Assembly: GCF_000023445.1 (NCBI RefSeq)
Contig: NC_012881.1
Span: 3,380,001 to 3,444,000 of the forward strand
DNA: 64,000 nt
From: Maridesulfovibrio salexigens DSM 2638
Lineage (GTDB): Bacteria > Desulfobacterota > Desulfovibrionia > Desulfovibrionales > Desulfovibrionaceae
Direction of reading: 5' to 3'
The position numbers and the translations under genes are program-made. Positions 1 to 64,000 of the stretch are shown here, in pieces; position 1 is the stretch's first letter, and each line of letters begins with the position of its first letter. Under the pieces are notes generated by a model that was given only the letters and a program-made list of their open reading frames with translations, was not told the DNA's origin and searched no databases.

Positions 1-956
1 GCAAGCTTAATGTGATTTGAAATACCTTTCGGTGTTGCCAGAGTTGGAGTCAACTCTCCAGCATGTAATGCGATCGGTACATCGGGGTATTTTGAATGGA
101 AGAAATCCAGCATATTCATATGTAATACGTAATCACGCATGGCAACGGGATTATCCTCAGGGCCGACCATATTAAGTCCCACAACACGCGAATCGCGGCG
201 GACAAGTTCAAAAGACCATGCCATCTGTGCAAATACTTCGGCAGGCTCTGCACCCCTAAAAATCTGATTGATGTAACGGACCTTCACATCACTTCCCGGA
301 CCGCTGCCGACCAGCTCATGCTGCCTACTCTCCGTTCGATCAAGTTCCTTACGAGCCGAATCCATATCTTTAAATAATCCTGCTTGCTTCAATCGTGCAA
401 AACATTCTTCCGGCTTTCCATCCCATTCAACTTCAGCAGCCCAAGGGCTGATCCATTGAGGTCCATAAATAGACATCATAACCTCAATATACTGGACTCC
501 ATCTCGCTCAGCCTGCTGCACTGCATGGGCCAGCAACCTGCCTTTATCCCGTTTGGCTGCTCCAAATCGACTGAATGTAGCGAAAAAACGGTCATGCCCC
601 CACATACGGTTGTCGCGTACTCCTTCTCTTACAGACAGTGAATTAACCGCCCTACCCCAAACATCAGAACGCTTATATGCGTCCTTTGCCGCAACAGTCC
701 CGTTTTTACATGGCCCGCTCACAATACGTCCGCTGGATTCAACTATGCATGCACCATCGTCCGCCGCCCATCGAAGATAGTCTTCAGCGTAAGGAATTCC
801 TGACAGGTGGGAATGGAGCTCTGCCCCCTTCGGCATCTCAGCCAAAATCATACGCAAAGCAACGGGATCGACCGGCTTGAGGAATATCGCCCTCTCAGGG
901 GTCTTGGGAACACAAGCTGAAAGCATAATGAGTAAAATCAGGAATAATTTTTTCAT
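1..956 (-). CDS. Adenosine deaminase-like lipoprotein (C-terminus beyond window)
   Basis: The reading frame starts at ATG 956 and stays open to the left edge, so about 318 N-terminal residues are visible and the end is missing. A short hydrophobic leader ends in the lipobox LSAC (Cys15), so export and lipid attachment are predicted. MPKGAELHSHLSG at about residues 42-54 matches the N-terminal metal-binding HxH motif of the adenosine/AMP deaminase family, and LHAGE near the left edge matches the conserved HAGE motif. The family deaminates adenosine or related purines with a bound zinc ion; the substrate here is unknown. Most family members are cytoplasmic, so a lipoprotein form points to scavenging in the envelope (inference). 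A few deaminase families with signal peptides are known in other organisms. Confidence 0.8.
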   Translation of the reverse strand, partial: MKKLFLILLIMLSACVPKTPERAIFLKPVDPVALRMILAEMPKGAELHSHLSGIPYAEDYLRWAADDGACIVESSGRIVSGPCKNGTVAAKDAYKRSDVWGRAVNSLSVREGVRDNRMWGHDRFFATFSRFGAAKRDKGRLLAHAVQQAERDGVQYIEVMMSIYGPQWISPWAAEVEWDGKPEECFARLKQAGLFKDMDSARKELDRTESRQHELVGSGPGSDVKVRYINQIFRGAEPAEVFAQMAWSFELVRRDSRVVGLNMVGPEDNPVAMRDYVLHMNMLDFFHSKYPDVPIALHAGELTPTLATPKGISNHIKL

Positions 957-1055
957 AATCTACATCTTATACAATAAGCCACTCTTCAAGGTAAATGGCA
1001 TTCTTTAGCATGCATCCCCAGTGATTGAGTACACAATGCGCATCAATTTAAAGCC

Positions 1056-1088
1056 CAAAAAAAAGGCCGCCCCAAGGGACGGCCTTTT
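1056..1088 (-). terminator. Rho-independent terminator of the tmc operon
   Basis: An 8-bp stem (AAAGGCCG/CGGCCTTT) is flanked by A-rich sequence on the left and T-rich sequence on the right, so it can work on both strands. It lies about 20 bases after the tmcA stop codon. It may also protect the downstream deaminase gene from read-through. Confidence 0.8.
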
Positions 1089-1108
1089 TACTAATATGCG
1101 GATAAATC

Positions 1109-1513
1109 CTAATGTGCTGCGGGAGCGGCGCCACCTTTGGGGTGACAACCAGCGCAGGAGATAGGACCTTTATCTTCTTTAACGTGACAGTTTGAACAAA
1201 GCTGATGGTAAGCATTACGCAGGTCGGTTTTACCTGCTTCAGCTTTAACAGCGTGGCAGTCAGAACACTTCTGGTCTTCGGAAGACTCGTCTTCAACGAT
1301 CTTTCCATCTTCCCAGACATGGTGGCAGACAGCACAATCTTCAATACCGGCCATTTCGTTATGTGCATCATGTGCGAACACAGCAGCAGGTCTCTGATGC
1401 TTCGGGAAAGCCGGGTCCAGCAGGGAAGTGATATCTTCCTGACAGAACGCGGGAACCATGTAGAGCAAGACACAGGCGGCAATGACCGCAATAGAGAATA
1501 CTCTTTTAATCAT
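1109..1513 (-). CDS. tmcA: TmcA, acidic tetraheme cytochrome c3 (type II)
   Basis: This periplasmic electron carrier passes electrons from hydrogenase and type I cytochrome c3 to the membrane-bound Tmc complex (known for the family). The 134-residue protein starts at MIKRVF, where a signal peptide ends near AFCQ; an upstream in-frame start would run back into tmcB. Four heme motifs are visible: CAVCH, CSDCH, CSNCH and CAGCH, all with the CXXCH spacing. Free histidines (for example in FAHDAH and the HH after motif 1) can serve as distal ligands. It is the last gene of a four-gene operon, 13 bases after tmcB, and is followed by a terminator. Confidence 0.93.
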
Positions 1514-1526
1514 TGTAATCTTCCTC

Positions 1527-2837
1527 CTATTCCGGCTTTTCCATGAGTTCATAGATCAGGTCGCCGAAGAACTTAATATCCATACCCAGTTCGTAGTAAT
1601 GGTTAAGGTCTTCGAGTCCACCGTGGCAGTTATGGCAGGGAGCGAGAATGGTGTTCACGCCGGTAGCCTTAAGCTGCTCAGCCTTGATCTTGTTACCCTT
1701 CATACGGACGTTCTTGAACGGAGGACCACAGTTGATAACACCACCACCAGCAGCACAGCAGTAGTTGTGCTCAAGGTTCGGAGTCATTTCAACAACGTTT
1801 TCACACAGTGCGTGTGCAAGCTTGCGGGACTGTTCCATCAGACCGCGACCACGGATGATGTTACAGGGGTCATGCACAGTGATGGGTTCTTTGAACTTCT
1901 CACGCAGCTTGATTTTGCCTGCTTCGAAGAGCTCCCAGAAGAACTCAACGGAGTGGACAACTTCAATAGGATACATTTCCCATGCGTCCCAGCGGTTACC
2001 CTGGTCATAGATGGAGCGAAATGCGTGACCACACTCACCCATTACGATGCGCTTAACCTTGAGGTCGAGAGCGGATTCGAAATGGCGCTTTTTAAGACGA
2101 CCCATCATTTCAAAGTCACCGGTGAACATGCACATATCGGAGTTATCCCAGCCCGGTTCGGTGGGCATGGTGAAGTCAACTCCGGCTTCGTTGAAGATGT
2201 ATGCAGCCTGATAGATGAGCTGGGTACGGAACTTGGGTTCCGGTGCGATAACGGAGTAGTAAATCTCCGCACCTTCTTTATCCAGCGGAATACGCAGATT
2301 GGGCATTTCATCACGGGCTTCATCTTCCTGCCACTGCAGGGTATCCGGCCATTCATCATCTTTGAGCCACATCTGGTTCATGGTAGCGGAATGAGAATGA
2401 GCGGTATCCTGAATGTACTGGGGGGTTACGCCGAGCTTGTGGCACATGCGGCGTACCATGCTCATAATGTAACCGGTATCGATTCCCAGCGGGCAGAAGT
2501 GAACGCAACGGCGGCAGAGGTTACACTCGGTGTAAGCAATCTGTGCCATTTCGTAGATTTCATCTGCAGTAACTTTGTAGTTCTTGCGCAGAATCTTACC
2601 CAGTGTCTGGTGAACTTTACCAGCGGGAGAATAGCTGGGGTCACCTTCATGGGACATATAGTAATGGCAGGCTTCGGAGCACATACCGCAGCGCATGCAA
2701 GTCTCAGCATAAAGCTTAAGTTTTGCGCCGGCTTCTCCTTCAATAACCTGCTTGAGAGTATTTTCGATACGTTCAGGAGTCAGGCGGGAAACACCCCGCT
2801 CGAGTCCAGCGTCTTCGATTTTCCTGTCGAATGTCAT
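1527..2837 (-). CDS. tmcB: TmcB, HdrD-like iron-sulfur subunit of the Tmc complex
   Basis: This cytoplasmic-side redox subunit resembles HdrD and the catalytic subunits of DsrK-type complexes. Two ferredoxin-type [4Fe-4S] motifs are seen near the N-terminus (Cys47, 50, 53, 57 and Cys105, 108, 111, 115). The C-terminal half carries CCG-type cysteine motifs ([14 protein letters not shown] and APCHNCHGG), the signature of heterodisulfide reductase-type non-cubane cluster sites. The length of 436 residues is typical. It lies between tmcC and tmcA with short gaps. The family is thought to link periplasmic hydrogen-derived electrons to cytoplasmic acceptors; the acceptor is not shown by the sequence. 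Confidence 0.93.
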
Positions 2838-2863
2838 TTTTCAGTACTCCTTGCGGGAATTGG

Positions 2864-3523
2864 TTACCAGTCCTTGCAGCGACGAACACCGCCGAACTCG
2901 GAACCCATGTAAGCTCTGGTGAACAGGCCGAACACTGCGTGACTCAAACGGGTGAAGGGAATGCTGATGAGCATGATTTCACCACAAAGAATATGCAGAA
3001 TGAGCATAACCTTGGCATCGCCGATTTCATGGTAGGCCATTACACCGGTCAGGAAAACGAGTGCAGGCACAGCAAGTGCGACCCAGTCCTTACCGGTGGT
3101 CAGGTAGGCAACGTCTTTCTGCAGAAAACGGCGTGCACCGAAGTAAATGCAGCAGACAACAACCAGAATAGACATGATGTCAGCGACGGTATCCGGGAGA
3201 GTCGGCCAGCTGATGCCGAAGAACTGGTCCCAGAGAACCACATGTCCCAGCAGGAAGATGGGAACAATGACAAGACAGATGTGAAAAACAAAGGTGACCA
3301 TCGCAGTCCAGGGATTGCGCTGCCAACCAAGGGTTCCGGTAGGATTCATCCATGCCATGATGGAGCGGAAACCATACTTGAAGCTCATGTAATGCAAAGA
3401 CGAACCGTCTTTTGCCTTAGCGAGCTGGTACATGGAAACCAATCTGTAAGCGGAACCGAGAACAAACACGCCCCAGGCGAACCAAGCCAGAGGGCCAACC
3501 ACGAATGCATAAACACTGTTCAT
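2864..3523 (-). CDS. tmcC: TmcC, membrane cytochrome b-type subunit
   Basis: This is a 219-residue integral membrane protein with about five hydrophobic helices, related to the b-type heme subunits of nitrate reductase (NarI) and DsrM. Several histidines in or near the helices (for example MAYHEIGD and HILCGE) could bind heme b. In the Tmc complex this subunit carries electrons across the membrane between TmcA and TmcB (known for the complex). It starts 19 bases after tmcD and ends 26 bases before tmcB, so it is clearly operonic. Confidence 0.9.
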   Translation of the reverse strand: MNSVYAFVVGPLAWFAWGVFVLGSAYRLVSMYQLAKAKDGSSLHYMSFKYGFRSIMAWMNPTGTLGWQRNPWTAMVTFVFHICLVIVPIFLLGHVVLWDQFFGISWPTLPDTVADIMSILVVVCCIYFGARRFLQKDVAYLTTGKDWVALAVPALVFLTGVMAYHEIGDAKVMLILHILCGEIMLISIPFTRLSHAVFGLFTRAYMGSEFGGVRRCKDW

Positions 3524-3542
3524 GTGTAATTCCTCCGGTTTT

Positions 3543-4796
3543 TTAGAATTCGCTTACTTCGGCAACGATGCGAACAAATTTGCCGCCGTCTATTGCACGA
3601 ATGAGGACTTTGGAGCTGTCAGGGCTGAAAATGGGTTCCCAGCACTGATCAAAATCCTGAGCATAGGGCTTGCCGTCAAGAACAACGGTGTAGCGGCCAT
3701 TCTTTTCAACCTTGGCAGCAACCTTGCTGCTATCGGGGCTGAAAACAGGTTTCCAAGCCATCTGATAAACACCGGGCCAGACTTTGCCATCACACAATAC
3801 AGTGTAATCGTAGCCGTCCTTGCCGAGTGCTGCTGCGCGGTTACCATCAGGGCTGACAGCCAGATCGATAACAACAGGAGATGTGATGGACCAGGGCTGT
3901 CCGTCAACAGCAACGGTAAAGCTGCCGAAGGTAGGAGCAACAATAGCCCAGAGCTTGGAACCGTCAGCGCTGAACTGCTGGTGCCAGCAGTTGGCGAAGG
4001 TATTTTTCCAGATAAGCTCTTCGTCCTGAGCCATACCCCACTTACCACCCAGACGCACAGGAGCTACGAGAGCACCGGTTGCGGGGTTGAATGCGGGAGC
4101 CCAGACACATTGGTATTCACGCTGCCAGATCTTGCCATCTACTGCGATGGTGTAATCATAGAGAGTCTTTCTAACCTGACAGGCGACTTTTTCACACTTG
4201 GCGTCAAACACCGGAGTGTAACAGTTCATGAAAACGTTATCCCAGGCAGTGCCGTTCACAGCAACTGAGTAGATACCTTTCTGGAAGGTCTCAATATCAG
4301 CCTGTCCCATAGAAGTAACCTGAACAACTGCAGCAGTGGATTTACCATCTCTGCCTACGGTGAAGTTGTTAGCGTTTTCAAAAAAGTTTTCCCAGAGAAC
4401 TCCATCCACGCCCATACCGTATTCCATATCCTGCTGCACAGCGCAGATAATGGTACCTTCAGGGCCGAAGGTGGTTCTCCAGATGTAGCCGTAATTTTCC
4501 GGCCAATGCTTGCCGTCAACAGACAGAGTCCACTCACCCATCTGCTGGGCTACACCAGTGAATCTTCCGTCAGGTGCAAATTTGGGATAGAAAATCCTGT
4601 CGTATGCTTCTTCCCAAATCTCACCATTGACGCAAGCAGTGAATTCCAGTTCGCCTTTATTAACAACAGCACCGACTTTCTCTCCATCGGGGCTGGCATG
4701 GAATTCTTCCACCCACTCAAATTTATCAGACCAGGATCCAGTGTCCTGGACCTCTCGCCTACCGGGATTCCAATCCCACGTGGACGCATCAGGCAT
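3543..4796 (-). CDS. tmcD: TmcD, tryptophan-rich repeat protein of the Tmc complex
   Basis: This first gene of the tmc operon encodes a soluble protein of 417 residues from ATG 4796, which has a strong GAGGAGG ribosome site 7 bases upstream; the longer frame to 4874 has no such site. The sequence consists of about nine imperfect repeats of 40-48 residues with the pattern 'F(S)PDG/DS.KVAA..... (Y/W)T(V)AVDGK.W....', as expected for a beta-propeller. No redox-cofactor motif or signal peptide is seen. TmcD is a known but poorly understood component of the Tmc complex; a scaffold role on the cytoplasmic side is an inference. Confidence 0.88.
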   Translation of the reverse strand: MPDASTWDWNPGRREVQDTGSWSDKFEWVEEFHASPDGEKVGAVVNKGELEFTACVNGEIWEEAYDRIFYPKFAPDGRFTGVAQQMGEWTLSVDGKHWPENYGYIWRTTFGPEGTIICAVQQDMEYGMGVDGVLWENFFENANNFTVGRDGKSTAAVVQVTSMGQADIETFQKGIYSVAVNGTAWDNVFMNCYTPVFDAKCEKVACQVRKTLYDYTIAVDGKIWQREYQCVWAPAFNPATGALVAPVRLGGKWGMAQDEELIWKNTFANCWHQQFSADGSKLWAIVAPTFGSFTVAVDGQPWSITSPVVIDLAVSPDGNRAAALGKDGYDYTVLCDGKVWPGVYQMAWKPVFSPDSSKVAAKVEKNGRYTVVLDGKPYAQDFDQCWEPIFSPDSSKVLIRAIDGGKFVRIVAEVSEF

Positions 4797-4860
4797 CTCA
4801 CGCCTCCTCATTCCGAAGATCCGGTCTATCCGCCAATATTCCGAATCAACTCGGTTTTTC

Positions 4861-4877
4861 AGGGTGCAGCGCACCCT
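4861..4877. promoter_or_regulatory. Perfect dyad in the tmc leader region
   Basis: AGGGTGC-AGC-GCACCCT is a perfect 7-bp inverted repeat with a 3-base centre, about 65 bases upstream of the tmcD start. It could be an operator for a dimeric regulator or a small hairpin in the mRNA leader. No regulator is identified. Confidence 0.4.
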
Positions 4878-5215
4878 AGTTTTCTAACCAACAATAGTCC
4901 CGTCTTTGGTCGAAACAAACCTCGTCACACCTAAGGCCGGAGACCCGTCCAGCCTTATATCTGCAAGTTAATTGGCACATTTTACAAAGTAGGACAATAG
5001 CATCTGAGGGGTTTGGGTATGAATTTTTTTCAAAATAAAACGAGCAGCATCCTCATCAGGAGGATGCTGCTCGTCCAAAAAAATCTTTTATTTAAATAAC
5101 TTAAAAAAGAATTTATTTTACAAAAAAAGCTAAAATCAAGAGAAAACTTTTAATCAACGTTTTGATTATGTCTACTTTAACAGTAGGACATATTACCTAC
5201 CAAAGCAAGAGGTAA
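4878..5215. other. Gene-free stretch upstream of tmcD
   Basis: No credible coding region is seen. The right part is AT-rich and holds the terminator of the acyl-CoA synthetase operon (5031-5073). The left part should contain the tmc promoter, but I find no convincing sigma70 or sigma54 match. Confidence 0.5.
5031..5073 (-). terminator. Strong terminator of the BioD-like/acyl-CoA synthetase operon
   Basis: A perfect 14-bp stem (5041-5054 with 5060-5073) has a 5-base loop. On the minus strand it is followed by a T-rich tract (complement of AAAATAAAA), so it ends transcripts coming from 5216. It lies about 140 bases after that gene. Confidence 0.85.
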
Positions 5216-6280
5216 TCATAGGTCCAGTTCATCAAATATGTAGTCATAATCTAACTCGGAATTGACCAGCCCTGCTCCATGATTGATCTTAATCATGTCC
5301 CTAAGCTTGTAGCTTTCTTGAATGGCTTCCATCTTCTTGGCTACGGCATAAGTGTCGTCACGCACAACAATAACAGGAATTTCAAGAACTTCCGAACGTG
5401 TCAGAATGATATCATTGGGATAGAGATTACCGGTCAGGATAAGACATGGACAGTTACCTTCAAGGGCTACCAGTTGAACATCCGCCCTGTCACCACCGAC
5501 AATAACAGCAGAATTTTTATGTCGCCTGAAATGGGTGATAAAGTTCTCAACCTGCATGGTACCGATAAGGAAATTCTCAACTACACGGTCCGCCTTGGTG
5601 TGAGCAGAAATGATCTTCCCGAAAAGCCTTTCGGCAAGGTCACTTACCTTGATGGCACCCATGAGCGGGTCACGGGGAATGATGCCCAGCACCTTCACCC
5701 CTTTCTTTTCCAGAAAAGGAACGATTAGTGAGGTCAGTTCATCCATGTAATGTTCAGGAACGTCGTTAAAAACAACTCCAAGGAAATCGTCCCCCAATTC
5801 CTTCTGGACACGGAGCACGTAATCGTAATGAAGCTCACTGCTGTAGCGGTCCACCAGAATGGTCTTTGCGCCGAGGGCACGGGAAACATCAGGTCCGCTT
5901 ACCCCGCAGTAGGTGCCGGAGCTGAGATAGCTGCCGGAGCCTCCAAGGATCATAACATCCTTGTCGCTGCTGAGTTCTTCGTAAGATTCCACGATAGAAG
6001 GCATCAGATCGCCCATATCTTCAGAAAAAGCCTTGATGGTAAAATCACGGGTAACCAGAACAGGAGTAACCTTTGCCGGGTCCTGCTCCAGCCCGAGCAC
6101 CTGCTGGATAAACGCCGCATCTGCATCGCCGGGGGTATCACCATCCATATGGGGAACAGCCCCAACAGGCTTCATGTAACCTACATTAAATCCGCTGTTG
6201 CGGAATTTAAGACCCAGCGACATGGCCAGAAGGTTCTTGCCGGAATATCCGGTAGTGGAACCTATATATATACTTACCAT
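5216..6280 (-). CDS. BioD-like P-loop protein with DRTGG domain (phosphotransacetylase N-terminus-like)
   Basis: The N-terminal part (about residues 1-200) is a dethiobiotin synthetase-like P-loop domain with GSTTGYSGKN as a variant Walker A. The C-terminal part (about 215-330) resembles the DRTGG domain that separates the BioD-like and catalytic domains of long bacterial phosphate acetyltransferases. The acetyltransferase domain itself is absent, so this 354-residue protein is a stand-alone regulatory half. It follows the acyl-CoA synthetase gene by 10 bases in the same operon. A role in sensing or controlling acetyl-CoA/acetate conversion is an inference from context. Confidence 0.8.
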   Translation of the reverse strand: MVSIYIGSTTGYSGKNLLAMSLGLKFRNSGFNVGYMKPVGAVPHMDGDTPGDADAAFIQQVLGLEQDPAKVTPVLVTRDFTIKAFSEDMGDLMPSIVESYEELSSDKDVMILGGSGSYLSSGTYCGVSGPDVSRALGAKTILVDRYSSELHYDYVLRVQKELGDDFLGVVFNDVPEHYMDELTSLIVPFLEKKGVKVLGIIPRDPLMGAIKVSDLAERLFGKIISAHTKADRVVENFLIGTMQVENFITHFRRHKNSAVIVGGDRADVQLVALEGNCPCLILTGNLYPNDIILTRSEVLEIPVIVVRDDTYAVAKKMEAIQESYKLRDMIKINHGAGLVNSELDYDYIFDELDL

Positions 6281-6290
6281 CTATGCCTCC

Positions 6291-8417
6291 TTATTCGCGC
6301 TCATCCGGCCGGTTGCCCGCATCTGCGGAGATGTCGACAACAGTCATCCGGGCATCGGCAACCAGAGCCTCGTCCGAGTTGACAAGCACAGGATTAAATT
6401 CTGCTTCGTAAATTTCAGGAAAATCATCTGCAAGGCATGACATCCTGATCAAAACATCAGTAATCGCCTCGAAGTCAACGGGCTCGCCCCCTTTGACTCC
6501 TTTCAATAACATATAGGAACGGATTTCCCGGACCATTTCTCCAGCTTCCTCTACAGAGAGAGGAGCTAGACGGAACGAGATATCCTTCAAAATCTCAACA
6601 TAAACACCGCCCAGTCCGAACATGAGCAAAGGCCCGAATTGCTTGTCGCGGCGAAAGCCCACAATCACCTCACGGGACTGGGGAGAAGCCATCTGCTGCA
6701 CAAGACAACCGGCAATGAACACATCCGGGCGCAAACGTTGGGTCCGGGCAGTTATATCCCAGAATGCAGCCCTGACTTCCTCTGCGCAGTTAAGGCCGAC
6801 ACGGACACCGTCAACATCGGACTTGTGTGAGATTTCAGGGGAAGCGATCTTGAGTACCACCGGATAGCCAAGCTGCTCGGCAATTGCCACAGCTTCATCG
6901 CCGGAGCGAGCAAGATCTGACTCAGGGGTCGGCAATCCGTAGGCGGTAACAATATCACGGGCTTGAAATTCCACCAGTTCGGAACGGCCGGAGCGTAATG
7001 CATTGTCTACAACCGCGCGGGCTGCATCCACATCATGTTCCGGGGTGAAATATGTACGCGGGGGCCGCCCTTTCCAGACAGCATATTTATGCATGCAGTC
7101 CATTGCCCGGACAGCCTGCTTGGGAAAGTCATATACCGGAACTCCGGCTTCTGCAAAAATTTCACGGGCCTCAGCACTGTTCTTGCGTCCCATAAGACAA
7201 CAGAAAACAGGCTTACTTACTTCACCCATTCCCTGAACAACAGCCTTGGCAACCTCTGTGAAATCAAGATTCACAGTGGGAGCGATTATCACCAGCAGAC
7301 TGTTTACAGCAGGATCATGCCCCACAATGCGCACAGCCCGACCATAACTTTCAGCGTCTGCATCGCCAAGAAGATCTACAGGGTTGTAAAGAGAAGCGTA
7401 TCCCGGAAGCATGCGCTGCAATTCTCCGATAGTGCCCGGAGAAAAAGTGGGCATGCGCATGACCGATTCACCGCAGGCATCAGCAGCCAGAATACCGGGC
7501 CCGCCAGCATTGGTCACAATGCCTAGGTTCGGGCCTAAAGGCAATTCCTGAACTGAAAAAGCCTTAGCAAGGTTGAAAAGTTCATCAAGTTTTTCCACAC
7601 GGATAACACCGGACTGACGAAAGGCTGCATCACAAGCCTGATCCGAACCTGCCATTGCACCGGTATGCGAAGACGCGGCCCGCGCACCTGCGGGAGTAGT
7701 ACCGGCCTTCATCATCAGTATCGGCTTTTTCATGGAAACTTTAGCCGCCTGCGCCATGAATTCGCGACCGTCTTCAATGTTCTCTACATACCCAAGAATA
7801 ACCTTTGTTTCAGGGTCATTACCGAGATATTCGATCATGGAAGCTTCATTGATAACAGCTTTATTCCCGAGACTGATAAACTTGGAAAAACCGACCTTTT
7901 CCCCCAGAGCCCAATCAAGAACAGCTACGCAAAGCGCACCGGACTGCGAGAAAAACCCCATACTGCCGGGAAGCGGATTTCCGGTGGCAAAAGATGCATT
8001 CACCCCGCCTCTGGAGTTGATAACTCCAAGGCAGTTGGGGCCAAGCAGATTGACACCATGCTCTTCAGCCAGCTTTGCAAGCTGAACTTCAAGAAGCCAG
8101 CCTTCGTGATCCACTTCCTTGAATCCTGCAGTGATTACCACAACAGAACTGACTCCGAGTTCAAGTAACTCCTTGAATATTCCAAGGACCAGATCACGAG
8201 GCACAGCCACAACTGCTAAATCAACAGGAGTGCCGATATCAGAAATTTTTTTATAAGCGGAAATACCGTTAATATCGCCGCCTCGAGGGTTTACCGGATA
8301 AAGCTGACCGCTATACCCGGCACTCTGCAGGTTAGACAGAATGGTGTTTCCGATTTTTCCGGAAACAGATGAAGCGCCGACAACGGCGATTGATGACGGA
8401 GTGAACAGACTATCCAA
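6291..8417 (-). CDS. ADP-forming acetate/acyl-CoA ligase, fused alpha-beta
   Basis: The enzyme converts acyl-CoA, ADP and phosphate to the acid, CoA and ATP, or the reverse. The order is a CoA-binding Rossmann domain (about 1-125), succinyl-CoA ligase-like domains (about 145-440), and an ATP-grasp domain (about 480-690). H251 in SSHTGAMAGSD is the conserved phosphohistidine of the alpha part. The length of 708 residues fits a fused form. The chosen start is TTG 8417 with GGGAGA just upstream; it aligns with the family N-terminus (LFTPSSIAVVGAS). It shares an operon with the BioD-like gene. In a sulfate reducer that oxidises substrates incompletely, acetate and ATP formation from acetyl-CoA is a likely role (inference). 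Related protein acyltransferases have a GNAT domain, which is absent here. Confidence 0.87.
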   Translation of the reverse strand: MDSLFTPSSIAVVGASSVSGKIGNTILSNLQSAGYSGQLYPVNPRGGDINGISAYKKISDIGTPVDLAVVAVPRDLVLGIFKELLELGVSSVVVITAGFKEVDHEGWLLEVQLAKLAEEHGVNLLGPNCLGVINSRGGVNASFATGNPLPGSMGFFSQSGALCVAVLDWALGEKVGFSKFISLGNKAVINEASMIEYLGNDPETKVILGYVENIEDGREFMAQAAKVSMKKPILMMKAGTTPAGARAASSHTGAMAGSDQACDAAFRQSGVIRVEKLDELFNLAKAFSVQELPLGPNLGIVTNAGGPGILAADACGESVMRMPTFSPGTIGELQRMLPGYASLYNPVDLLGDADAESYGRAVRIVGHDPAVNSLLVIIAPTVNLDFTEVAKAVVQGMGEVSKPVFCCLMGRKNSAEAREIFAEAGVPVYDFPKQAVRAMDCMHKYAVWKGRPPRTYFTPEHDVDAARAVVDNALRSGRSELVEFQARDIVTAYGLPTPESDLARSGDEAVAIAEQLGYPVVLKIASPEISHKSDVDGVRVGLNCAEEVRAAFWDITARTQRLRPDVFIAGCLVQQMASPQSREVIVGFRRDKQFGPLLMFGLGGVYVEILKDISFRLAPLSVEEAGEMVREIRSYMLLKGVKGGEPVDFEAITDVLIRMSCLADDFPEIYEAEFNPVLVNSDEALVADARMTVVDISADAGNRPDERE

Positions 8418-8841
8418 ACTATCTCCCGACTTCTCCCCAAACTTGTCAGGGAAAACAATTAGTTCTCAAGCAATTAAAATGTAAAATAAATGTAACATGA
8501 AAACACGCTGCCAACAGTTTTTTCCTGTTATCAGCCTCACAAATGGTAAACATAGTCCGAGTACGGCAATGATGGCAAGCAGCTATGCGGCAATGAAAAA
8601 TATATGTAGTCCCTATAATTATCCGCAAAGAAACCCATCGGTCAAAGTATTCCAACTATAAGCATTCTATTTATATGATATTTTTTATCAACCTTCACTA
8701 AATTTACGCATAAAGTTCTTAACAAGCTGAGATATTGCGCTTTTGTCACGTTTAGTGATAAACGTGTCAGAAGGTCGGGTTTTAAAAAAATGTATCAAGT
8801 TAATGATGTGATTAATGCTGTCATTTTGAGGTGGGTCAGCT
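8418..8841. promoter_or_regulatory. Divergent intergenic region with a dyad at 8747-8766
   Basis: This stretch separates the leftward acyl-CoA ligase operon from the rightward HD-GYP gene and must hold both promoters. A perfect inverted repeat, CACGTTTA-GTGA-TAAACGTG, lies about 75 bases before the HD-GYP start and may be an operator. The 69-codon minus frame inside it has no family match by eye and no good ribosome site, so it is not called. Confidence 0.45.
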
Positions 8842-9834
8842 ATGAATGCTATGAATGACTCCAAGTTAATTGAAGAAAGCTTTTGTTCCATTACCGAAGC
8901 CATCTTCAAAATACTTCCCAAAAATAATCTTCCTTTCAGTTTGTATAGGATGAATCCATCCAATGGAAGATTTACACCCATTACAATCCCCGGAAAAGCC
9001 ATTGTCTCCGCAGACAAACAATCCATTTCCGATGATTGCGAACGGGGTCTTATTTTTATTAAATTCCGGGACATTGGTACGTGCAAACCATTTTTCATGC
9101 ACCATCTGCCTACTGTTATTTCCGATATTTCCCATTCCGTTCCCGAGCATGAACTGGCAAACCTGCTTTTAGAAGGGCTGAAAAAGAGTGCTGAAAAAAT
9201 TTACATTGATTCCATAAAACTGCACTTCAAACAATTTCGCTCCACACTTACCAGCGTAGGAGAGCTGCTTCACGAAAAACCTGATTTGCTTTGGCTGATG
9301 ATCCCCATGCTTGATCCTCAGCATTCACTGGTCAACAAAGCCCTTTCCAACGGTGTAATAGGAGCAGCAGTCCTGCTGCATGCCCGCGAAGTAAAACCGG
9401 ATGTCCAAATTTTCATCGATGCGCTTTTCGCTCTTTTTCTCTGTGACATAGGTCTGTCCAGCCTGCCAGAATTCGTACTTGGTAAAGAGTTCTGTCTTTC
9501 GCTGGACGAACAGAAACGCATCCGCCAACACCCAATCGGATCAGTGGAAGTTCTGAGCTTGACCAGCAACCTGAGCAAGACTTCCCTGCGCGCAATTCTG
9601 GAACATCACGAAAGAATGGACGGTTCCGGGTACCCCAGAGGTGTTACCAACGAAAACCTGTCATGGCTTGGAAAGCTATGCGGGGCAGTGGACTCATATG
9701 TGGCAATGACTATGGGACGCCCCGGAAAGAAAAGCATGCCCACAGTAACAGCCTTGAAAATTCTGTACAGTGAATCGACTCAATACGACCCGAACATCAT
9801 CTACGCGCTGGAAAAAGTGACCTATCGCGATTAA
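8842..9834 (+). CDS. Degenerate HD-GYP domain protein
   Basis: HD-GYP proteins normally hydrolyse cyclic-di-GMP. The C-terminal half (about residues 170-320) keeps H230 in the QHPIGSVEVL segment, the HHE motif (255-257) and GSGYP (261-265). The name-giving HDxGK motif, however, reads C201-D202-I-G-L, so the metal-binding His and the Lys are lost. The N-terminal 120 residues have no domain I recognise. Possible functions are a non-catalytic cyclic-di-GMP or protein-binding module. GAGGTGG lies upstream of the start, and a terminator follows. It appears to be monocistronic. Confidence 0.8.
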   Translation: MNAMNDSKLIEESFCSITEAIFKILPKNNLPFSLYRMNPSNGRFTPITIPGKAIVSADKQSISDDCERGLIFIKFRDIGTCKPFFMHHLPTVISDISHSVPEHELANLLLEGLKKSAEKIYIDSIKLHFKQFRSTLTSVGELLHEKPDLLWLMIPMLDPQHSLVNKALSNGVIGAAVLLHAREVKPDVQIFIDALFALFLCDIGLSSLPEFVLGKEFCLSLDEQKRIRQHPIGSVEVLSLTSNLSKTSLRAILEHHERMDGSGYPRGVTNENLSWLGKLCGAVDSYVAMTMGRPGKKSMPTVTALKILYSESTQYDPNIIYALEKVTYRD

Positions 9835-9870
9835 GATCGGATAAAGATCCTCAATTCATAAACTTTCCAA

Positions 9871-9908
9871 AAAAAAATCCCGTCCAGTTTCATCCGGACG
9901 GGATTTTA
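9871..9908. terminator. Bidirectional terminator between convergent genes
   Basis: A 10-bp stem, AATCCCGTCC/GGACGGGATT, is flanked by A-run and T-run. It serves both the HD-GYP gene (plus) and the RND operon (minus), which ends at 9912. Confidence 0.85.
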
Positions 9909-9911
9909 TTA

Positions 9912-12900
9912 TCAGTAATCTTCTGGTTTGTGCTCGCATTTGGTGACCGGTACGTGTTCAGTTATCCCGTCCGCGTACAAATTTTCATCTGAAAGACGGA
10001 ATACCCTGCGCAGCAGCAGGCGTATATCCTCAAAAATCAGGTAAAATGCCGGAACCAGCAGTAGAGTAATACCGGTGGCGAAAAGAATACCGAATCCTAA
10101 TGATACAGCCATGGGAATCAGGAACTTGGCCTGCCTCGATGTTTCAAGAATCATGGGAGCCAACCCGCCAAAAGTGGTCAGGGTGGTCAGCAAGATCGGC
10201 CTGAAACGGGCAGTCCCCGCCTCCAGCACCGCATCATATGCACAATGCCCTTTACGCCGTTGAATGTTCACGTAGTCAATGAAAACCAAGGAATCGTTGA
10301 CCACAACACCACTCAGAGCCACGATACCGAACAGACTCATCAGGCTAAGACTGTACCCCAACAAGGCATGACCGATTACTGCGCCGACTATGCCGAAAGG
10401 AATACAGAGCATAACAATCAACGGCTGAAAGTAACTGCGGAAAGGAATTGCCAGCAAAGCATAGATCACCATCATGGCCATAAGCAGGCCGGAGATCAGG
10501 CTTTCAGTACTTTCCTGCATGTCAGCCTGTTTACCCTCCAGAGAATAACCCAATCCGGGATAATCAGCCTTCAATTGTGGAATAACATTGGCGACAACAT
10601 CAGCCAGAATCTGAGAGGTTTCCTTTCGCGGATTAACATCAGCCTCTACGGAAATGACCCTGCGCCCATTACGGCGGTCAATAGAAGTATAAGCCCTGCC
10701 GTCCTTAATTTTCACGACCTCGCGCAAAGGAACATCAGTTCCGTCGGGAGTACGGATCATCAATTCTTCAAAATCATATTTGGAAGCACGTTCCTTTTCA
10801 GGCAGACGAACCATAACCTTGATTTCATTTCGACCACGCTGCTGGCGCAGGACCTCGGCCCCGTAATAGGAAGCGCGAATCTGGTTGGCAACATCGCGGG
10901 AGGTAAGCCCCAGACTGCGTCCAGCGGGCAGAAGTTCAAAGTCGAGCTGCCTTTTACCCGGTGAAAAACCGGAATCAATATCCTTAACCTTGGGATACAC
11001 GCTAAGCGCCTGAGCGAGGTCCGATGAAGCCTTTTTAAGCACTTCAATGTCACTATGGCTAAGCTCAATTTCAAGGGAACTGCCTGAACCGGGCCCTCCA
11101 CGGTCAGACTCAAAGAGGACCGACTCGGCTCCGGGTATAGGGCCAAGATTTCTCCGCCACTGACGTACAAATTCATCAGTTGCGATAGGCCTTGTATCGG
11201 CATCAGTCAGGAAGACCTGCACTTTGAGCACATGACTACCGCTGGTCTTGCGCCTGCCGGAGCCGCCGATCTTGGCATAAACACCTTCAACCAATTGCTC
11301 CCCGCCATTTTCCTCAGCAACCTTTTCCGCTGCAAGCACTGCCTTATCCAATACTTTCTGGGTAACTTCCTTGGCGGTACCGTAGGGCAGGTCAATTGTG
11401 AGGTAGGCATAATCGGACTCAATCTTCGGGAACATGGTGAATCCCAACCTGCCACTTTTAATGTAGGCGAATGAAATGATCAAACATGCTGCACCAAGAG
11501 CAACGGTAAGATAACGCAGAGTAACCGCACGATCCAAAAACGGCCTGTAAACTTTATGTACGAAGCGAAGCAAACCGTGAGATATATTCTGCTGATAATG
11601 GAGAATAAACCCCATAATCTTACCCGGCTTACGCTCACTGCCATGCCCAAGGTGGGCGGGGAGAACAAAAAGGGACTCCACTAATGAGATGAAAAAGACA
11701 CTGCAAACAACCATAGGAATGACCTTGAATATCTTACCCATCACTCCGGGTACAAAAAACATTGGCATGAAAGCGACAATGTTCGTCAAAACACTGAAGG
11801 TAACCGGCATGGCAATACGCTTGGCCCCTTCACAGGCTGCTTCTATCCAACTCATGCCCTGCTGCCGCATCGTATAGACATTTTCACCTACAACAATGGC
11901 ATCATCCACAACAATACCAAGTGATATGATGAAAGCGAACATGGAAACCATGTTGATACTCACGCCTGCCGGGGAAAGAATGAGCATGCCGCCCAAAAAG
12001 GAAATGGGAATCCCCATGGAAACCCAGAAAGCGAGTCGCGGTTCAAGAAACAAAGCCAGAAAGATAAAGACCAGTCCAAGCCCCATGTAAGCGTTGCGCA
12101 GAAGCAGGTCCATGCGCTGGCGATAAATATCAGAACTGTCGTTACGCACAGCCACGTGCACACCGTCAGGAAGGCTTCTATTGAATGTTTCCAGCTGGGC
12201 ATGCACTGCATCAGAAACACCGATGGGGGTCTGATCACCTATGCGATAAACCTCAACACGCACCGCAGGCTTTCCGTCAAAGGTGGTGATAATATCATCG
12301 TTCTGAAAATCCTCTTTGACCTCGGCAATATCTTCCAGCAAAACCTGAGTACCGTCATCTCCGGTAACAATGGGCACCCGCGCAAATTCACGGGCATAAT
12401 CACGGCGTTCCTTGAAACGGACTAGGATTTCGCCGCCCTCGGTCTTAATACCGCCTCCGGGAAGTTCCACTGACGTCTTGGCAAGGGAATCCGCCACATC
12501 AGAAAGGGTCAAACCGTATGCCCGAAGCTTTTCCTGAGGAATTTCAATAGTAATCTGTAACCCGCTGACTTCAGCAAGCTCCACCTGAGTAATTCCCGGA
12601 TCACCGATCAGTTCTTCACGAAGCTGTTCGGCAACCTTACGCAGGGAAAGAGCATCAGTATCCCCGTAAACCATAAGCGAAAGTACACCGCGTTGACGCG
12701 AAACAACGCTGATGACCGGGTCCTCAGCTTCTTCGGGGAAGGAGGTTATCCGGTCCACTTCACTTTTGATATCCTGACTGAGCTTTTGCAGGTCATAGCC
12801 TTCAATAGCTTCAGCAACAATTGAAGCACTGCCTTCCGCAGCGGTACTGGCAACTTCCTTGACCCCGTCAAGGCCGATAACGGCTTCTTCAACAGCCAGA

Positions 12901-13112
12901 ACTATACCTTGCTCCACCTCTTCTGGGCTGGCTCCACTATAAGAAACCTGCACGGTAACAGTATCCATAGTGAATTCGGGAAAAATCTCCTGCTTGATAT
13001 TGAAGCCCATAACCAAGCCACCGACCAGCAAAATAATCATCAGCAGGTTAGAGGCCACGGGATTCCCGGCCATCCATGCAAGAGGACCTTTGTTTTTATT
13101 TTGCTCAGCCAT
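9912..13112 (-). CDS. RND efflux pump, inner-membrane permease
   Basis: This 1066-residue proton-driven pump belongs to the AcrB/HAE1 superfamily. It shows one N-terminal transmembrane helix (NPVASNLLMIILLVGG), a large periplasmic part, a block of helices around residues 340-560, a second periplasmic part and the final helix block. The proton-relay motif GIVVDDAIVVGENV is visible in helix 4. The start overlaps the end of the adaptor gene by 8 bases, so translation is coupled. With the adaptor and outer-membrane factor it forms a tripartite system. Substrates cannot be read from the sequence; the neighbouring two-component system probably controls it. Confidence 0.93.
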   Translation of the reverse strand: MAEQNKNKGPLAWMAGNPVASNLLMIILLVGGLVMGFNIKQEIFPEFTMDTVTVQVSYSGASPEEVEQGIVLAVEEAVIGLDGVKEVASTAAEGSASIVAEAIEGYDLQKLSQDIKSEVDRITSFPEEAEDPVISVVSRQRGVLSLMVYGDTDALSLRKVAEQLREELIGDPGITQVELAEVSGLQITIEIPQEKLRAYGLTLSDVADSLAKTSVELPGGGIKTEGGEILVRFKERRDYAREFARVPIVTGDDGTQVLLEDIAEVKEDFQNDDIITTFDGKPAVRVEVYRIGDQTPIGVSDAVHAQLETFNRSLPDGVHVAVRNDSSDIYRQRMDLLLRNAYMGLGLVFIFLALFLEPRLAFWVSMGIPISFLGGMLILSPAGVSINMVSMFAFIISLGIVVDDAIVVGENVYTMRQQGMSWIEAACEGAKRIAMPVTFSVLTNIVAFMPMFFVPGVMGKIFKVIPMVVCSVFFISLVESLFVLPAHLGHGSERKPGKIMGFILHYQQNISHGLLRFVHKVYRPFLDRAVTLRYLTVALGAACLIISFAYIKSGRLGFTMFPKIESDYAYLTIDLPYGTAKEVTQKVLDKAVLAAEKVAEENGGEQLVEGVYAKIGGSGRRKTSGSHVLKVQVFLTDADTRPIATDEFVRQWRRNLGPIPGAESVLFESDRGGPGSGSSLEIELSHSDIEVLKKASSDLAQALSVYPKVKDIDSGFSPGKRQLDFELLPAGRSLGLTSRDVANQIRASYYGAEVLRQQRGRNEIKVMVRLPEKERASKYDFEELMIRTPDGTDVPLREVVKIKDGRAYTSIDRRNGRRVISVEADVNPRKETSQILADVVANVIPQLKADYPGLGYSLEGKQADMQESTESLISGLLMAMMVIYALLAIPFRSYFQPLIVMLCIPFGIVGAVIGHALLGYSLSLMSLFGIVALSGVVVNDSLVFIDYVNIQRRKGHCAYDAVLEAGTARFRPILLTTLTTFGGLAPMILETSRQAKFLIPMAVSLGFGILFATGITLLLVPAFYLIFEDIRLLLRRVFRLSDENLYADGITEHVPVTKCEHKPEDY

Positions 13113-14328
13113 TGCTGTTCACCTTCTTTTTCATGGAACCGGAACCATTCTCACGCAGCTTCATGTTCTGGAGCGGTGCGGAAATATCAGTAACAACGAG
13201 CTTTTCACCGCCGGTCACTCCAGTATCGAGATAGACGTAATTCTGATCACGCCAGACCGGATCAACTGTTCTGATATCCAAAAGGCCGTCTTCGTTCATC
13301 ACCCAGATGGTGTTGTTGTCACGAAAAGAAGCTCTCGGAATAGCAATTACTTTTTCCAGTACGCCGGAATCAATCTGTACATTCACGTAGCTGCCCAACA
13401 GCAGAGGACGAACTTCACCGCCCTTCAAATTTAAAGGATCTTTCACTGAAACAATGATCCGGGCCATGCGTCCCTTGGATTCGAGCGAAGGCAGAAGACG
13501 AAGAACCTCACCTTCCCGCTCTACGGCATTTTTGCCGCTGCCCATACGAACCCGGGCCTTTGAACCCTTGAATCCGTTTTCCGCCGAAGGGATATCAATG
13601 CTTCCCAGACGATCCACGGGAACAGATACAATTACCCAGAATTCATCAGTCCCCACCAGAGAGGCAATGGTTTCATTAAGGCTGAGATGCGCTCCAAGAT
13701 CAGCACTTTTGCTGACAATCATACAGGAGAAAGGAGCTTTTACTCGGGTACGGGCAAGATCAATACGAGCCTGCTTAAGCTTAGCTTTGGCAGAAGCCAG
13801 ATCAGCCTGAGCCTTTTGCAGATGGGGTTTACGGAGAGCCAACTCAGCTTCCTGCATGGTTCCGCCGGAAGATTTCTTAAGCAGTTTCCATTCACGTCCG
13901 GCTACACGCTGCTGTCCGCTTTCAAGCTTAAGATTGTATTCGGCCTCAGTAACTACAGCTTCCTGCTGCTTGACCGCCAGTTCGTAATCGAGAGGATCTA
14001 TGCGCAGAACTTCCGCACCTTTCTCAAAATATCCACCGGGAATAAAAGCATCACTGACAGATATAACTTTACCGGAGACCTGCGGTTCGAGATTGATTTC
14101 CCTAGCGGCTTCAACAGTTCCCATAACCGGGGTCGAAACCTTGAAATCGTTAACTTCAAGAACACTGACGTTAACCAGAGGTGCGGAGACCACCGGGGCT
14201 TTTTTCTTAGCCACGGGTTTAGTGGCGAGAAGAGCCTTGGCTCCGATCACGGCCACGACCACAATCAGTAAAGGGAGAATTCCTTTAAGGCCAATCTGTT
14301 TGACGTAGTATAAAATTTTCTTAGCCAT
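13105..14328 (-). CDS. RND efflux periplasmic adaptor (membrane fusion protein)
   Basis: The 407-residue protein has an N-terminal membrane anchor (about residues 12-32), a split lipoyl/barrel-sandwich domain flanking a coiled-coil hairpin (about 75-225) and a beta-barrel region after it. GQVSGKV-like and lipoyl-type segments ('VSGKVISVSDAF..GGYFEKGAEVLRID', here abbreviated) are typical for the HlyD/AcrA family. It bridges the permease and the outer-membrane channel. It lies 2 bases after the outer-membrane factor gene and overlaps the permease gene. Confidence 0.9.
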   Translation of the reverse strand: MAKKILYYVKQIGLKGILPLLIVVVAVIGAKALLATKPVAKKKAPVVSAPLVNVSVLEVNDFKVSTPVMGTVEAAREINLEPQVSGKVISVSDAFIPGGYFEKGAEVLRIDPLDYELAVKQQEAVVTEAEYNLKLESGQQRVAGREWKLLKKSSGGTMQEAELALRKPHLQKAQADLASAKAKLKQARIDLARTRVKAPFSCMIVSKSADLGAHLSLNETIASLVGTDEFWVIVSVPVDRLGSIDIPSAENGFKGSKARVRMGSGKNAVEREGEVLRLLPSLESKGRMARIIVSVKDPLNLKGGEVRPLLLGSYVNVQIDSGVLEKVIAIPRASFRDNNTIWVMNEDGLLDIRTVDPVWRDQNYVYLDTGVTGGEKLVVTDISAPLQNMKLRENGSGSMKKKVNSNG

Positions 14329-14330
14329 AT

Positions 14331-15827
14331 CTAAATTCCCTCCTGCGCAGGAACGGATTGTTCTTCAGGTTTATCAGCGGCAGCAACTTCAGCTGTGTCA
14401 TCAGCTTCAGGTTTAAGCTCTGCCCCGTCTTCAAGTTCATTTGTCCAAGTCCCGCCCAGCGCACGATACAGACCCACGCGATAACTGAGCAGATCAGCCT
14501 CATCCTGAGCAATGTTAATTTCAAGGTCATGAACGCTGACCAAGGCACTAAGTACCGGCAGGTAATCCTCCAGCCCCTGCAAATAGCGCGAACCGGCTTC
14601 TTGGAGATTGAGTTTTGCTGCTTCAAGCTGATTCTTACGGGCTGAAATGTATTCATGCTGCCACTTTTCCTGTACCAGCGAATCCTGCACTTCCTTGAAT
14701 GCGGTAAAGACTGTGTCCTTATAATTAAGCATACGCTCATCAACTACAGCCCGTGTGCGCTCAACCTCAGCCTTGCGCTTATATCCGTCAAAAATCGGTC
14801 CGGTTATGGATGAGGTCAGAGTGGTCAGCCAGCCGGAAAATATGTTTGCAAGCTGGGCACTGGAAAGCATGGCCTCCGCAGAAAGAGTCATGGAAGGCAA
14901 ACGATCGGCCCTTGCTGCACTTACGGACCAGTCTGCGGATTGCAGGTCCAAACCTGCCGCACGCACATCCGGGCGCATGGAGAGCAGATCAAGAGGAATT
15001 CCCAGCCCCGGAAGGTTAGGCAGATCAGGAAAATCGGCAGTAGCAACATCAATAGCCCCGGCAGGACGCCCCAGCAGATAGGCAAGCTCATGCAGCTTTA
15101 ACTGTTCCTGAGATTCAACCGGAGGGATCAGGGCCTTGGTCCGGGCAACGGTTTCACGCTGCTGAAATACATCAAGTGCTGTGGAAAGGGAGTTACGGAA
15201 GCGGAGTTCGATCAGTTCAAGATACGTTTCGTTGGTTTCAAGCTGTTTCTGGTAGATTGCTTTTTTCTTGCGCTGCAACTGGATTTCCAGCCAGCGTTTA
15301 ACTACCTCGGATGCAACCGTCATTGCCGCAGAATTCACATCTTCGCGGGAGGAAAGATAATCAAGCTCACCGGAAGCTGCCTCGGCTTCAATTTTGCCCC
15401 AAAGATCTAATTCATATGATGCGGCCAGACCTAATTTATGGGAGTCAGTGGATGTTGATCCCTTGGAACCTTCGGTGCCGTCATTACCGGAGCGTGAATT
15501 GGTGTAAGTGCCTTTGCCATCCAGCTTGGGATAAAGATCGGCCTTGGATTTAACTGCTGTAGCCCGCAGTTGGCGAAGCTTTGCCCACGCTACCCGTACA
15601 TCGAAGTTGGCATTGATGCCTTCTTCCACAAGACGGTTAAGCTCTTCGTTATGAAAGCTCTCCCACCATTTACCCAGTTCACGCGGTTCACTGGAATAAA
15701 GTTCGTATTGCGGAGGGACACCCAAAGTAAGATTGGGGCGAGGATCCGGTCTGAACGGCGAACACGCTGAAAGCCCGAAAAGGGCCAGCATACAGATCGC
15801 GGTTAATTTCAACTTGAATGAGGACAT
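14331..15827 (-). CDS. RND efflux outer-membrane lipoprotein (NodT/OprM family)
   Basis: The trimeric outer-membrane channel of the tripartite pump. From ATG 15827 (GGAG 7 bases upstream) the protein has 498 residues and begins with a lipoprotein signal ending LSAC. Two repeated coiled-coil/beta regions of the outer membrane efflux protein family follow. The longer frame upstream to 15947 runs through the promoter region and is rejected. A low-complexity acidic tail (ELEDGAELKPEADDTAE) ends the protein. It is the first gene of the operon and diverges from the response regulator gene. Confidence 0.9.
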   Translation of the reverse strand: MSSFKLKLTAICMLALFGLSACSPFRPDPRPNLTLGVPPQYELYSSEPRELGKWWESFHNEELNRLVEEGINANFDVRVAWAKLRQLRATAVKSKADLYPKLDGKGTYTNSRSGNDGTEGSKGSTSTDSHKLGLAASYELDLWGKIEAEAASGELDYLSSREDVNSAAMTVASEVVKRWLEIQLQRKKKAIYQKQLETNETYLELIELRFRNSLSTALDVFQQRETVARTKALIPPVESQEQLKLHELAYLLGRPAGAIDVATADFPDLPNLPGLGIPLDLLSMRPDVRAAGLDLQSADWSVSAARADRLPSMTLSAEAMLSSAQLANIFSGWLTTLTSSITGPIFDGYKRKAEVERTRAVVDERMLNYKDTVFTAFKEVQDSLVQEKWQHEYISARKNQLEAAKLNLQEAGSRYLQGLEDYLPVLSALVSVHDLEINIAQDEADLLSYRVGLYRALGGTWTNELEDGAELKPEADDTAEVAAADKPEEQSVPAQEGI

Positions 15828-15973
15828 ATATTTTCTCCATTGCTTTCCATTTTCCATTCTAATACATGCAAAGGACCATAAGAGTATTAGTTTGATGCTA
15901 AAAGTTGTAAACAAATGTAAAAATACACCCTCATCCCCTTCCACCAACGGGTGGACACGGGTAACCTGAAAAT

Positions 15974-16672
15974 ATGGAACAACAATATCCCGTACTCATA
16001 GTTGATGATGATGCCAAACTCAGGGCACTGCTGACCCAGTACCTTGAAGGCTACGGTTATGAGGTCAGCACCCTTCCATCCGGTGAGGGAATCATTGAAG
16101 AAGTCAAGACTTCTTCACCTGCAATAGTAATCCTCGATATCATGATGCCCGGTAAGGATGGCCTTGAGGTGCTTCGCGATCTGCGTCCGCACTCGAATGT
16201 CCCGGTAATAATGCTTACCGCCAAGGGTGAAGATACCGACCGCATTGTCGGCCTTGAGCTTGGTGCTGACGACTATATTTCCAAACCGTTCAATCCACGA
16301 GAACTGCTGGCCCGCATCAAGGCAGTGCTACGCAGGGCCAAAGGCCCGGAGAACAACAATCCAAATTCAGGACAGATCAATGTAGCCGGGGTTGTTCTTC
16401 ATGTGGCGCACCAGAAACTTGAAATTGAGGGAGATTCCCTTGAACTCTCTTCCACTGAATTCAAACTGCTCAAGGCATTAATGGATAATCCGGGCCGACC
16501 CATGACCAGAGATGACCTTATGACCTCTGTCTGGGGCAAGGATTTCAACGCCTTTGACCGTAGCATTGACGTGCATATCAGTAAGCTGCGCGCTCTTTTC
16601 AAGCCCTACCCGGACCATGAATCGCGCATCAAAACAGTCTGGGGCACCGGATACATGTTCGTGAGCGAATGA
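15974..16672 (+). CDS. OmpR-family response regulator
   Basis: A receiver domain (about 1-120) has the acidic pair D11/D12, phospho-acceptor D55 in ILDIMMPG, and K104 in SKPF. A winged-helix DNA-binding domain follows (about 130-230, ending SRIKTVWGTGYMF). At 232 residues it is a standard OmpR/PhoB type. Its stop overlaps the start of the kinase gene by 4 bases. Because it diverges from the RND operon 146 bases away, control of the pump is likely (inference). Confidence 0.92.
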   Translation: MEQQYPVLIVDDDAKLRALLTQYLEGYGYEVSTLPSGEGIIEEVKTSSPAIVILDIMMPGKDGLEVLRDLRPHSNVPVIMLTAKGEDTDRIVGLELGADDYISKPFNPRELLARIKAVLRRAKGPENNNPNSGQINVAGVVLHVAHQKLEIEGDSLELSSTEFKLLKALMDNPGRPMTRDDLMTSVWGKDFNAFDRSIDVHISKLRALFKPYPDHESRIKTVWGTGYMFVSE

Positions 16673-18054
16673 TGAAAATAAGCCGTACTTACCTTAAAAT
16701 ATTTCTTTCCTTCATGCTGGTGCTGGTAGTTTCCGAACTGGTCATATTCGGTCTGCTGCATATGTCATGGGATAAAAGTCCCCGTATCCTTCACATGGAA
16801 CGGCAGCTGTTCACCGTAAAAAATCTAGCTGAAATGGAGCTGGGAGGAATTCATACTTCACCTGAATATGAAAAAAAGATTCTCACGCCCCTGCTTGAAA
16901 CATTAAGTAAATCACTGAAAGCAGATATCTGGATCACCGGTCCCTATGGAGAAATAGTAGCTTCATCCACCGCGACAATTCCGGACATGAGCGATTATAC
17001 AACCGGTGATGCCGCAAAATCAGCGGACGGCGTATACGTATATAAAAAGCGTAATGAAGGGATTAAAAGCGTATACGGAATCTACACTGGTAAACTACCC
17101 ATGGGTTATCCCTTCACTTACCACCTTTACCACTCCATTCCCAAATTCGATGAGGAAAGCTGGTTCATACGGGCGCAGATAATTTTGACTATTATCGCTG
17201 CCATTTTCCTTATCCCGGTAGCAAGACGCGTGATTCGTCCTTTGAAAGAACTTACATCTTCAGCAGCTAAAATGGGCCGAGGAGACCTGAAGCAAAGAGT
17301 AGAAATCAAAGGTAAAGACGAAATTGCCGAGCTTGGCAAAGCCTTCAACCACATGGCCGAGGGACTGGACAAAATGGTTAAGTCCAGCCGGGAGCTGACT
17401 GCCAACGTATCCCACGAACTGCGCAGTCCGCTGGCCCGGATGCGCATTTCTTTGGAAATGCTCAAAGAACGTATTGAAACAGGAAACACTTCCGGTTGCG
17501 ATACATTCGTAGACGGCATGCAGTCGGAAATTACCCACATGGACGAACTCATCGGTAAGATAATTGAATTTTCCAAGCTGGAAATGCACGAAACTCCGGC
17601 CATGACTGAGACAGTCAACCTGAAGGAACTTATATCCGATCTTCTTGAACAATATCAGTGCATTGCTGAACGCAGCAATTTAAATGTGCAAGCAGAACTT
17701 GCTGAAGTTAAACTTTCCAATTGCAACCGAAACGGCATCGGTATCGTAATGGATAATATTCTCGGTAACGCCTTCAAATACACTGATTCCCGAGGAAAAG
17801 TAGGAGTACATTTATCCGGAGATGATACAGGGGTGCGAATTTCAGTAACCAATACCCACGCACCACTCCCGGAAGAAGATCTGGAAGAAATATTCAATCC
17901 TTTCCACCGCCTTAAGGGGCAGGAAATTCCCGGATCTGGTCTGGGCCTTGCCGCGACACGGAGGATATTACGCATCCATAATGGAGAAATTAAAGCTGAG
18001 AATAGTGAAGACGGATTCAGAATTGTGATCAATATTCCTATAAAGGAAAGCTAA
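16669..18054 (+). CDS. Sensor histidine kinase (HAMP-HisKA-HATPase)
   Basis: The 461-residue kinase partners with the response regulator immediately upstream. It has two transmembrane segments (about residues 10-32 and 167-185) around a periplasmic sensor of about 130 residues. A HAMP linker follows (about 187-240), then the phospho-accepting His in NVSHELRSPLARM, and a C-terminal ATPase domain with the N-box DNILGNAFKYT and G-box GSGLGLAATRR. The architecture resembles CpxA/RstB-type envelope stress sensors. The signal is unknown; envelope damage or pump substrates are plausible. Confidence 0.92.
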   Translation: MMKISRTYLKIFLSFMLVLVVSELVIFGLLHMSWDKSPRILHMERQLFTVKNLAEMELGGIHTSPEYEKKILTPLLETLSKSLKADIWITGPYGEIVASSTATIPDMSDYTTGDAAKSADGVYVYKKRNEGIKSVYGIYTGKLPMGYPFTYHLYHSIPKFDEESWFIRAQIILTIIAAIFLIPVARRVIRPLKELTSSAAKMGRGDLKQRVEIKGKDEIAELGKAFNHMAEGLDKMVKSSRELTANVSHELRSPLARMRISLEMLKERIETGNTSGCDTFVDGMQSEITHMDELIGKIIEFSKLEMHETPAMTETVNLKELISDLLEQYQCIAERSNLNVQAELAEVKLSNCNRNGIGIVMDNILGNAFKYTDSRGKVGVHLSGDDTGVRISVTNTHAPLPEEDLEEIFNPFHRLKGQEIPGSGLGLAATRRILRIHNGEIKAENSEDGFRIVINIPIKES

Positions 18055-18083
18055 GCAAAACGATAATTAAAGAGCAAAACACA

Positions 18084-18509
18084 ATGAACATCACCTTGAG
18101 CTTCGAACTGAAAAACATTGATTGGATAAAGGTGGCAGAAATATTTGAAAAAGCCCCTCTCGGCACCCGCGAACCAGAGAAACTGTCACGAGCAGCAGCA
18201 AACAGCGAGCTGGTCTGCTTTGCCAAGGACGGCAATGAATTCATAGGCTTTGCCCGCGCCATCAGCGATGGAGAATTTCAGGCCGCAATATACGACCTGT
18301 GCATCCTGCCGGAATACCAATCCCACGGACTCGGCAAAAAAATGATGACCGCCATGATGGAAAAGCTGGGGGCAGTCAATGTCATCCTATATGCAGTTCC
18401 GGGCAAAGAAGGTTTTTACAAAAAATTCGGATTCACCCCCATGCTCACCGCTATGGGTTGCTTCAAAGATGAGGCCGGAATGATTGAGCGAGGGTATTTG
18501 GAGGGGTAA
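18084..18509 (+). CDS. GNAT family N-acetyltransferase
   Basis: The 141-residue protein has the acetyl-CoA binding motif A typical of GNAT enzymes (LCILPEYQSHGLGKKMM) and the following strand and helix, including FYKKFGF near the C-terminus. The acceptor substrate cannot be deduced. It starts 29 bases after the kinase gene and may be co-transcribed with the two-component genes. It is convergent with the methyltransferase gene, with an 8-base gap. Confidence 0.85.
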   Translation: MNITLSFELKNIDWIKVAEIFEKAPLGTREPEKLSRAAANSELVCFAKDGNEFIGFARAISDGEFQAAIYDLCILPEYQSHGLGKKMMTAMMEKLGAVNVILYAVPGKEGFYKKFGFTPMLTAMGCFKDEAGMIERGYLEG

Positions 18510-18517
18510 AGCCCCCT

Positions 18518-19138
18518 CTACTTCTGCCCCACCAGCACAAAAGTCCCGTACTGGTGAACAACGCCTTCCTTATCCGGCTTGTTATAGATGCCATGTTTAT
18601 GGTGCTGCACGGCAGAGAACCCGGCATTTGTGACCATTGCTGCCAGTTCATCCGGCTCAAAACCATTGTAAGGCACAACATTATCGCCGTGGAAACTGCC
18701 GTCTTCTGGCAGGAGTTCCCCTATTACCAGCTTACCGCCCTTCTTTAACAGCTTAGCCATCAGCCCCAGCACTTCCGGCAGGTCCTCAACATGGTGCATA
18801 GCCATAGAAGTGAATATTGCATCAAGCGAATTATCCCTGAGTCCTGCTTCATGCAGAGCAACAGGAATCACCCGGACATTGCCAAAATCTTCATTTTGAG
18901 TTTTCGCATTAAGCATATCCAGCATTGCAGCAGAGGTATCAAGCGCATAGAGAGTCTTAACTCTTTTGCCGAACCGCAAACCAACCAGTCCGGTCCCGCA
19001 TCCGAAATCGAGAACTTCACTTTCAGCCTTGAAATCAATTGCCTTCTCTACCGCAGCAGCAAATTCGTCCGCAATGCGTTTGCGTTCAGGATTGCTGTCC
19101 CATTCCTTTGCCTTACGAGTAAATTCATCTTGTGACAT
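18518..19138 (-). CDS. SAM-dependent class I methyltransferase
   Basis: The 206-residue protein shows motif I VLDFGCGTGLVGLRF, the acidic residue at the end of strand 2 (YALDTS), and the post-motif segment MHHVEDLPEVL. It belongs to the UbiE/Methyltransf_11 type. The substrate is unknown. ATG 19138 has GGAGAAC upstream. The gene lies just downstream of the trp operon terminator and is probably transcribed separately. Confidence 0.85.
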   Translation of the reverse strand: MSQDEFTRKAKEWDSNPERKRIADEFAAAVEKAIDFKAESEVLDFGCGTGLVGLRFGKRVKTLYALDTSAAMLDMLNAKTQNEDFGNVRVIPVALHEAGLRDNSLDAIFTSMAMHHVEDLPEVLGLMAKLLKKGGKLVIGELLPEDGSFHGDNVVPYNGFEPDELAAMVTNAGFSAVQHHKHGIYNKPDKEGVVHQYGTFVLVGQK

Positions 19139-19148
19139 AAATGTTCTC

Positions 19149-19189
19149 CATAAAAGAATCCCGGTAGATTAAGTCTACCGGGATTCTTT
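19149..19189 (-). terminator. Terminator of the trp operon
   Basis: A perfect 16-bp stem (19153-19168 with 19174-19189) has a 5-base loop, 5 bases after the trpA stop. The minus-strand stem ends in TTCTTTT, so it fits a Rho-independent terminator, and it separates trpA from the following methyltransferase gene. Confidence 0.8.
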
Positions 19190-19194
19190 ATATC

Positions 19195-19962
19195 TTATTT
19201 CCAGACCTTCATAAACTCTGCACTGCTTTTCCCAGAATCAATGTGCTTGATCAGCGCGGAACCGAATACAGCAGCATCGACAAGTCCTTCAAGCTCCTTG
19301 AGCTGGGAAGGTTCTTTCAGTCCGAAACCGAGAGCCACCGGAATATCAAAGACCTCCTGCGCCTTGGCGAGGCCCTGCTTGATTTCTTCAGGCAACGTAG
19401 CGGTGCCTCCGGTAGTTCCCAGAACGGAAACATAATAGCAGAAGCCGTTACCGCCCTTGGAATAGAGAGCCATGCGATCCGCCTCGGTATTCAGGCCGAC
19501 CAGCGGAATCAGCGCGATGTCATACTTTGCAAGTAAATCGCGGAACTCCACACCTTCCTCATAAGGCAGGTCGGCAATGATCAGACCGTTTACCCCGGCT
19601 GCACTGGCATCCTTGGCAAATTCCTCCAGTCCATATTGCAGCACCGGGTTATAGTACCCCATGAGCAGCACTCCGGCACTGATCTTGGCGCGATGTTCGG
19701 AAAGTCCAGCCAGAATCCACTTCAGGTTGATGCCGTCCTCAAGGCATTTCAGGGAAGCTGCCTCAACCACCGGACCATCTGCCACGGGATCGGAAAAAGG
19801 CATACCGATTTCGATTACATCCGCACCGTGCTCATCAAGCTCGAGAATTTCTTTCCAGAACTGATCACGGTTGGGATATCCACCGGGCAGGAACGGAATC
19901 AGACCGAGGCGGCCTTCTGCTTTAGCCTCATTAATTTTATCTGCAAGTTTGGTAATACTCAT
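19195..19962 (-). CDS. trpA: Tryptophan synthase alpha subunit
   Basis: TrpA cleaves indole-3-glycerol phosphate to indole and glyceraldehyde-3-phosphate within the TrpAB complex. The 255-residue TIM barrel shows the catalytic Glu in ADVIEIGMPFSDPVADGP and the second catalytic Asp in GLIIADLPYEE. The start ATG 19962 has GGGGAGC 7 bases upstream; the upstream in-frame ATG lies inside trpB. It is the last gene of trpEGDCFBA and follows trpB by 13 bases. Confidence 0.95.
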   Translation of the reverse strand: MSITKLADKINEAKAEGRLGLIPFLPGGYPNRDQFWKEILELDEHGADVIEIGMPFSDPVADGPVVEAASLKCLEDGINLKWILAGLSEHRAKISAGVLLMGYYNPVLQYGLEEFAKDASAAGVNGLIIADLPYEEGVEFRDLLAKYDIALIPLVGLNTEADRMALYSKGGNGFCYYVSVLGTTGGTATLPEEIKQGLAKAQEVFDIPVALGFGLKEPSQLKELEGLVDAAVFGSALIKHIDSGKSSAEFMKVWK

Positions 19963-19975
19963 TTTTATTGCTCCC

Positions 19976-21154
19976 CTATACTCCATGCTCAGCGAGGTAA
20001 TCTTCAAGAATACCCATGTCCTTGTCGCCGCGACCGGACAGGTTGACTATGACGTTAGCATCTTTGGGAATGGAATCCCTGTTTTCCAAGACCCACGCAA
20101 CAGCATGGGAACTTTCCAGCGCTGGCAGGATACCTTCCTTGCGACAAAGCATCTGGAATGCATTCAGGGCTTGATGGTCATTGACTGTGCCGTACTGAGC
20201 ACGACCGGTTGCATGCAGATGCACGTGTTCAGGACCTACACCGGGGTAATCAAGACCGGGAGCAATGGAATGTGAAGGCAGGATCTGCCCTTCCTCGGTC
20301 TGGAGCAACAAGGTGTTCATGCCATGCAGAACTCCGGGAGTTCCGAGGTTGATGGGTGCGGAGTTGGTGCAGCCCGGTTCTCCGGTACCCGCAGCCTCAA
20401 CACCTACTATTTTAACTGATTTTTCTTGCACAAATTCGTGGAACATGCCGATGGCATTGGAACCGCCGCCCACGCAGGCTACAACCATGTAAGGCAGTTC
20501 ACCTGTTTTTTCCTTGAACTGGGCCTTGGCTTCACGCCCGATAATTGCCTGAAATTCACGAACCAGCAGCGGGAAGGGATGCGGGCCGGCGGCAGTACCG
20601 AAGCAGTAATGGGTGGTCTGTTGATCAGCGATCCATTTACGCAGCGCGGCGTTGATAGCGTCCTTCAGGGTCTGGGTGCCGGATTCCACAGGCACACATT
20701 TCGCGCCCAGAAGTTCCATACGGCGCACGTTATGAGACTGACGTTTCACATCCAGAGCGCCCATGTAAATTTCGCAGTCAAGATCAAGAAGTGCGGCTGC
20801 GGTTGCGGTTGCAACACCGTGCTGTCCGGCTCCTGTTTCAGCCAGAAGCATGGGCTTGCCCATCATCTTGGTTAAAAGAGCCTGCCCAACGGTGTTGTTA
20901 ACCTTATGTGCTCCGGTATGAGCAAGGTCTTCACGCTTGAGCCAGAGGTTGAATCCCAGTTCGCGGGAAATATTCGCGCAATGGGTCAGTGCGGTGGGAC
21001 GACCGACAAAATCTTTAAGAAGGCGGGTGAATTCCTGCTGGAATTCGTCAGATTTCATGATCTTTTCCATGGCCTCTTCAAGCTCGAGCAGCGGCGGCAT
21101 GAGCAGTTCAGGTACAAACTGTCCGCCGTAATCTCCAAAATATCCTCGTTTCAT
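19976..21154 (-). CDS. trpB: Tryptophan synthase beta subunit
   Basis: TrpB condenses indole with serine to give tryptophan, using pyridoxal phosphate. The PLP Lys is K84 in GAHKVNN, and the glycine-rich phosphate loop GGGSNAIG is visible. At 392 residues it is a standard TrpB1. ATG 21154 is preceded by AAAGGAT. Between this gene and trpF is a 167-base gap holding a hairpin repeat, unusually long for this otherwise tight operon. Confidence 0.95.
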   Translation of the reverse strand: MKRGYFGDYGGQFVPELLMPPLLELEEAMEKIMKSDEFQQEFTRLLKDFVGRPTALTHCANISRELGFNLWLKREDLAHTGAHKVNNTVGQALLTKMMGKPMLLAETGAGQHGVATATAAALLDLDCEIYMGALDVKRQSHNVRRMELLGAKCVPVESGTQTLKDAINAALRKWIADQQTTHYCFGTAAGPHPFPLLVREFQAIIGREAKAQFKEKTGELPYMVVACVGGGSNAIGMFHEFVQEKSVKIVGVEAAGTGEPGCTNSAPINLGTPGVLHGMNTLLLQTEEGQILPSHSIAPGLDYPGVGPEHVHLHATGRAQYGTVNDHQALNAFQMLCRKEGILPALESSHAVAWVLENRDSIPKDANVIVNLSGRGDKDMGILEDYLAEHGV

Positions 21155-21180
21155 GATCCTATCCTTTTTTATATGAGATT

Positions 21181-21260
21181 GCCTCCGGCGGCCCTGCCGG
21201 GGGCCTTAAACCCTTTTTGTAAAAAGGGTTTAAGAATCCCAAAAACTTTTAATAAGGCTT
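21181..21260. repeat. Double-hairpin intergenic repeat between trpF and trpB
   Basis: Two inverted repeats lie side by side. One is a GC-rich dyad (GCCTCCGGC...GCCGGGGGC, 21181-21204). The other is a perfect 13-bp dyad with a 2-base centre (TTAAACCCTTTTT-GT-AAAAAGGGTTTAA, 21206-21233), followed by GAATCCCAAAAACTTTT. From memory, sequences of this shape recur between genes in Desulfovibrio genomes. In the trp mRNA it could stabilise or attenuate expression of trpBA. Confidence 0.65.
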
Positions 21261-21321
21261 CGCCGTTTTAAATGGACAAACTGTCATTGGGCTGAAACGG
21301 CCGAAGGTTGCTTTTATATTT

Positions 21322-21939
21322 CTATTGACCAATAGCTGCAAAAGCCGCAGCCAGTTTATTTCTTTCTTTTTTGCCCGGTTCGGATTCCACTCCGGAATTA
21401 AGATCAACTCCGTTTGGTTGTGCTGTATCCAACGCTTCTCTCAGATTTTCTGCTGAAAGACCTCCTGCCAGCAACCATGGAACCGGAATGGTTACATCTT
21501 TGAACACTTCAAATTCCATTGCAATGCCATGCCCGCCGCCGGATTTTCCGGCATCGAAAAGCAAGTAAGTGCAATGAGGAACAAAACGGTCAATATCCGC
21601 TTGAAACTCTTTTACTGAATCGTACTTCTGAGGCCAGAGAACTTTGATCACCCGTTCTTTGCCCACGGCTTTACAAAATTCCTCATTCTGTCCTCCGTGC
21701 AATTGCGCAAAATCGAGCTGACCGTTTTTCAAAGTTTCGATCACTTCCGTTGCACTCTGCTTAACAAAGACACCTACCTTTTTGGCTCCGTCAGTTTTAA
21801 CGGAACGGGCAAAAGCGGCATCAACGTTACGCGGGCTGGAAGGATGAAAAATGAATCCTAAAAAATCCACGCCCAATTGTTCACACATAGTCGCGTCTTC
21901 TTTGGAAGTCATTCCGCAAACTTTGACTAACAGGCTCAT
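21322..21939 (-). CDS. trpF: Phosphoribosylanthranilate isomerase
   Basis: TrpF catalyses the Amadori rearrangement of phosphoribosylanthranilate to CdRP. The 205-residue barrel begins LVKVCGMTSKEDA, where the Cys is the catalytic base. The catalytic Asp lies in YLLFDAGKSGGGHG. The start overlaps trpC by 4 bases (ATGA), so translation is coupled. Confidence 0.95.
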   Translation of the reverse strand: MSLLVKVCGMTSKEDATMCEQLGVDFLGFIFHPSSPRNVDAAFARSVKTDGAKKVGVFVKQSATEVIETLKNGQLDFAQLHGGQNEEFCKAVGKERVIKVLWPQKYDSVKEFQADIDRFVPHCTYLLFDAGKSGGGHGIAMEFEVFKDVTIPVPWLLAGGLSAENLREALDTAQPNGVDLNSGVESEPGKKERNKLAAAFAAIGQ

Positions 21940-22715
21940 AACCTGCCTCCGGCAACCAACGCGGCAAGCTTGGCCTGCGGGTCCGGGCTGGACATAATTG
22001 AGGTGCCGATGAGCACGGTATCGTAGCCCAACTCATTCATCTGTGCGCAATCTTCAGGTTCACTGATTCCGCTGGCGCAGATCCAGATTTCACCCTCTTC
22101 CTTGAGCTTGATGAATTCAATGGAACGATTCATGTCGATACCAAGGGTATCAAGGTCGCGGTTATTGATCTGGATAATCCGCGCTCCGGCCTGCTTGGCC
22201 CGCTTGAGATCAACATCATCAAAAGCCTCAACCACAGCATCAAGCCCCGCGGCATGAGTTTGCTCGATCATTTCCTTAAGATAACCGTCATCCTCAAACA
22301 TACGCACGATGACCAAAAGAGCCGAAGCCGGAGTAGCCAAAGTCTGCTCAATCTGCATCAGATCGGTAAGGAAATCCTTGCGCAGCATCGGCAATCCGCT
22401 AGGTTTAATTTCATCGAGGTAACTAAGATTACCCTTGAAATACTCCTCTTCGGTAAGCACAGAGATAGCCGAAGCACCTCCGGCAGCATACATCTTGGCA
22501 ACATCCGCTGCGCTCAGACCAAGGTTGATATCCCCCTTGGACGGAGAAGCACGCTTATATTCGGCAATGACCTTCAGCCCGGATTCATCACGGCGGATAG
22601 CATCGGCAAAAGAAGCACGTTCCCCCGCATATGGAGTAAACTTTCTTCCTTCGGACTGCATCTTCGCCAGCATATCCAGCTCGGCCTGTTTTGCTTTTCT
22701 GAATTTATCGAGCAT
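21936..22715 (-). CDS. trpC: Indole-3-glycerol phosphate synthase
   Basis: TrpC decarboxylates and closes the ring of CdRP to indole-3-glycerol phosphate. Visible landmarks are the catalytic Glu and Lys in VIAEYKRASPSKG, the second Lys in MLRKDF, and INNRDLDT with LIGTSIM near the end. At 259 residues it is a single-domain enzyme, not fused to TrpF. It starts 3 bases after trpD. Confidence 0.95.
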   Translation of the reverse strand: MLDKFRKAKQAELDMLAKMQSEGRKFTPYAGERASFADAIRRDESGLKVIAEYKRASPSKGDINLGLSAADVAKMYAAGGASAISVLTEEEYFKGNLSYLDEIKPSGLPMLRKDFLTDLMQIEQTLATPASALLVIVRMFEDDGYLKEMIEQTHAAGLDAVVEAFDDVDLKRAKQAGARIIQINNRDLDTLGIDMNRSIEFIKLKEEGEIWICASGISEPEDCAQMNELGYDTVLIGTSIMSSPDPQAKLAALVAGGRL

Positions 22716-22718
22716 GAC

Positions 22719-23708
22719 CTAGTATTCCTTATCCACGCCCTTAGCGACTTTAGCCTTGGCTTTTTCCATGCCCTCTTCCAAAGACACACCATCAAGAATG
22801 GAAATTGCCGCCCCAAGGTTCAATGCCACCATATCAAGCATGGCCTGCGGTGCGGTACCCGCCAGAACCTTACGAATTGTTGCCAAAGCTTCAGGACGAT
22901 CCTTAACAGCAACATCTTCAGGCTTGGCTGCTGCAAAACCGTAATCAGCCGGATCAATCTTAACTTCGGTAAGCTCACCGTTCTCCACAAGAATCGCATC
23001 GTTCACACCGAACGGAGTCAATTCATCAAAGTTACCCGCGCCATGAATAACATACGCCTTTTCCACATTGGTCAGCACCAGCACTTCAGCCATAAGACGC
23101 AGAATTTCCGGTCTGCCAACGCCCAGAATCTGGTGAGTGGGACGTGCGGGGTTTAACAGGGGGCCCATAAGGTTAAACAAGGTCGGGATTCCCAGTTCTT
23201 TTCGAATGGGAGCGATTTTTCCGAAGGCCGGGTGGTAATTCGGGGCAAACATGAACACAAATTTATCCCGCAGCAGCACATCGCGCGCCTCATTCACTGT
23301 AGTTCCCAGTGAAACTCCCAAATCTTCCAACACATCAGCAGAACCGCAGGAAGATGAAACCGCCCTATTGCCGTGCTTGGTAACCAGATAGCCCATATCT
23401 GCAAGGTAAATCGCAACCGCAGTAGAGCAGTTGAAACTGTTGGTGCCGTCACCTCCTGTACCGCAAGTATCAATGCACGGACTGTTGATGCCTTTGATCA
23501 GCTTGGCCTCACGCAGGGCCGCACGCACACCGGCAGCAACTTCAACAGCTTTTTCGCCCTTGGTTCTCAGCCCCATGAGCAGCGCACCCGCTTGAGCATT
23601 GGTCATTTCACCGGAAAAGAGTTCCTCAAAAACAGCATCAGCCTGTTCTGTGGTCAGGTCCTGACCGGAAGAAAGAGCGGTCAGGGATTCGCTTATAATC
23701 TGTGACAT
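22719..23708 (-). CDS. trpD: Anthranilate phosphoribosyltransferase
   Basis: TrpD joins anthranilate to PRPP. The PRPP-binding loop DTCGTGGDG and the [18 protein letters not shown] segment are conserved. The 329-residue length is typical for the separate (not TrpG-fused) form. It lies 30 bases after trpG in the operon. Confidence 0.95.
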
Positions 23709-23738
23709 TTTTATTTCCTTCTATATATAATGATAGAG

Positions 23739-24311
23739 CTAGATATTTCCGTCCAAGAAGTTCTTCAGCAGTTTCGGTCCATCCGGTGTCAAAATTGATT
23801 CTGGATGGAACTGCAACCCTGTCCACGGGCGGTCCTTATAGCGAAGGCCCATTACTTCATCCTGATCAGTCCATGCGGTCAGCTCCAGCATATCCGGTGC
23901 TTCATCCACATTGACCACTAGAGAATGGTAGCGGCAGACATTAAACGGATTATCCAGACCAGTGAAAATGCCTTCATTCTTGTGGTGAACATCGGAAGTC
24001 TTGCCGTGCATGATCCGTCCGGCGCGGACTACGGATGCCCCCGCAAAATGACCTAAAGTCTGGTGACCTAGGCAGACGCCGAGTACCGGAATTTCCTTGG
24101 GCAGACGAGAAAGGAATTCCAAGGACAACCCTGCGTTTTCCGGATTACTGGGGCCGGGAGAAAGGCAGACCCGTTCCAGTTTGCCGGACTCTGCAAGCTC
24201 AAGGATTTCCTCACGGTCATTGCGCAGCACCAGAGGATCAGCCCCAAGCTGCTGAAATGCCTGCACCAGATTGAAGGTAAATGAATCAAAATTATCTACG
24301 AGTAAAAACAT
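23739..24311 (-). CDS. trpG: Anthranilate synthase component II (glutamine amidotransferase)
   Basis: TrpG hydrolyses glutamine and gives ammonia to TrpE. The class I amidotransferase triad is visible: Cys in GVCLGHQ, and His and Glu in QFHPES. The chosen start ATG 24311 gives 190 residues beginning MFLLVDNFDSF, the canonical N-terminus, and overlaps the end of trpE by 20 bases. A longer frame to 24437 lies wholly inside trpE and is rejected. Confidence 0.95.
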   Translation of the reverse strand: MFLLVDNFDSFTFNLVQAFQQLGADPLVLRNDREEILELAESGKLERVCLSPGPSNPENAGLSLEFLSRLPKEIPVLGVCLGHQTLGHFAGASVVRAGRIMHGKTSDVHHKNEGIFTGLDNPFNVCRYHSLVVNVDEAPDMLELTAWTDQDEVMGLRYKDRPWTGLQFHPESILTPDGPKLLKNFLDGNI

Positions 24312-25707
24312 CACCGCCCTCCGATTGCAGAATTTCCTTAAGCACCCTTGCCTTGTTGTTGCATTCCTTCCATTCCATTTCAGGATCGGAATCATAAACG
24401 ATTCCAGCCCCGGCCTGCCAATGGCACTTGCCATCACGAATCCACATGGAACGAATGGTAATACCGGTATCGAGGTTCACGGAATCCTTATCCAGACCGA
24501 TAAAACCGATGCAGCCTCCGTAAGGACCGCGCGGAACTTCCTCGATTTCGGAAATGATTTCCATGGCCCTGATTTTAGGGGCACCGGAAAGTGTTCCCGC
24601 CGGAAAGGTCGCTTGCAGCACGTCGATGGCATCGTGATCATCACGCAGATCGGCTTCCACATAAGAAGTGATGTGCATTACGTGGCTGAAGTATTCGATC
24701 TGCTTGAATTTTTCGACACTCACGGTACCGGGCTTGGCGATACGTCCAAGGTCATTGCGGCCAAGGTCAACCAGCATGACATGTTCAGCGATTTCCTTGG
24801 GATCAGCGAGCAGCTCTTCGGCATACTTGCGGTCCCCGGCAGCATCCTTGCCGCGCGGACGGGTCCCGGCGATAGGACGAACTTCCAGCCTGCCTTTATC
24901 GCAACGGGCCATCAATTCGGGGGAAGAACCGAGCAGGATTTCCTCACGGCTGAACTTCATATAGAACATGAACGGCGAGGGATTGGCCTGACGCAGGCGG
25001 CGATAAAGATCAAAGGAGTCACCGCTGAAAGGAGCAGAAAAACGGGTAGAAAGAACCACCTGAATGCATTCGCCCTCGGCAATGAGATCCTTAACTTTCT
25101 TGACCCCTTCCATATATTTTTCCTTACCCGGAACAGCCACCGGATCACCAACCTTGGTCGGTTCGCACTCGGCACCGAAAACAGGCGGTGTAAATTCAGG
25201 AGCGTCATCCTTATCAAGTGAAAGAAAGCAGCAGCTGTGCTTGAGGTGATCGAAAAGAACTACCCGTCCGGGCAGAGCCAAACGAACCTCAGCATCATCA
25301 GCAGGCAACTTCTCTTTGAGCTTCGGCTCCAGCATTCCGGCAATTCCGTAACCGAGTGTTCCGTATAGGCCGCGAGTCAGAGCAGGAAGTTCACCGACTT
25401 CCGGCTGGGCTTTCAGGTGCAGGGCCTTCATGACAGCACGCATGCCCTCCAGAAACTCCATGCCCGAATAAGTTGCCAATCCCGCAAGCCTTGAATCAGC
25501 GCATTCCACGGAAAGCTTACCGCGCACAGGTGAAAGCTTGAGTCTGAAATCCCAAGCTATAAGGCTGTAACGTCCAAGTCGTCCGTCAACCTCGGCACTT
25601 TCCAATAGAATTCCCGGCGCATCACCGACCAAGCCTAGATACAGACTGATCGGAGTCTGCGTATCAGCCGGCAACCATTTGCCATACTGAGTTAGTTCAA
25701 TCTTCAT
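24292..25707 (-). CDS. trpE: Anthranilate synthase component I
   Basis: TrpE makes anthranilate from chorismate. The 471-residue protein has the feedback-binding LLES motif near the N-terminus (residues 35-38) and C-terminal chorismate-site signatures PIAGTRPRG, DLGRNDLGRI and GTLSGAPK. Presence of LLES suggests feedback inhibition by tryptophan (family knowledge). It heads the trp operon; its 5' leader holds an inverted-repeat element instead of a Trp-rich leader peptide. Confidence 0.95.
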   Translation of the reverse strand: MKIELTQYGKWLPADTQTPISLYLGLVGDAPGILLESAEVDGRLGRYSLIAWDFRLKLSPVRGKLSVECADSRLAGLATYSGMEFLEGMRAVMKALHLKAQPEVGELPALTRGLYGTLGYGIAGMLEPKLKEKLPADDAEVRLALPGRVVLFDHLKHSCCFLSLDKDDAPEFTPPVFGAECEPTKVGDPVAVPGKEKYMEGVKKVKDLIAEGECIQVVLSTRFSAPFSGDSFDLYRRLRQANPSPFMFYMKFSREEILLGSSPELMARCDKGRLEVRPIAGTRPRGKDAAGDRKYAEELLADPKEIAEHVMLVDLGRNDLGRIAKPGTVSVEKFKQIEYFSHVMHITSYVEADLRDDHDAIDVLQATFPAGTLSGAPKIRAMEIISEIEEVPRGPYGGCIGFIGLDKDSVNLDTGITIRSMWIRDGKCHWQAGAGIVYDSDPEMEWKECNNKARVLKEILQSEGGDVFTRR

Positions 25708-25740
25708 CTTGAGTTTCTCCGTATCCGGTTAGTTTTTATT

Positions 25741-25867
25741 AATAAGTTGTTCAAAAAGTGCCAGATGCAAGGCGCAATAAAAGTTTAAGGCCGAAGCGTA
25801 TCTAAATACATGAGGATTTAAACTTTTTGCAGCAACGCCGCAGATGGTGCTTTTTCAACAACTTATT
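25741..25867. repeat. MITE-like imperfect inverted repeat in the trp leader
   Basis: A 127-bp element has perfect 11-bp ends (AATAAGTTGTT...AACAACTTATT) and longer imperfect arms that continue through AAAAAG, CCA, GATGC/AGGCG and AAGTTTAA. No coding region is inside. It sits 33 bases upstream of the trpE start, between it and the aro operon terminator. By shape it resembles small non-autonomous elements. I recall related sequences (GCGCCTTGCATCTGGC type) in intergenic regions of other Deltaproteobacteria. Confidence 0.7.
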
Positions 25868-25890
25868 GTAATCGCTCACACCAATTTTAT

Positions 25891-25930
25891 ATATAAAAAA
25901 AAGACCGCGTTCCGGGAGAACGCGGTCTTT
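25891..25930 (-). terminator. Terminator of the aro-pheA-tyrA operon
   Basis: A 12-bp stem (AAAGACCGCGTT/AACGCGGTCTTT) with a 7-base loop lies 23 bases after tyrA. On the minus strand it is followed by a T-tract. It separates the aro operon from trpEGDCFBA, so the trp genes need their own promoter or read-through. Confidence 0.88.
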
Positions 25931-25953
25931 ATCTTTTTTAGATGCACTTCTCC

Positions 25954-26730
25954 CTAGGTATTGTTGTCACGCCACCACCAAGAAGCACGGTCTGCAAGCA
26001 GGTCCATATCACCTGCGGCAGCCAAAGAGAGAAAAGAACGGAACAGACGAGTAGCTTCCTGACTGTACTGGTTGGCATCAGTAATAGTCCCGAATAAATC
26101 GCTGTCCTGAGTGACCATCTTGCGTGCGGATTCGAGTCTGCGCTTGAAAGAAGGGGTCACAAACTTTTTAATATTGGGAATTTCGCGGGAACAGGCCAGA
26201 AATGCAATTGTGGAACTGAAGTTCAGGGCCTGAATCATAGCCATAGCTTTATCGTGCTCTTCAACAGAAGATTCAAAAGCGCCGAAATTGAGACGCTCAA
26301 AGAAATCCTTCACAGCCAGCATCGCCGGACGATCTTCTTCACGCTCTGCAACAAGTGCAACAGTGGGATCAAAATCAGCAGGAATCACCGGTCCGAACAA
26401 GGGATGAGTACCTACCACGGGACCATCGTAAGCACGAAGCATCTGCTGGACCGGACGCCCTTTGACCGAACCTACATCAGAGAGGATCGCACCCTTTTTC
26501 AAATGCGGAATAACCACGGGCAGGACCTCGTCCATAACCGTCACCGGAATGCACAGGATAACCAAATCGGTATCCGGCAGGCGGCGGGCCATCTTTTCCT
26601 CGTCGAGCGGAGTGTCAAAACGGTAGACCATCAGTCCGGCCCGTTCAGCAGTGAGCGCGAGGAAGCCCCCCATCTGGCCCCTAGACCCGATGATGGCTAC
26701 ACTATGTATTTTCTCAAACTCGCACTCCAT
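25954..26730 (-). CDS. tyrA: Prephenate dehydrogenase
   Basis: TyrA makes 4-hydroxyphenylpyruvate for tyrosine. The N-terminal Rossmann motif is SVAIIGSRGQMGGF, followed by the typical 'DVGSVKG' and 'GTHPLFGP' segments with a catalytic His. No chorismate mutase domain is fused. ATG 26730 follows the aroA stop by 2 bases. An in-frame TTG at 26739, overlapping aroA, has a better-spaced AAGGA and may be the real start (three more residues). It is the last gene of the aro operon. Confidence 0.9.
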   Translation of the reverse strand: MECEFEKIHSVAIIGSRGQMGGFLALTAERAGLMVYRFDTPLDEEKMARRLPDTDLVILCIPVTVMDEVLPVVIPHLKKGAILSDVGSVKGRPVQQMLRAYDGPVVGTHPLFGPVIPADFDPTVALVAEREEDRPAMLAVKDFFERLNFGAFESSVEEHDKAMAMIQALNFSSTIAFLACSREIPNIKKFVTPSFKRRLESARKMVTQDSDLFGTITDANQYSQEATRLFRSFLSLAAAGDMDLLADRASWWWRDNNT

Positions 26731-26732
26731 GA

Positions 26733-28067
26733 CTAACAACCATTTCCTTTTTTAACTTTTTCCCATTCATCCCAGAAACCGGGGAAAGATTTTGCAACAC
26801 AACCGGGCTCAGCCGGGATTGATTCAATACCTGCCATAGCGAAAATCGCAGTACACATGGCAAGGCGGTGATCATCATAGGTATCGAAAACTATACGTTC
26901 ACCTTTCTTGAGAGGTGCCGGGATAATGGTAATGGAATCAGCGGTAATCTCGGCCTTGCCGCCTGCGCGCATGACTTCGGCAGCACTTGCTTCGAGACGG
27001 TCACATTCCTTGATACGCAGGTGGGCTACATTGGTGATGGTAGTCGGGCTGTCCGCAAAGGCGGCAGCGACAGCTACGGTAGGCACCAGATCAGGGCACT
27101 TGCTCATGTCCACCTCAACGCCGTGCAGCTTGGAGGGGTAAACAGTTACGCTGTGATCGTCACTTTCGATCTTCGCGCCCATGGATTCAAGGATGTACAT
27201 GATTGCCCTGTCTCCTTGAAGGGAATTTACGTTCATCCCTTCAATCTTAACAGGATTGTTACCTACAGCCCCGGCAGCGAGGAAGTAGGAAGCATTCGAC
27301 CAGTCACCTTCAACGCGGTATTCATCGCGGTCGAACTTGGAGGGCTCGACTACAAAACGAATTTCGCCGGGAACAACCTTCTCAACTTTTCTCCAGTCGG
27401 TCTTTTTCCATACACCGTCTTTCTTGGCCTGAACCTCAAACTTAACTCTGAAATCTTCCATAACGTTGAGGGTCAGGGCAACGTAAGGCCATGATACAGC
27501 TTTCTCGCCAATCACATTGATGATGGTGGTTTCATCGGCTAGAGGTGCGCCAAGCAGCAAGCCGGAAAGGTACTGGCTGGACTCCTCAAGTGAGATATCC
27601 ATTTGCTTACCTTTGAATCCGGAAGCCTCAAGAGTTACCGGAGGGTAACCCTGTTTATCGGAGAAGGTTACCTTGGTGCCCTGTGATTCAAGCGCACTGG
27701 TCAAAGCTCCGATGGGACGGTCGTGCATGCGCGGTGTACCCTGCACCCTGAAAAGTCCCTTACCTGCACCGGCAAGAGCAGTGATCAAACGGCAGGTGGT
27801 GCCGGAGTCACGCATTTCCAGAACCGCAGGTTCCTTGGCACCGCCCTTGGGACCGCCGTCCATACCGGTAACGGTAGTGGCTGTTCCATCAATATTGAAC
27901 TTCGCGCCCATAGTGCTCAGGCAATCCATGGTCCGGTTGATGTCGTTGCTATCGAGAGGATCAAGTACAACGGTGGAGCCTTCAGACAAAGCACCGGCAA
28001 TCAACGCCCTGTGTGACAGGGATTTTGATGATGGAGCTTTTACTACGATTACATTTTCAGAAGTCAT
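26733..28067 (-). CDS. aroA: 3-phosphoshikimate 1-carboxyvinyltransferase (EPSP synthase)
   Basis: The enzyme joins phosphoenolpyruvate to shikimate-3-phosphate, the sixth shikimate step. Landmarks are PSSKSLSHRAL at the N-terminus, MRDSGTTCRLI, GDWSNASYFLAAGAV and CDRLEASAAEVMRAGG, all in the order expected for the two-domain fold. The length of 444 residues is normal. It lies between pheA and tyrA with a 46-base gap upstream. Confidence 0.94.
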   Translation of the reverse strand: MTSENVIVVKAPSSKSLSHRALIAGALSEGSTVVLDPLDSNDINRTMDCLSTMGAKFNIDGTATTVTGMDGGPKGGAKEPAVLEMRDSGTTCRLITALAGAGKGLFRVQGTPRMHDRPIGALTSALESQGTKVTFSDKQGYPPVTLEASGFKGKQMDISLEESSQYLSGLLLGAPLADETTIINVIGEKAVSWPYVALTLNVMEDFRVKFEVQAKKDGVWKKTDWRKVEKVVPGEIRFVVEPSKFDRDEYRVEGDWSNASYFLAAGAVGNNPVKIEGMNVNSLQGDRAIMYILESMGAKIESDDHSVTVYPSKLHGVEVDMSKCPDLVPTVAVAAAFADSPTTITNVAHLRIKECDRLEASAAEVMRAGGKAEITADSITIIPAPLKKGERIVFDTYDDHRLAMCTAIFAMAGIESIPAEPGCVAKSFPGFWDEWEKVKKGNGC

Positions 28068-28113
28068 TTTATATATTCCCGGCTAAATGAGCCTAGTAAA
28101 AAAATCTTTGTTT

Positions 28114-29217
28114 TTAAAATTTACTGCCGTCTTGTGAACCTGCGGGGTAACTGCCGAGTATTTTAAAAGTCAGGCAGCGTGCTTTAAGATCCTCGATAAG
28201 TGAAGCGTGCTCTTCGGCACCGAGATCACCTTGCAGATCAACGAAAAACATATACTTCCACTTTTCACCGAGAGCAGGCCGGGACTCAAGCTTGGTCATG
28301 TTTATGTCATGACCGGAAAGCTCATTGAGGACTTCCACAAGTGCACCGGGACGGTCCGGAGTAGTGAAAAGCAGTGAAGTTTTGTCACGCTTATCTTCTT
28401 GACCGGGCTTAGGGCCGATGATCAGGAAGCGGGTCCAGTTGTCCGGCAAATCTTCGATGGCCTCTGCGACTACATGCAGACCGAAAAGATTAGCCAATTT
28501 TAAATGTCCGACTGCAGCTACGGGGTCATCGCTATCAGCTACCATCTGGGCAGCCTTGGCAGTGGACTCTACAGACACGAGCTCTGCACCGGGCATGTTG
28601 GCACGAAGCCATCCGGTGCATTGCTCTAGTGCCTTGGAGTGTGAGTAGACCGTTTTGATCTCGCTGATGTCGGCACCCTTGGTCATCAGTCCGTGGCTGA
28701 TACGATGATACAGCTCGGCCTGAATGAACACCGGATAGCGCATGAACAGATCAACGTTCTGCCCGACCGTTCCCTTGAGCGAATTTTCAAGGGGGATAAT
28801 GCCGAGGTCGGCTTCGCCCTTGGAAACGGCCACAAAAATATCTTCAAAATTATTTTTAGGGAGCAGGTCAGCCTGACGTCCCATGTGCTGTAGTCCGGCA
28901 AAATATGAAAATGTCCCTTCGGGGCCTAGATAGACCACACGCTCAGGCCTTTGCAGCCTGCGGGAGGAAGAAATAATTTCGCGATAAATTGCTTCAAGGT
29001 GCTCAGGGGGGAGAGTTCCGGGATTGCGCTTGATTAGACCGCGCAGCACTTCCTGCTCCCGGAAAGGCTTGAAAATCTGATCAGATGATCCGGCCTTTAT
29101 AGCTCCAACTGCGAGAGACGCAGCGGCACGTTTGTTGAGAAGCTCTAGAATTTCACTGTCGAGGGAATCGATTTCCACCCGCAGATCGCCAAGATTTTTT
29201 TTGCTGGACTGTGACAT
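28114..29217 (-). CDS. pheA: Chorismate mutase-prephenate dehydratase (P-protein)
   Basis: This bifunctional enzyme makes phenylpyruvate for phenylalanine. The domains are an AroQ-type chorismate mutase (about 1-90, LGDLRVEIDSLDSEILELL), prephenate dehydratase (about 95-275, YLGPEGTFSYFAG and the NWTRFLIIG segment), and an ACT regulatory domain (about 285-365) with ESRPALGEKW, which usually senses phenylalanine. The start ATG 29217 lies 7 bases after the preceding gene; the longer frame to 29301 overlaps it and is rejected. Confidence 0.94.
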   Translation of the reverse strand: MSQSSKKNLGDLRVEIDSLDSEILELLNKRAAASLAVGAIKAGSSDQIFKPFREQEVLRGLIKRNPGTLPPEHLEAIYREIISSSRRLQRPERVVYLGPEGTFSYFAGLQHMGRQADLLPKNNFEDIFVAVSKGEADLGIIPLENSLKGTVGQNVDLFMRYPVFIQAELYHRISHGLMTKGADISEIKTVYSHSKALEQCTGWLRANMPGAELVSVESTAKAAQMVADSDDPVAAVGHLKLANLFGLHVVAEAIEDLPDNWTRFLIIGPKPGQEDKRDKTSLLFTTPDRPGALVEVLNELSGHDINMTKLESRPALGEKWKYMFFVDLQGDLGAEEHASLIEDLKARCLTFKILGSYPAGSQDGSKF

Positions 29218-29224
29218 TTTATTA

Positions 29225-30208
29225 TTAATCCTCTGAAATTTCTTCTTTGATGCGCATGCCGAAATGGCGGCCCGCTTCATCAATACGGCAAAGAACTTCA
29301 TCGCCTTCTTTCAATGTTACCACACTTACAGGTTCACCGTCACCGCTTACAACTCTGATGGTCTCAGCGTTCTGAAGGAAAACCTTGCCGGAAACCGGAC
29401 CTTCCGGGGTCTGGACCTCGGCGGTGATCAGCAGCATGGGACGAACTTCAAGTTTGCTGCGTCCGACAACTGCTACGGAAGTCTCGCCGCTTTTATCAAC
29501 AACCAGCACCTCGGAACCGGAACGCAGTTCTTCGAGATAAGTGGTCTTGTCGCCGGGCAGAATGGCGTAGGCATGAACAGCCCCGGCATTAACCCGGAAA
29601 GGACGCGCTGCAACGTAAGGGTTGGATTCGGTTTCAGCATGCACGAGAAAGGTGAAGGCGGAAGAATTTCCGGTAAGGATTCCCTGTCCTTTCTTGAGCT
29701 TGGAAGTGGTATCCACACAGACCCTGTGGGCCAGACCTGCGGATTCGATGCTGGTTACTGTTGCTTTCTGAAGTTCCATCTTACCCTGCGAGAGTTTCAG
29801 TTCGGCTACAATCTGCTTAAGATCAGCAGCGCCTTCGGGAGTTACTACGATTGAATCAGCACCACGTTCCATAACCGATGCAGCAAGTCTTGCGCGGTCA
29901 AGTGATTCAGCTTCAAGGGCAAGGGCATCAATCTGGGCAAGCAGGTTTTCAACCGGGATAATCTCCCAACCTGCGGCGAGACAAACGTCTTTACCTTTTT
30001 TGTCAAGATCAACCGCAACTGCTTCGTCAGCCTTTTCGTTGATAGCTACACAAGGCATTTCTTCCGGAGTAATTACAGAGACTCGCCCGAGAGATTCAAC
30101 GGTTTCCTTGTCTTCAGGAGAAGTGAGAATGGCATCCACTCCGGACTCCAGTGCAAGGCTGAGAAGCTTTTTATCAAAAGGGATCGCTTTGAATATAATC
30201 TTTTTCAT
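29225..30208 (-). CDS. aroB': 3-dehydroquinate synthase II (archaeal-type)
   Basis: This family (MJ1249 type) oxidatively deaminates and cyclises 2-amino-3,7-dideoxy-D-threo-hept-6-ulosonate to 3-dehydroquinate with NAD. It replaces the usual AroB. The 327-residue protein shows family segments such as NPYVAARPFRVNAGAVHAY and LRSGSEVLVVD. It follows the first enzyme of the same alternative route by 14 bases. The pairing of both genes makes the assignment secure. Desulfovibrio is known to use this route. Confidence 0.92.
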   Translation of the reverse strand: MKKIIFKAIPFDKKLLSLALESGVDAILTSPEDKETVESLGRVSVITPEEMPCVAINEKADEAVAVDLDKKGKDVCLAAGWEIIPVENLLAQIDALALEAESLDRARLAASVMERGADSIVVTPEGAADLKQIVAELKLSQGKMELQKATVTSIESAGLAHRVCVDTTSKLKKGQGILTGNSSAFTFLVHAETESNPYVAARPFRVNAGAVHAYAILPGDKTTYLEELRSGSEVLVVDKSGETSVAVVGRSKLEVRPMLLITAEVQTPEGPVSGKVFLQNAETIRVVSGDGEPVSVVTLKEGDEVLCRIDEAGRHFGMRIKEEISED

Positions 30209-30222
30209 TTTCCGTTCCTAAA

Positions 30223-31020
30223 CTATTCGCCGATGTGTGCGAGAGCGTTATCTACAGTTTCATCTTCGTGTACGATCATGTGCAGGGCTTCTACCAGTTT
30301 AACGCGGTTTTCATGCTGGAAGACATTGCGGCCAACAGAAAGTCCGGCGCCGCCAGCTTCGATGGAATCTGAAACCATCTGCAGGAAATCGCGGGTGGAA
30401 TCGAGCTTGGGCCCCCCAGCGATTACTACCGGGATGCAGCATCCTTCAACCACGTCTTTGAAACTTTCAACATCGCCGGTGTAGGGAACTTTTACGATAT
30501 CAGCACCGAGTTCTTCGCCTGCGCGGGCGCAATGGGCAACAACTTCGGGATCGAATTCGTCTTTGATCTGAGGACCGCGGGCGTAAACCATTGCCAGCAC
30601 CGGAACACCCCAGCTGGTAGCGGCGGAAGCAACTTCACCGAGATCGGAAAGCATCTGTGCTTCGGCTTCATCACCGAGATTAACGTGAACGGAAACGGCA
30701 TCAGCACCGAGGCGAAGTGCGTCTTCAACAGTACCGACGAGAGTTTTTTTATTGGGGAGAGGGGAAAGACAGGTGGAAGCGGAGAGATGAACGATGAGGC
30801 CGACGTCGCCGCCCTCTTCACGGTGGGAGCAGCGAACAAGACCTTTGTGCATGAGCACGGCGTTGGCTCCTCCCTTGACCATATCGTTAACCGCTCTTCG
30901 CATGGATCGAAGTCCCTTAAGCGGCCCGACACTTATACCGTGGTCCATGGGAACAACGATAGTGCGGCCTGTATTGCGGTTTAAGATCCGCTCCATTCTT
31001 ACGCTTTTTCCAATCTGCAT
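30223..31020 (-). CDS. aroA': 2-amino-3,7-dideoxy-D-threo-hept-6-ulosonate synthase
   Basis: This class I (DhnA-type) aldolase (MJ0400 family) makes the precursor of 3-dehydroquinate from aspartate semialdehyde and a 6-deoxy-5-ketofructose phosphate. The Schiff-base Lys is in [11 protein letters not shown], and the acid/base Tyr in [21 protein letters not shown] is the family signature near the N-terminus. At 265 residues it is full length. It is the first structural gene of the aro-phe-tyr operon, behind an attenuator. Confidence 0.92.
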
Positions 31021-31085
31021 TTTAATATCTCCTGAAGTTTGCCTCTAGATTCTCCAAGATCCGCTTCCCTTTTGGCGACCCGTGT

Positions 31086-31127
31086 AAAAAAAAAGGGCCG
31101 CCGGCGATTCTTCGCCTGCGGCCCTTT
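31086..31127 (-). terminator. Attenuator terminator in the aro operon leader
   Basis: A GC-rich hairpin (AAAGGGCCGC at 31127-31118 with GCGGCCCTTT at 31101-31092, plus inner pairs) is followed on the minus strand by nine T. It stands 30 bases after the leader-peptide stop and 65 bases before the first structural gene, so it would stop transcription unless prevented. The leader peptide upstream explains how. Confidence 0.87.
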
Positions 31128-31156
31128 CGTAGAGGTCGTTTGCTATGTTTCTCTTT

Positions 31157-31267
31157 TTACTTTTTGTACAAGCAAACCTCCACCCGACCACAAGCGTGGG
31201 TGCACCAAAAATAAAAAAAGTAAAAAAAGTAAGAGAGGCCAGTGCCTAGGGTGTTGAAAGTCTGCAT
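31157..31267 (-). CDS. Aromatic amino acid leader peptide (36 codons)
   Basis: The frame ATG 31267 to TAA 31157 encodes 36 residues. Residues 13-21 are YFFYFFYFW: nine successive Phe, Tyr or Trp codons (31231-31205). A second Tyr lies near the end. Such runs mark ribosome-mediated attenuation leaders like PheL and TrpL. The next downstream features are alternative RNA pairings and a strong terminator. No Shine-Dalgarno sequence is seen; the predicted transcription start falls at or next to the ATG, so a leaderless start is possible. Charging of the three aromatic tRNAs would set read-through into the aro-phe-tyr operon (inference). The frame is too short for ordinary ORF calling. Confidence 0.82.
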   Translation of the reverse strand: MQTFNTLGTGLSYFFYFFYFWCTHACGRVEVCLYKK

Positions 31268-31274
31268 GGGTGTT

Positions 31275-31303
31275 ACTTAACCGGGTCCTGAAAAAATTGT
31301 CAA
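31275..31303 (-). promoter_or_regulatory. Sigma70 promoter of the aro-pheA-tyrA operon
   Basis: TTGACA (31303-31298) and TTAAGT (31280-31275) have the ideal 17-base spacing. The predicted transcript begins about 31268, next to the leader-peptide ATG. Confidence 0.75.
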
Positions 31304-31512
31304 CAACTTTATTTATTTTTTTACCATCATTAATATAATAAACGCTGATTGTTAATTTTTCACAACTTAAACATTACACCAAACCTCACAGTTTACCTTT
31401 TTGTAATTTTCACACTAGTCAAATACGACAAAAAAGTTCAAAAATACATTTTTGTAATCAATATTTTTGGGTTAATCCAGCATTTATCTAATTTTTTCAA
31501 CTACCTACACAT

Positions 31513-31530
31513 TTGGCACAGTCCATGCTT
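31513..31530 (+). promoter_or_regulatory. Sigma54 promoter of amt-glnK
   Basis: TTGGCAC at -24 and ATGCTTT at -12 place GG (31515-31516) and GC (31527-31528) exactly 10 bases apart, as required for sigma54 RNA polymerase. It lies about 50 bases before the amt start. Nitrogen control through an NtrC-like activator is expected. I do not see a clear NtrC site upstream. Confidence 0.82.
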
Positions 31531-31576
31531 TAAAACAAACATCCTTGAAGCAATCAACATCCCTAAGGAGGACTGT

Positions 31577-32947
31577 ATGACTACCAAACGTTCAATGGCA
31601 GGCCGCAAAATTCCGGCCCTCGCAACTCTCATGCTTCTGGCAGCACCTTCCGCGGCATTTGCAGCCGAAGAAGCCATGTCCCAGACTCACGGTAACATTC
31701 TCTGGACCCTTCTCGCAGCGATCCTCGTATTTTTCATGCAGGCAGGCTTTGCATGCGTTGAAGCAGGATTCACCCGCGCCAAGAGTGCCGGTAACATCCT
31801 GATGAAAAACTTTCTCGATTTTTCCACTGGATCAATCATCTTTTTCCTGCTCGGCTTCGGCCTTATGTTCGGGATTGATGCAGGCGGCTTTATCGGCACA
31901 TCCGGATTTTCACTTGCAGGAACAGGGCTCACCGACCCGGATGGACAGTGGACCATCACTTTCTGGTTCTTCCAGTCTGTATTCGCGGCAACCGCTGCCA
32001 CTATCGTATCCGGTGGTATTGCTGAACGAACCAAGTTCAGCAGCTATATCCTTGTAACTTGTATCGTAACCGGACTTATCTATCCTATATCCGGACATTG
32101 GGCATGGGGCTCACTCTGGCTCGGTGATGCTGGTGCAGGCTGGCTTGAAGGTATGGGATTTATGGACTTTGCCGGCTCTACCGTAGTTCACTCCGTAGGT
32201 GGATGGATTGCTCTGGCCGGTGCCATGATCCTCGGCCCCCGTATCGGTAAATACACTGCGGACGGCAAAGCAAAAGCTATCCCCGGACACAACATTCCGC
32301 TGGCATCCCTCGGTGTATTCATTCTCTGGTTCGGCTGGTTCGGATTCAACCCCGGCTCCACCACCACCGCAGACGGTTCCATCGGCCTCATCGCCGTAAC
32401 CACAAGTCTCTCCGCATGTGCGGGAACCCTCGGCGCAATGTTCACCTCATGGTTCAAATACGGAAAACCCGATATCTCCATGACTTGTAACGGCGCACTG
32501 GCAGGACTGGTCGGTATTACCGCTCCCTGCGCAACTGTAACCCCCGCAGCGGCCATTATCATCGGGATTATTGCCGGCGTACTCGTAGTTCTCTCTATCG
32601 AGTTCATTGATAAAATTCTGAAAATTGACGACCCGGTTGGTGCGGTTTCCGTACACGGTGTATGCGGTGCATGGGGAACTCTGGCCTGCGGCCTGTTCAC
32701 CTCTCCCGCACTTAACGACGGTGCAGGCGGCCTCTTCTACGGCGGCGGATTCGGGCTCCTTACCACCCAGATCATCGGTATCGTAGTCTGCTTTATCTGG
32801 GCATTCGGAATGGGTTACCTCGCCTTCACCATCGCCAAGGCTGTAATGGGCATCAGGGTTACCGCGGAAGAAGAAATGAAGGGCCTCGACATAAGCGAGC
32901 ACGGCATGGAGTCCTACAACGGCTTCCAGATCTTCTCCAACGAATAG
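31577..32947 (+). CDS. amt: Ammonium transporter (Amt family)
   Basis: The 456-residue protein has a signal peptide ending AAFAAEE and then 11 hydrophobic helices. Family landmarks are the DFSTGSIIFFLLGFGLMFG region, the pore twin-His regions STVVHSVGGWIAL and VHGVCGAWG, and FGWFGFNPGS. Amt trimers pass ammonium or ammonia into the cell. ATG 31577 follows AAGGAGG by 5 bases; the longer upstream frame crosses the promoter. A PII gene follows 30 bases later, the normal Amt partner. Confidence 0.94.
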   Translation: MTTKRSMAGRKIPALATLMLLAAPSAAFAAEEAMSQTHGNILWTLLAAILVFFMQAGFACVEAGFTRAKSAGNILMKNFLDFSTGSIIFFLLGFGLMFGIDAGGFIGTSGFSLAGTGLTDPDGQWTITFWFFQSVFAATAATIVSGGIAERTKFSSYILVTCIVTGLIYPISGHWAWGSLWLGDAGAGWLEGMGFMDFAGSTVVHSVGGWIALAGAMILGPRIGKYTADGKAKAIPGHNIPLASLGVFILWFGWFGFNPGSTTTADGSIGLIAVTTSLSACAGTLGAMFTSWFKYGKPDISMTCNGALAGLVGITAPCATVTPAAAIIIGIIAGVLVVLSIEFIDKILKIDDPVGAVSVHGVCGAWGTLACGLFTSPALNDGAGGLFYGGGFGLLTTQIIGIVVCFIWAFGMGYLAFTIAKAVMGIRVTAEEEMKGLDISEHGMESYNGFQIFSNE

Positions 32948-32977
32948 TCCAACCATCACAAAGCGAGGAATAATACA

Positions 32978-33307
32978 ATGAAACTCATCATCACATACAT
33001 CAGGCCCGAATGCCTTACCCCGGTAAAGCAGGCCCTCTACGCCAAAGGCATCTACTCCATGTCGGTTACCAACATCCTCGGTTCCGGCCGGGGGGCAGGA
33101 TTCACCGAAACATACCGCGGTGTAGTTATGGAAGTTAACCTGCTTAAAAAAGTTCGTATCGAGATAGGTCTGGACGAGGCCAAACTGGAAGGAGCACTGG
33201 ACGCCATCAAGACCGGTGCCCAGACAGGCAAAGAAGGTGACGGTGTCATCTTTGTACAGGACCTGAACCGGACCATAAGAATCAGAACTGGCGAAGAATC
33301 ACTCTAA
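32978..33307 (+). CDS. glnK: PII family regulator with divergent T-loop (GlnK-like)
   Basis: GlnK-type trimers plug the Amt channel when nitrogen is plentiful. The 109-residue protein keeps the core: TYRG at the T-loop (Y46), K58, TGKEGDG and RIRTGEE. Aligned without gaps to classical GlnB, two key positions differ: the uridylylated Tyr51 is Met, and Gln39, which helps bind 2-oxoglutarate, is Gly. Control by uridylylation is therefore unlikely. It follows amt directly and shares its sigma54 promoter. Confidence 0.92.
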   Translation: MKLIITYIRPECLTPVKQALYAKGIYSMSVTNILGSGRGAGFTETYRGVVMEVNLLKKVRIEIGLDEAKLEGALDAIKTGAQTGKEGDGVIFVQDLNRTIRIRTGEESL

Positions 33308-33357
33308 CCACACAAAACTTAGGCATATATCACTCTAACCCCAATTAGTGTACAGCA

Positions 33358-33460
33358 GGCCGGGTTTATCATCGGCAGTTAAACCCGGCCCAGTCCGATG
33401 CCCACCTCCATCGGACCTCACCGGCCGAAAGGGACTTCCCACCCTTTCGGCCGCTTTTTT
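33358..33460 (+). terminator. Three consecutive hairpins ending the amt-glnK operon
   Basis: Hairpin 1 has an 11-bp stem (33358-33368/33380-33390), hairpin 2 an 8-bp stem (33393-33400/33409-33416), and hairpin 3 a 12-bp stem (33422-33433/33442-33453) followed by C and six T. The last is a Rho-independent terminator; the other two may stabilise the mRNA end or form a processed small RNA. Confidence 0.75.
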
Positions 33461-33555
33461 GAAAAATAACGCTTTTAAAATTCACTTTTGTTCCACTTCG
33501 CGTCCGTGTTAACAGGATAGAAGCAACTGTAAACACATAACAAAGCGACTGCCTT

Positions 33556-34776
33556 ATGAATACGACTCCCAATTTTTCCATTAACGAACTCATTGAAAAT
33601 GATGGTTTGACCACTGTACTGCAGCCGCTTATCTCCATGAACCGCAAGGGATTGCTTGGTTTTGAAGCCCTGACCCGAGCAATCAACCCCCGTAATGGGG
33701 AAAGCATCCCTCCGTTCACACTTTTTAATATGTGTGAGGACCTTGAAACACTGACAAGACTGGACAGAGCCTGCCGGAGAAAAGCCTTTGAAACATTCGC
33801 TCCCATTTCAAGAGCAGACCGCTCACTGCTTCTGTCGGTTAATATTGATGCAGCTATTATCAACGAGAAAACATTCAATTACGGGCTGACCGGAAAGATG
33901 GTCGAAGAATGCTCCATCCCCGTTGGTAATGTCGTCCTTGAAATAATCGAATCAAAAGCCGGCAACGATGCAGCACTCTCCTCTTTTGTTGCCAAATCCC
34001 GTGAACACGGATTCCTCATCGCTCTCGATGATGTAGGAACAGGACACTCAAATCTTGACCGCATACCTTCACTAAAGCCGGACATAATCAAGATAGACCG
34101 TTCCCTCATAGCTGATATCAATAGAAAATTTCATAATATGGAAGTTACGCGCTCCCTGATCAGCCTTGCGGAAAGGACAGGATGCCTGCCTTTAGCCGAA
34201 GGAATTGAAACGATTGAGGAGGCACTGACCCTGATGAGCCTAGGCATTGATGTCTTTCAGGGCTATTTCTTCAGCAGACCGGCGCCGGCAGCAATGGCTG
34301 TAAATACAGATATGACTCCGGTAAAGCATCTGGCTTCACGCTTTAAGACCCATGTTCTTGAAAAAATAAACCGCCAGAAAATAATGGAGAACAGCTACAA
34401 AAGGATGGCCTCTAAGCTGAGGGAAGCATTAATGGATGGCACCCCCGGAACAATGGATTCAGCTCTTTCAGCCTTCATAACTGATAATACAAACATCGAA
34501 TGTGCCTATATTCTGGACACTAACGGTATTCAGGTTTCCGAAACTATCTGCAATCCTTATAAACTCAAAGAAAACAGACGACTTATCTACCAGCCTGCCC
34601 CGGTAGGGGCTGACCACTCCCTGAAAGAGTACTACCTGACCATTAAGACAGGCAACCAGTGGCATACAACAGCACCATACATATCGCTTGCTTCGGGAAA
34701 CAATTGCGTCACTGTTTCCACAAAAATGTACGACACACCCAAATCACCTATACTCTGCATCGATATCAGCACTTAA
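33556..34776 (+). CDS. EAL-domain cyclic-di-GMP phosphodiesterase with C-terminal sensor domain
   Basis: The EAL domain (about residues 8-250) looks intact: EAL (37-39), N96, E129 and E132 region, D158-D159 in LDDVGTG, K179, E215 in LAEGIE and the QGYFFSRP end. It should hydrolyse cyclic-di-GMP to pGpG. The C-terminal 150 residues resemble the YkuI-type sensor domain that follows EAL in some proteins. No membrane segment is present. The gene is probably monocistronic; the Shine-Dalgarno site is weak. Confidence 0.86.
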   Translation: MNTTPNFSINELIENDGLTTVLQPLISMNRKGLLGFEALTRAINPRNGESIPPFTLFNMCEDLETLTRLDRACRRKAFETFAPISRADRSLLLSVNIDAAIINEKTFNYGLTGKMVEECSIPVGNVVLEIIESKAGNDAALSSFVAKSREHGFLIALDDVGTGHSNLDRIPSLKPDIIKIDRSLIADINRKFHNMEVTRSLISLAERTGCLPLAEGIETIEEALTLMSLGIDVFQGYFFSRPAPAAMAVNTDMTPVKHLASRFKTHVLEKINRQKIMENSYKRMASKLREALMDGTPGTMDSALSAFITDNTNIECAYILDTNGIQVSETICNPYKLKENRRLIYQPAPVGADHSLKEYYLTIKTGNQWHTTAPYISLASGNNCVTVSTKMYDTPKSPILCIDIST

Positions 34777-34873
34777 TCCAATCCCAGGTGCAGTAATACT
34801 ATAATGTTTGTTGCAACTGCACGGGGATTGGAATATCTTTCCCGCCTCAATTAATTATTACGGACCGGGAAAA

Positions 34874-35773
34874 ATGAATAAAGACACTCATGACGGTATA
34901 TTCTATGCCGCTGCGGCATTTATCCTCTGGGGGTTGCTCCCTGTTTACTGGAAATCCCTGGAAGAAGTCCCCGCACTCGAACTCCTCTGCAACAGAATCG
35001 TCTGGTCACTCTTTTTTGTAGCGATCCTGCTTTCCTGCAAAAAACGCTGGGCAGAAGTAAAGAGCGCCCTTGCAGATAAAAAAGGTAAAATTCTGCTGAC
35101 CATAAGCAGTTGCCTCATCGGAACGAACTGGTTCGTTTATATATGGGCAGTCAACCATAACCATGTGGTGGATACCAGCATGGGTTATTACATGACACCG
35201 CTGATGAACGCATTGCTCGGCTTCATTTTCATGAAAGAGAGACTAAACCGCCTCCAAGTCATTGCCATCACCCTCGCTGCGTGCGGGGTAGTCTATTCTA
35301 TAATTGATTTCGGTCACATTCCTTATATAGCATTAACGTTAGCTGTTTCATTCGCCTTTTACGGACTGGTCCGTAAAGTGATGAAAGTGGAATCCCTTCC
35401 GGGACTCTTTGTTGAAACAGCCGTGCTTGCTCCATTATCTGCGATTTACCTACTATGGCTGGCTTTTTCAGGAGAAATAAGTATATATAAAATCAGCCTG
35501 ATGGATAATATCCTGTTGCTTGGAGCAGGCGCCGCCACATCTTTGCCACTTATCTTTTTTGCCCACGGAGCGCGTAGGTTGCGCTTGGTAACATTGGGTA
35601 TGATGCAATACATCGCTCCCACATTGGCACTGATGCTCGGCGTCTTTGTATATGAAGAGCCATTCAACTCTGCACGGCTGGTTACTTTCGCCTTTATCTG
35701 GAGCGGAATTGCGGTTTATGTAGCAGACGGGTTGAATAAAAATTTTAAAACTATTTCAAGTTCAAAAAACTGA
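34874..35773 (+). CDS. rarD: RarD/EamA family permease
   Basis: The 299-residue protein has about ten hydrophobic helices in two EamA repeats. It begins GIFYAAAAFILWGLLPVYWKSL, the RarD signature. RarD proteins belong to the drug/metabolite transporter superfamily; substrates are uncertain. The start ATG 34874 follows GGGA and fits the family N-terminus; the longer frame has no hydrophobic start. It is followed 27 bases later by the GGDEF gene and may be co-transcribed. Confidence 0.88.
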   Translation: MNKDTHDGIFYAAAAFILWGLLPVYWKSLEEVPALELLCNRIVWSLFFVAILLSCKKRWAEVKSALADKKGKILLTISSCLIGTNWFVYIWAVNHNHVVDTSMGYYMTPLMNALLGFIFMKERLNRLQVIAITLAACGVVYSIIDFGHIPYIALTLAVSFAFYGLVRKVMKVESLPGLFVETAVLAPLSAIYLLWLAFSGEISIYKISLMDNILLLGAGAATSLPLIFFAHGARRLRLVTLGMMQYIAPTLALMLGVFVYEEPFNSARLVTFAFIWSGIAVYVADGLNKNFKTISSSKN

Positions 35774-35800
35774 TCAGAACTGCAGGGCCGGAGCATAAAA

Positions 35801-38092
35801 TTGATTTTAGCACCTAAGAAAAGCAACTTTTTCAAAAAGTGGATTCCGCTCAGGCTGATAATCCCCCTGATTATGATTCTGACCGTAGCCAGCTATATCT
35901 GTATTAAGCTGGATACTATGTCCATTCAGGATCAAGAAAGAATCTTTAATGAGCAGCAGGCCCTGCAAGCAAAACTGGTCGCCACAGCTATAGAAGACCA
36001 TCTTGTAAACATAATCGAATCGTCCTCAACTCTGGCTAAATACTCACTGGTTGATTTTGTTGCAGGCAACCGCTCCGCAGAATCAATAAAAAAACTCTTC
36101 AAAATTAAGCAGACAGACCAAACCTCCCTGACTCTGGTCAGCTTCACCCCTATAAAAGGGGGAGAGCTTACTTCTGAGATCAATTCACCTAAATTAATTC
36201 AGGCACATCGCATTGCGCAGGAGTGGACTGAAAAATATTTCTCCGCTGTTTCAGGCATGCGTTCAGGATTCATTACCCCGAAACCGGTAACCACTGAGAA
36301 TATATATGTTGCCGGGGTGCTCATGCCGGTATGGAATGATAACAATTTCTCAGGAATACTCACAATTGTTATTGATCTGGACAAACTTACGGACAAATAC
36401 ATCGGACCGCTGCAAATCGGTAAATTCGGGTCAGGATATATTATAGATGGATCTGGAACAGTCCTGTTTGATCAGGAGACCGAAATAGTCGGGCAAAACG
36501 TGTTTACGCTTCACAAAGGCTATCAGGATTTGATCAAGATAGACTCCCGCATGCTCCACGAGCCTTACGGAACCGGAGAATACTCCTTTACTGTAAAGCG
36601 GAATAAACACGTGGAGCGCAAGCTGGTCGCATGGCATTCTGTTCGTTTTGGAGAAATGAAACTTGTTGTAGCCCTTTCCGCGCCCGAAACTGATGCAACC
36701 AGCTCTTTGGCTTCCATACAGGCTGTGCGGGCAGCAATGTTTGTATTCCTTTCCCTGCTATTTTTCGCAGTAGTCTTTTTCTTTTACTACCATAGATCCC
36801 AGCAACTGCTTCTCCGTCAGAACAAGGAGCTGAAAAGCAAGGATAATGTTTTCGGAGCCATCGCCAAAAATGCCCCGGGAATTATTTACAAATGTGAAAT
36901 TTCTCAACCTTTTGAAATGCACTATATAAGTTCCAAAATCCGCAAAGTAACAGGATTTGACCCTGATAATTTTCTCAAGGGTGGAAAGAGCATGTATTAT
37001 GATCTGGTGCATCCGGAAGACCGCGCCGGACTGAAAAATGTAATCAGCAACTCTCTAAGCAACAACAAATCCTTTGAGCATGAATACCGCATCATCCGCA
37101 GCGATGGTAATCACCGCTGGGTTTATGAAAAAGGAACTATTCTTTTAGAAGAGAACAGTATGGTCGGATTCATCATTGATGTTACAGACCGCAAAAAAGA
37201 AGAAAAAGCCCTCAAGCAGGCTGAAGAAAACTACAGCGCTCTGGTCACCACAGCACCGCTTGGAATATTCCAAACCACCCCACAGGGCAAATTCATCAGT
37301 GCCAACAACCAGATGGCCGCATATTACGGATACAATTCATCTGAATCCTTTCTGGCTGAAATTACTGATATCGCACGTGACTGCTATGAGCAGCCCGAAG
37401 AACGGGACCGCCTAATGACCATCCTCGACAAATTTGGCCGGACGAGCAACTTTGAAGCCCGCCAAAAACGCAGAGACGGTTCTACATTCTGGGCAAGTGA
37501 AACAATCATGGCCATCGAAGATGAAGATGGGAACATTATCCGCATGGACGGCTTTCTCATGGATATTTCCGAACGCAAGGAACATGAGGAAACTATGCGC
37601 CGTCTGGCTATGTTTGACAACCTGACCGGTTTGCCGAACCGAGTTCTCTTTGATGACCGCTTAAAACAAGCTCTTTCACATGCCAACCGTAACCGCATGA
37701 AAGTTGCCATTCTCTATGCCGATCTCGATAACTTCAAGCAGGTTAACGATGAACTGGGGCATATGGCAGGAGATACTGTACTTAAAGAAGTTGCCGGAAG
37801 ATTCAGCGACTGTCTGCGGACCAGCGACACCCTTTCCCGCATCGGCGGTGACGAATTCATCTTTATATTACAGGATGTGGGAACCAGCACTGAAATCGAA
37901 GTAGTCGCCCAGCGCATAATAGACTCCATGCGCGCGCCGTTCTATGTCGGCGAGAAGGTTTACAGGATCGGAGCAAGCATAGGAATCAGTGTTTTCCCGG
38001 ATAATGGCGAAGAAAAAGAAAAGCTGATCCGCATTGCAGATGAAGCCATGTACAAAGCTAAAAATAAGGGTAAAAACGGTTACTCATTTTAA
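35801..38092 (+). CDS. Membrane Cache-PAS-PAS-GGDEF diguanylate cyclase
   Basis: Predicted to make cyclic-di-GMP in response to an external signal. Layout: transmembrane helix (about 15-37), extracellular dCache region (about 40-300), second helix (about 307-329), PAS (about 345-460), PAS (about 470-590) and GGDEF (about 600-763). The active site is canonical GGDEF (682-686), and the product-inhibition site RTSD (673-676) sits five residues before it. The start is TTG 35801, with GGAG 7 bases upstream. No EAL domain follows. With the EAL gene nearby, synthesis and breakdown of the same messenger are encoded within 5 kb. Confidence 0.9.
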   Translation: MILAPKKSNFFKKWIPLRLIIPLIMILTVASYICIKLDTMSIQDQERIFNEQQALQAKLVATAIEDHLVNIIESSSTLAKYSLVDFVAGNRSAESIKKLFKIKQTDQTSLTLVSFTPIKGGELTSEINSPKLIQAHRIAQEWTEKYFSAVSGMRSGFITPKPVTTENIYVAGVLMPVWNDNNFSGILTIVIDLDKLTDKYIGPLQIGKFGSGYIIDGSGTVLFDQETEIVGQNVFTLHKGYQDLIKIDSRMLHEPYGTGEYSFTVKRNKHVERKLVAWHSVRFGEMKLVVALSAPETDATSSLASIQAVRAAMFVFLSLLFFAVVFFFYYHRSQQLLLRQNKELKSKDNVFGAIAKNAPGIIYKCEISQPFEMHYISSKIRKVTGFDPDNFLKGGKSMYYDLVHPEDRAGLKNVISNSLSNNKSFEHEYRIIRSDGNHRWVYEKGTILLEENSMVGFIIDVTDRKKEEKALKQAEENYSALVTTAPLGIFQTTPQGKFISANNQMAAYYGYNSSESFLAEITDIARDCYEQPEERDRLMTILDKFGRTSNFEARQKRRDGSTFWASETIMAIEDEDGNIIRMDGFLMDISERKEHEETMRRLAMFDNLTGLPNRVLFDDRLKQALSHANRNRMKVAILYADLDNFKQVNDELGHMAGDTVLKEVAGRFSDCLRTSDTLSRIGGDEFIFILQDVGTSTEIEVVAQRIIDSMRAPFYVGEKVYRIGASIGISVFPDNGEEKEKLIRIADEAMYKAKNKGKNGYSF

Positions 38093-38282
38093 ATTAGCGT
38101 TGTTTTCACAAAAAAGGCACTTTTTTCACAACAACCGCTCTAAATAAAGATTTCAAATAGTTGTATTGACCCCGCATGCCGATGTGATAAAACGAAATTA
38201 ACGGGGCAATACAGTACCGTCTTTTCTTCAGCGGTGCTTTCTCCCCCGAAATACACCACAATACAATTCTTTGGAGAAAGAA

Positions 38283-39704
38283 ATGAAATTTCGTAATGAG
38301 CATGACTGCATAGGCCAGAAAGAAGTTCCTGAAGATGCCCTATACGGGGCACAGACCATGAGGGCATCCGAGAACTTTCGCATTACCGGAATACCCATCT
38401 CCCACTATCCACACATTATCTACTCTCTTGCCCAGATCAAAAAAGCCGCCGCTTTGACCAATAATGAGCTGGATAAGTTGGATGATGAAAAGACTAAAGC
38501 TATCGTCTTTGCCTGCGATGAATTGCTGGCTGACAAGTACCATGACCAGTTTGTGGTCGATATCATTCAGGGCGGTGCCGGAACCTCCACCAACATGAAT
38601 GCCAACGAGGTCATCGCCAATATCGGCCTTGAACATCTCGGCTTCAAACGTGGTGAATACGATAACCTGCACCCCAATATTCACGTCAACATGGCCCAGT
38701 CCACAAATGACGTATACCCCACCTGCCTGCGACTCACCCTGATTGCAAAGATGGACCAGCTCATCGAGTCCATGGAATATCTGCAGGAGAGCTTCGCAGC
38801 AAAGGGTAAAGAATTTTCACATATCCTTAAAATGGGCCGTACCCAGCTTCAGGACGCAGTGCCCATGACCCTCGGTCAGGAATTCACATCCTACTCGGTT
38901 ATGATCGGGGAAGATATTGAGCGTGTACGCGAAGCCAAAGCCTTGATCTGCGAGATCAATATGGGTGGAACCGCCATCGGCACCGGGCTGAACGCTCCGC
39001 CCAAGTACGCAGAACTGGTTACCGCAAAGCTGAAAGAAATCAGCGGTTTTGATCTTGAGTTGGCCCCTGACCTCGTTGAGGCCACTCAGGATACCGGAGC
39101 ATATGTACAGCTTTCCGGTGTACTTAAGCGCGTAGCTGTTAAAATTTCCAAAATTTGTAACGACCTGCGCCTGCTCTCATCGGGCCCGCGCTGCGGACTC
39201 AATGAAATCAACCTGCCGCGCATGGCTCCGGGTTCTTCCATCATGCCCGGGAAGGTCAATCCGATCATCCCGGAAGTGGTTAACCAGATTGCGTTCACCG
39301 TCATCGGCAGTGACGTAACCGTCAGCATGGCAGCCGAAGCAGGACAGTTGGAATTGAACGTAATGGAACCGGTTATCTGCGCCAGCCTGCTCAATTCCCT
39401 GACCATTATGCGCCGGGGATTCCGCACCTTGGCTGACCGCTGCATCTCCGGCATCACCGCCAATGAAGATGTCTGCCGCGGCTACGTGGAAAACAGCATA
39501 GGACTGGTTACCGCACTCAACCCCTACATCGGTTATGAAAAATCAACCGAAGTAGCTAATGAAGCACTTAAATCAGGACGCTCCGTCTACGACATTGTCA
39601 TTGAAAAGGGTTACATGTCCAAAGAGGACTTGGATAAAGCGCTTTCACCCGCAGCCATGGTTCACACCCATCCGCTAAGCCTTGTTGAAACTGCTGACGA
39701 ATAA
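38283..39704 (+). CDS. aspA: Aspartate ammonia-lyase
   Basis: The enzyme splits aspartate to fumarate and ammonia. The 473-residue protein carries the fumarase/aspartase superfamily signature GSSIMPGKVNP and begins EHDCIGQKEVPEDALYGAQT, which is closer to AspA than to FumC. ATG 38283 has GGAG 6 bases upstream. In a sulfate reducer it could feed fumarate respiration or release ammonia (inference). A terminator follows at 39710. Confidence 0.92.
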   Translation: MKFRNEHDCIGQKEVPEDALYGAQTMRASENFRITGIPISHYPHIIYSLAQIKKAAALTNNELDKLDDEKTKAIVFACDELLADKYHDQFVVDIIQGGAGTSTNMNANEVIANIGLEHLGFKRGEYDNLHPNIHVNMAQSTNDVYPTCLRLTLIAKMDQLIESMEYLQESFAAKGKEFSHILKMGRTQLQDAVPMTLGQEFTSYSVMIGEDIERVREAKALICEINMGGTAIGTGLNAPPKYAELVTAKLKEISGFDLELAPDLVEATQDTGAYVQLSGVLKRVAVKISKICNDLRLLSSGPRCGLNEINLPRMAPGSSIMPGKVNPIIPEVVNQIAFTVIGSDVTVSMAAEAGQLELNVMEPVICASLLNSLTIMRRGFRTLADRCISGITANEDVCRGYVENSIGLVTALNPYIGYEKSTEVANEALKSGRSVYDIVIEKGYMSKEDLDKALSPAAMVHTHPLSLVETADE

Positions 39705-39709
39705 GATTC

Positions 39710-39746
39710 AAAGGCCGCACAGCTTATGCTCTGCGGCCTTTTTTTA
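39710..39746 (+). terminator. Terminator after aspA
   Basis: A 10-bp stem (AAAGGCCGCA/TGCGGCCTTT) with extra inner pairs is followed by T-rich sequence. It lies 6 bases after the aspA stop and 28 bases before the permease start. Confidence 0.85.
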
Positions 39747-39773
39747 TAACTGATTTGATAACGGGAGGTACTA

Positions 39774-41000
39774 ATGACGCAGGAAAAATCAGCTTCAGCC
39801 CTATCCATGATGTTCGTGGTAGTGGGCAACATGCTAGGTGCTGGAATCCTGGCACTGCCGGTAAATCTATGTGCGGCAGGATTCTATCCTTCTGTTGCCG
39901 CCACCCTGCTCATGTGGGTGCTCATGACCTACACCGCCCTGATCTACTCGGAGCAGAAAAGTCTCACGACCAATGAGAACGCAGACCTGCCGACATTTTT
40001 CCACCAGGAACTGGGAAATGCCGGGAAATGGGTAACAATTGTCGCCAACCTGATTATTCTATACGGGGTTCTTGTTGCCTATCTTTGCGGTATCTCCGCT
40101 ATTATCATGAGCCTGCAATCAGCGTTGCCCAAGTCAGTGGTCATGATTATCTATTTCGCGCTGGTTACAGGAATGACCGCGTTCGGCATGAAAATGATGA
40201 AGAAATGCACGCCTTACATGGTCACCATCATGTGGATCACTTTCGGCGCACTGGTCTTCATGGTTGTGCCCGATGTTTCAGCCCCGAACCTTGAGGCTCT
40301 AGACTGGACCTACATTCCCGCAGGACTCCCGGTACTGCTCATGGCCTTTCATTTTCATAACATCATTCCGAGCATATGCCGGACACTGGAACATGACCGC
40401 AGAAAAATTCGCACTGCCATCATCGGTGGAACCACTATCGGCATGGTAATGAATATTACATGGCTGTTGGTTGTGCTCGGCGCACTGCCCCTTTCAAATC
40501 CCGAAACACATATCGACCTGATCACCGCCTTCGGCAAGAATGATCCGGCAACCATTCCATTGGAGCAATTACTACAGACTCCTGTTTTCACCTATGTAGC
40601 CCTGATCTTCGCAGTGGTTGCAATGTCCACCGCATTCATGGCTAACGGAACAGCCCTGCTCAGCTTCATGCGCGACCTGATCTCCAGCAACTTCGGAATC
40701 AATAATAAAGTCGTTGTCTGGTGCCTGTCATTTCTTCCCCCGCTGCTGGTCGGCCTGCTTTACCCGGATATTTTTCTGGTAGCCATCAACCTTGTGGGCG
40801 GAGTCGGCGAGTGCATCATCTTCGGAATCCTGCCCGGTTTCATTGTCTGGAAATACTCCCCGGAAGGTTCAATCCGTAAATATTCAGGGATGGTCCTCAT
40901 CGTCTGCTTTGCCGCAGTCCTGATCATCGAACTGGGTCAGGAATTCGGTCTCCTGCACCTCAGCCCGAATGTTGAATACTGGACCCACCATACAAGGTAG
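39774..41000 (+). CDS. Aromatic amino acid permease (Trp/Tyr permease family)
   Basis: The 408-residue protein has about 11 membrane helices and the N-terminal segment VVGNMLGAGILALP typical of the HAAAP family (Mtr, TnaB, TyrP), which import tryptophan or tyrosine with protons. Which amino acid it carries cannot be told. GGGAGGT lies upstream of ATG 39774. A terminator separates it from aspA. Confidence 0.87.
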   Translation: MTQEKSASALSMMFVVVGNMLGAGILALPVNLCAAGFYPSVAATLLMWVLMTYTALIYSEQKSLTTNENADLPTFFHQELGNAGKWVTIVANLIILYGVLVAYLCGISAIIMSLQSALPKSVVMIIYFALVTGMTAFGMKMMKKCTPYMVTIMWITFGALVFMVVPDVSAPNLEALDWTYIPAGLPVLLMAFHFHNIIPSICRTLEHDRRKIRTAIIGGTTIGMVMNITWLLVVLGALPLSNPETHIDLITAFGKNDPATIPLEQLLQTPVFTYVALIFAVVAMSTAFMANGTALLSFMRDLISSNFGINNKVVVWCLSFLPPLLVGLLYPDIFLVAINLVGGVGECIIFGILPGFIVWKYSPEGSIRKYSGMVLIVCFAAVLIIELGQEFGLLHLSPNVEYWTHHTR

Positions 41001-41053
41001 TGCCACCTTATACAGTCAGGGAGAGTATTAATACACTTCACTGCATTGAAAAT

Positions 41054-41090
41054 AAAAGCGGGGATGATTTCAAATCATCCCCGCTTTTTT
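41054..41090. terminator. Bidirectional terminator between convergent genes
   Basis: A 15-bp stem with loop TTCAA (41054-41068/41074-41088) is flanked by A and T runs. It serves the permease gene (plus) and the beta-lactamase-like gene (minus). Confidence 0.88.
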
Positions 41091-41094
41091 AAAT

Positions 41095-41901
41095 CTATAT
41101 TACCCCTGACAGTTTCAAACACTTCTTGGTAACATCAAACCGCGACTTGGAAAATGAAGCTCCCGGTTCGGGCGACTCAAGATAAGTGGCATAATAAAAC
41201 ATCCTGCCTTCCTTAACCTTCACAGCTCCTACCAACCATCCAATTTGCGGGTTAACCCGCTGAGCCCATCCGGTCTTACCCCATAATGTATACTTGTCAT
41301 TTCTTTCCAAGAGCAGAATATCTCTTATGGCCTTCTGATCTTCCTGAGGAAAAGGGAGGATTCCATTATATAACTTCTCCAAGAACTCAACCTGCTCCAA
41401 AGGAGTAACCCTTAAATTGCCGTCAAGCCAGAAAGCAATAGTCGGACCTTCAGTATCAGCATTTGTATAGTCAAGCCGCAACAATTCCTCATGTATTCGA
41501 TCACGCCCGATCCTTCCGGCTGTCTCCTCAAAATACCAAATAGCTGAATGTTTAACCGCCTGGGCAAGACTCAAATCCTGATTCCATGGTTTGTAACCGC
41601 GATCCTTGCCATCCCACTTCAGGACTGAATCAATACTCTCATGCACCCCGGTTTTCAGGGCAATAAGGCTATGTACTATTTTAAATGTTGATGCAGGCAT
41701 CAAAGGCTGATCAGCTAGCTGCAAGTCACTGGCAGTAATGATGCTACGCTCAGCATCAAGCAGGACAAAACACCCTTTGTAAGCGCAATCTTTAAATGGG
41801 CCGGCAAGCCGTTTATCAAGAACAACAGGACCCGCAACAACGGTCGAACAAAACATGCACACCCACAAAAAAATAAATACAACCACTCTGCAAAATGACA
41901 T
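41095..41901 (-). CDS. Class D beta-lactamase-like protein (OXA type)
   Basis: The 268-residue protein has a signal peptide (about 1-24). Class D motifs are present: S71-T-F-K74 (active-site Ser and Lys), S119-A-I121 in place of SxV, YTN (145-147) in place of YGN, and K209-T-G-W. These support an active serine penicillin-binding fold. Class D enzymes hydrolyse beta-lactams, but some chromosomal relatives act poorly or have other roles, so resistance is not shown. ATG 41901 has GGAGGGG upstream. The gene sits in an ordinary chromosomal setting without mobile-element signs. Confidence 0.88.
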   Translation of the reverse strand: MSFCRVVVFIFLWVCMFCSTVVAGPVVLDKRLAGPFKDCAYKGCFVLLDAERSIITASDLQLADQPLMPASTFKIVHSLIALKTGVHESIDSVLKWDGKDRGYKPWNQDLSLAQAVKHSAIWYFEETAGRIGRDRIHEELLRLDYTNADTEGPTIAFWLDGNLRVTPLEQVEFLEKLYNGILPFPQEDQKAIRDILLLERNDKYTLWGKTGWAQRVNPQIGWLVGAVKVKEGRMFYYATYLESPEPGASFSKSRFDVTKKCLKLSGVI

Positions 41902-41937
41902 TATCCCCTCCTGCAAAGGTCGGCTCAGCGGACAAAT

Positions 41938-42936
41938 CTAAAACTCAGTTTTATTCTTAACCTTCCAATCCCCGTATTCCCTCTTCAAATGAAACAGGGC
42001 ATTTTCAGACATCTGGTGGGATTTCATATCGAAGATGACCGTATATTCTCCCTTTACCCAAAGCTCCACCTCTGTAGGTGTCAGGGTACGGATGCTGAAA
42101 CGCAGGCCGGAAGTGGAGACCACAGCACTCTTGTATTTATCAAGCACATTGCGCTTTTCGAGCATGGACCGAAAACTTTCAAAAGTGGAACTTTCGAGCA
42201 GAAATTGATCCTGCGTGAACATTCGCGGATACTCTTCATTAATTGTTACAAAATTTGTATAAAATTTATCAAAAAAGACCTTCATTTCATCAAGCACAAC
42301 CTGCTTTTTCTCAAGCTTGCTCATCTTCTCGTAAAGGACTTTCTTTTCCTTTTCACTCATCTTGCGGGACTTCATCACCACAGCTTCACCCGCAACTGAA
42401 TTATCAAGTTTTCCCTTTTTCTCGGATGCGGCGGCCGCAATTTCTTCCGGGGTAATGCGATGATATTTTATAATCACTTCTGAAATACCGGCCTGCTTAA
42501 CATTCGGGTTCTTGTAAACAGTATGAACATTCAGGGCGAGGCTGGTCGTAGGAAATTTACGAATTCTCGGATTCTGTTTCTTATCTGTATCAACAAGGGT
42601 AAATTCCTGTCGCTGTCCCCCGGAAAAGGAAATCGCCACATCCTTGATACGACCCACCTTTTCCTGCCCTGGTCCGGTATCAACACCATTCACAATATAG
42701 ACAGAATCCACAACAACCTGCGCCGGGAAAAAGAACTGAATCCATTCACCGGAACCATTCCCCTCGCTGTTCTCAATCCATCCGGTAGTGCTGTTACTAT
42801 CAGTGAGATATTTGCCATCAAAAACAGTTTCTCCATCCATGGGAACAAAAGAAGAAGTCCGCACATGGAAAGGCTGGGCAAGAGCGGTAGCAGGAATCGC
42901 GAGTAAACAAATAAGCAAAACAAGTTTGCGCAACAT
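41938..42936 (-). CDS. Exported protein with discoidin/F5-8-like N-terminal domain
   Basis: The 332-residue protein has a signal peptide ending ATALAQ. Residues about 25-160 read like the NADase-type/discoidin galactose-binding fold ('FDGKYLTDSNSTTGWIE', 'WIQFFFP..VVDSVYIVNG'). A charged Lys/Glu-rich coiled region follows (about 170-235), then a C-terminal alpha+beta part without a family I recognise. ATG 42936 has GGAG 7 bases upstream; the longer frame adds a hydrophobic stretch with no ribosome site. It may be in an operon with the beta-lactamase-like gene (36-base gap). Function unknown. Confidence 0.78.
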   Translation of the reverse strand: MLRKLVLLICLLAIPATALAQPFHVRTSSFVPMDGETVFDGKYLTDSNSTTGWIENSEGNGSGEWIQFFFPAQVVVDSVYIVNGVDTGPGQEKVGRIKDVAISFSGGQRQEFTLVDTDKKQNPRIRKFPTTSLALNVHTVYKNPNVKQAGISEVIIKYHRITPEEIAAAASEKKGKLDNSVAGEAVVMKSRKMSEKEKKVLYEKMSKLEKKQVVLDEMKVFFDKFYTNFVTINEEYPRMFTQDQFLLESSTFESFRSMLEKRNVLDKYKSAVVSTSGLRFSIRTLTPTEVELWVKGEYTVIFDMKSHQMSENALFHLKREYGDWKVKNKTEF

Positions 42937-43021
42937 AAAAAATCTCCGAAAACAAAATGTGAGGATTAGACTTATGAAGAAACAGCTGACGTTATAACGA
43001 AACAAAGAACGGGTGAAAATA

Positions 43022-43054
43022 GAAAAAGCCCGTCTTTCGTGTGAAAAACGGGCT
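43022..43054 (-). terminator. Terminator of the RRM protein gene
   Basis: The stem AGCCCGT/ACGGGCT (43027-43033/43048-43054) is followed on the minus strand by TTTTTCT. It lies about 45 bases after the RRM gene. Confidence 0.72.
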
Positions 43055-43099
43055 CAAGAGCAATTGCTTGCTCAAAAAAGACAGTCAAATATATATTGA

Positions 43100-43363
43100 C
43101 TACCAGCGGGGGCGCGGTGCACGGGGCTTCGCTTCGTTAACCTTGAGGTTACGTCCGCCGAAGTCTTTACCATCCAGATTGTCGATAGCTTCCATTGCGC
43201 CAGCGTCTTCCATTTCAACAAAGCCGAAGCCACGGGGGCGACCGGTTTCTCTGTCTTCGATGAGTTTAACAGATACAACTTCACCGAAAGCTTCGAAAGC
43301 AGCGCGTACTTCGTCTTCAGTTGCAGACCAGGGCAGGTTACCGACATAGATGTTCTTGGACAT
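43100..43363 (-). CDS. RRM-domain RNA-binding protein
   Basis: An 87-residue single RNA recognition motif: RNP2 IYVGNL (5-10) and RNP1 RGFGFVEM (44-51), with a short basic tail. Bacterial proteins of this type are small RNA-binding factors, often cold-induced in cyanobacteria; targets here are unknown. The 245 bases upstream (43364-43608) are gene-free and would be a long 5' leader, as in many cold-regulated genes. The DEAD-box helicase gene lies next upstream. Confidence 0.92.
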   Translation of the reverse strand: MSKNIYVGNLPWSATEDEVRAAFEAFGEVVSVKLIEDRETGRPRGFGFVEMEDAGAMEAIDNLDGKDFGGRNLKVNEAKPRAPRPRW

Positions 43364-43608
43364 TAAAAATTCTCCTAAAAAATGTATAAACTTTCACGCA
43401 AATGCGTCAGGTACAAAAAAAAGGCAGAGTACAAGATGCGTACACTGCTCCTTGATATACCTGTTGAACTAAAACCAGCTTCCTTCCAAGAGGCCGCTGG
43501 CAACTAAAGACACTGTTTTACTACTTCCATGCAAAAGTCAAGGGAAATATTTCAAAAATAAATTATTTCTACATAAAGAAAAACAGGCATTAAAAGCAAA
43601 ACACCCGA

Positions 43609-45090
43609 TTATACTTTAGAAAAACGGGAAGGACGACGTTTTCTTCTTGAAGGTCTTCCTGTTTTGCGTTTTGCACTATCCTCTTGATTTCCTTTAGGAC
43701 CGCCGGACTTACGTTTAGACGAAGGACGTGAATCGCGTCTTTCATCAGAACTTTTTGCAGGACCGCCACTAGGCTTGCGTCCTCCACCCGGCTTGCGTCT
43801 TCCTCCAGACTTACGTTCGCCAGCAGGTTTACGGCTTTCATCGCCATCACGGGCTTCAGCGGGTTTGCGGCCCCTTCCCGGTCTACGTTCGCCAGCAGGC
43901 TTGCGATCTGCAGCAGGCTTGCGTCCACCGCCCCTCTTTGCCGGAGCCGGGTGGGTGTTAGGTTTATCGTAGTCAAAATCTTCAAGGGTACGGTGCTCGA
44001 TTGAATAGCCTACAGCTTTTTCAATCTCACGCATAAGACGCAGATCATCGCGAGTTACAAATGAAAATGCACTCCCGCTTCGTCCCGCACGTCCGGTACG
44101 ACCGATGCGGTGGGTGTAGGTCTCGGCAGTATCAGGAACATCAAGGTTGACCACATGTGTGATACGGTCGCAGTCAATTCCGCGTGCCGCAATATCAGTA
44201 GCGACCATTACTTTAAAAGAGCCGTCCCGGAAGCCGTCCAGAGCACGCTGACGCTGGTTCTGGCTCATATTGCCCTGAAGAAAAGTAGCCTTATGACCAC
44301 GCGCCGCAAGTCTGCGGGCAAGGTTCTTGGCCTTATGCTTGGTACGGGTAAAAACAAGCAGACTGTCGTAATCTGTCTGTTCAAGAACCTTGAAAAGCAG
44401 GTTATTCTTCAAGTGCTGGCTGACCGGATAAAAAACATGCTCAACAGTCTTTGCCGGAGCAGTATTGGCGACCTGTACAGTTGCAGGACGATAAAGAATC
44501 TTATCTGCAAGATCGCGGATATCATCAGGCATGGTAGCAGAAAAAAGCAGGTTCTGGCGGCGCTGGGGAAGCTTGGACATGATCTTGCGGATGTCCGGCA
44601 GGAAGCCCATATCAAGCATACGGTCAGCCTCATCCAAAACAAGGGTATCAACCTTATCCAGCTTGATCACACCCTGATTCATCAGGTCCAGCAGACGACC
44701 GGGACAAGCTACGATAACAGACGAGCGGCGGGCAGCCTGAATCTGCGGCATTGCTCCCACTCCGCCGAAAACAGCGGCGCTGCGGATTCCGGCCTCAACA
44801 CCAAGCTCCATGAAATTCTCATGAATCTGCAAAGCAAGTTCACGGGTCGGTGCCAGCACCAATACACGGATAGGTCCCTGACCTGAAAACTTCTTTTCCA
44901 GCAGACGCTGCATGATAGGCAGAGCAAAAGCGGCGGTTTTACCGGTTCCGGTCTGGGCAAGGCCCATTACATCCCGACCTTTGAGAACTTCGGGAATAGC
45001 TTTTGTTTGAATGGGGGTCGGCGTTTCATAGCCGCAAGCATGTATTCCGGCCATTATACGCCGGTCGAAAGAAAATTGTTTAAAACTCAC
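43609..45090 (-). CDS. DEAD-box RNA helicase (RhlE type) with basic repeat tail
   Basis: An ATP-dependent RNA helicase. Motifs in order: AQTGTGKT (I), PTRELA, DEAD, SAT, and HRIGRTGRAG (VI). The last about 110 residues are a basic low-complexity tail of repeated KPAGERR/GRKPG units, which probably binds RNA. The start is set at GTG 45090 (493 residues), which gives SFKQFSFDRRI, the usual RhlE N-terminus; an earlier GTG at 45141 adds 17 unrelated residues. Role in ribosome assembly or RNA decay is inferred from the family. Confidence 0.9.
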   Translation of the reverse strand: MSFKQFSFDRRIMAGIHACGYETPTPIQTKAIPEVLKGRDVMGLAQTGTGKTAAFALPIMQRLLEKKFSGQGPIRVLVLAPTRELALQIHENFMELGVEAGIRSAAVFGGVGAMPQIQAARRSSVIVACPGRLLDLMNQGVIKLDKVDTLVLDEADRMLDMGFLPDIRKIMSKLPQRRQNLLFSATMPDDIRDLADKILYRPATVQVANTAPAKTVEHVFYPVSQHLKNNLLFKVLEQTDYDSLLVFTRTKHKAKNLARRLAARGHKATFLQGNMSQNQRQRALDGFRDGSFKVMVATDIAARGIDCDRITHVVNLDVPDTAETYTHRIGRTGRAGRSGSAFSFVTRDDLRLMREIEKAVGYSIEHRTLEDFDYDKPNTHPAPAKRGGGRKPAADRKPAGERRPGRGRKPAEARDGDESRKPAGERKSGGRRKPGGGRKPSGGPAKSSDERRDSRPSSKRKSGGPKGNQEDSAKRKTGRPSRRKRRPSRFSKV

Positions 45091-45315
45091 AATATATCCA
45101 GTGGTGAAAGGACTATGTCTGACGGCTGCGCGTGACGGCACCCGTGCTGCGGAAAAAATTCCGAATATTAATAATCTCTGGGACGTAGAGGATAAGAACT
45201 TCGAAAAGCGAAGTGGATTTCCAGATAAAAAGAATAGGATCTTTGCATGCGTCCAGTCACGCCGAGGTGGGAGTTAGTGACTTATTATGAAGCAAATGTA
45301 AAGAGGAAAGTATTA

Positions 45316-45352
45316 GAATAAAAAATTCCGCAGCACCGAAGCACTGCGGAAT
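45316..45352 (-). terminator. Terminator of sahR-ahcY
   Basis: The stem ATTCCGCAG/CTGCGGAAT (45325-45333/45344-45352) is followed on the minus strand by TTTTTATTC. It lies 36 bases after ahcY. The region 45091-45315, up to the helicase start, has no gene. Confidence 0.82.
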
Positions 45353-45388
45353 CTTATATTCAAATCAACATCCCCGAAGGGAATCTGA

Positions 45389-46819
<1,431 letters not shown>

Positions 46820-46840
46820 TTACGGGCACTGGGCCCAAAT

Positions 46841-47752
46841 TTATTTCTTTTCAGATATACATACAAGGACGGTCAGTCCTTCATTTACAGGATAACGGCG
46901 GATATCCATAGAGCCGAGTCCGGCATCCTTCATCCAGCCGCCAAGTTCTTCTTCTGTAAAACCGAGCCTGCGGTCACCGAATTCACTGCGCATGCGTTCA
47001 TTAGAATGAGACAGAAAATCGGCGATGACCAATTTACCACCACTGGAAAGAGTCCGCGCAGCTTCGGCTACAGCCTTGTCCGGGCGCGGCAGGTGATGAA
47101 GAACCATTGAAATAAAGGTCAGGTCTGCTTCCCAGTCGCGCAGGGGCAGATGGGTAAGTTCACCGATGCGCAGGCTGACGTCAGGATGATTACCCAGACG
47201 TTTTTCCGCCAGTTCGAGCATCTTGGGTGAGCTGTCCACACCGATAACGGTATTGCATTTGGAGAGCAGGCTTTCCAGCAAAGAACCGTTTCCGCAACCA
47301 AGGTCAACACCTACGTTGCAACGGTCCACAAGGTTCAGTAATTCATTATCCAAATTAAAATCACCGAACACATCGCTCTGCAAACGCTCCCAATCCTCAG
47401 CGATTTCATCAAAGAACTTGCGGGTCTCCAGATTACGCTCGGCCAGCACCTTGGCCACCCGGATACGATCTTCCTCGACCTCCGGCTCATTCTCAATAAG
47501 CCAGCTGATGGATTCCGCGAAACGGTTACCGCTGCCGGAACGGGCCAGACGGTAGAAATTCCAGAGCCCTTCCCTTCTGGATTCCAGAAGGCCGCTCTCG
47601 TGCATGATCTTCAAATGACGGGAAACGCGGGGCTGGGACATTCCCAACACCTGCACAACCTCACCCACGTTGAGTTCGTTATCCCGAAGCATGGCCAAAA
47701 GCCTGATGCGAATCTCATCGGACAACGCTTTGCTGAATTTCAAAATTTCCAT
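46841..47752 (-). CDS. sahR: SahR-type regulator: ArsR helix-turn-helix fused to a methyltransferase-like domain
   Basis: The N-terminal winged helix (about 1-85) is of ArsR type, with the recognition helix in SQPRVSRHLKIMHESGLL. The C-terminal domain (about 130-303) is a class I methyltransferase fold with motif I VGVDLGCGNGSLLESL. This fusion, placed directly before ahcY, matches SahR of Desulfovibrionales, reported to sense S-adenosylhomocysteine and to control methionine-cycle genes. ATG 47752 was chosen, with GGGGTG upstream. I cannot place its operator with confidence; an AT-rich stretch lies at 47780-47815. Confidence 0.88.
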   Translation of the reverse strand: MEILKFSKALSDEIRIRLLAMLRDNELNVGEVVQVLGMSQPRVSRHLKIMHESGLLESRREGLWNFYRLARSGSGNRFAESISWLIENEPEVEEDRIRVAKVLAERNLETRKFFDEIAEDWERLQSDVFGDFNLDNELLNLVDRCNVGVDLGCGNGSLLESLLSKCNTVIGVDSSPKMLELAEKRLGNHPDVSLRIGELTHLPLRDWEADLTFISMVLHHLPRPDKAVAEAARTLSSGGKLVIADFLSHSNERMRSEFGDRRLGFTEEELGGWMKDAGLGSMDIRRYPVNEGLTVLVCISEKK

Positions 47753-47934
47753 CAAACACCCCATCGGCAAAACATAACAAAACCTTTATATAACAAAATA
47801 TCAATGAGCACTACCTGTCACTTTCAAAAGCGTCAAGCACTAATATAATATGGCTGGGTGAAACCTTTTGCCAATGAAGGATTTGTTGTATAAAGAAGCT
47901 TCACCGAACGAACATTACGGGTATAACATATAAT

Positions 47935-48438
47935 ATGGCAGCAAAGAAAAAATATAATGGCCCTCGCAAGCGGGTATTTCACCCCCGGCAGCGCGCACCG
48001 CGACATGTGGGTGAAGCAATGGGCGACTACGTTTCCGATCTGGACGGACAGTACAAGCTCATGATTCCAAGGCTTTGGAAAGCATGGCCCGAGCTAATGG
48101 GCGAGCTGGCAGAATTCGCCAAGCCGCTGGGTCACCGCAAACGCACTTTGATCCTTGCATCCGATGATTCCGTAGCCGCGCAGGAGCTCTCATATTTCGC
48201 CCCGGAGATCCTTGAAAGAATAAATTCATTTTTTGGTGAAGAAGTCTTTGACAAGGTGCTGTTCGAGCTGTTAAACGGCAGGGTTCCATTGGACGGGTAC
48301 GAATTAAAACGTACTGAGTTCAAGGACGCCAAGATCAAAAAGCCCGGCAAAATAGGCGGGTTGAAAGACAAGTTTGATCCAGAATCGGCGGTCGGAAGAT
48401 GTTATCTGAAATACGTCCGCCTTTTTGAAAAATCATAA
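47935..48438 (+). CDS. DUF721 (DciA-like) protein
   Basis: The 167-residue protein starts with a basic stretch and then has a DUF721-like core: LWKAWPELMGELAEFAKPLGHRK, a strand LILASDDS, AQELSYF and ILERINSFFGEEVFDKVLFEL. DciA proteins of this family help load the replicative helicase in many bacteria. The C-terminal 50 residues are lineage-specific. It diverges from sahR. Assignment is by sequence pattern only. Confidence 0.72.
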   Translation: MAAKKKYNGPRKRVFHPRQRAPRHVGEAMGDYVSDLDGQYKLMIPRLWKAWPELMGELAEFAKPLGHRKRTLILASDDSVAAQELSYFAPEILERINSFFGEEVFDKVLFELLNGRVPLDGYELKRTEFKDAKIKKPGKIGGLKDKFDPESAVGRCYLKYVRLFEKS

Positions 48439-48474
48439 ATTTCAGGGCATAAAGCCCACCTTAAGGAGGATATT

Positions 48475-48822
48475 ATGAGTGATGAAACCCCCACCCTCGA
48501 GAGCCTGGAACTGACTAAGCCCCTCGAAAAAATGACCACCAAAGACCTGCGTCAGCTCTGCATGGACAAAATGCCCCTGATCGCTGGTGCTTCCGGTATG
48601 GACAAAGAAACCCTGATTTCCAACATCAAGGAATATCTTGGAATCGAAGACGAAGAAGGCGCAGTTTCCCCTTACAAAGATCGCATCCTCAGCATCAAAA
48701 GACAGATGAGAGAAATGCGTATTGAGAAAAAAGCTGTTGAAGGCCGCAAAGAGCGTGCACAGCTCCGCCGCAAAATCAACAGAATGAAAAAGCAGACCCG
48801 CGCTCTCGCTAAGTCTGTATAA
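48475..48822 (+). CDS. Small basic protein with Rho N-terminal-like motif
   Basis: The 115-residue protein has a SAP/Rho-N-like helix pair (about 18-55: 'LEKMTTKDLRQLCMDKMP') followed by a strongly charged helix (about 65-112, 'RQMREMRIEKKAVEGRKERAQLRRKINR', here named only in part). It is likely to bind nucleic acid. AAGGAGG lies just before ATG 48475, and the gene follows the DUF721 gene by 36 bases. I do not know a function. Confidence 0.68.
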   Translation: MSDETPTLESLELTKPLEKMTTKDLRQLCMDKMPLIAGASGMDKETLISNIKEYLGIEDEEGAVSPYKDRILSIKRQMREMRIEKKAVEGRKERAQLRRKINRMKKQTRALAKSV

Positions 48823-48864
48823 TTATTTATTTTCGAAATACTCAAACTTTTTCGAAAATAGTTG

Positions 48865-48893
48865 TTGACAGGAAGAGGCAGTTACAATAAACA
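48865..48893 (+). promoter_or_regulatory. Promoter of the first tRNA block
   Basis: TTGACA (48865-48870) and TAAACA (48888-48893) have a 17-base spacing, 13 bases before the first tRNA-Gln. Confidence 0.65.
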
Positions 48894-48906
48894 CTCTTCT
48901 CGTTGC

Positions 48907-48981
48907 TGGGACATCGTTCAATTGGCAGGACGACGGGTTCTGGTTCCGTTAATCAAGGTTCGAGTCCTTGTGTCCCAGCCA
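48907..48981 (+). tRNA. tRNA-Gln (CTG), copy 1
   Basis: The cloverleaf has acceptor TGGGACA/TGTCCCA, G73, encoded CCA, anticodon loop TTCTGGT with anticodon CTG, and TTCGAGT in the T arm. It is identical to the copy at 50406. Confidence 0.95.
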
Positions 48982-49002
48982 ACAACAAATTTTATGAGAT
49001 GC

Positions 49003-49080
49003 GTCCCCATCGTCTAGCCTGGCCCAGGACACCGGCCTTTCACGCCGGCGACGGGGGTTCAAATCCCCCTGGGGACGCCA
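49003..49080 (+). tRNA. tRNA-Glu (TTC), copy 1
   Basis: The cloverleaf has acceptor GTCCCCA/TGGGGAC, G73, encoded CCA and anticodon TTC in loop CTTTCAC. It is identical to four further copies in this window. Confidence 0.95.
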
Positions 49081-49172
49081 CTCAAAAAAAGACTTGAACT
49101 GCCAGAACAAGTCTGCAAAAATCCAGCTTCACGCTAAAAGGCCATAGTGAAGCAGGTACATATTCAAGATGC

Positions 49173-49250
49173 GTCCCCATCGTCTAGCCTGGCCCAGGAC
49201 ACCGGCCTTTCACGCCGGCGACGGGGGTTCAAATCCCCCTGGGGACGCCA
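49173..49250 (+). tRNA. tRNA-Glu (TTC), copy 2
   Basis: Identical to copy 1 and 170 bases downstream. The spacer between them partly resembles the spacers of the second block. Confidence 0.95.
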
Positions 49251-49260
49251 CGAAATTTCA

Positions 49261-49290
49261 AGCCCGATTCGCAAGATTCGGGCTTTTTCG
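49261..49290 (+). terminator. Terminator of the first tRNA block
   Basis: The stem AGCCCGA/TCGGGCT (49261-49267/49278-49284) is followed by TTTTCGTTTTT, 10 bases after the second tRNA-Glu. Confidence 0.82.
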
Positions 49291-49417
49291 TTTTTAAAGC
49301 TCAGAACAACATCCTCTCCTCTCCGCTTTCACCCTGTCCACTGATTATCCTCACCCAAGTTGACAGCACAACTGTGTTTGGGCAATCCATAGAAAATAAC
49401 CATCACCTTATACTGAG

Positions 49418-50321
49418 ATGCACATGAGCAAAAAACAGATCGCCAAAGCCATCGGGCAACACTGGGATGAACACCGAGCACAAGCCACCCCTCAGCGCAA
49501 CCGCTGGTGGAAGTCCCCAAGAATTGTCGGACACATCAATAAGATGATTTGCGGTAAATACCTCACAGGAGTCAGCGAAGGGCCCATTGAGCTCATAAAA
49601 GAATTTCTTAATGGCAAATCATTCAACGAAGCCCTGTCCATCGGCTGCGGAGGTGCTCATAAAGGAATTGGAATTCGTAAAACAGGGCTTAGTTGACCAT
49701 TTTTACCTCTACGAACTGAGCGAAAAGAATTGCGAACTTGCCAGGCATCGCTTTGAAAGCGCTGGATACGGGGATAAGGTAACGGTTATCAACAATGATT
49801 TCTTCGAAGATCAGCCTCGCGAGTTCGATCTCATCCACTGGGACAACTCCCTGCACCACATGTTTAATTCACGTGAAGCAATTGCAAGAACATACGAATG
49901 CCTGCGTCCGGGCGGTCTGTTCTACATGAATGATTTTGTGGGGAGCACCAGATTTCAGTGGTCCGATACGGAATTGGAACAGATCAACTACTTCAGAAAG
50001 AACCTGCCCCCTGAAATCTACAACAATCCCCTTGGTGGAAAATTCCAGCAGCAAGTAGATAGGCCTTCACTCAAACAAATGATCGCTGCCGACCCTTCCG
50101 AAGCTGCTGATTCAGCTTCAATCATCCCCGCTCTTGAGGAATTACTCCCAAGTCCAAAAATAATCCCCACCGGGGGCACAATTTACCATACCGCCCTGAA
50201 CGATGTTCTCGTGAATATAGAAGAGGATTCCCCGCTGCTGACCCAAGCCTTAAAAATTGACGAAGCCATTACTAAAAAAGGATTTTTTCAGTATGCGGTT
50301 TGTTTGGCGAGGAAGGAATAG
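49418..50321 (+). pseudogene. Class I methyltransferase gene with a +1 frameshift
   Basis: The first frame (49418-49696) encodes an N-terminal part ending in motif I, ALSIGCGGAH. The match then continues in the +1 frame (through 50321): KELEFVKQGL, LYELSEKNCELA, DLIHWDNSLHHM and CLRPGGLFYMNDF. Removing one A from the AAA at about 49659-49661 restores a single frame of about 300 residues. The substrate is unknown. It is either a recent pseudogene or a sequencing error; an alternative is programmed frameshifting, for which no strong slippery site is seen. It sits between two copies of a Gln-Glu-Glu tRNA block. Confidence 0.85.
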
Positions 50322-50363
50322 ACACTCTCCCTTCACTTTTCACAAAAAAGATTTATTTTCTTG

Positions 50364-50392
50364 TTGACAGCCTGAGCTAATCTACATATACC
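50364..50392 (+). promoter_or_regulatory. Promoter of the second tRNA block
   Basis: TTGACA (50364-50369) and TATACC (50387-50392) have a 17-base spacing, 13 bases before the second tRNA-Gln, like block 1. Confidence 0.7.
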
Positions 50393-50405
50393 TCTTTCTC
50401 GCTGC

Positions 50406-50480
50406 TGGGACATCGTTCAATTGGCAGGACGACGGGTTCTGGTTCCGTTAATCAAGGTTCGAGTCCTTGTGTCCCAGCCA
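50406..50480 (+). tRNA. tRNA-Gln (CTG), copy 2
   Basis: Identical to copy 1, with encoded CCA. It begins the second tRNA block. Confidence 0.95.
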
Positions 50481-50538
50481 GCCAAATTTCGCCCTCTTCA
50501 CCTACCAGGTATCTGAAGAGGGTCTTTTATACAGATGC

Positions 50539-50616
50539 GTCCCCATCGTCTAGCCTGGCCCAGGACACCGGCCTTTCACGCCGGCGACGGGGGTTCAAAT
50601 CCCCCTGGGGACGCCA
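50539..50616 (+). tRNA. tRNA-Glu (TTC), copy 3
   Basis: Identical to the other tRNA-Glu copies; first unit of a tandem array with 173-base period. Confidence 0.95.
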
Positions 50617-50711
50617 TCAGTGAAAACGACCTTTAGCCAGAAGGTCACCCATAAATCCGGCTTCGTTAAAAGTGATTCAGGCCACTGAAGCAGGTACATA
50701 TTTTGAGATGC

Positions 50712-50789
50712 GTCCCCATCGTCTAGCCTGGCCCAGGACACCGGCCTTTCACGCCGGCGACGGGGGTTCAAATCCCCCTGGGGACGCCA
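50712..50789 (+). tRNA. tRNA-Glu (TTC), copy 4
   Basis: Identical to the other copies; starts exactly 173 bases after copy 3. Confidence 0.95.
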
Positions 50790-50884
50790 CTCAGTTAAAA
50801 ACGACTTGCCAGCCAAGTCTTTATATAAAATCGGCTTCGTTAATAGTGATTCAGGCCACTGAAGCAGATACATATTTAAGATGC

Positions 50885-50962
50885 GTCCCCATCGTCTAGC
50901 CTGGCCCAGGACACCGGCCTTTCACGCCGGCGACGGGGGTTCAAATCCCCCTGGGGACGCCA
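50885..50962 (+). tRNA. tRNA-Glu (TTC), copy 5
   Basis: Identical to the other copies; starts exactly 173 bases after copy 4 and ends the array. Confidence 0.95.
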
Positions 50963-50971
50963 CTTTTCATA

Positions 50972-51007
50972 AAAAAAGGATTGAATCGAAAGATTCAATC
51001 CTTTTTT
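50972..51007 (+). terminator. Terminator of the second tRNA block
   Basis: A stem of about 16 bp with GAAA loop (50972-50987/50992-51007) ends in TTTTTT. It lies 10 bases after the last tRNA-Glu and can also serve the convergent gene at 51028. Confidence 0.88.
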
Positions 51008-51027
51008 GCTTTCCTGACCGGACGCCC

Positions 51028-51441
51028 TTAATTAATCCCTGTGACCACCCCGTTTCGCTGGACAAATTTCACCTCTCCATCCCTATCCACAAAAATAGCC
51101 TGCGGACTTGATTCCAACTTCCTCACCATCTGCACCTTTCCATTTACAGCTACCCTGAACAGCCTGAGCTGCGATTCTGAGAGCACATAAACCGAATTAT
51201 CAGGAGCAGTGCAAAGACCGCTTATACGCCCGAATCCGTCCGCAAAACGCACCCACTCACCATCACCGTACATTATATAGATAATTCCCTCTTCCTGATT
51301 GGCGATGTAGTGGTTTCTCTTGCCCTCTGCCACCAGCATTCCGGCCGAAGACGATTCCGGCATCAATACCAGAAGAGACATTACAAACACGACTGCGAGA
51401 ACACTCCGGCCTACAAAACCTGAAAAATACAATCCGTACAT
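51028..51441 (-). CDS. Small exported beta-propeller-like protein
   Basis: From ATG 51441 (GGAGG 8 bases upstream) the protein has 137 residues with a signal peptide or anchor (about 10-32). The rest shows three or so NHL-like strand repeats ('ISGLCTAPDNSVYVLSESQ', 'SSPQAIFVDRDGEVKFV'), too few for a closed propeller by itself. It may be a partial or multimeric form. Function unknown. Confidence 0.68.
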   Translation of the reverse strand: MYGLYFSGFVGRSVLAVVFVMSLLVLMPESSSAGMLVAEGKRNHYIANQEEGIIYIMYGDGEWVRFADGFGRISGLCTAPDNSVYVLSESQLRLFRVAVNGKVQMVRKLESSPQAIFVDRDGEVKFVQRNGVVTGIN

Positions 51442-51539
51442 TTTGAATACCTCCAATTTGTGTTTGATTAAACTTATGTCAGCATATAATATCAATCCAA
51501 TACCATTTAACTGCCTATTAAGATCAAAAAGGTATCATT

Positions 51540-52427
51540 ATGCGCATGCGTCAACTTCGCTACTTCCAAGCTGTTGCCGAAGAACTCCATTTCGGAAAGG
51601 CAGCGGAAAGGCTTCATATCCAGCAACCGCCACTCAGCAGGCAGATTCAAAATCTTGAAGAAGAGCTTGAAGTCGAGCTGTTCAAACGCACCAACCGGAA
51701 AGTCGAGCTGACTGACGAAGGGAGATATTTCCTTAAGGAAGCCAAAGAGATTCTGACGATTATGGATCGTTCAAAAACAACGCTCCAAGCCATGGGAGAC
51801 GGAACAGCAGGAAAGCTGCATGTAAGCTTTGTATACTTGGCCCTATCCTCAACATTCCCGCAAATTATGGGAGACTTTATTGAGGACTATCCTGACGTTG
51901 ATGTCAGCCTCCATGAGGAAAACACATTTTTTCAGGTTAATGCTGTGAAGGAAGGAACCCGCCACATCGGATTTGTAACCATGCGAATGGTCGATATTGA
52001 AAGCCTTGAAAGCATGGTTGTACACAGATGCGCATCATGCGCAGCGGTTCCTGCAAACCATCCTCTGGCAAAAAAAGATGTGCTTACCCTGCGAGACCTA
52101 TCAGAGTTACCCTATATATGTAGTGCTGATTCTTTTTGCCGAATGCGGGTAAAAGAAATGCAAAAGATATTCGAACAGCAGGGTCTTGAATTAAAAATAG
52201 GTATGAAATACGAACGCAAGCACACCGGAAACGTATTCGTAGCCGCCGGATTGGGCTGGACCGTAATCAACGTGGATTCAGCCGGGACCATCCCCGATGG
52301 CATCGCCCTCAAGCCCTTGGAAATAGAACTGCATCCCTTTGAAATCGGGATGATATGGAATCCTGAACGCGCGACTCCGCTGGTAAGGAATTTTATTGAG
52401 TTTTATAAGGAACGGATGGATGAATAG
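51540..52427 (+). CDS. LysR-family transcriptional regulator
   Basis: The N-terminal helix-turn-helix (about 3-62) is typical: LRYFQAVAEELHFGKAAERLHIQQPPLSRQI. The rest is a periplasmic-binding-like effector domain (about 92-290). The 295-residue length is standard. The family often controls a divergent neighbour. The gene at 51028-51441 is divergent here with about 100 bases between, but its effector and targets are unknown. Confidence 0.9.
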   Translation: MRMRQLRYFQAVAEELHFGKAAERLHIQQPPLSRQIQNLEEELEVELFKRTNRKVELTDEGRYFLKEAKEILTIMDRSKTTLQAMGDGTAGKLHVSFVYLALSSTFPQIMGDFIEDYPDVDVSLHEENTFFQVNAVKEGTRHIGFVTMRMVDIESLESMVVHRCASCAAVPANHPLAKKDVLTLRDLSELPYICSADSFCRMRVKEMQKIFEQQGLELKIGMKYERKHTGNVFVAAGLGWTVINVDSAGTIPDGIALKPLEIELHPFEIGMIWNPERATPLVRNFIEFYKERMDE

Positions 52428-52522
52428 TTTATTCTGATCTTTTTTTGATTAAAATGAATCCGACATTCAAATCAAAATTTAGCTCAATAATCGCAATCTA
52501 CATTATATAAGGAAACGACCAT

Positions 52523-53047
52523 ATGCCCATCCCAACCCCAGAACAATGCGAACAACTCCTCGCCTCCAACAACACACCGGAAGCGAGCATCATTCACTCC
52601 CGAATTGTGCGCGATGTAGCCCGCCGCATCGGGCGCGACCTGAAATGGTTGCGTGACCGTGGACCGAATATGGCCCTGATCACTGCTGCTGCCCTTTTGC
52701 ATGACATTGCCAAGGGTCAGCCGAACCATGCTGCTGCCGGAGCCGCCATTGTACGCGGAAGCGGCTATGACGAAGTAGCGGACATTGTTGCCGCCCATAA
52801 TGACATTGAATTTTCCGGCGATTTTCCGGTTACTGAAAAAGAGATCGTCTTTATTGCCGATAAATTGGTTAAAGGCGACCAGATGGTCACTGTTATCTAT
52901 ATGTTTGACCATAAAATCGAATCCTGCACCGATGAGGAGCTTCTTGCCAAGCTGAAACAAAGCAAGGAAGTCGCCCTGCGCATCAAGACTTCCATTGAAC
53001 AGGAAACCGGCAAAAATCTCGAAGAGCTTGCCATTGCTGAAGATTAA
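52523..53047 (+). CDS. HD-domain phosphohydrolase
   Basis: The 174-residue protein is a single HD domain: H in IIHSRIVRD, the HD pair in ALLHDIAKGQP, H in AAHND and D in ADKLVKGD, which complete the metal ligands. Such proteins hydrolyse phosphomonoesters or nucleotides; the substrate is unknown. It is not related to the GAK operon by transcription, since a terminator follows. Confidence 0.85.
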   Translation: MPIPTPEQCEQLLASNNTPEASIIHSRIVRDVARRIGRDLKWLRDRGPNMALITAAALLHDIAKGQPNHAAAGAAIVRGSGYDEVADIVAAHNDIEFSGDFPVTEKEIVFIADKLVKGDQMVTVIYMFDHKIESCTDEELLAKLKQSKEVALRIKTSIEQETGKNLEELAIAED

Positions 53048-53072
53048 GTTCTTCTCTGAATATTTACCAGAT

Positions 53073-53110
53073 AAAGCCCGCAGGTATGTAACAATGCCCG
53101 CGGGCTTTTG
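53073..53110 (+). terminator. Terminator after the HD-domain gene
   Basis: The stem AAAGCCCGC/GCGGGCTTT (53073-53081/53100-53108) is followed by TTGCGTTT. It closes the upstream unit before the GAK operon. Confidence 0.75.
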
Positions 53111-53149
53111 CGTTTCCAGCTCTGATGGGGTTATAATTGAATCTTAACG

Positions 53150-53178
53150 TTGCAAACTTGTAATAGTTTCGCGATACT
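53150..53178 (+). promoter_or_regulatory. Possible promoter of the GAK operon
   Basis: TTGCAA (53150-53155) and GATACT (53173-53178) have a 17-base spacing, about 75 bases before the first GAK gene. The match is moderate. Confidence 0.42.
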
Positions 53179-53254
53179 TACAAAGTAAAACTCAGCTATC
53201 AATCTTAGTTTCCATACTAACCCCTATTAAAATCTTGCAGATCAGGAGAAAGGG

Positions 53255-53821
53255 ATGGCTAAAAAAAGCAAAATTGAAAAATATATACAGCCCGGAGAAC
53301 TCCCGGAATTCCTTCGTAAAATAGCGGACGCACTTGAAGGTGGGGCCTCGGAAGATGATGCCTACCTTGTTATGATCGAAGGATTCAAAAAGCTGAAAAT
53401 CAACATCCGCAATGAATACGGGCATACCGCCGTAAAAGTCACAGCCAAGCCCATGCCCTCTTCCATGTCCAGTGAAAAAGAAGACCTCGCAGACGCAGAT
53501 AGTGCTTCACCCACAGAGCAGGACAGTGAAAGCAAACCCAGTTATAAGAGCCTAAAAAAACGAATGAAGGCTTCCTTCAAGGTAATCTTTAAATCCGTCC
53601 ATGCGGGAACACTCCCTCCGCCTGAAGTAGTGGAAGAATTCATGGCAGATTCACGCACTATGGTCAGTTTTGAAGGCCACGGAGATGAATACTATGACGA
53701 ATTCATTGCCGCCTGCGAAAAATTTCAGCAGGCCTGCAATAATTCAGACGTGCAGGCAGCCCACAACGCCTGTGACGAGATCAACAGCATCACCGCCCAC
53801 TGCCATTCAAGGTACAAATAA
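53255..53821 (+). CDS. GAK system XXXCH protein
   Basis: The 188-residue protein has an amphi-Trp-like N-terminal part (about 8-65), an acidic linker (about 72-95) and a C-terminal helical domain ending ITAHCHSRYK. That ending resembles the CxxCHxxYK heme motif at the end of cytochrome c'-type bundles, but the first Cys is Thr, and there is no signal peptide, so ordinary heme c attachment is not expected. This fits the named XXXCH family. It is the first gene of an eight-gene operon with the other GAK genes. Possible roles are a carrier or a substrate of the kinase and ligase (speculative). Confidence 0.85.
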   Translation: MAKKSKIEKYIQPGELPEFLRKIADALEGGASEDDAYLVMIEGFKKLKINIRNEYGHTAVKVTAKPMPSSMSSEKEDLADADSASPTEQDSESKPSYKSLKKRMKASFKVIFKSVHAGTLPPPEVVEEFMADSRTMVSFEGHGDEYYDEFIAACEKFQQACNNSDVQAAHNACDEINSITAHCHSRYK

Positions 53822-53830
53822 GAGGACATC

Positions 53831-54973
53831 ATGAACGCAGCAGCCTCCTGCCCCGCGGCAGTAAAAGTTTCCCCCGAAATTACAGATGAGGATCGAGCAC
53901 GGTTCCACGAAGTAATATCCACCGAACTTGCCGATTGGCAGATTGAACAGGTGGTCACACCCTCAAAAATCCATGCCCGGCAGGAAAACCTGCTGGCTGT
54001 GCACTGGCACCCTGAATTCGTGCCATTCGAATACATTTCACAGCGCGTAAAAAAAATGTTTCCCAACGTGCACGACAAACTGATGATCCCTACCCAACAC
54101 AATGTGCTTATGAGTTACGGGGATTACACCGGGGTCGAAGTGGACTGCTATGCCAGCGGATTCAACCAGAAAGTACAGCTCCTTCTGCATTTTGAAAATG
54201 AAAAGGTAAAAGAAGCCCACGTACTTAAATCAATGCTGGCTCATACCTTCAAATACCGCTCCTCCCAGCTTTTCGAATACATGGACTCCATCACCAAACC
54301 CATAACAGAGCGAGTGGAGAAGGCAGCCAAAGCCACCGGTGCAGATGAAGACCTTGTGGAAATGGTCAGGATCTACGTGACCAAAATCCAGACCATGCTT
54401 GATGAAGAGTGGTCTACCGTGCCCAAGGACTCCATTAAGAACAAGCTCCTGCGCAATTACTTTGACGCCATGCGCCCAAAATACGGCGACAACCTGATTA
54501 ACCGCATTCAGGCTTATATCAAAGAGGTTAAGAAGCTGGTCAAAGCAGACTTCTCTTTAAAATTCTTCTACCGGGCCACAGAGGTGATTGAAGAAGCGCG
54601 TTCTCTTGGCGGCTGTGTAGTTATTCCGCACCCTGAAGAGTTCTGGCCCATCCTGCTGGCTAAATATGATGTGGACGGAATTGAGGTCTGGAACCCGCAA
54701 TCCCAGCGTTATACCGACTTCCTTATCTCCGTGGTCAACGAGCAGAACGCGTCCCGCTCTGCCGGAAGCAAGGAGTTGCTTATCTTCATGGGCGATGATT
54801 GCCATATGAGTGAAAAGACCAAGCCTCTGGATACTCAGGATACAGCCAAAGCTGCCCGTGAAATCGGTCTTCAACCTGCTTGGGATGACCTGAATATAAG
54901 GAAAAAACTTATTGTGGCCGGAATCGACCGCCATTCAGTAATACAGGAATACAAAGCCCGCATGGCAGGCTAG
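53831..54973 (+). CDS. PHP-domain phosphoesterase-like protein in the GAK operon
   Basis: The 380-residue protein shows the PHP metal-ligand pattern in order: H58-W-H60, IPTQH90, G-V-E103, H267-P, GIEVWNP, and G-D-D-C-H325. PHP domains hydrolyse phosphate esters or other bonds with two or three metal ions. A charged helical insertion (about 130-245) separates the two halves of the domain. There is no signal peptide. It starts 9 bases after the XXXCH gene. The substrate is unknown. Confidence 0.75.
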   Translation: MNAAASCPAAVKVSPEITDEDRARFHEVISTELADWQIEQVVTPSKIHARQENLLAVHWHPEFVPFEYISQRVKKMFPNVHDKLMIPTQHNVLMSYGDYTGVEVDCYASGFNQKVQLLLHFENEKVKEAHVLKSMLAHTFKYRSSQLFEYMDSITKPITERVEKAAKATGADEDLVEMVRIYVTKIQTMLDEEWSTVPKDSIKNKLLRNYFDAMRPKYGDNLINRIQAYIKEVKKLVKADFSLKFFYRATEVIEEARSLGGCVVIPHPEEFWPILLAKYDVDGIEVWNPQSQRYTDFLISVVNEQNASRSAGSKELLIFMGDDCHMSEKTKPLDTQDTAKAAREIGLQPAWDDLNIRKKLIVAGIDRHSVIQEYKARMAG

Positions 54974-55069
54974 CAGAATTTTATCTTCGTCATCGAATCT
55001 TTACCTTGCTGCAATAATTATCATTACTCAAAGTGCTAGTAAGCAGCAAAACATTCATGGAGAATTCTG

Positions 55070-55342
55070 ATGGCAAGTGAAAAGAAATTCGTATTTGAAT
55101 CACTGCAGGATAGGGAGACGATCCGCACTTTCCTGCAATCCCTTGTGGAAGGCTTTGAATCAGGAAAGATCAAGCTTTCCACCAACGGTGACGAAATTGA
55201 GCTGCACCCGGAAGGTCTGCTTAACTTCACCGTAAAAGCAAGACGCAAAGAAAACGGCAACAAAATAAATATTAAAATCGGCTGGAAGGATTCCGACGGG
55301 AACGATAACCCCAGCGACAAAACCCTAAACATCGACACTTAA
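55070..55342 (+). CDS. Amphi-Trp domain protein 1
   Basis: This 90-residue protein has the amphi-Trp layout: an N-terminal helix (TIRTFLQSLVEGFESG), beta strands with alternating polar and hydrophobic residues (KIKLSTNGDEIELHP, NFTVKARRK), and a conserved Trp near the end (NIKIGWKDSDG). Function is unknown. It lies 96 bases after the PHP gene and 3 bases before the next, so it is likely in the same operon. A second paralogue closes the operon at 60232. Confidence 0.82.
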   Translation: MASEKKFVFESLQDRETIRTFLQSLVEGFESGKIKLSTNGDEIELHPEGLLNFTVKARRKENGNKINIKIGWKDSDGNDNPSDKTLNIDT

Positions 55343-55345
55343 ATT

Positions 55346-56998
55346 ATGCTCACATTTGAAGGGTTGGATGAAAACTTCAAGTTCCTCATCCTCGAGGTAT
55401 TGAACCAACTTAAGGCTACACGGGAATTCGTGGCTTCGCCCTCCCGTTCCCTGTTTCGCAAGATAACTTCTCGCGATGACTACATCGATAACCTGAAGAC
55501 TGTCATTGAGAACAAGTCTTATTCCCGCATCAACAGCACTATGGACCTCGACCCCAAGCTGCTGAACAAGATCAGGGCAATTCAGGTTTCATCGGTCAAT
55601 CTGGAACGTATCGGCGACCATTGCGTCAACATTATTAACCAGATGGCCTATCTGGAGGATAAAGGTTGCGTAAACCGTTACGAATGCGCCGAAGCCTTTG
55701 ATATCATCGAAGAAACCGTTGCAAAGATTGCTGAAGGTTTCAGCTCGGAAGATATGCCTCTGGCCCTTGAAATATGTAAGTCTGAATACAGGTTGGATTC
55801 ACTTTACAAGGACAATTTCAACCGCATCATGGCTGAGATGGGCAGCGGGAAAAACATCCCCGACCGCGTAACCTGCCTCTTCATATTCCGCTACCTTGAA
55901 AGGATCGGCGATTCCCTGCTCAACATCGGGGAAGCGATCATATTTTCCATCCTAGGCGAGCGCATCAAAATTGAGCAGTTTGAATCGTTGCAACAGACCT
56001 TGAGCGTTTCCGGTTATGACGGTTCTTTCTCGGATATCGACTTTCAGGGTATATGGGGTTCGCGCTCCGGCTGCCGCATAGGTCGAGTCCAGACAAAAGA
56101 TAAGGATCAGGCTCCCCCGGTGGCACAGGGAAGTATCTACAAAGAAGGCAATCTCGACAAAATCAGACTGGAAAGAAACAGCCTTGAACAATGGAACCAA
56201 CGTTTTCCGGGCATGGTGCCTGAAATATTCGGCTTCCACGAAAACAAGGATGAAAATAAAGGTTCCATGCTAGTCGAGTTCCTGCCCGGATGTACTCTCG
56301 ATACCATGATCCTGACCTCTGATGACGCAGACCTTGAAAACGCGCTGTTCACCCTTGAACAAACCCTGCGCCATGTCTGGAGCATCACCAAAAAGGACGG
56401 CCCTGCTCCGACAACCTTTATGGCCCAGCTCAAATCGCGCCAAAACGGAGTACTACAGGTTCACCCGGAATTTCACCGCAATGCCCGCCAGATGGGAAAT
56501 GCTGAAATTATTTCCTCCGAAGCCCTCCTCAATGAATGCGCGGCAATCGAAAAGTCTCTTCCGGCTCCTTTCACTGTCTTTATCCACGGCGATTTCAACT
56601 GCAACAATGTGGTTTACAGCAACGAAGACGAAAGGGTCAGATTCATCGACCTGCACCGCTCCCGTGACTTTGACTACATTCAGGACCTGTCGGTCTTCCT
56701 TGTTTCCGGCTTCCGTATGCCGGTCTTTGAACGGCCCATCAGAAACAAAATCAATGCTGTGATTTCGCGCATGTACAGCTTTGCGGAAGAGTTCGCTCAG
56801 GAAAACAATGACGAAACATGGCAGGCGCGTCTTGCCCTTGCTCTGGCGCGCTCCTTCTACACATCCACCCGTTTCGAGTTCAACTACACTTTTGCTAAAG
56901 AAATGTTCAACCGTTCCATGTTCCTGCTGGAAAAGATGAACCGTTACAACGGTAAATGGAATAATTTCATTCTGCCGGAAGACATCCTTCATTACTAA
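55346..56998 (+). CDS. PhoU-aminoglycoside phosphotransferase-like fusion (GAK-associated kinase)
   Basis: The first about 215 residues are a PhoU-like helical bundle with both repeats (LERIGDHCVNI and LERIGDSLLNIGE). The rest (about 235-540) is a protein-kinase-like phosphotransferase of the APH type. The catalytic loop is H414-G-D416 with N421, and the metal-binding Asp is in FIDLHRSRDF. It is not a resistance enzyme by context: a small-molecule or protein kinase of unknown target fused to a phosphate-signalling fold. It starts 3 bases after the amphi-Trp gene. Confidence 0.85.
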   Translation: MLTFEGLDENFKFLILEVLNQLKATREFVASPSRSLFRKITSRDDYIDNLKTVIENKSYSRINSTMDLDPKLLNKIRAIQVSSVNLERIGDHCVNIINQMAYLEDKGCVNRYECAEAFDIIEETVAKIAEGFSSEDMPLALEICKSEYRLDSLYKDNFNRIMAEMGSGKNIPDRVTCLFIFRYLERIGDSLLNIGEAIIFSILGERIKIEQFESLQQTLSVSGYDGSFSDIDFQGIWGSRSGCRIGRVQTKDKDQAPPVAQGSIYKEGNLDKIRLERNSLEQWNQRFPGMVPEIFGFHENKDENKGSMLVEFLPGCTLDTMILTSDDADLENALFTLEQTLRHVWSITKKDGPAPTTFMAQLKSRQNGVLQVHPEFHRNARQMGNAEIISSEALLNECAAIEKSLPAPFTVFIHGDFNCNNVVYSNEDERVRFIDLHRSRDFDYIQDLSVFLVSGFRMPVFERPIRNKINAVISRMYSFAEEFAQENNDETWQARLALALARSFYTSTRFEFNYTFAKEMFNRSMFLLEKMNRYNGKWNNFILPEDILHY

Positions 56999-57021
56999 AA
57001 GTTTTAGAAAAGGTGCTGACA

Positions 57022-57897
57022 ATGAAAATAGGTGTAATCGGACTTAAAGGCGCATGGTCCTCCGAACAGCTTGCCAAGGCAGTAGCTGAAAAAACAAGCC
57101 GGGAACCGAGAATATTTGAAATGCAGGACATGCGTCTTGACCTGCCCTCCGGTCGGGCCATTGTGGAAGGCGAAGACCTTTCAACCTATGACGCGCTGAT
57201 CATAAAAAAGATAGGCAGGCAATACTCACCGGATCTGCTGGATCGCCTTGAAATGCTGCGCATGCTTGAAGGACGCGGAGTAAAAATATTTTCATCGCCC
57301 TACTCCATCCTGCGCGTGCTGGACCGCCTAACCTGCACCATATCCCTGCAATTGGGAGATATCCCCATGCCTCCGACCACTATCACCGAGGACGTGGATC
57401 ACGCTCTTGCTGCAGTGGAGGAATATGGAGAGGCAGTATTCAAGCCTCTGTACAGCACCAAAGCCAGAGGTATGTTTGTTCTCAAGCCCGGACCTGACGC
57501 TCGCAAAATTATTGAGGATTACCATCAGGAGTACAACACCATGTACATCCAGAAGACAATCGACCTCAATGACAGCGACCTCGGCATAGTCTTTCTGGGC
57601 GGGAAATACCTGACCACCTACGCCCGCTGCAAAACCACGGATTCATGGAATACAACCACCGTGAACGGCGGCAAGTACGCCCCCATTGATCCTCCGCAGG
57701 AGATCATCGACCTTGCGCAAAAGGCACAGGCAATCTTCAACCTTGATTTCACCTGTGTAGACGTAGCCATTACCCCTGACGGTCCATTTATTTTTGAAGT
57801 ATCTGCTTTCGGCGGTTTCCGCGGCCTGCGCGATGCAAGAGGCATTGATGCTGCTGCCCATTACGTAGACTATGTAATCAATAAGGTGAAAGGATAA
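57022..57897 (+). CDS. GAK system ATP-grasp enzyme
   Basis: The 291-residue protein is a RimK-like ATP-grasp: FKP (140-142), a nucleotide-binding strand with QK (177-178), CVDV (245-248) and FEVSAFGGFRG (258-268). In RimK-type ligases the last motif reads EVN; here the metal-binding Asn is Ser. Family members join a carboxylate to an amine using ATP. The substrate is unknown. ATG 57022 was preferred to GTG 57013. Its stop overlaps the start of the kinase gene (TAATG). Confidence 0.88.
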   Translation: MKIGVIGLKGAWSSEQLAKAVAEKTSREPRIFEMQDMRLDLPSGRAIVEGEDLSTYDALIIKKIGRQYSPDLLDRLEMLRMLEGRGVKIFSSPYSILRVLDRLTCTISLQLGDIPMPPTTITEDVDHALAAVEEYGEAVFKPLYSTKARGMFVLKPGPDARKIIEDYHQEYNTMYIQKTIDLNDSDLGIVFLGGKYLTTYARCKTTDSWNTTTVNGGKYAPIDPPQEIIDLAQKAQAIFNLDFTCVDVAITPDGPFIFEVSAFGGFRGLRDARGIDAAAHYVDYVINKVKG

Positions 57898-58985
57898 TGA
57901 ACCAGACCGCAATGACCAGATCAGCAATTGTTGAAAAATACCGCAGAGAATTCCCGGTCACCGAGTCCCTGTTTATTGATTTCGGCGGTTGCGTAATTGA
58001 AACGCGGGTTAACAACTCTGACCTACTGGCTGACCTGAACAATTACTTCAAAGAATTTCTGGTAGATACAAACAAAGGCGACATCCTGATCACCGCCCAC
58101 GAATGCCCTGCAGTGGACCTCGGCCTTGAATACACTGTAAAGCAGCCTGATCCCGGCAAGACCAAAATCAAGGAAGAATTCCATAACCTTCCAGACGGTC
58201 GCGTCGTTTACAAAAGGCTGACCGGAATGATCTTCGTCTTCGGTGGAGGCGAAAACATCGCCATCGGACCCTGCATTGAAAATTCCAACCAGCTCATAAA
58301 CTTCATCAACAATCGTTTTATAGAATTCAAGCTCAACCACGGTTGTTATCTGGGACATGCCGCAGGGGTTATCGCAAATGGACGAGGCATTGCTATGGCC
58401 GGATTTTCAGGCATGGGTAAATCAACTCTCGCCCTGCACCTTATGAGCCGTGGAACTACTTTCGTCAGCAATGATAGGATCATGGCTGAAAAGAACGGTA
58501 ACTCCCTGACCATGTACGGTGTTGCCAAACAGCCGCGCATCAACCCCGGGACAGCTCTAAACAACCCCGACCTTTCCTGCATAGTTGCCCCTGAAGACAA
58601 GGAAAAATTTATGTCCATGCCTAAGGAAGAACTCTGGGAGCTGGAACATAAATACGATGCCCTCATAGATGAGTGCTACGGCAAAAACAAATTTATTCTC
58701 AAGGCCCCCATGAGCGGGCTTGTTATCCTGAATTGGCAGCGTGACAACTCTGAAACTGAGATTAAAATTGTTGATCCCAAGGAGCGTAAGGACCTGCTTC
58801 CAGCCTTTATGAAAGGAACCGGACTCTTCTATCTCCCGGACTCTTCGGAAAATGAAATGGATCCTGATGTTGACGCCTATGCTGATTTTCTGTCAAAGAC
58901 AACTCTCATTGAAATCAGCGGCGGTGTGAATTTTGATAAAGCTGCCGATGCCTGCCTGAAATTCATGAAGGAAGGCAAACTTTAA
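57897..58985 (+). CDS. HprK-related kinase B (GAK system)
   Basis: The C-terminal half resembles HPr kinase/phosphorylase: H154 in LGHAAGV, Walker A G169-FSGMGKS176, then RGTTFVSNDR, the counterpart of the LVADD segment with the first Asp changed to Asn (N192-D193). The protein has 362 residues; its N-terminal 140 residues are family-specific. HPr kinases phosphorylate a Ser side chain; the target here may be another GAK protein (inference). It overlaps the ATP-grasp gene by one base, which fits co-translation. Confidence 0.88.
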   Translation: MNQTAMTRSAIVEKYRREFPVTESLFIDFGGCVIETRVNNSDLLADLNNYFKEFLVDTNKGDILITAHECPAVDLGLEYTVKQPDPGKTKIKEEFHNLPDGRVVYKRLTGMIFVFGGGENIAIGPCIENSNQLINFINNRFIEFKLNHGCYLGHAAGVIANGRGIAMAGFSGMGKSTLALHLMSRGTTFVSNDRIMAEKNGNSLTMYGVAKQPRINPGTALNNPDLSCIVAPEDKEKFMSMPKEELWELEHKYDALIDECYGKNKFILKAPMSGLVILNWQRDNSETEIKIVDPKERKDLLPAFMKGTGLFYLPDSSENEMDPDVDAYADFLSKTTLIEISGGVNFDKAADACLKFMKEGKL

Positions 58986-59018
58986 TCAACATTAATTATT
59001 ACCAACCCAAGGAAGTTG

Positions 59019-60206
59019 ATGCGCATTAAGATCGAACGAGAAGTCAGGGTGCCGGACCCGATCAAGCTGGAACGCTATAGAAGAACCCCGGACCTCGGCC
59101 CCCGAATACTCTTTTTCAGCGGCGGAACTGCGCTTAAAAAGACTTCCTCTGTACTTACCCAGTACACTCACAACAGTATTCATGTGATCACCCCCTTTGA
59201 CTCCGGGGGCAGCTCTGCGGTCATCCGCAATCATTTCAATATGCTGGCTGTGGGCGATATCCGTAACAGGCTTATGGCTCTTGCAGACCAGTCCGTCCTT
59301 GGCAACCCGGAGATATATCGCCTTTTTTCCTACCGCCTGCCAAGTGACGCCGATGAAAATGAACTGCGTGCTGAATTCGAAGAAATGATGGAATGCAAGC
59401 ACCGTCTTGTACGCGATATTCCGGCACCAATGCGCAAAATCATCCGCAACCATTTCATCAAATTTGCCGACATCATGGACGATTTCAATCTGCGCGGAGC
59501 CAGCATCGGCAATATAATTTTAACTGCCGGATACATCAGCAACCGTCGTCATATAGACCCGGTAATCTATATTTTTTCCAAGCTTGTTGAAGTACGCGGA
59601 ACAGTACGTCCCACCGTGAACAAGGATGTTCATCTTGCAGCAGAATTAGAGGACGGAACTTTCGTTGTCGGACAGCACCTGCTTACCGGCAAGGAAGCAT
59701 CCCCCATCGGTTCCGGCATCAAAAAACTCTGGCTGGCTGAAAAGCTAGGCGATTCGACTCCCTGCGCAGTCCAGATTCGCGAAAAAATGACTAAACTGAT
59801 CAACAGCGCGGAACTGATCTGCTACCCTTTGGGAAGTTTCTATTCCAGTGTAGTAGCCAACCTGTTGCCTGAGGGCATCGGCAGGGCTGTCAGTGAGAGC
59901 AAATGTCCTAAAGTGTTCACACCCAACACCGGAACCGACCCGGAGTTGAAAGGGCACTCCCTGACTGACCAGATCAACAAACTTCTCTACTACCTGCGCA
60001 AGGATGATCCTGAAAACATCGAGATCAAAGATGTGCTCAATTTCGTTCTTGTGGACTCGGTGAACGGAATTTATCCCGGTGGAATAGATATAAAAGAGAT
60101 AAATAAACTCGGTATCAGGGTAATCGACTGCGAGCTTGTCAGCGAGAAAAGCACTCCCTATCTGGATCCGGAACTTCTCTCACAGGCCCTGCTTTCGCTG
60201 ACCTGA
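59019..60206 (+). CDS. GAK system CofD-like protein
   Basis: The 395-residue protein resembles the CofD/YvcK group: SGGT (34-37), D61-SGGSSAVIR70, and VGDIRNRLMALAD (78-90). CofD transfers a phospho-lactyl (or similar) group from a nucleotide carrier in coenzyme F420 synthesis; YvcK proteins bind nucleotide-sugars. No F420 genes are seen here, so another acceptor is likely. ATG 59019 was chosen; TTG 59016 just before it is an alternative. It follows the kinase gene after 33 bases. Confidence 0.88.
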   Translation: MRIKIEREVRVPDPIKLERYRRTPDLGPRILFFSGGTALKKTSSVLTQYTHNSIHVITPFDSGGSSAVIRNHFNMLAVGDIRNRLMALADQSVLGNPEIYRLFSYRLPSDADENELRAEFEEMMECKHRLVRDIPAPMRKIIRNHFIKFADIMDDFNLRGASIGNIILTAGYISNRRHIDPVIYIFSKLVEVRGTVRPTVNKDVHLAAELEDGTFVVGQHLLTGKEASPIGSGIKKLWLAEKLGDSTPCAVQIREKMTKLINSAELICYPLGSFYSSVVANLLPEGIGRAVSESKCPKVFTPNTGTDPELKGHSLTDQINKLLYYLRKDDPENIEIKDVLNFVLVDSVNGIYPGGIDIKEINKLGIRVIDCELVSEKSTPYLDPELLSQALLSLT

Positions 60207-60231
60207 CTACCGAATAAAAAGGCAGGTGCAT

Positions 60232-60579
60232 ATGAGTAAAGAAGGTAGAAACAAGGTAAGCCTGAAAAAGAAAGTCGGGCACGAAGAAGCCGTAGCCATT
60301 CTGGAAGACATCCTGAAAAGCTTTAAATCAGGAGACATGGTTATCCAGAACGGTGAAGATTCAATAACCCTGAATCCTTCTGATAAAATCAGTATGGAAA
60401 TCAAGGCCAAAACCAAGAAGCTGAAAAACAAACTCAGTATGGAACTTTCATGGAAAGTGGAGCCGATTGAAGCTGAGGATTTCAGTATTACTGAATCCGG
60501 GCCCGATGACCCTGAAAATGAAACTCATGAAACAAAACCTGAGTTCAGCAAAGCAAGGGTCATTAAAAAAGCTGAGTAA
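60232..60579 (+). CDS. Amphi-Trp domain protein 2
   Basis: The 115-residue protein repeats the amphi-Trp layout: helix (EEAVAILEDILKSFKSG), strands (MVIQNGEDSITLNP, ISMEIKAKTKKL) and the Trp in SMELSWKVEP. A charged, probably disordered tail of about 35 residues follows. ATG 60232 has GGCAGGTG before it. It is the last gene of the GAK operon; a terminator follows. Confidence 0.82.
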   Translation: MSKEGRNKVSLKKKVGHEEAVAILEDILKSFKSGDMVIQNGEDSITLNPSDKISMEIKAKTKKLKNKLSMELSWKVEPIEAEDFSITESGPDDPENETHETKPEFSKARVIKKAE

Positions 60580-60604
60580 CACATTAACTCAACGCATATA
60601 TTCC

Positions 60605-60640
60605 AACTCCTCTCTATATCAAATAGGGAGGAGTTTTTTA
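60605..60640 (+). terminator. Terminator of the GAK operon
   Basis: The stem AACTCCTC/GAGGAGTT (60605-60612/60628-60635), with extra inner pairs, is followed by TTTTTT-rich sequence. It lies 25 bases after the last GAK gene. Confidence 0.82.
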
Positions 60641-60760
60641 TCCTCTAGTGAGAGATAACGCTCACCAATATTGCTCCGCTCCATTTTACGCTGGTCAAAC
60701 CACGAACAATGCTTATTTATTCCGAATACCAAATTCACCACACAAACACAGGACACTTAA

Positions 60761-61624
60761 ATGTTACCAGTTATTATTGACACTGAACTCTGTAAAAGGG
60801 ACGAACTTTGTGTACATGAATGCCCGCTCATGGTCCTGACCGTGGAAAAAAAAGGGCAAGTCCCCGTAGTCCACCCTAAGAAAACCAACTACTGTATCAA
60901 TTGCGGCCACTGTATGGCCATCTGCCCCACCGGGGCCATCACTCTGAGCGCCTTTGAAGGCCAAGCTGCAGAGCCCTTCAGCAAAGAAGACCTTCCTGAC
61001 TCCGCTGCTGTTGAAACACTGATCAAAACCCGCCGCTCTGTGCGTAAATTCAAAAAGAAGAATATCAGCGCAGATGAGGTAGGCGAGCTTATCCACACCG
61101 CAGCCTATGCTCCTTCCGGTCACAGTGCCCAGCCTGTTTCATGGACAGTCCTTGATACGCCTGAAAAGGTCCTTGAACTGGGAAAAGTCGTTGTTGAATG
61201 GATGGAAGAAATGGTGAAGCAGAAGAACCCACTGGCGGAAAAGCTGTTCCTTGCGGGTTTGGTCAACACCTGGAAAAAAGGGAAAGACGTGATCTGTCGC
61301 GATGCTCCTGCTGTTGCGGTTGCATGGGCACCGAAGCTGGGTATCACCCCGCAGGCGGACACTGTAATTGCCACTAACACCCTTGAAATTGCGGCTCATG
61401 CTAAAGGATATGGAACATGCTGGGCCGGATATGTGGTGCTGGCAGCGGCATACAGTCAGAAAGTGCTGGATTACCTTGGAGTTCCTGAAGGACATATGGC
61501 CCACGGAGCTTTGTTCCTTGGGCATCCGGCGGTAAGGTACCGCAATATCCCGCCACGGCATAAATCCGTAGCCGAAGAACAGGACGGAAAATTCATTTTC
61601 CGCGCCCGTCCTAATACGCATTAA
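60761..61624 (+). CDS. Ferredoxin-nitroreductase fusion protein
   Basis: The N-terminal part (about 1-65) is ferredoxin-like. The second motif is the standard CINCGHCMAICP. The first is changed to C-x5-C-x3-CP. The C-terminal part (about 85-285) is an FMN nitroreductase domain with RRSVRKFKKK at the start and GYGTCWAGYV late. Such fusions can use reduced clusters to feed flavin-dependent reductions; the substrate is unknown. The gene is on its own between two terminators. Confidence 0.88.
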   Translation: MLPVIIDTELCKRDELCVHECPLMVLTVEKKGQVPVVHPKKTNYCINCGHCMAICPTGAITLSAFEGQAAEPFSKEDLPDSAAVETLIKTRRSVRKFKKKNISADEVGELIHTAAYAPSGHSAQPVSWTVLDTPEKVLELGKVVVEWMEEMVKQKNPLAEKLFLAGLVNTWKKGKDVICRDAPAVAVAWAPKLGITPQADTVIATNTLEIAAHAKGYGTCWAGYVVLAAAYSQKVLDYLGVPEGHMAHGALFLGHPAVRYRNIPPRHKSVAEEQDGKFIFRARPNTH

Positions 61625-61625
61625 G

Positions 61626-61668
61626 AAATTCCCCCCATTTTCTATAGAAAATGGGGGGAATTTTATTT
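61626..61668. terminator. Bidirectional terminator between convergent genes
   Basis: A 17-bp stem (61626-61642/61647-61663) with TATA loop has T-rich ends on both strands. It overlaps the very end of the minus-strand membrane-protein gene. Confidence 0.88.
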
Positions 61669-62163
61669 TTCTTCATTAACACGCTTACCGGGCATGAAAG
61701 CCGTGCGTAGAAATTTCGGAGTAAAAATCCGGAAGGGATTTCGGACCAGCATATCCGGCATGACATGATACCAGCGGTATCCCAGACGGTGGTATACCTT
61801 TTTGGCAAGACAGCCATATCCGGTCTGCCTTGCGGCCCATAGAGCGGCATCGCGCTGGCATCTTGAAGTAGCAACAGCTTTGAATATTTTATCGCTGAAC
61901 CCTTTATCGACGAGCATTTTACGGATACGCAAATATTCGCGGTAACGGCTGATAATGTCAGCTACGGAGAAGAAAGCTCCGGTCACCCAGCTCATGGCAA
62001 TAGCAGCCGAGGTAATAAACCCCAGACTATGCCCATCACGGTAAAATTCAGCAGCAAGCCATGCCAAGGTCACGACCATGCCGATACAAAGCCCCAGAAC
62101 AAAATGAGGTAAAGGGGCCACACGTAAATAATTATATTTTTTCTGTGCAAGAGCCTTTATCAT
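61663..62163 (-). CDS. Small membrane protein of unknown function
   Basis: The 166-residue protein has two hydrophobic helices (about 20-42 and 50-72) and then a basic, mostly soluble region containing RYREYLRIRKML and a Cys-Gln-Arg-rich segment (ATSRCQRDAALWAARQTGYG). The latter looks like a short motif of the DUF4258/ 'Cys-rich' kind, but I do not recognise a family. It is convergent with the nitroreductase gene. Confidence 0.6.
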   Translation of the reverse strand: MIKALAQKKYNYLRVAPLPHFVLGLCIGMVVTLAWLAAEFYRDGHSLGFITSAAIAMSWVTGAFFSVADIISRYREYLRIRKMLVDKGFSDKIFKAVATSRCQRDAALWAARQTGYGCLAKKVYHRLGYRWYHVMPDMLVRNPFRIFTPKFLRTAFMPGKRVNEEK

Positions 62164-62317
62164 CGTAATTCGCCTGTAAAATCACTAAACTAAAAGACTA
62201 CCAGTTCACTAATAGTCTACGCCACGATTAGGGAATTACCATCGTAATCAAAACCGTTCAAGAAATATCGGACACAGAAAAATAGCCGCTATGCTGTGAA
62301 AAACAGAATTTCACGCG

Positions 62318-64000
62318 CTAAGACTTGATAACCTTAGCCAGCTCAGCCAGTAAATCATCAACATTAAAAGGCTTAGTGATGCGTGAATCCATTCCGCTGT
62401 CAAAACACTTCTGCAGGAAATCTTCGCCTACATTGGCTGTAAGAGCCACTATCCTGACCGGAGAATGGGTTTTACGTATTGCGCGCGCAGCTTCAAAGCC
62501 ATCTAGCACAGGCATCTGGATATCCATAAAGATTATATCGAAATCATCAGATTCATTGAACGTATCCACCGCATCCTTGCCATTTTCGACCATCACATAA
62601 TTTTTAAGGCCGTTCTTTTCAAAAACCTTGCGCAACAGAATACGGTTCATCTTGCTATCTTCGGCCACCATGACTTTCAGGTCGGAATAATCAACTGAAT
62701 CAAAATCTTCTTCGGAACCATCCGCAACTTCCTGCGGCTGATTAAAGTTTCGGCATACTTCCACAGGCAGGACAAAAGAAAATAAAGCACCGCCCTGCTC
62801 ATTATTCCGGGCTGAAAGTTCTCCGCCCAGATGCTTGACCAGCTTATAGCAAATAGCCAGTCCAAGGCCGGTACCACCGTATTTTCTGGTAATGCTCGGG
62901 TCGGCCTGAACAAAAGATTCAAATAATGATTCCGCACCATCTTTAGGCAGACCTATTCCTGTATCCGAAACCTCGAAAAGCAATCTGAGCTTGCCCCCTT
63001 CACCTTCAGGACCCTCCGGCCTGCATCTAAGGGTAACATTTCCTTTATCGGTAAACTTGACCCCGTTTCCAAGCAGATTAACCAGAACCTGACGCAACCG
63101 GAGACTGTCCACACGTACACAATCCGGCACATTCTCAGCTTCAAGGATCACCTGCAAAGGCTTATTCATGGCGCCGATATCTACAACATCCCCCATCTCC
63201 CGCAGGAAAGCCGGGAAGTCGATATTCTCCTCATTTAATTCCATATGGACAGAATCAAGCTTAGAATAATCAAGGATGTCATTAACAATAACCAGCAGGC
63301 TGTCTACTGAAGACTTAATCAACCTTAGATTTTCCTGCTGCTCAGAAGTCAATTCAGAGCGTTGAAGCAACTGAACCATACCCTTAACCGCATTCATGGG
63401 AGTTCTGAATTCGTGGGTCATGTTTGCCAGAAAGCGTCCTTTGGCCTCATTTGCTTCCTGCGCCTCTTCCCTGCTGCTTCTCAGTTCTTTCTCAATCCTT
63501 TTCAGTTCAGAAATATCTTCGACAGCAACAAGAACGCGCTCCCAAGAATCTTCACACCCCGGAACAATGGTCAGGTTGAGAATAAAAAACTGCTCCCTGC
63601 CATCCAGACGCAGAAAACTAAATTCACTGCGATGCCTCTCGGCTCCTTTGAGCAAATCCAGAAAAACAGTCCTGTAAATACGCCATGAATGCTGGGTAAC
63701 ATAGGGAGAGAAACCGACATCAATCAGTTGTTCAAGGGAAGATGTCCCAAAAAATTCTATGGTGCGGTTATTTGCATCAATTATTCGTATGTTCTCTACG
63801 CATCGGGACACAGATTTATGATCAGATAAAAGCTCTTCACGGATAACCGGCAACATGTCCGGGCCATACGAATCAAAAATCTCTTTTACTGAACTCAGAT
63901 CGAGTTCCCATAGGGCAACAGGGGAATTCTCAAAAAGGGACCTAAACCGCCACTCACTTTTCTGTTGCTCTTTTTCTGCCTTTTTCCGGGCAGTTACATC
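62318..64000 (-). CDS. Hybrid histidine kinase (PAS-HisKA-HATPase-REC; N-terminus beyond window)
   Basis: The frame stays open to the right edge, so the start lies outside; an internal ATG at 63856 is not the real start. The visible part begins with the end of one PAS/PAC module (DVTARKKAE), then a PAS domain, a HisKA domain with the His in NMTHEFRTPMNAV, an ATPase domain (GGTGLGLAICYKLV) and a receiver domain with the Asp in IIFMDIQMP. It should phosphorylate an unlinked HPt or response regulator through this receiver. Signal and targets are unknown. Confidence 0.9.
   Translation of the reverse strand, partial: DVTARKKAEKEQQKSEWRFRSLFENSPVALWELDLSSVKEIFDSYGPDMLPVIREELLSDHKSVSRCVENIRIIDANNRTIEFFGTSSLEQLIDVGFSPYVTQHSWRIYRTVFLDLLKGAERHRSEFSFLRLDGREQFFILNLTIVPGCEDSWERVLVAVEDISELKRIEKELRSSREEAQEANEAKGRFLANMTHEFRTPMNAVKGMVQLLQRSELTSEQQENLRLIKSSVDSLLVIVNDILDYSKLDSVHMELNEENIDFPAFLREMGDVVDIGAMNKPLQVILEAENVPDCVRVDSLRLRQVLVNLLGNGVKFTDKGNVTLRCRPEGPEGEGGKLRLLFEVSDTGIGLPKDGAESLFESFVQADPSITRKYGGTGLGLAICYKLVKHLGGELSARNNEQGGALFSFVLPVEVCRNFNQPQEVADGSEEDFDSVDYSDLKVMVAEDSKMNRILLRKVFEKNGLKNYVMVENGKDAVDTFNESDDFDIIFMDIQMPVLDGFEAARAIRKTHSPVRIVALTANVGEDFLQKCFDSGMDSRITKPFNVDDLLAELAKVIKS

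Follow-up and report, generated by a model that had tools for sequence, protein, structure and literature searches.

The eight genes at positions 53255-60579 on the forward (+) strand of the window (the 64-kb stretch of DNA analyzed here) are an ordinary member of an already named system, GAK, and two of them, encoding a PHP-fold protein and a PhoU-APH fusion, belong to its core. Tentatively, the operon can be read as a phosphate-responsive, reversible phosphoryl-transfer system, which we hold to be possible rather than probable. The GAK families themselves are already named in NCBIfam; the core status of the PHP and PhoU-APH proteins goes beyond the original prediction, which had called them "extra members." With a PhoU-kinase fusion and a phosphoesterase in its core, the operon now poses a concrete question about phosphate sensing, and it offers a candidate domain as substrate along with marine hosts that can be cultured.

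That the operon is complete, on one strand, and closed by a terminator had been proposed from the sequence, and is borne out by the ORF positions, by six of the eight proteins scoring above NCBIfam cut-offs for named GAK families, and by a hairpin at its end (Table 1). All five named families, TIGR04354-TIGR04358, are above cut-off within this one operon. The distances between successive genes are 9, 96, 3, 23, -1, 33, and 25 bases; the 96 bases upstream of amphi-Trp-1 would be long enough to hold an internal start. The starts at 57022, 59019, and 60232 are ATG codons of our choosing, the ORF listing having slightly earlier GTG or TTG codons. With 13 pairs, the terminal hairpin is the highest among the sites of a terminator scan that yielded 16, with 9.8 expected from shuffles. 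A long-loop hairpin with a T-run was also noticed by eye upstream of the operon, at ~53073-53108, and is absent from the scan output.

Table 1. The GAK operon and its terminator, in window coordinates, with NCBIfam scores and cut-offs where families are named.
Feature	Position	Strand	Evidence
XXXCH protein	53255..53821	+	TIGR04358 125 bits (cut-off 40); model pLDDT 88.0; hhalign 96% to amphi-Trp
PHP-fold phosphoesterase (predicted), unnamed family, core	53831..54973	+	AlphaFold model pLDDT 92.4; PDB structure matches
Amphi-Trp type 1, Thr at conserved Ser/Thr17	55070..55342	+	TIGR04354 73.5 bits (cut-off 31); conservation
PhoU-APH fusion kinase	55346..56998	+	TIGR02135, PF01895, PF01636; PDB PhoU matches
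GAK ATP-grasp, RimK/MptN-like	57022..57897	+	TIGR04356 (grasp_GAK) 475.3 bits (cut-off 300); RimK/LysX in PDB
HprK-related kinase B (HprK-B)	57897..58985	+	TIGR04355 (HprK_rel_B) 601 bits (cut-off 200); His, P-loop Lys, one Asp present, Asn192
GAK CofD-like, YvcK-related	59019..60206	+	TIGR04357 (CofD_rel_GAK) 580.5 bits (cut-off 340); YvcK-type proteins in PDB
Amphi-Trp type 2	60232..60579	+	TIGR04354 65.7 bits (cut-off 31)
Terminator-like hairpin + T-run	60605-60635	+	terminator scan; 13 pairs

No paper on the GAK system was found in the open-licence literature searched. The terms sought do not occur in a Desulfovibrio vulgaris fitness study (PMC10102598), nor does the term sought occur in the available part of the text of PMC12389409; "XXXCH domain" is used once in PMC8879037, in a table entry for a phage tail-fibre protein.

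A genome scan confirmed at least 520 stretches encoding a relative of the ATP-grasp, of which 80 were retained; by their titles, these come from Desulfobacterota, Alpha- and Gammaproteobacteria, Zixibacteria, Nitrospirae, FCPU426, and Atribacteria. Gene order is kept across phyla, and order conservation and co-occurrence exceed chance by far. Presence was counted in 69 of 98 loci, those with enough flank (29 excluded), and neighbors in the 67 loci of at least 15 kb (31 excluded); two loci with only a distant ATP-grasp (L048 and L049) are outside all locus counts, and the discovery of three near-identical locus pairs did not alter either set (69 and 67). The PhoU-APH gene lies within 6 kb in 66/69 loci and the PHP gene is present in 58/69, which places both in the core. 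Among 297 genomes of the phylum, grasp_GAK and HprK-B are each found in 20, with 19 in common, and PHP in 21, of which 17 also have grasp_GAK; the gene scattering with lack of co-inheritance that was to count against the operon was thus not seen. CofD and XXXCH are looser members, since each is also present in genomes without the ATP-grasp (10 for CofD-GAK, seven for XXXCH). In one genus (g4) the operon is split over two sites with every family retained.

The PhoU-APH label given to the 550-aa protein holds: both PF01895 (PhoU, 81.4 bits, cut-off 23.5) and PF01636 (APH, 44.8 bits) match it, with PhoU at residues ~7-206 and APH at ~268-473. The full-length PhoU model of NCBIfam gives 93 bits, under its cut-off of 130, as expected for a fusion protein. 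APH kinases have an HGDxxxxN motif and a downstream Asp; the corresponding H414, G415, D416, N421, and D435 are invariant in all 81 aligned sequences (this alignment and those of PHP, HprK-B, and XXXCH below include only sequences inside length limits), and H414, D416, N421, and D435 are candidate catalytic residues of the kinase domain.

The 380-aa PHP protein has no NCBIfam match and no significant Pfam match (best E 0.066). Its predicted structure has three PDB matches at E<0.001, all to PHP phosphoesterases, in keeping with its earlier labeling as a PHP-type hydrolase; going by the model it has a PHP phosphoesterase fold, with that activity predicted. Nine candidate His/Asp/Glu metal ligands, taken from the motif order of PHP proteins, are invariant (68/68). 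In all seven alpha- and gammaproteobacterial loci the PHP gene is absent, and NUDIX, histidine-phosphatase, and metallophosphoesterase genes stand in its place. An orphan PHP gene was seen 2.9 kb from phoU in one genome (G218).

The other two putative catalysts depart from their relatives. The His-Lys-Asp-Asp set of HPr(Ser) kinase is His-Lys-Asn-Asp in HprK-B (75/75), Asn192 taking the place of the first Asp. The ATP-grasp is a full-length profile match to RimK (E ~1e-23), is under the cut-off of every non-GAK NCBIfam model, and has neither the D-x-R nor the E-x-N of RimK and LysX (n=20). With one HPr-kinase Asp and two RimK positions missing, HprK-B, the ATP-grasp, or both may have some other chemistry or a regulatory role. 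The 14 PDB sequences listed for the ATP-grasp (E<=0.01) comprise RimK, LysX, and further ATP-grasp ligases; descent from the PPIP5K/ITPK inositol kinases was considered and rejected, none of the 14 being named as such.

The CofD-like protein has the CofD fold (PF01933), and its closest PDB relatives are YvcK-type proteins. One orphan CofD-GAK gene was noticed 3' of pstA-pstB-phoU in genome G161, where phoU is intact; another lies close to a DUF47-PHO4 pair in G138.

An amphi-Trp-type domain is, by computation, common to all three non-enzyme proteins. In the XXXCH protein it is N-terminal (residues ~4-65), followed by a cytochrome c'/b562-like four-helix bundle at residues 97-187 that includes Cys183-His184. 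Among the 48 of 50 Foldseek matches listed for the bundle, which are not all native cytochromes, the best is a cytochrome cb562 (E 0.0086) and native cytochromes c' follow, none falling below 0.001; designed proteins appear beside cytochrome c'. The CxxCH heme motif of cytochrome c' is incomplete: XXXCH proteins keep the second Cys (43/44) and the His (44/44). The two amphi-Trp types differ at position 17, which is Ser or Thr in 71/74 type-1 proteins vs. 1/44 of type 2 (a Ser). The type-1 arrangement, Ser/Thr and then Ile at a helix start, resembles that of HPr Ser46, and may only be a helix cap. Two carrier models were set aside: an HPr-like carrier, as the type-1 profile has no HPr match in PDB (best of any kind E=0.19), and LysW-type C-terminal tethering, which the variable amphi-Trp C-termini leave unsupported.

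Neighboring genes were compared between the 67 loci and 60 control regions. Pst genes are within 10 kb of nine loci vs. one control (p=0.013), a value that would not survive correction for the ~21 measures made, all with uncorrected p-values; 58/67 loci have no Pst gene in that range. The classes were picked because they recur near GAK, a bias in their favor, the controls come from ten genomes while most GAK loci come from others, and related loci are not independent, so that the following counts are subject to the same limits: PhoH near 6/67 loci (7/67 under looser criteria) vs. 0/60, chemotaxis receptors 16/67 vs. 4/60, and a radical SAM gene 7/67 vs. 0/60. Response regulators (22 vs. 18), GGDEF-like (9 vs. 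3), and HD-type genes (5 vs. 4) show no clear difference between the 67 loci and 60 controls.

If the operon is a phosphoryl-transfer system, its PhoU part would sense phosphate status or dock on the phosphate-uptake machinery, controlling the APH kinase, which would phosphorylate an acceptor; HprK-B and the ATP-grasp would put further groups on it. Amphi-Trp proteins would carry or present the acceptor, with type 1 and its Ser/Thr17 as the best candidate, and the mark would be removed by PHP or, in proteobacteria, by the NUDIX, histidine-phosphatase, and metallophosphoesterase set. Like YvcK/GlmR, the CofD-like protein might have a nucleotide or a nucleotide sugar as its ligand, and XXXCH would partner the amphi-Trp proteins, its cytosolic c'-like bundle perhaps sensing redox state or gases through bound heme. 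Pointing this way are the PhoU domain in a core protein, the invariant APH motif, the PHP fold and its exchange for three other phosphohydrolase types (7/7), the retention of parts after the operon split, the Pst genes near 9/67 loci, the orphan CofD-GAK (G161, G138) and PHP (G218) genes near phosphate genes, the amphi-Trp-like domain of XXXCH, and Ser/Thr17 in type 1. The earlier hint of phosphate chemistry is strengthened, and the earlier proposal that XXXCH or amphi-Trp proteins may serve as carriers or substrates gains from the amphi-Trp-like domain of XXXCH. The PHP-glycosyltransferase, chemotaxis receptor, and radical SAM neighbors are left unexplained.

A more specific form, which we regard as a long shot, is a phosphoanhydride signal. 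Gated by phosphate status, PhoU-APH would form a phosphoester on an acceptor bound to amphi-Trp, which might be Ser/Thr17 of type 1 itself. HprK-B, lacking the first HPr-kinase Asp, would add a second phosphate to this first one, which is already ionized; no general base is required for that step. The resulting pyrophosphoryl mark would be taken off by PHP in Desulfobacterota, and in proteobacteria by NUDIX together with histidine phosphatase. If true, this would be a prokaryotic counterpart of inositol-pyrophosphate phosphate signaling, by logic and not by ancestry.

The operon could instead make a phosphorylated, amino-acylated small cofactor, the ATP-grasp ligating an amino acid as MptN/CofF do, the CofD-like protein transferring a phospho-group, the kinases and PHP tailoring the product, and amphi-Trp and XXXCH proteins binding or carrying it. 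We find this doubtful. The CofD fold would suit it, as would the tetrahydromethanopterin:glutamate ligase MptN, whose NCBIfam model ranks next after grasp_GAK for the ATP-grasp (143.7 bits, cut-off 350), and the APH-fold, NUDIX, PHP, and histidine-phosphatase families act mostly on small molecules; but the ATP-grasp lacks the RimK and LysX positions noted above, such a pathway would need neither a PhoU domain nor three amphi-Trp-type proteins, and no cofactor-using enzyme was seen by eye to recur among frequent neighbors (clusters in at least four loci).

Remodeling of membrane lipids or surface glycans under phosphate starvation, in which the operon would tailor the phosphate of a lipid or glycan alongside a neighboring PHP-glycosyltransferase, acyltransferase, or phosphatidylserine-decarboxylase (PSD)-like enzyme, is unlikely. 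The PHP-glycosyltransferase, which among NCBIfam models comes nearest to GlcN-phosphatidylglycerol synthase (113 bits, cut-off 480), is near 17/67 loci vs. 0/60 controls (p=6e-6), alone in surviving correction for number, and acyltransferase-GNAT (9/67 vs. 0/60) and PSD-like genes (4/67 vs. 0/60) lean the same way. These are, however, among the genes chosen for their recurrence near GAK; each is missing from at least 50 of the 67, none was seen by eye in the ORF lists of this window, and the core has no lipid or glycan enzyme family.

Still less probable is maturation of a RiPP-type peptide or protein, with HprK-B and the ATP-grasp modifying amphi-Trp or XXXCH as a product and not a signal. 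ATP-grasp RiPP ligases are among the weak NCBIfam matches, and lasso-peptide tailoring kinases are HPr-kinase-like. According to the available part of PMC9266682, those kinases phosphorylate and polyphosphorylate a Ser. Against this, amphi-Trp proteins are conserved domains with no leader/core layout, and no protease or exporter was seen by eye to recur among frequent neighbors. An anti-phage defense system, which a patchy distribution across several phyla might suggest, is highly improbable given the order conserved across phyla, the retention of dispersed parts, and the absence of PADLOC matches for any of the eight proteins at E<=1e-5.

Set against known systems, the operon differs from GAK as named in NCBIfam in that PHP and PhoU-APH have no GAK family name there, yet are core-like in this analysis. 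PhoU-APH shares the PhoU domain (residues 7-206) with the PhoU phosphate-signaling protein, but has it joined to an APH-fold kinase. The PHP protein has the fold and candidate metal ligands of RNase AM and the nucleotide-bisphosphate PHP phosphoesterases, with only 14-17% identity, a long helical insert, and no family match. HprK-B can be aligned with HPr(Ser) kinase/phosphorylase in the P-loop region and retains His, Lys, and one Asp, although overall similarity is weak (best PDB E 0.007). The ATP-grasp matches the RimK/LysX/MptN ligase profile over its full length, but D-x-R is replaced by D-L-G (19/20) or D-L-S (1/20) and E-V-N by E-V-S (20/20). XXXCH has the bundle of cytochrome c'/b562, its C-terminal Cys-His aligning with the CH of CxxCH, but only a single Cys, and its amphi-Trp-like domain precedes the bundle. 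YvcK/GlmR, CofD-like proteins that bind UDP-GlcNAc, are the best PDB relatives of the GAK CofD-like protein, which reaches 122.4 bits with TIGR01826, under the YvcK cut-off of 196; GlmR is reported, in the available part of PMC10128056, to be an accessory uridyltransferase.

The eight genes of the GAK (Grasp And Kinase) operon stand on the forward strand where the original prediction put them, as the ORF listing of the window verifies, with a terminator-like hairpin at the 3' end (found by terminator scan) and another hairpin, seen by eye, 5' of the operon behind the preceding HD-type gene. Six of the eight proteins score well over the NCBIfam cut-offs for GAK families, and the 550-aa protein does carry a PhoU domain and an APH-fold kinase in one chain (NCBIfam, Pfam, and PDB matches), as had been proposed. 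The operon is genuine and complete, an ordinary representative of a system that is named but has no known function, and for which no paper was found by family names or gene combinations within open-licence PMC papers. What is new is the core status of the PHP and PhoU-APH proteins, the exchangeable phosphatase module, the two-domain fusion in XXXCH, and systematically altered active sites in two enzymes.

Features located in the window, elsewhere in its genome, and at compared loci (L-numbers)
Feature	Location	Strand	Remark
GAK operon	53255-60579	+	eight genes
Terminator-like hairpin	60605-60635	+	3' end of operon
Tryptophan and shikimate genes	19195-31020	-	
Pair that looks like archaeal-type early-shikimate genes	29225-30208 and 30223-31020	-	by eye; head of tryptophan/shikimate genes
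ORF that looks like a class D beta-lactamase	41095-41916	-	by eye; STFK motif
Second CofD_rel_GAK copy, same genome	L145:6426-7562 (G000:C1:3446946-3448046)	-	403.5 bits, over cut-off; ~3 kb past window end
PHP domain-glycosyltransferase fusion	L102:4214-6661	-	one of 17 loci
PHP adjoining PhoU-APH in genome G219	L153:6051-9339	-	reduced version; no GAK ATP-grasp over cut-off

The 380-aa protein labeled a PHP-type hydrolase has no NCBIfam match and no significant Pfam match, so that no sequence family bears the label. An AlphaFold2 model from an alignment of 50 sequences (mean pLDDT 92.4) matches three PDB chains by Foldseek at E ≤ 0.001, every one a PHP phosphoesterase: 3e0f and 3o0f, both the putative metal-dependent phosphoesterase BAD_1165, and 9etk, RNase AM (identity 14-17%, TM-scores 0.38-0.50). 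Nine His/Asp/Glu residues, ordered as PHP metal ligands would be, show no variation in 68 of 68 sequences. The label is therefore well supported by the structural matches and these candidate ligands together. RNase AM is described as a three-metal PHP enzyme whose positively charged cavity takes the 5'-phosphate (PMC9410882).

Families were mapped on 98 loci: 80 named loci from a genome scan, and 18 from a first set of 20, less L048 and L049, which have only a distant ATP-grasp. At the 69 with enough flank, counting genes on both strands up to 6 kb from the ATP-grasp, the numbers of loci with each family are 66 for PhoU-APH, 65 for amphi-Trp, 64 for HprK-B, 58 for PHP, 55 for CofD-like, and 44 for XXXCH. 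PHP and PhoU-APH, formerly regarded as extra members, are core members instead. Across 297 genomes of the phylum, grasp_GAK (over cut-off in 20) occurs together with HprK-B (20) in 19, with PHP (21) in 17, with CofD-GAK (26 at E ≤ 1e-30; 24 over cut-off) in 16, and with XXXCH (20, over cut-off) in 13, as against 1.3 to 1.8 genomes per pair by chance, the significance being inflated by kinship of the genomes; the expected co-inheritance is borne out. Exceptions, some of them in incomplete assemblies, are CofD-GAK (10 genomes, one below cut-off), PHP (4), and XXXCH (7) without ATP-grasp, and ATP-grasp without PHP (3) or HprK-B (1). Genus g3 includes seven genomes in which a CofD of the CofD_rel_GAK family occurs alone, GAK ATP-grasp over cut-off being absent. 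In genus g4 (genomes G213 and G277) the operon is split: one site has ATP-grasp and HprK-B, with CofD ~4 kb further on; the other, 2.2 Mb off in G277, has XXXCH-PHP-amphi-Trp-PhoU-APH and a second HprK-B. Since g4 keeps the families despite dispersal, this is strong evidence of joint function.

PHP is absent from seven loci (L117, L119, L123, L125, L128-L130) taken, partly from record titles, to be alpha-/gammaproteobacterial, with no genome match at E ≤ 0.001 either; for the other two PHP-less loci tried, L121 and L124, it is present elsewhere in the genome. At the seven, a NUDIX gene precedes PhoU-APH, and histidine phosphatase and metallophosphoesterase genes lie between HprK-B and amphi-Trp. 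Each is found at all seven by all-ORF clustering, and at six, five, and six, respectively, by stricter gene calls; Pfam confirms representatives, and identifies two further proteins (L117 and L119) as histidine-phosphatase-NUDIX fusions. CofD is on the opposite strand at four, and none was seen at the other three. The phosphatase module is exchangeable, in two versions, and PHP and its replacements are alike enzyme types that hydrolyze phosphate esters or anhydrides.

The best, if still tentative, reading of the operon is a phosphate-responsive system of reversible phosphoryl transfer. The phosphate link is drawn because of this hydrolase inventory and because a PhoU domain sits in a core protein; because orphan GAK parts adjoin phosphate genes (in genome G161 a CofD-GAK follows pstA-pstB-phoU after 394 bases, in G138 another is close to a DUF47-PHO4 permease pair, and in G218 a PHP lies 2.9 kb away from phoU); because the L102 locus has next to it Pst genes and a PhoB-like regulator whose score is under the cut-off for PhoB; and because Pst genes lie within 10 kb at 9 of 67 loci, vs. 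1 control region in 60 (uncorrected p = 0.013). The link is uneven: 58 of the 67 loci are missing a nearby Pst gene, none was seen by eye in the window's ORF lists, and phosphate genes stand at two of four orphan CofD contexts examined (G161, G138, G235, G276). The strongest neighbor is a PHP-glycosyltransferase fusion of ~830 aa, at 17 of 67 loci (at least 15 kb) vs. 0 of 60 control regions, which favors the rival reading of lipid or glycan remodelling.

XXXCH is an amphi-Trp-like domain fused to a cytochrome-c'-like domain with a putative heme site. Profile-profile comparison of its N-terminal domain with amphi-Trp gives 96% probability over 62 columns (two controls, 0.7% and 2.5%). The C-terminal part is modeled as a four-helix bundle (pLDDT 88.0, pTM 0.58), as in cytochrome c'; Foldseek gives no match for it below E 0.001, the best being cytochrome cb562 (E 0.0086), with native cytochromes b562 and c' and b562-carrying fusion constructs also matched. 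In the profile alignment, Cys183-His184 falls on the CH of the CxxCH motif of cytochrome c' at E 0.0038-0.05; the scores of designed helical proteins are comparable. Of 44 XXXCH sequences, all keep this His and 43 the Cys. Orphan XXXCH genes adjoin, by eye, ferredoxin, oxidoreductase, or hydrogenase-type genes at at least four of ten loci (L230, L231, L234, L238). Among 118 amphi-Trp sequences, typed by comparing their sequence identity with each of the window's two copies, position 17 is Ser or Thr in 71 of 74 of type 1 (47 Ser, 24 Thr) vs. 1 of 44 of type 2; from this pattern it is proposed as a candidate modification site and the first place to look, but it could be a mere helix cap. One of 14 control genomes, that of the archaeon Haloferax volcanii, has an amphi-Trp (PF20068) over cut-off, so the domain extends beyond GAK.

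The PhoU-APH kinase motif is conserved in 81 of 81 sequences and, since active sites are altered elsewhere in the operon, PhoU-APH is the most secure kinase among the GAK enzymes. Lasso-peptide kinases are HPr-kinase-like. They are reported to require a His-Lys-Asp-Asp set and to be able to polyphosphorylate Ser (PMC9266682). HprK-B retains the HPr-kinase His, P-loop Lys, and second Asp, but where HPr kinases have the first Asp it has Asn, in 75 of 75 sequences (73 of 73 without near-identical loci); its acceptor may need no general base, or HprK-B may be regulatory. The ATP-grasp aligns lengthwise with RimK (E about 1e-23), but where RimK has D-x-R it has D-L-G (19 of 20) or D-L-S (1 of 20), and in place of E-V-N it has E-V-S (20 of 20).
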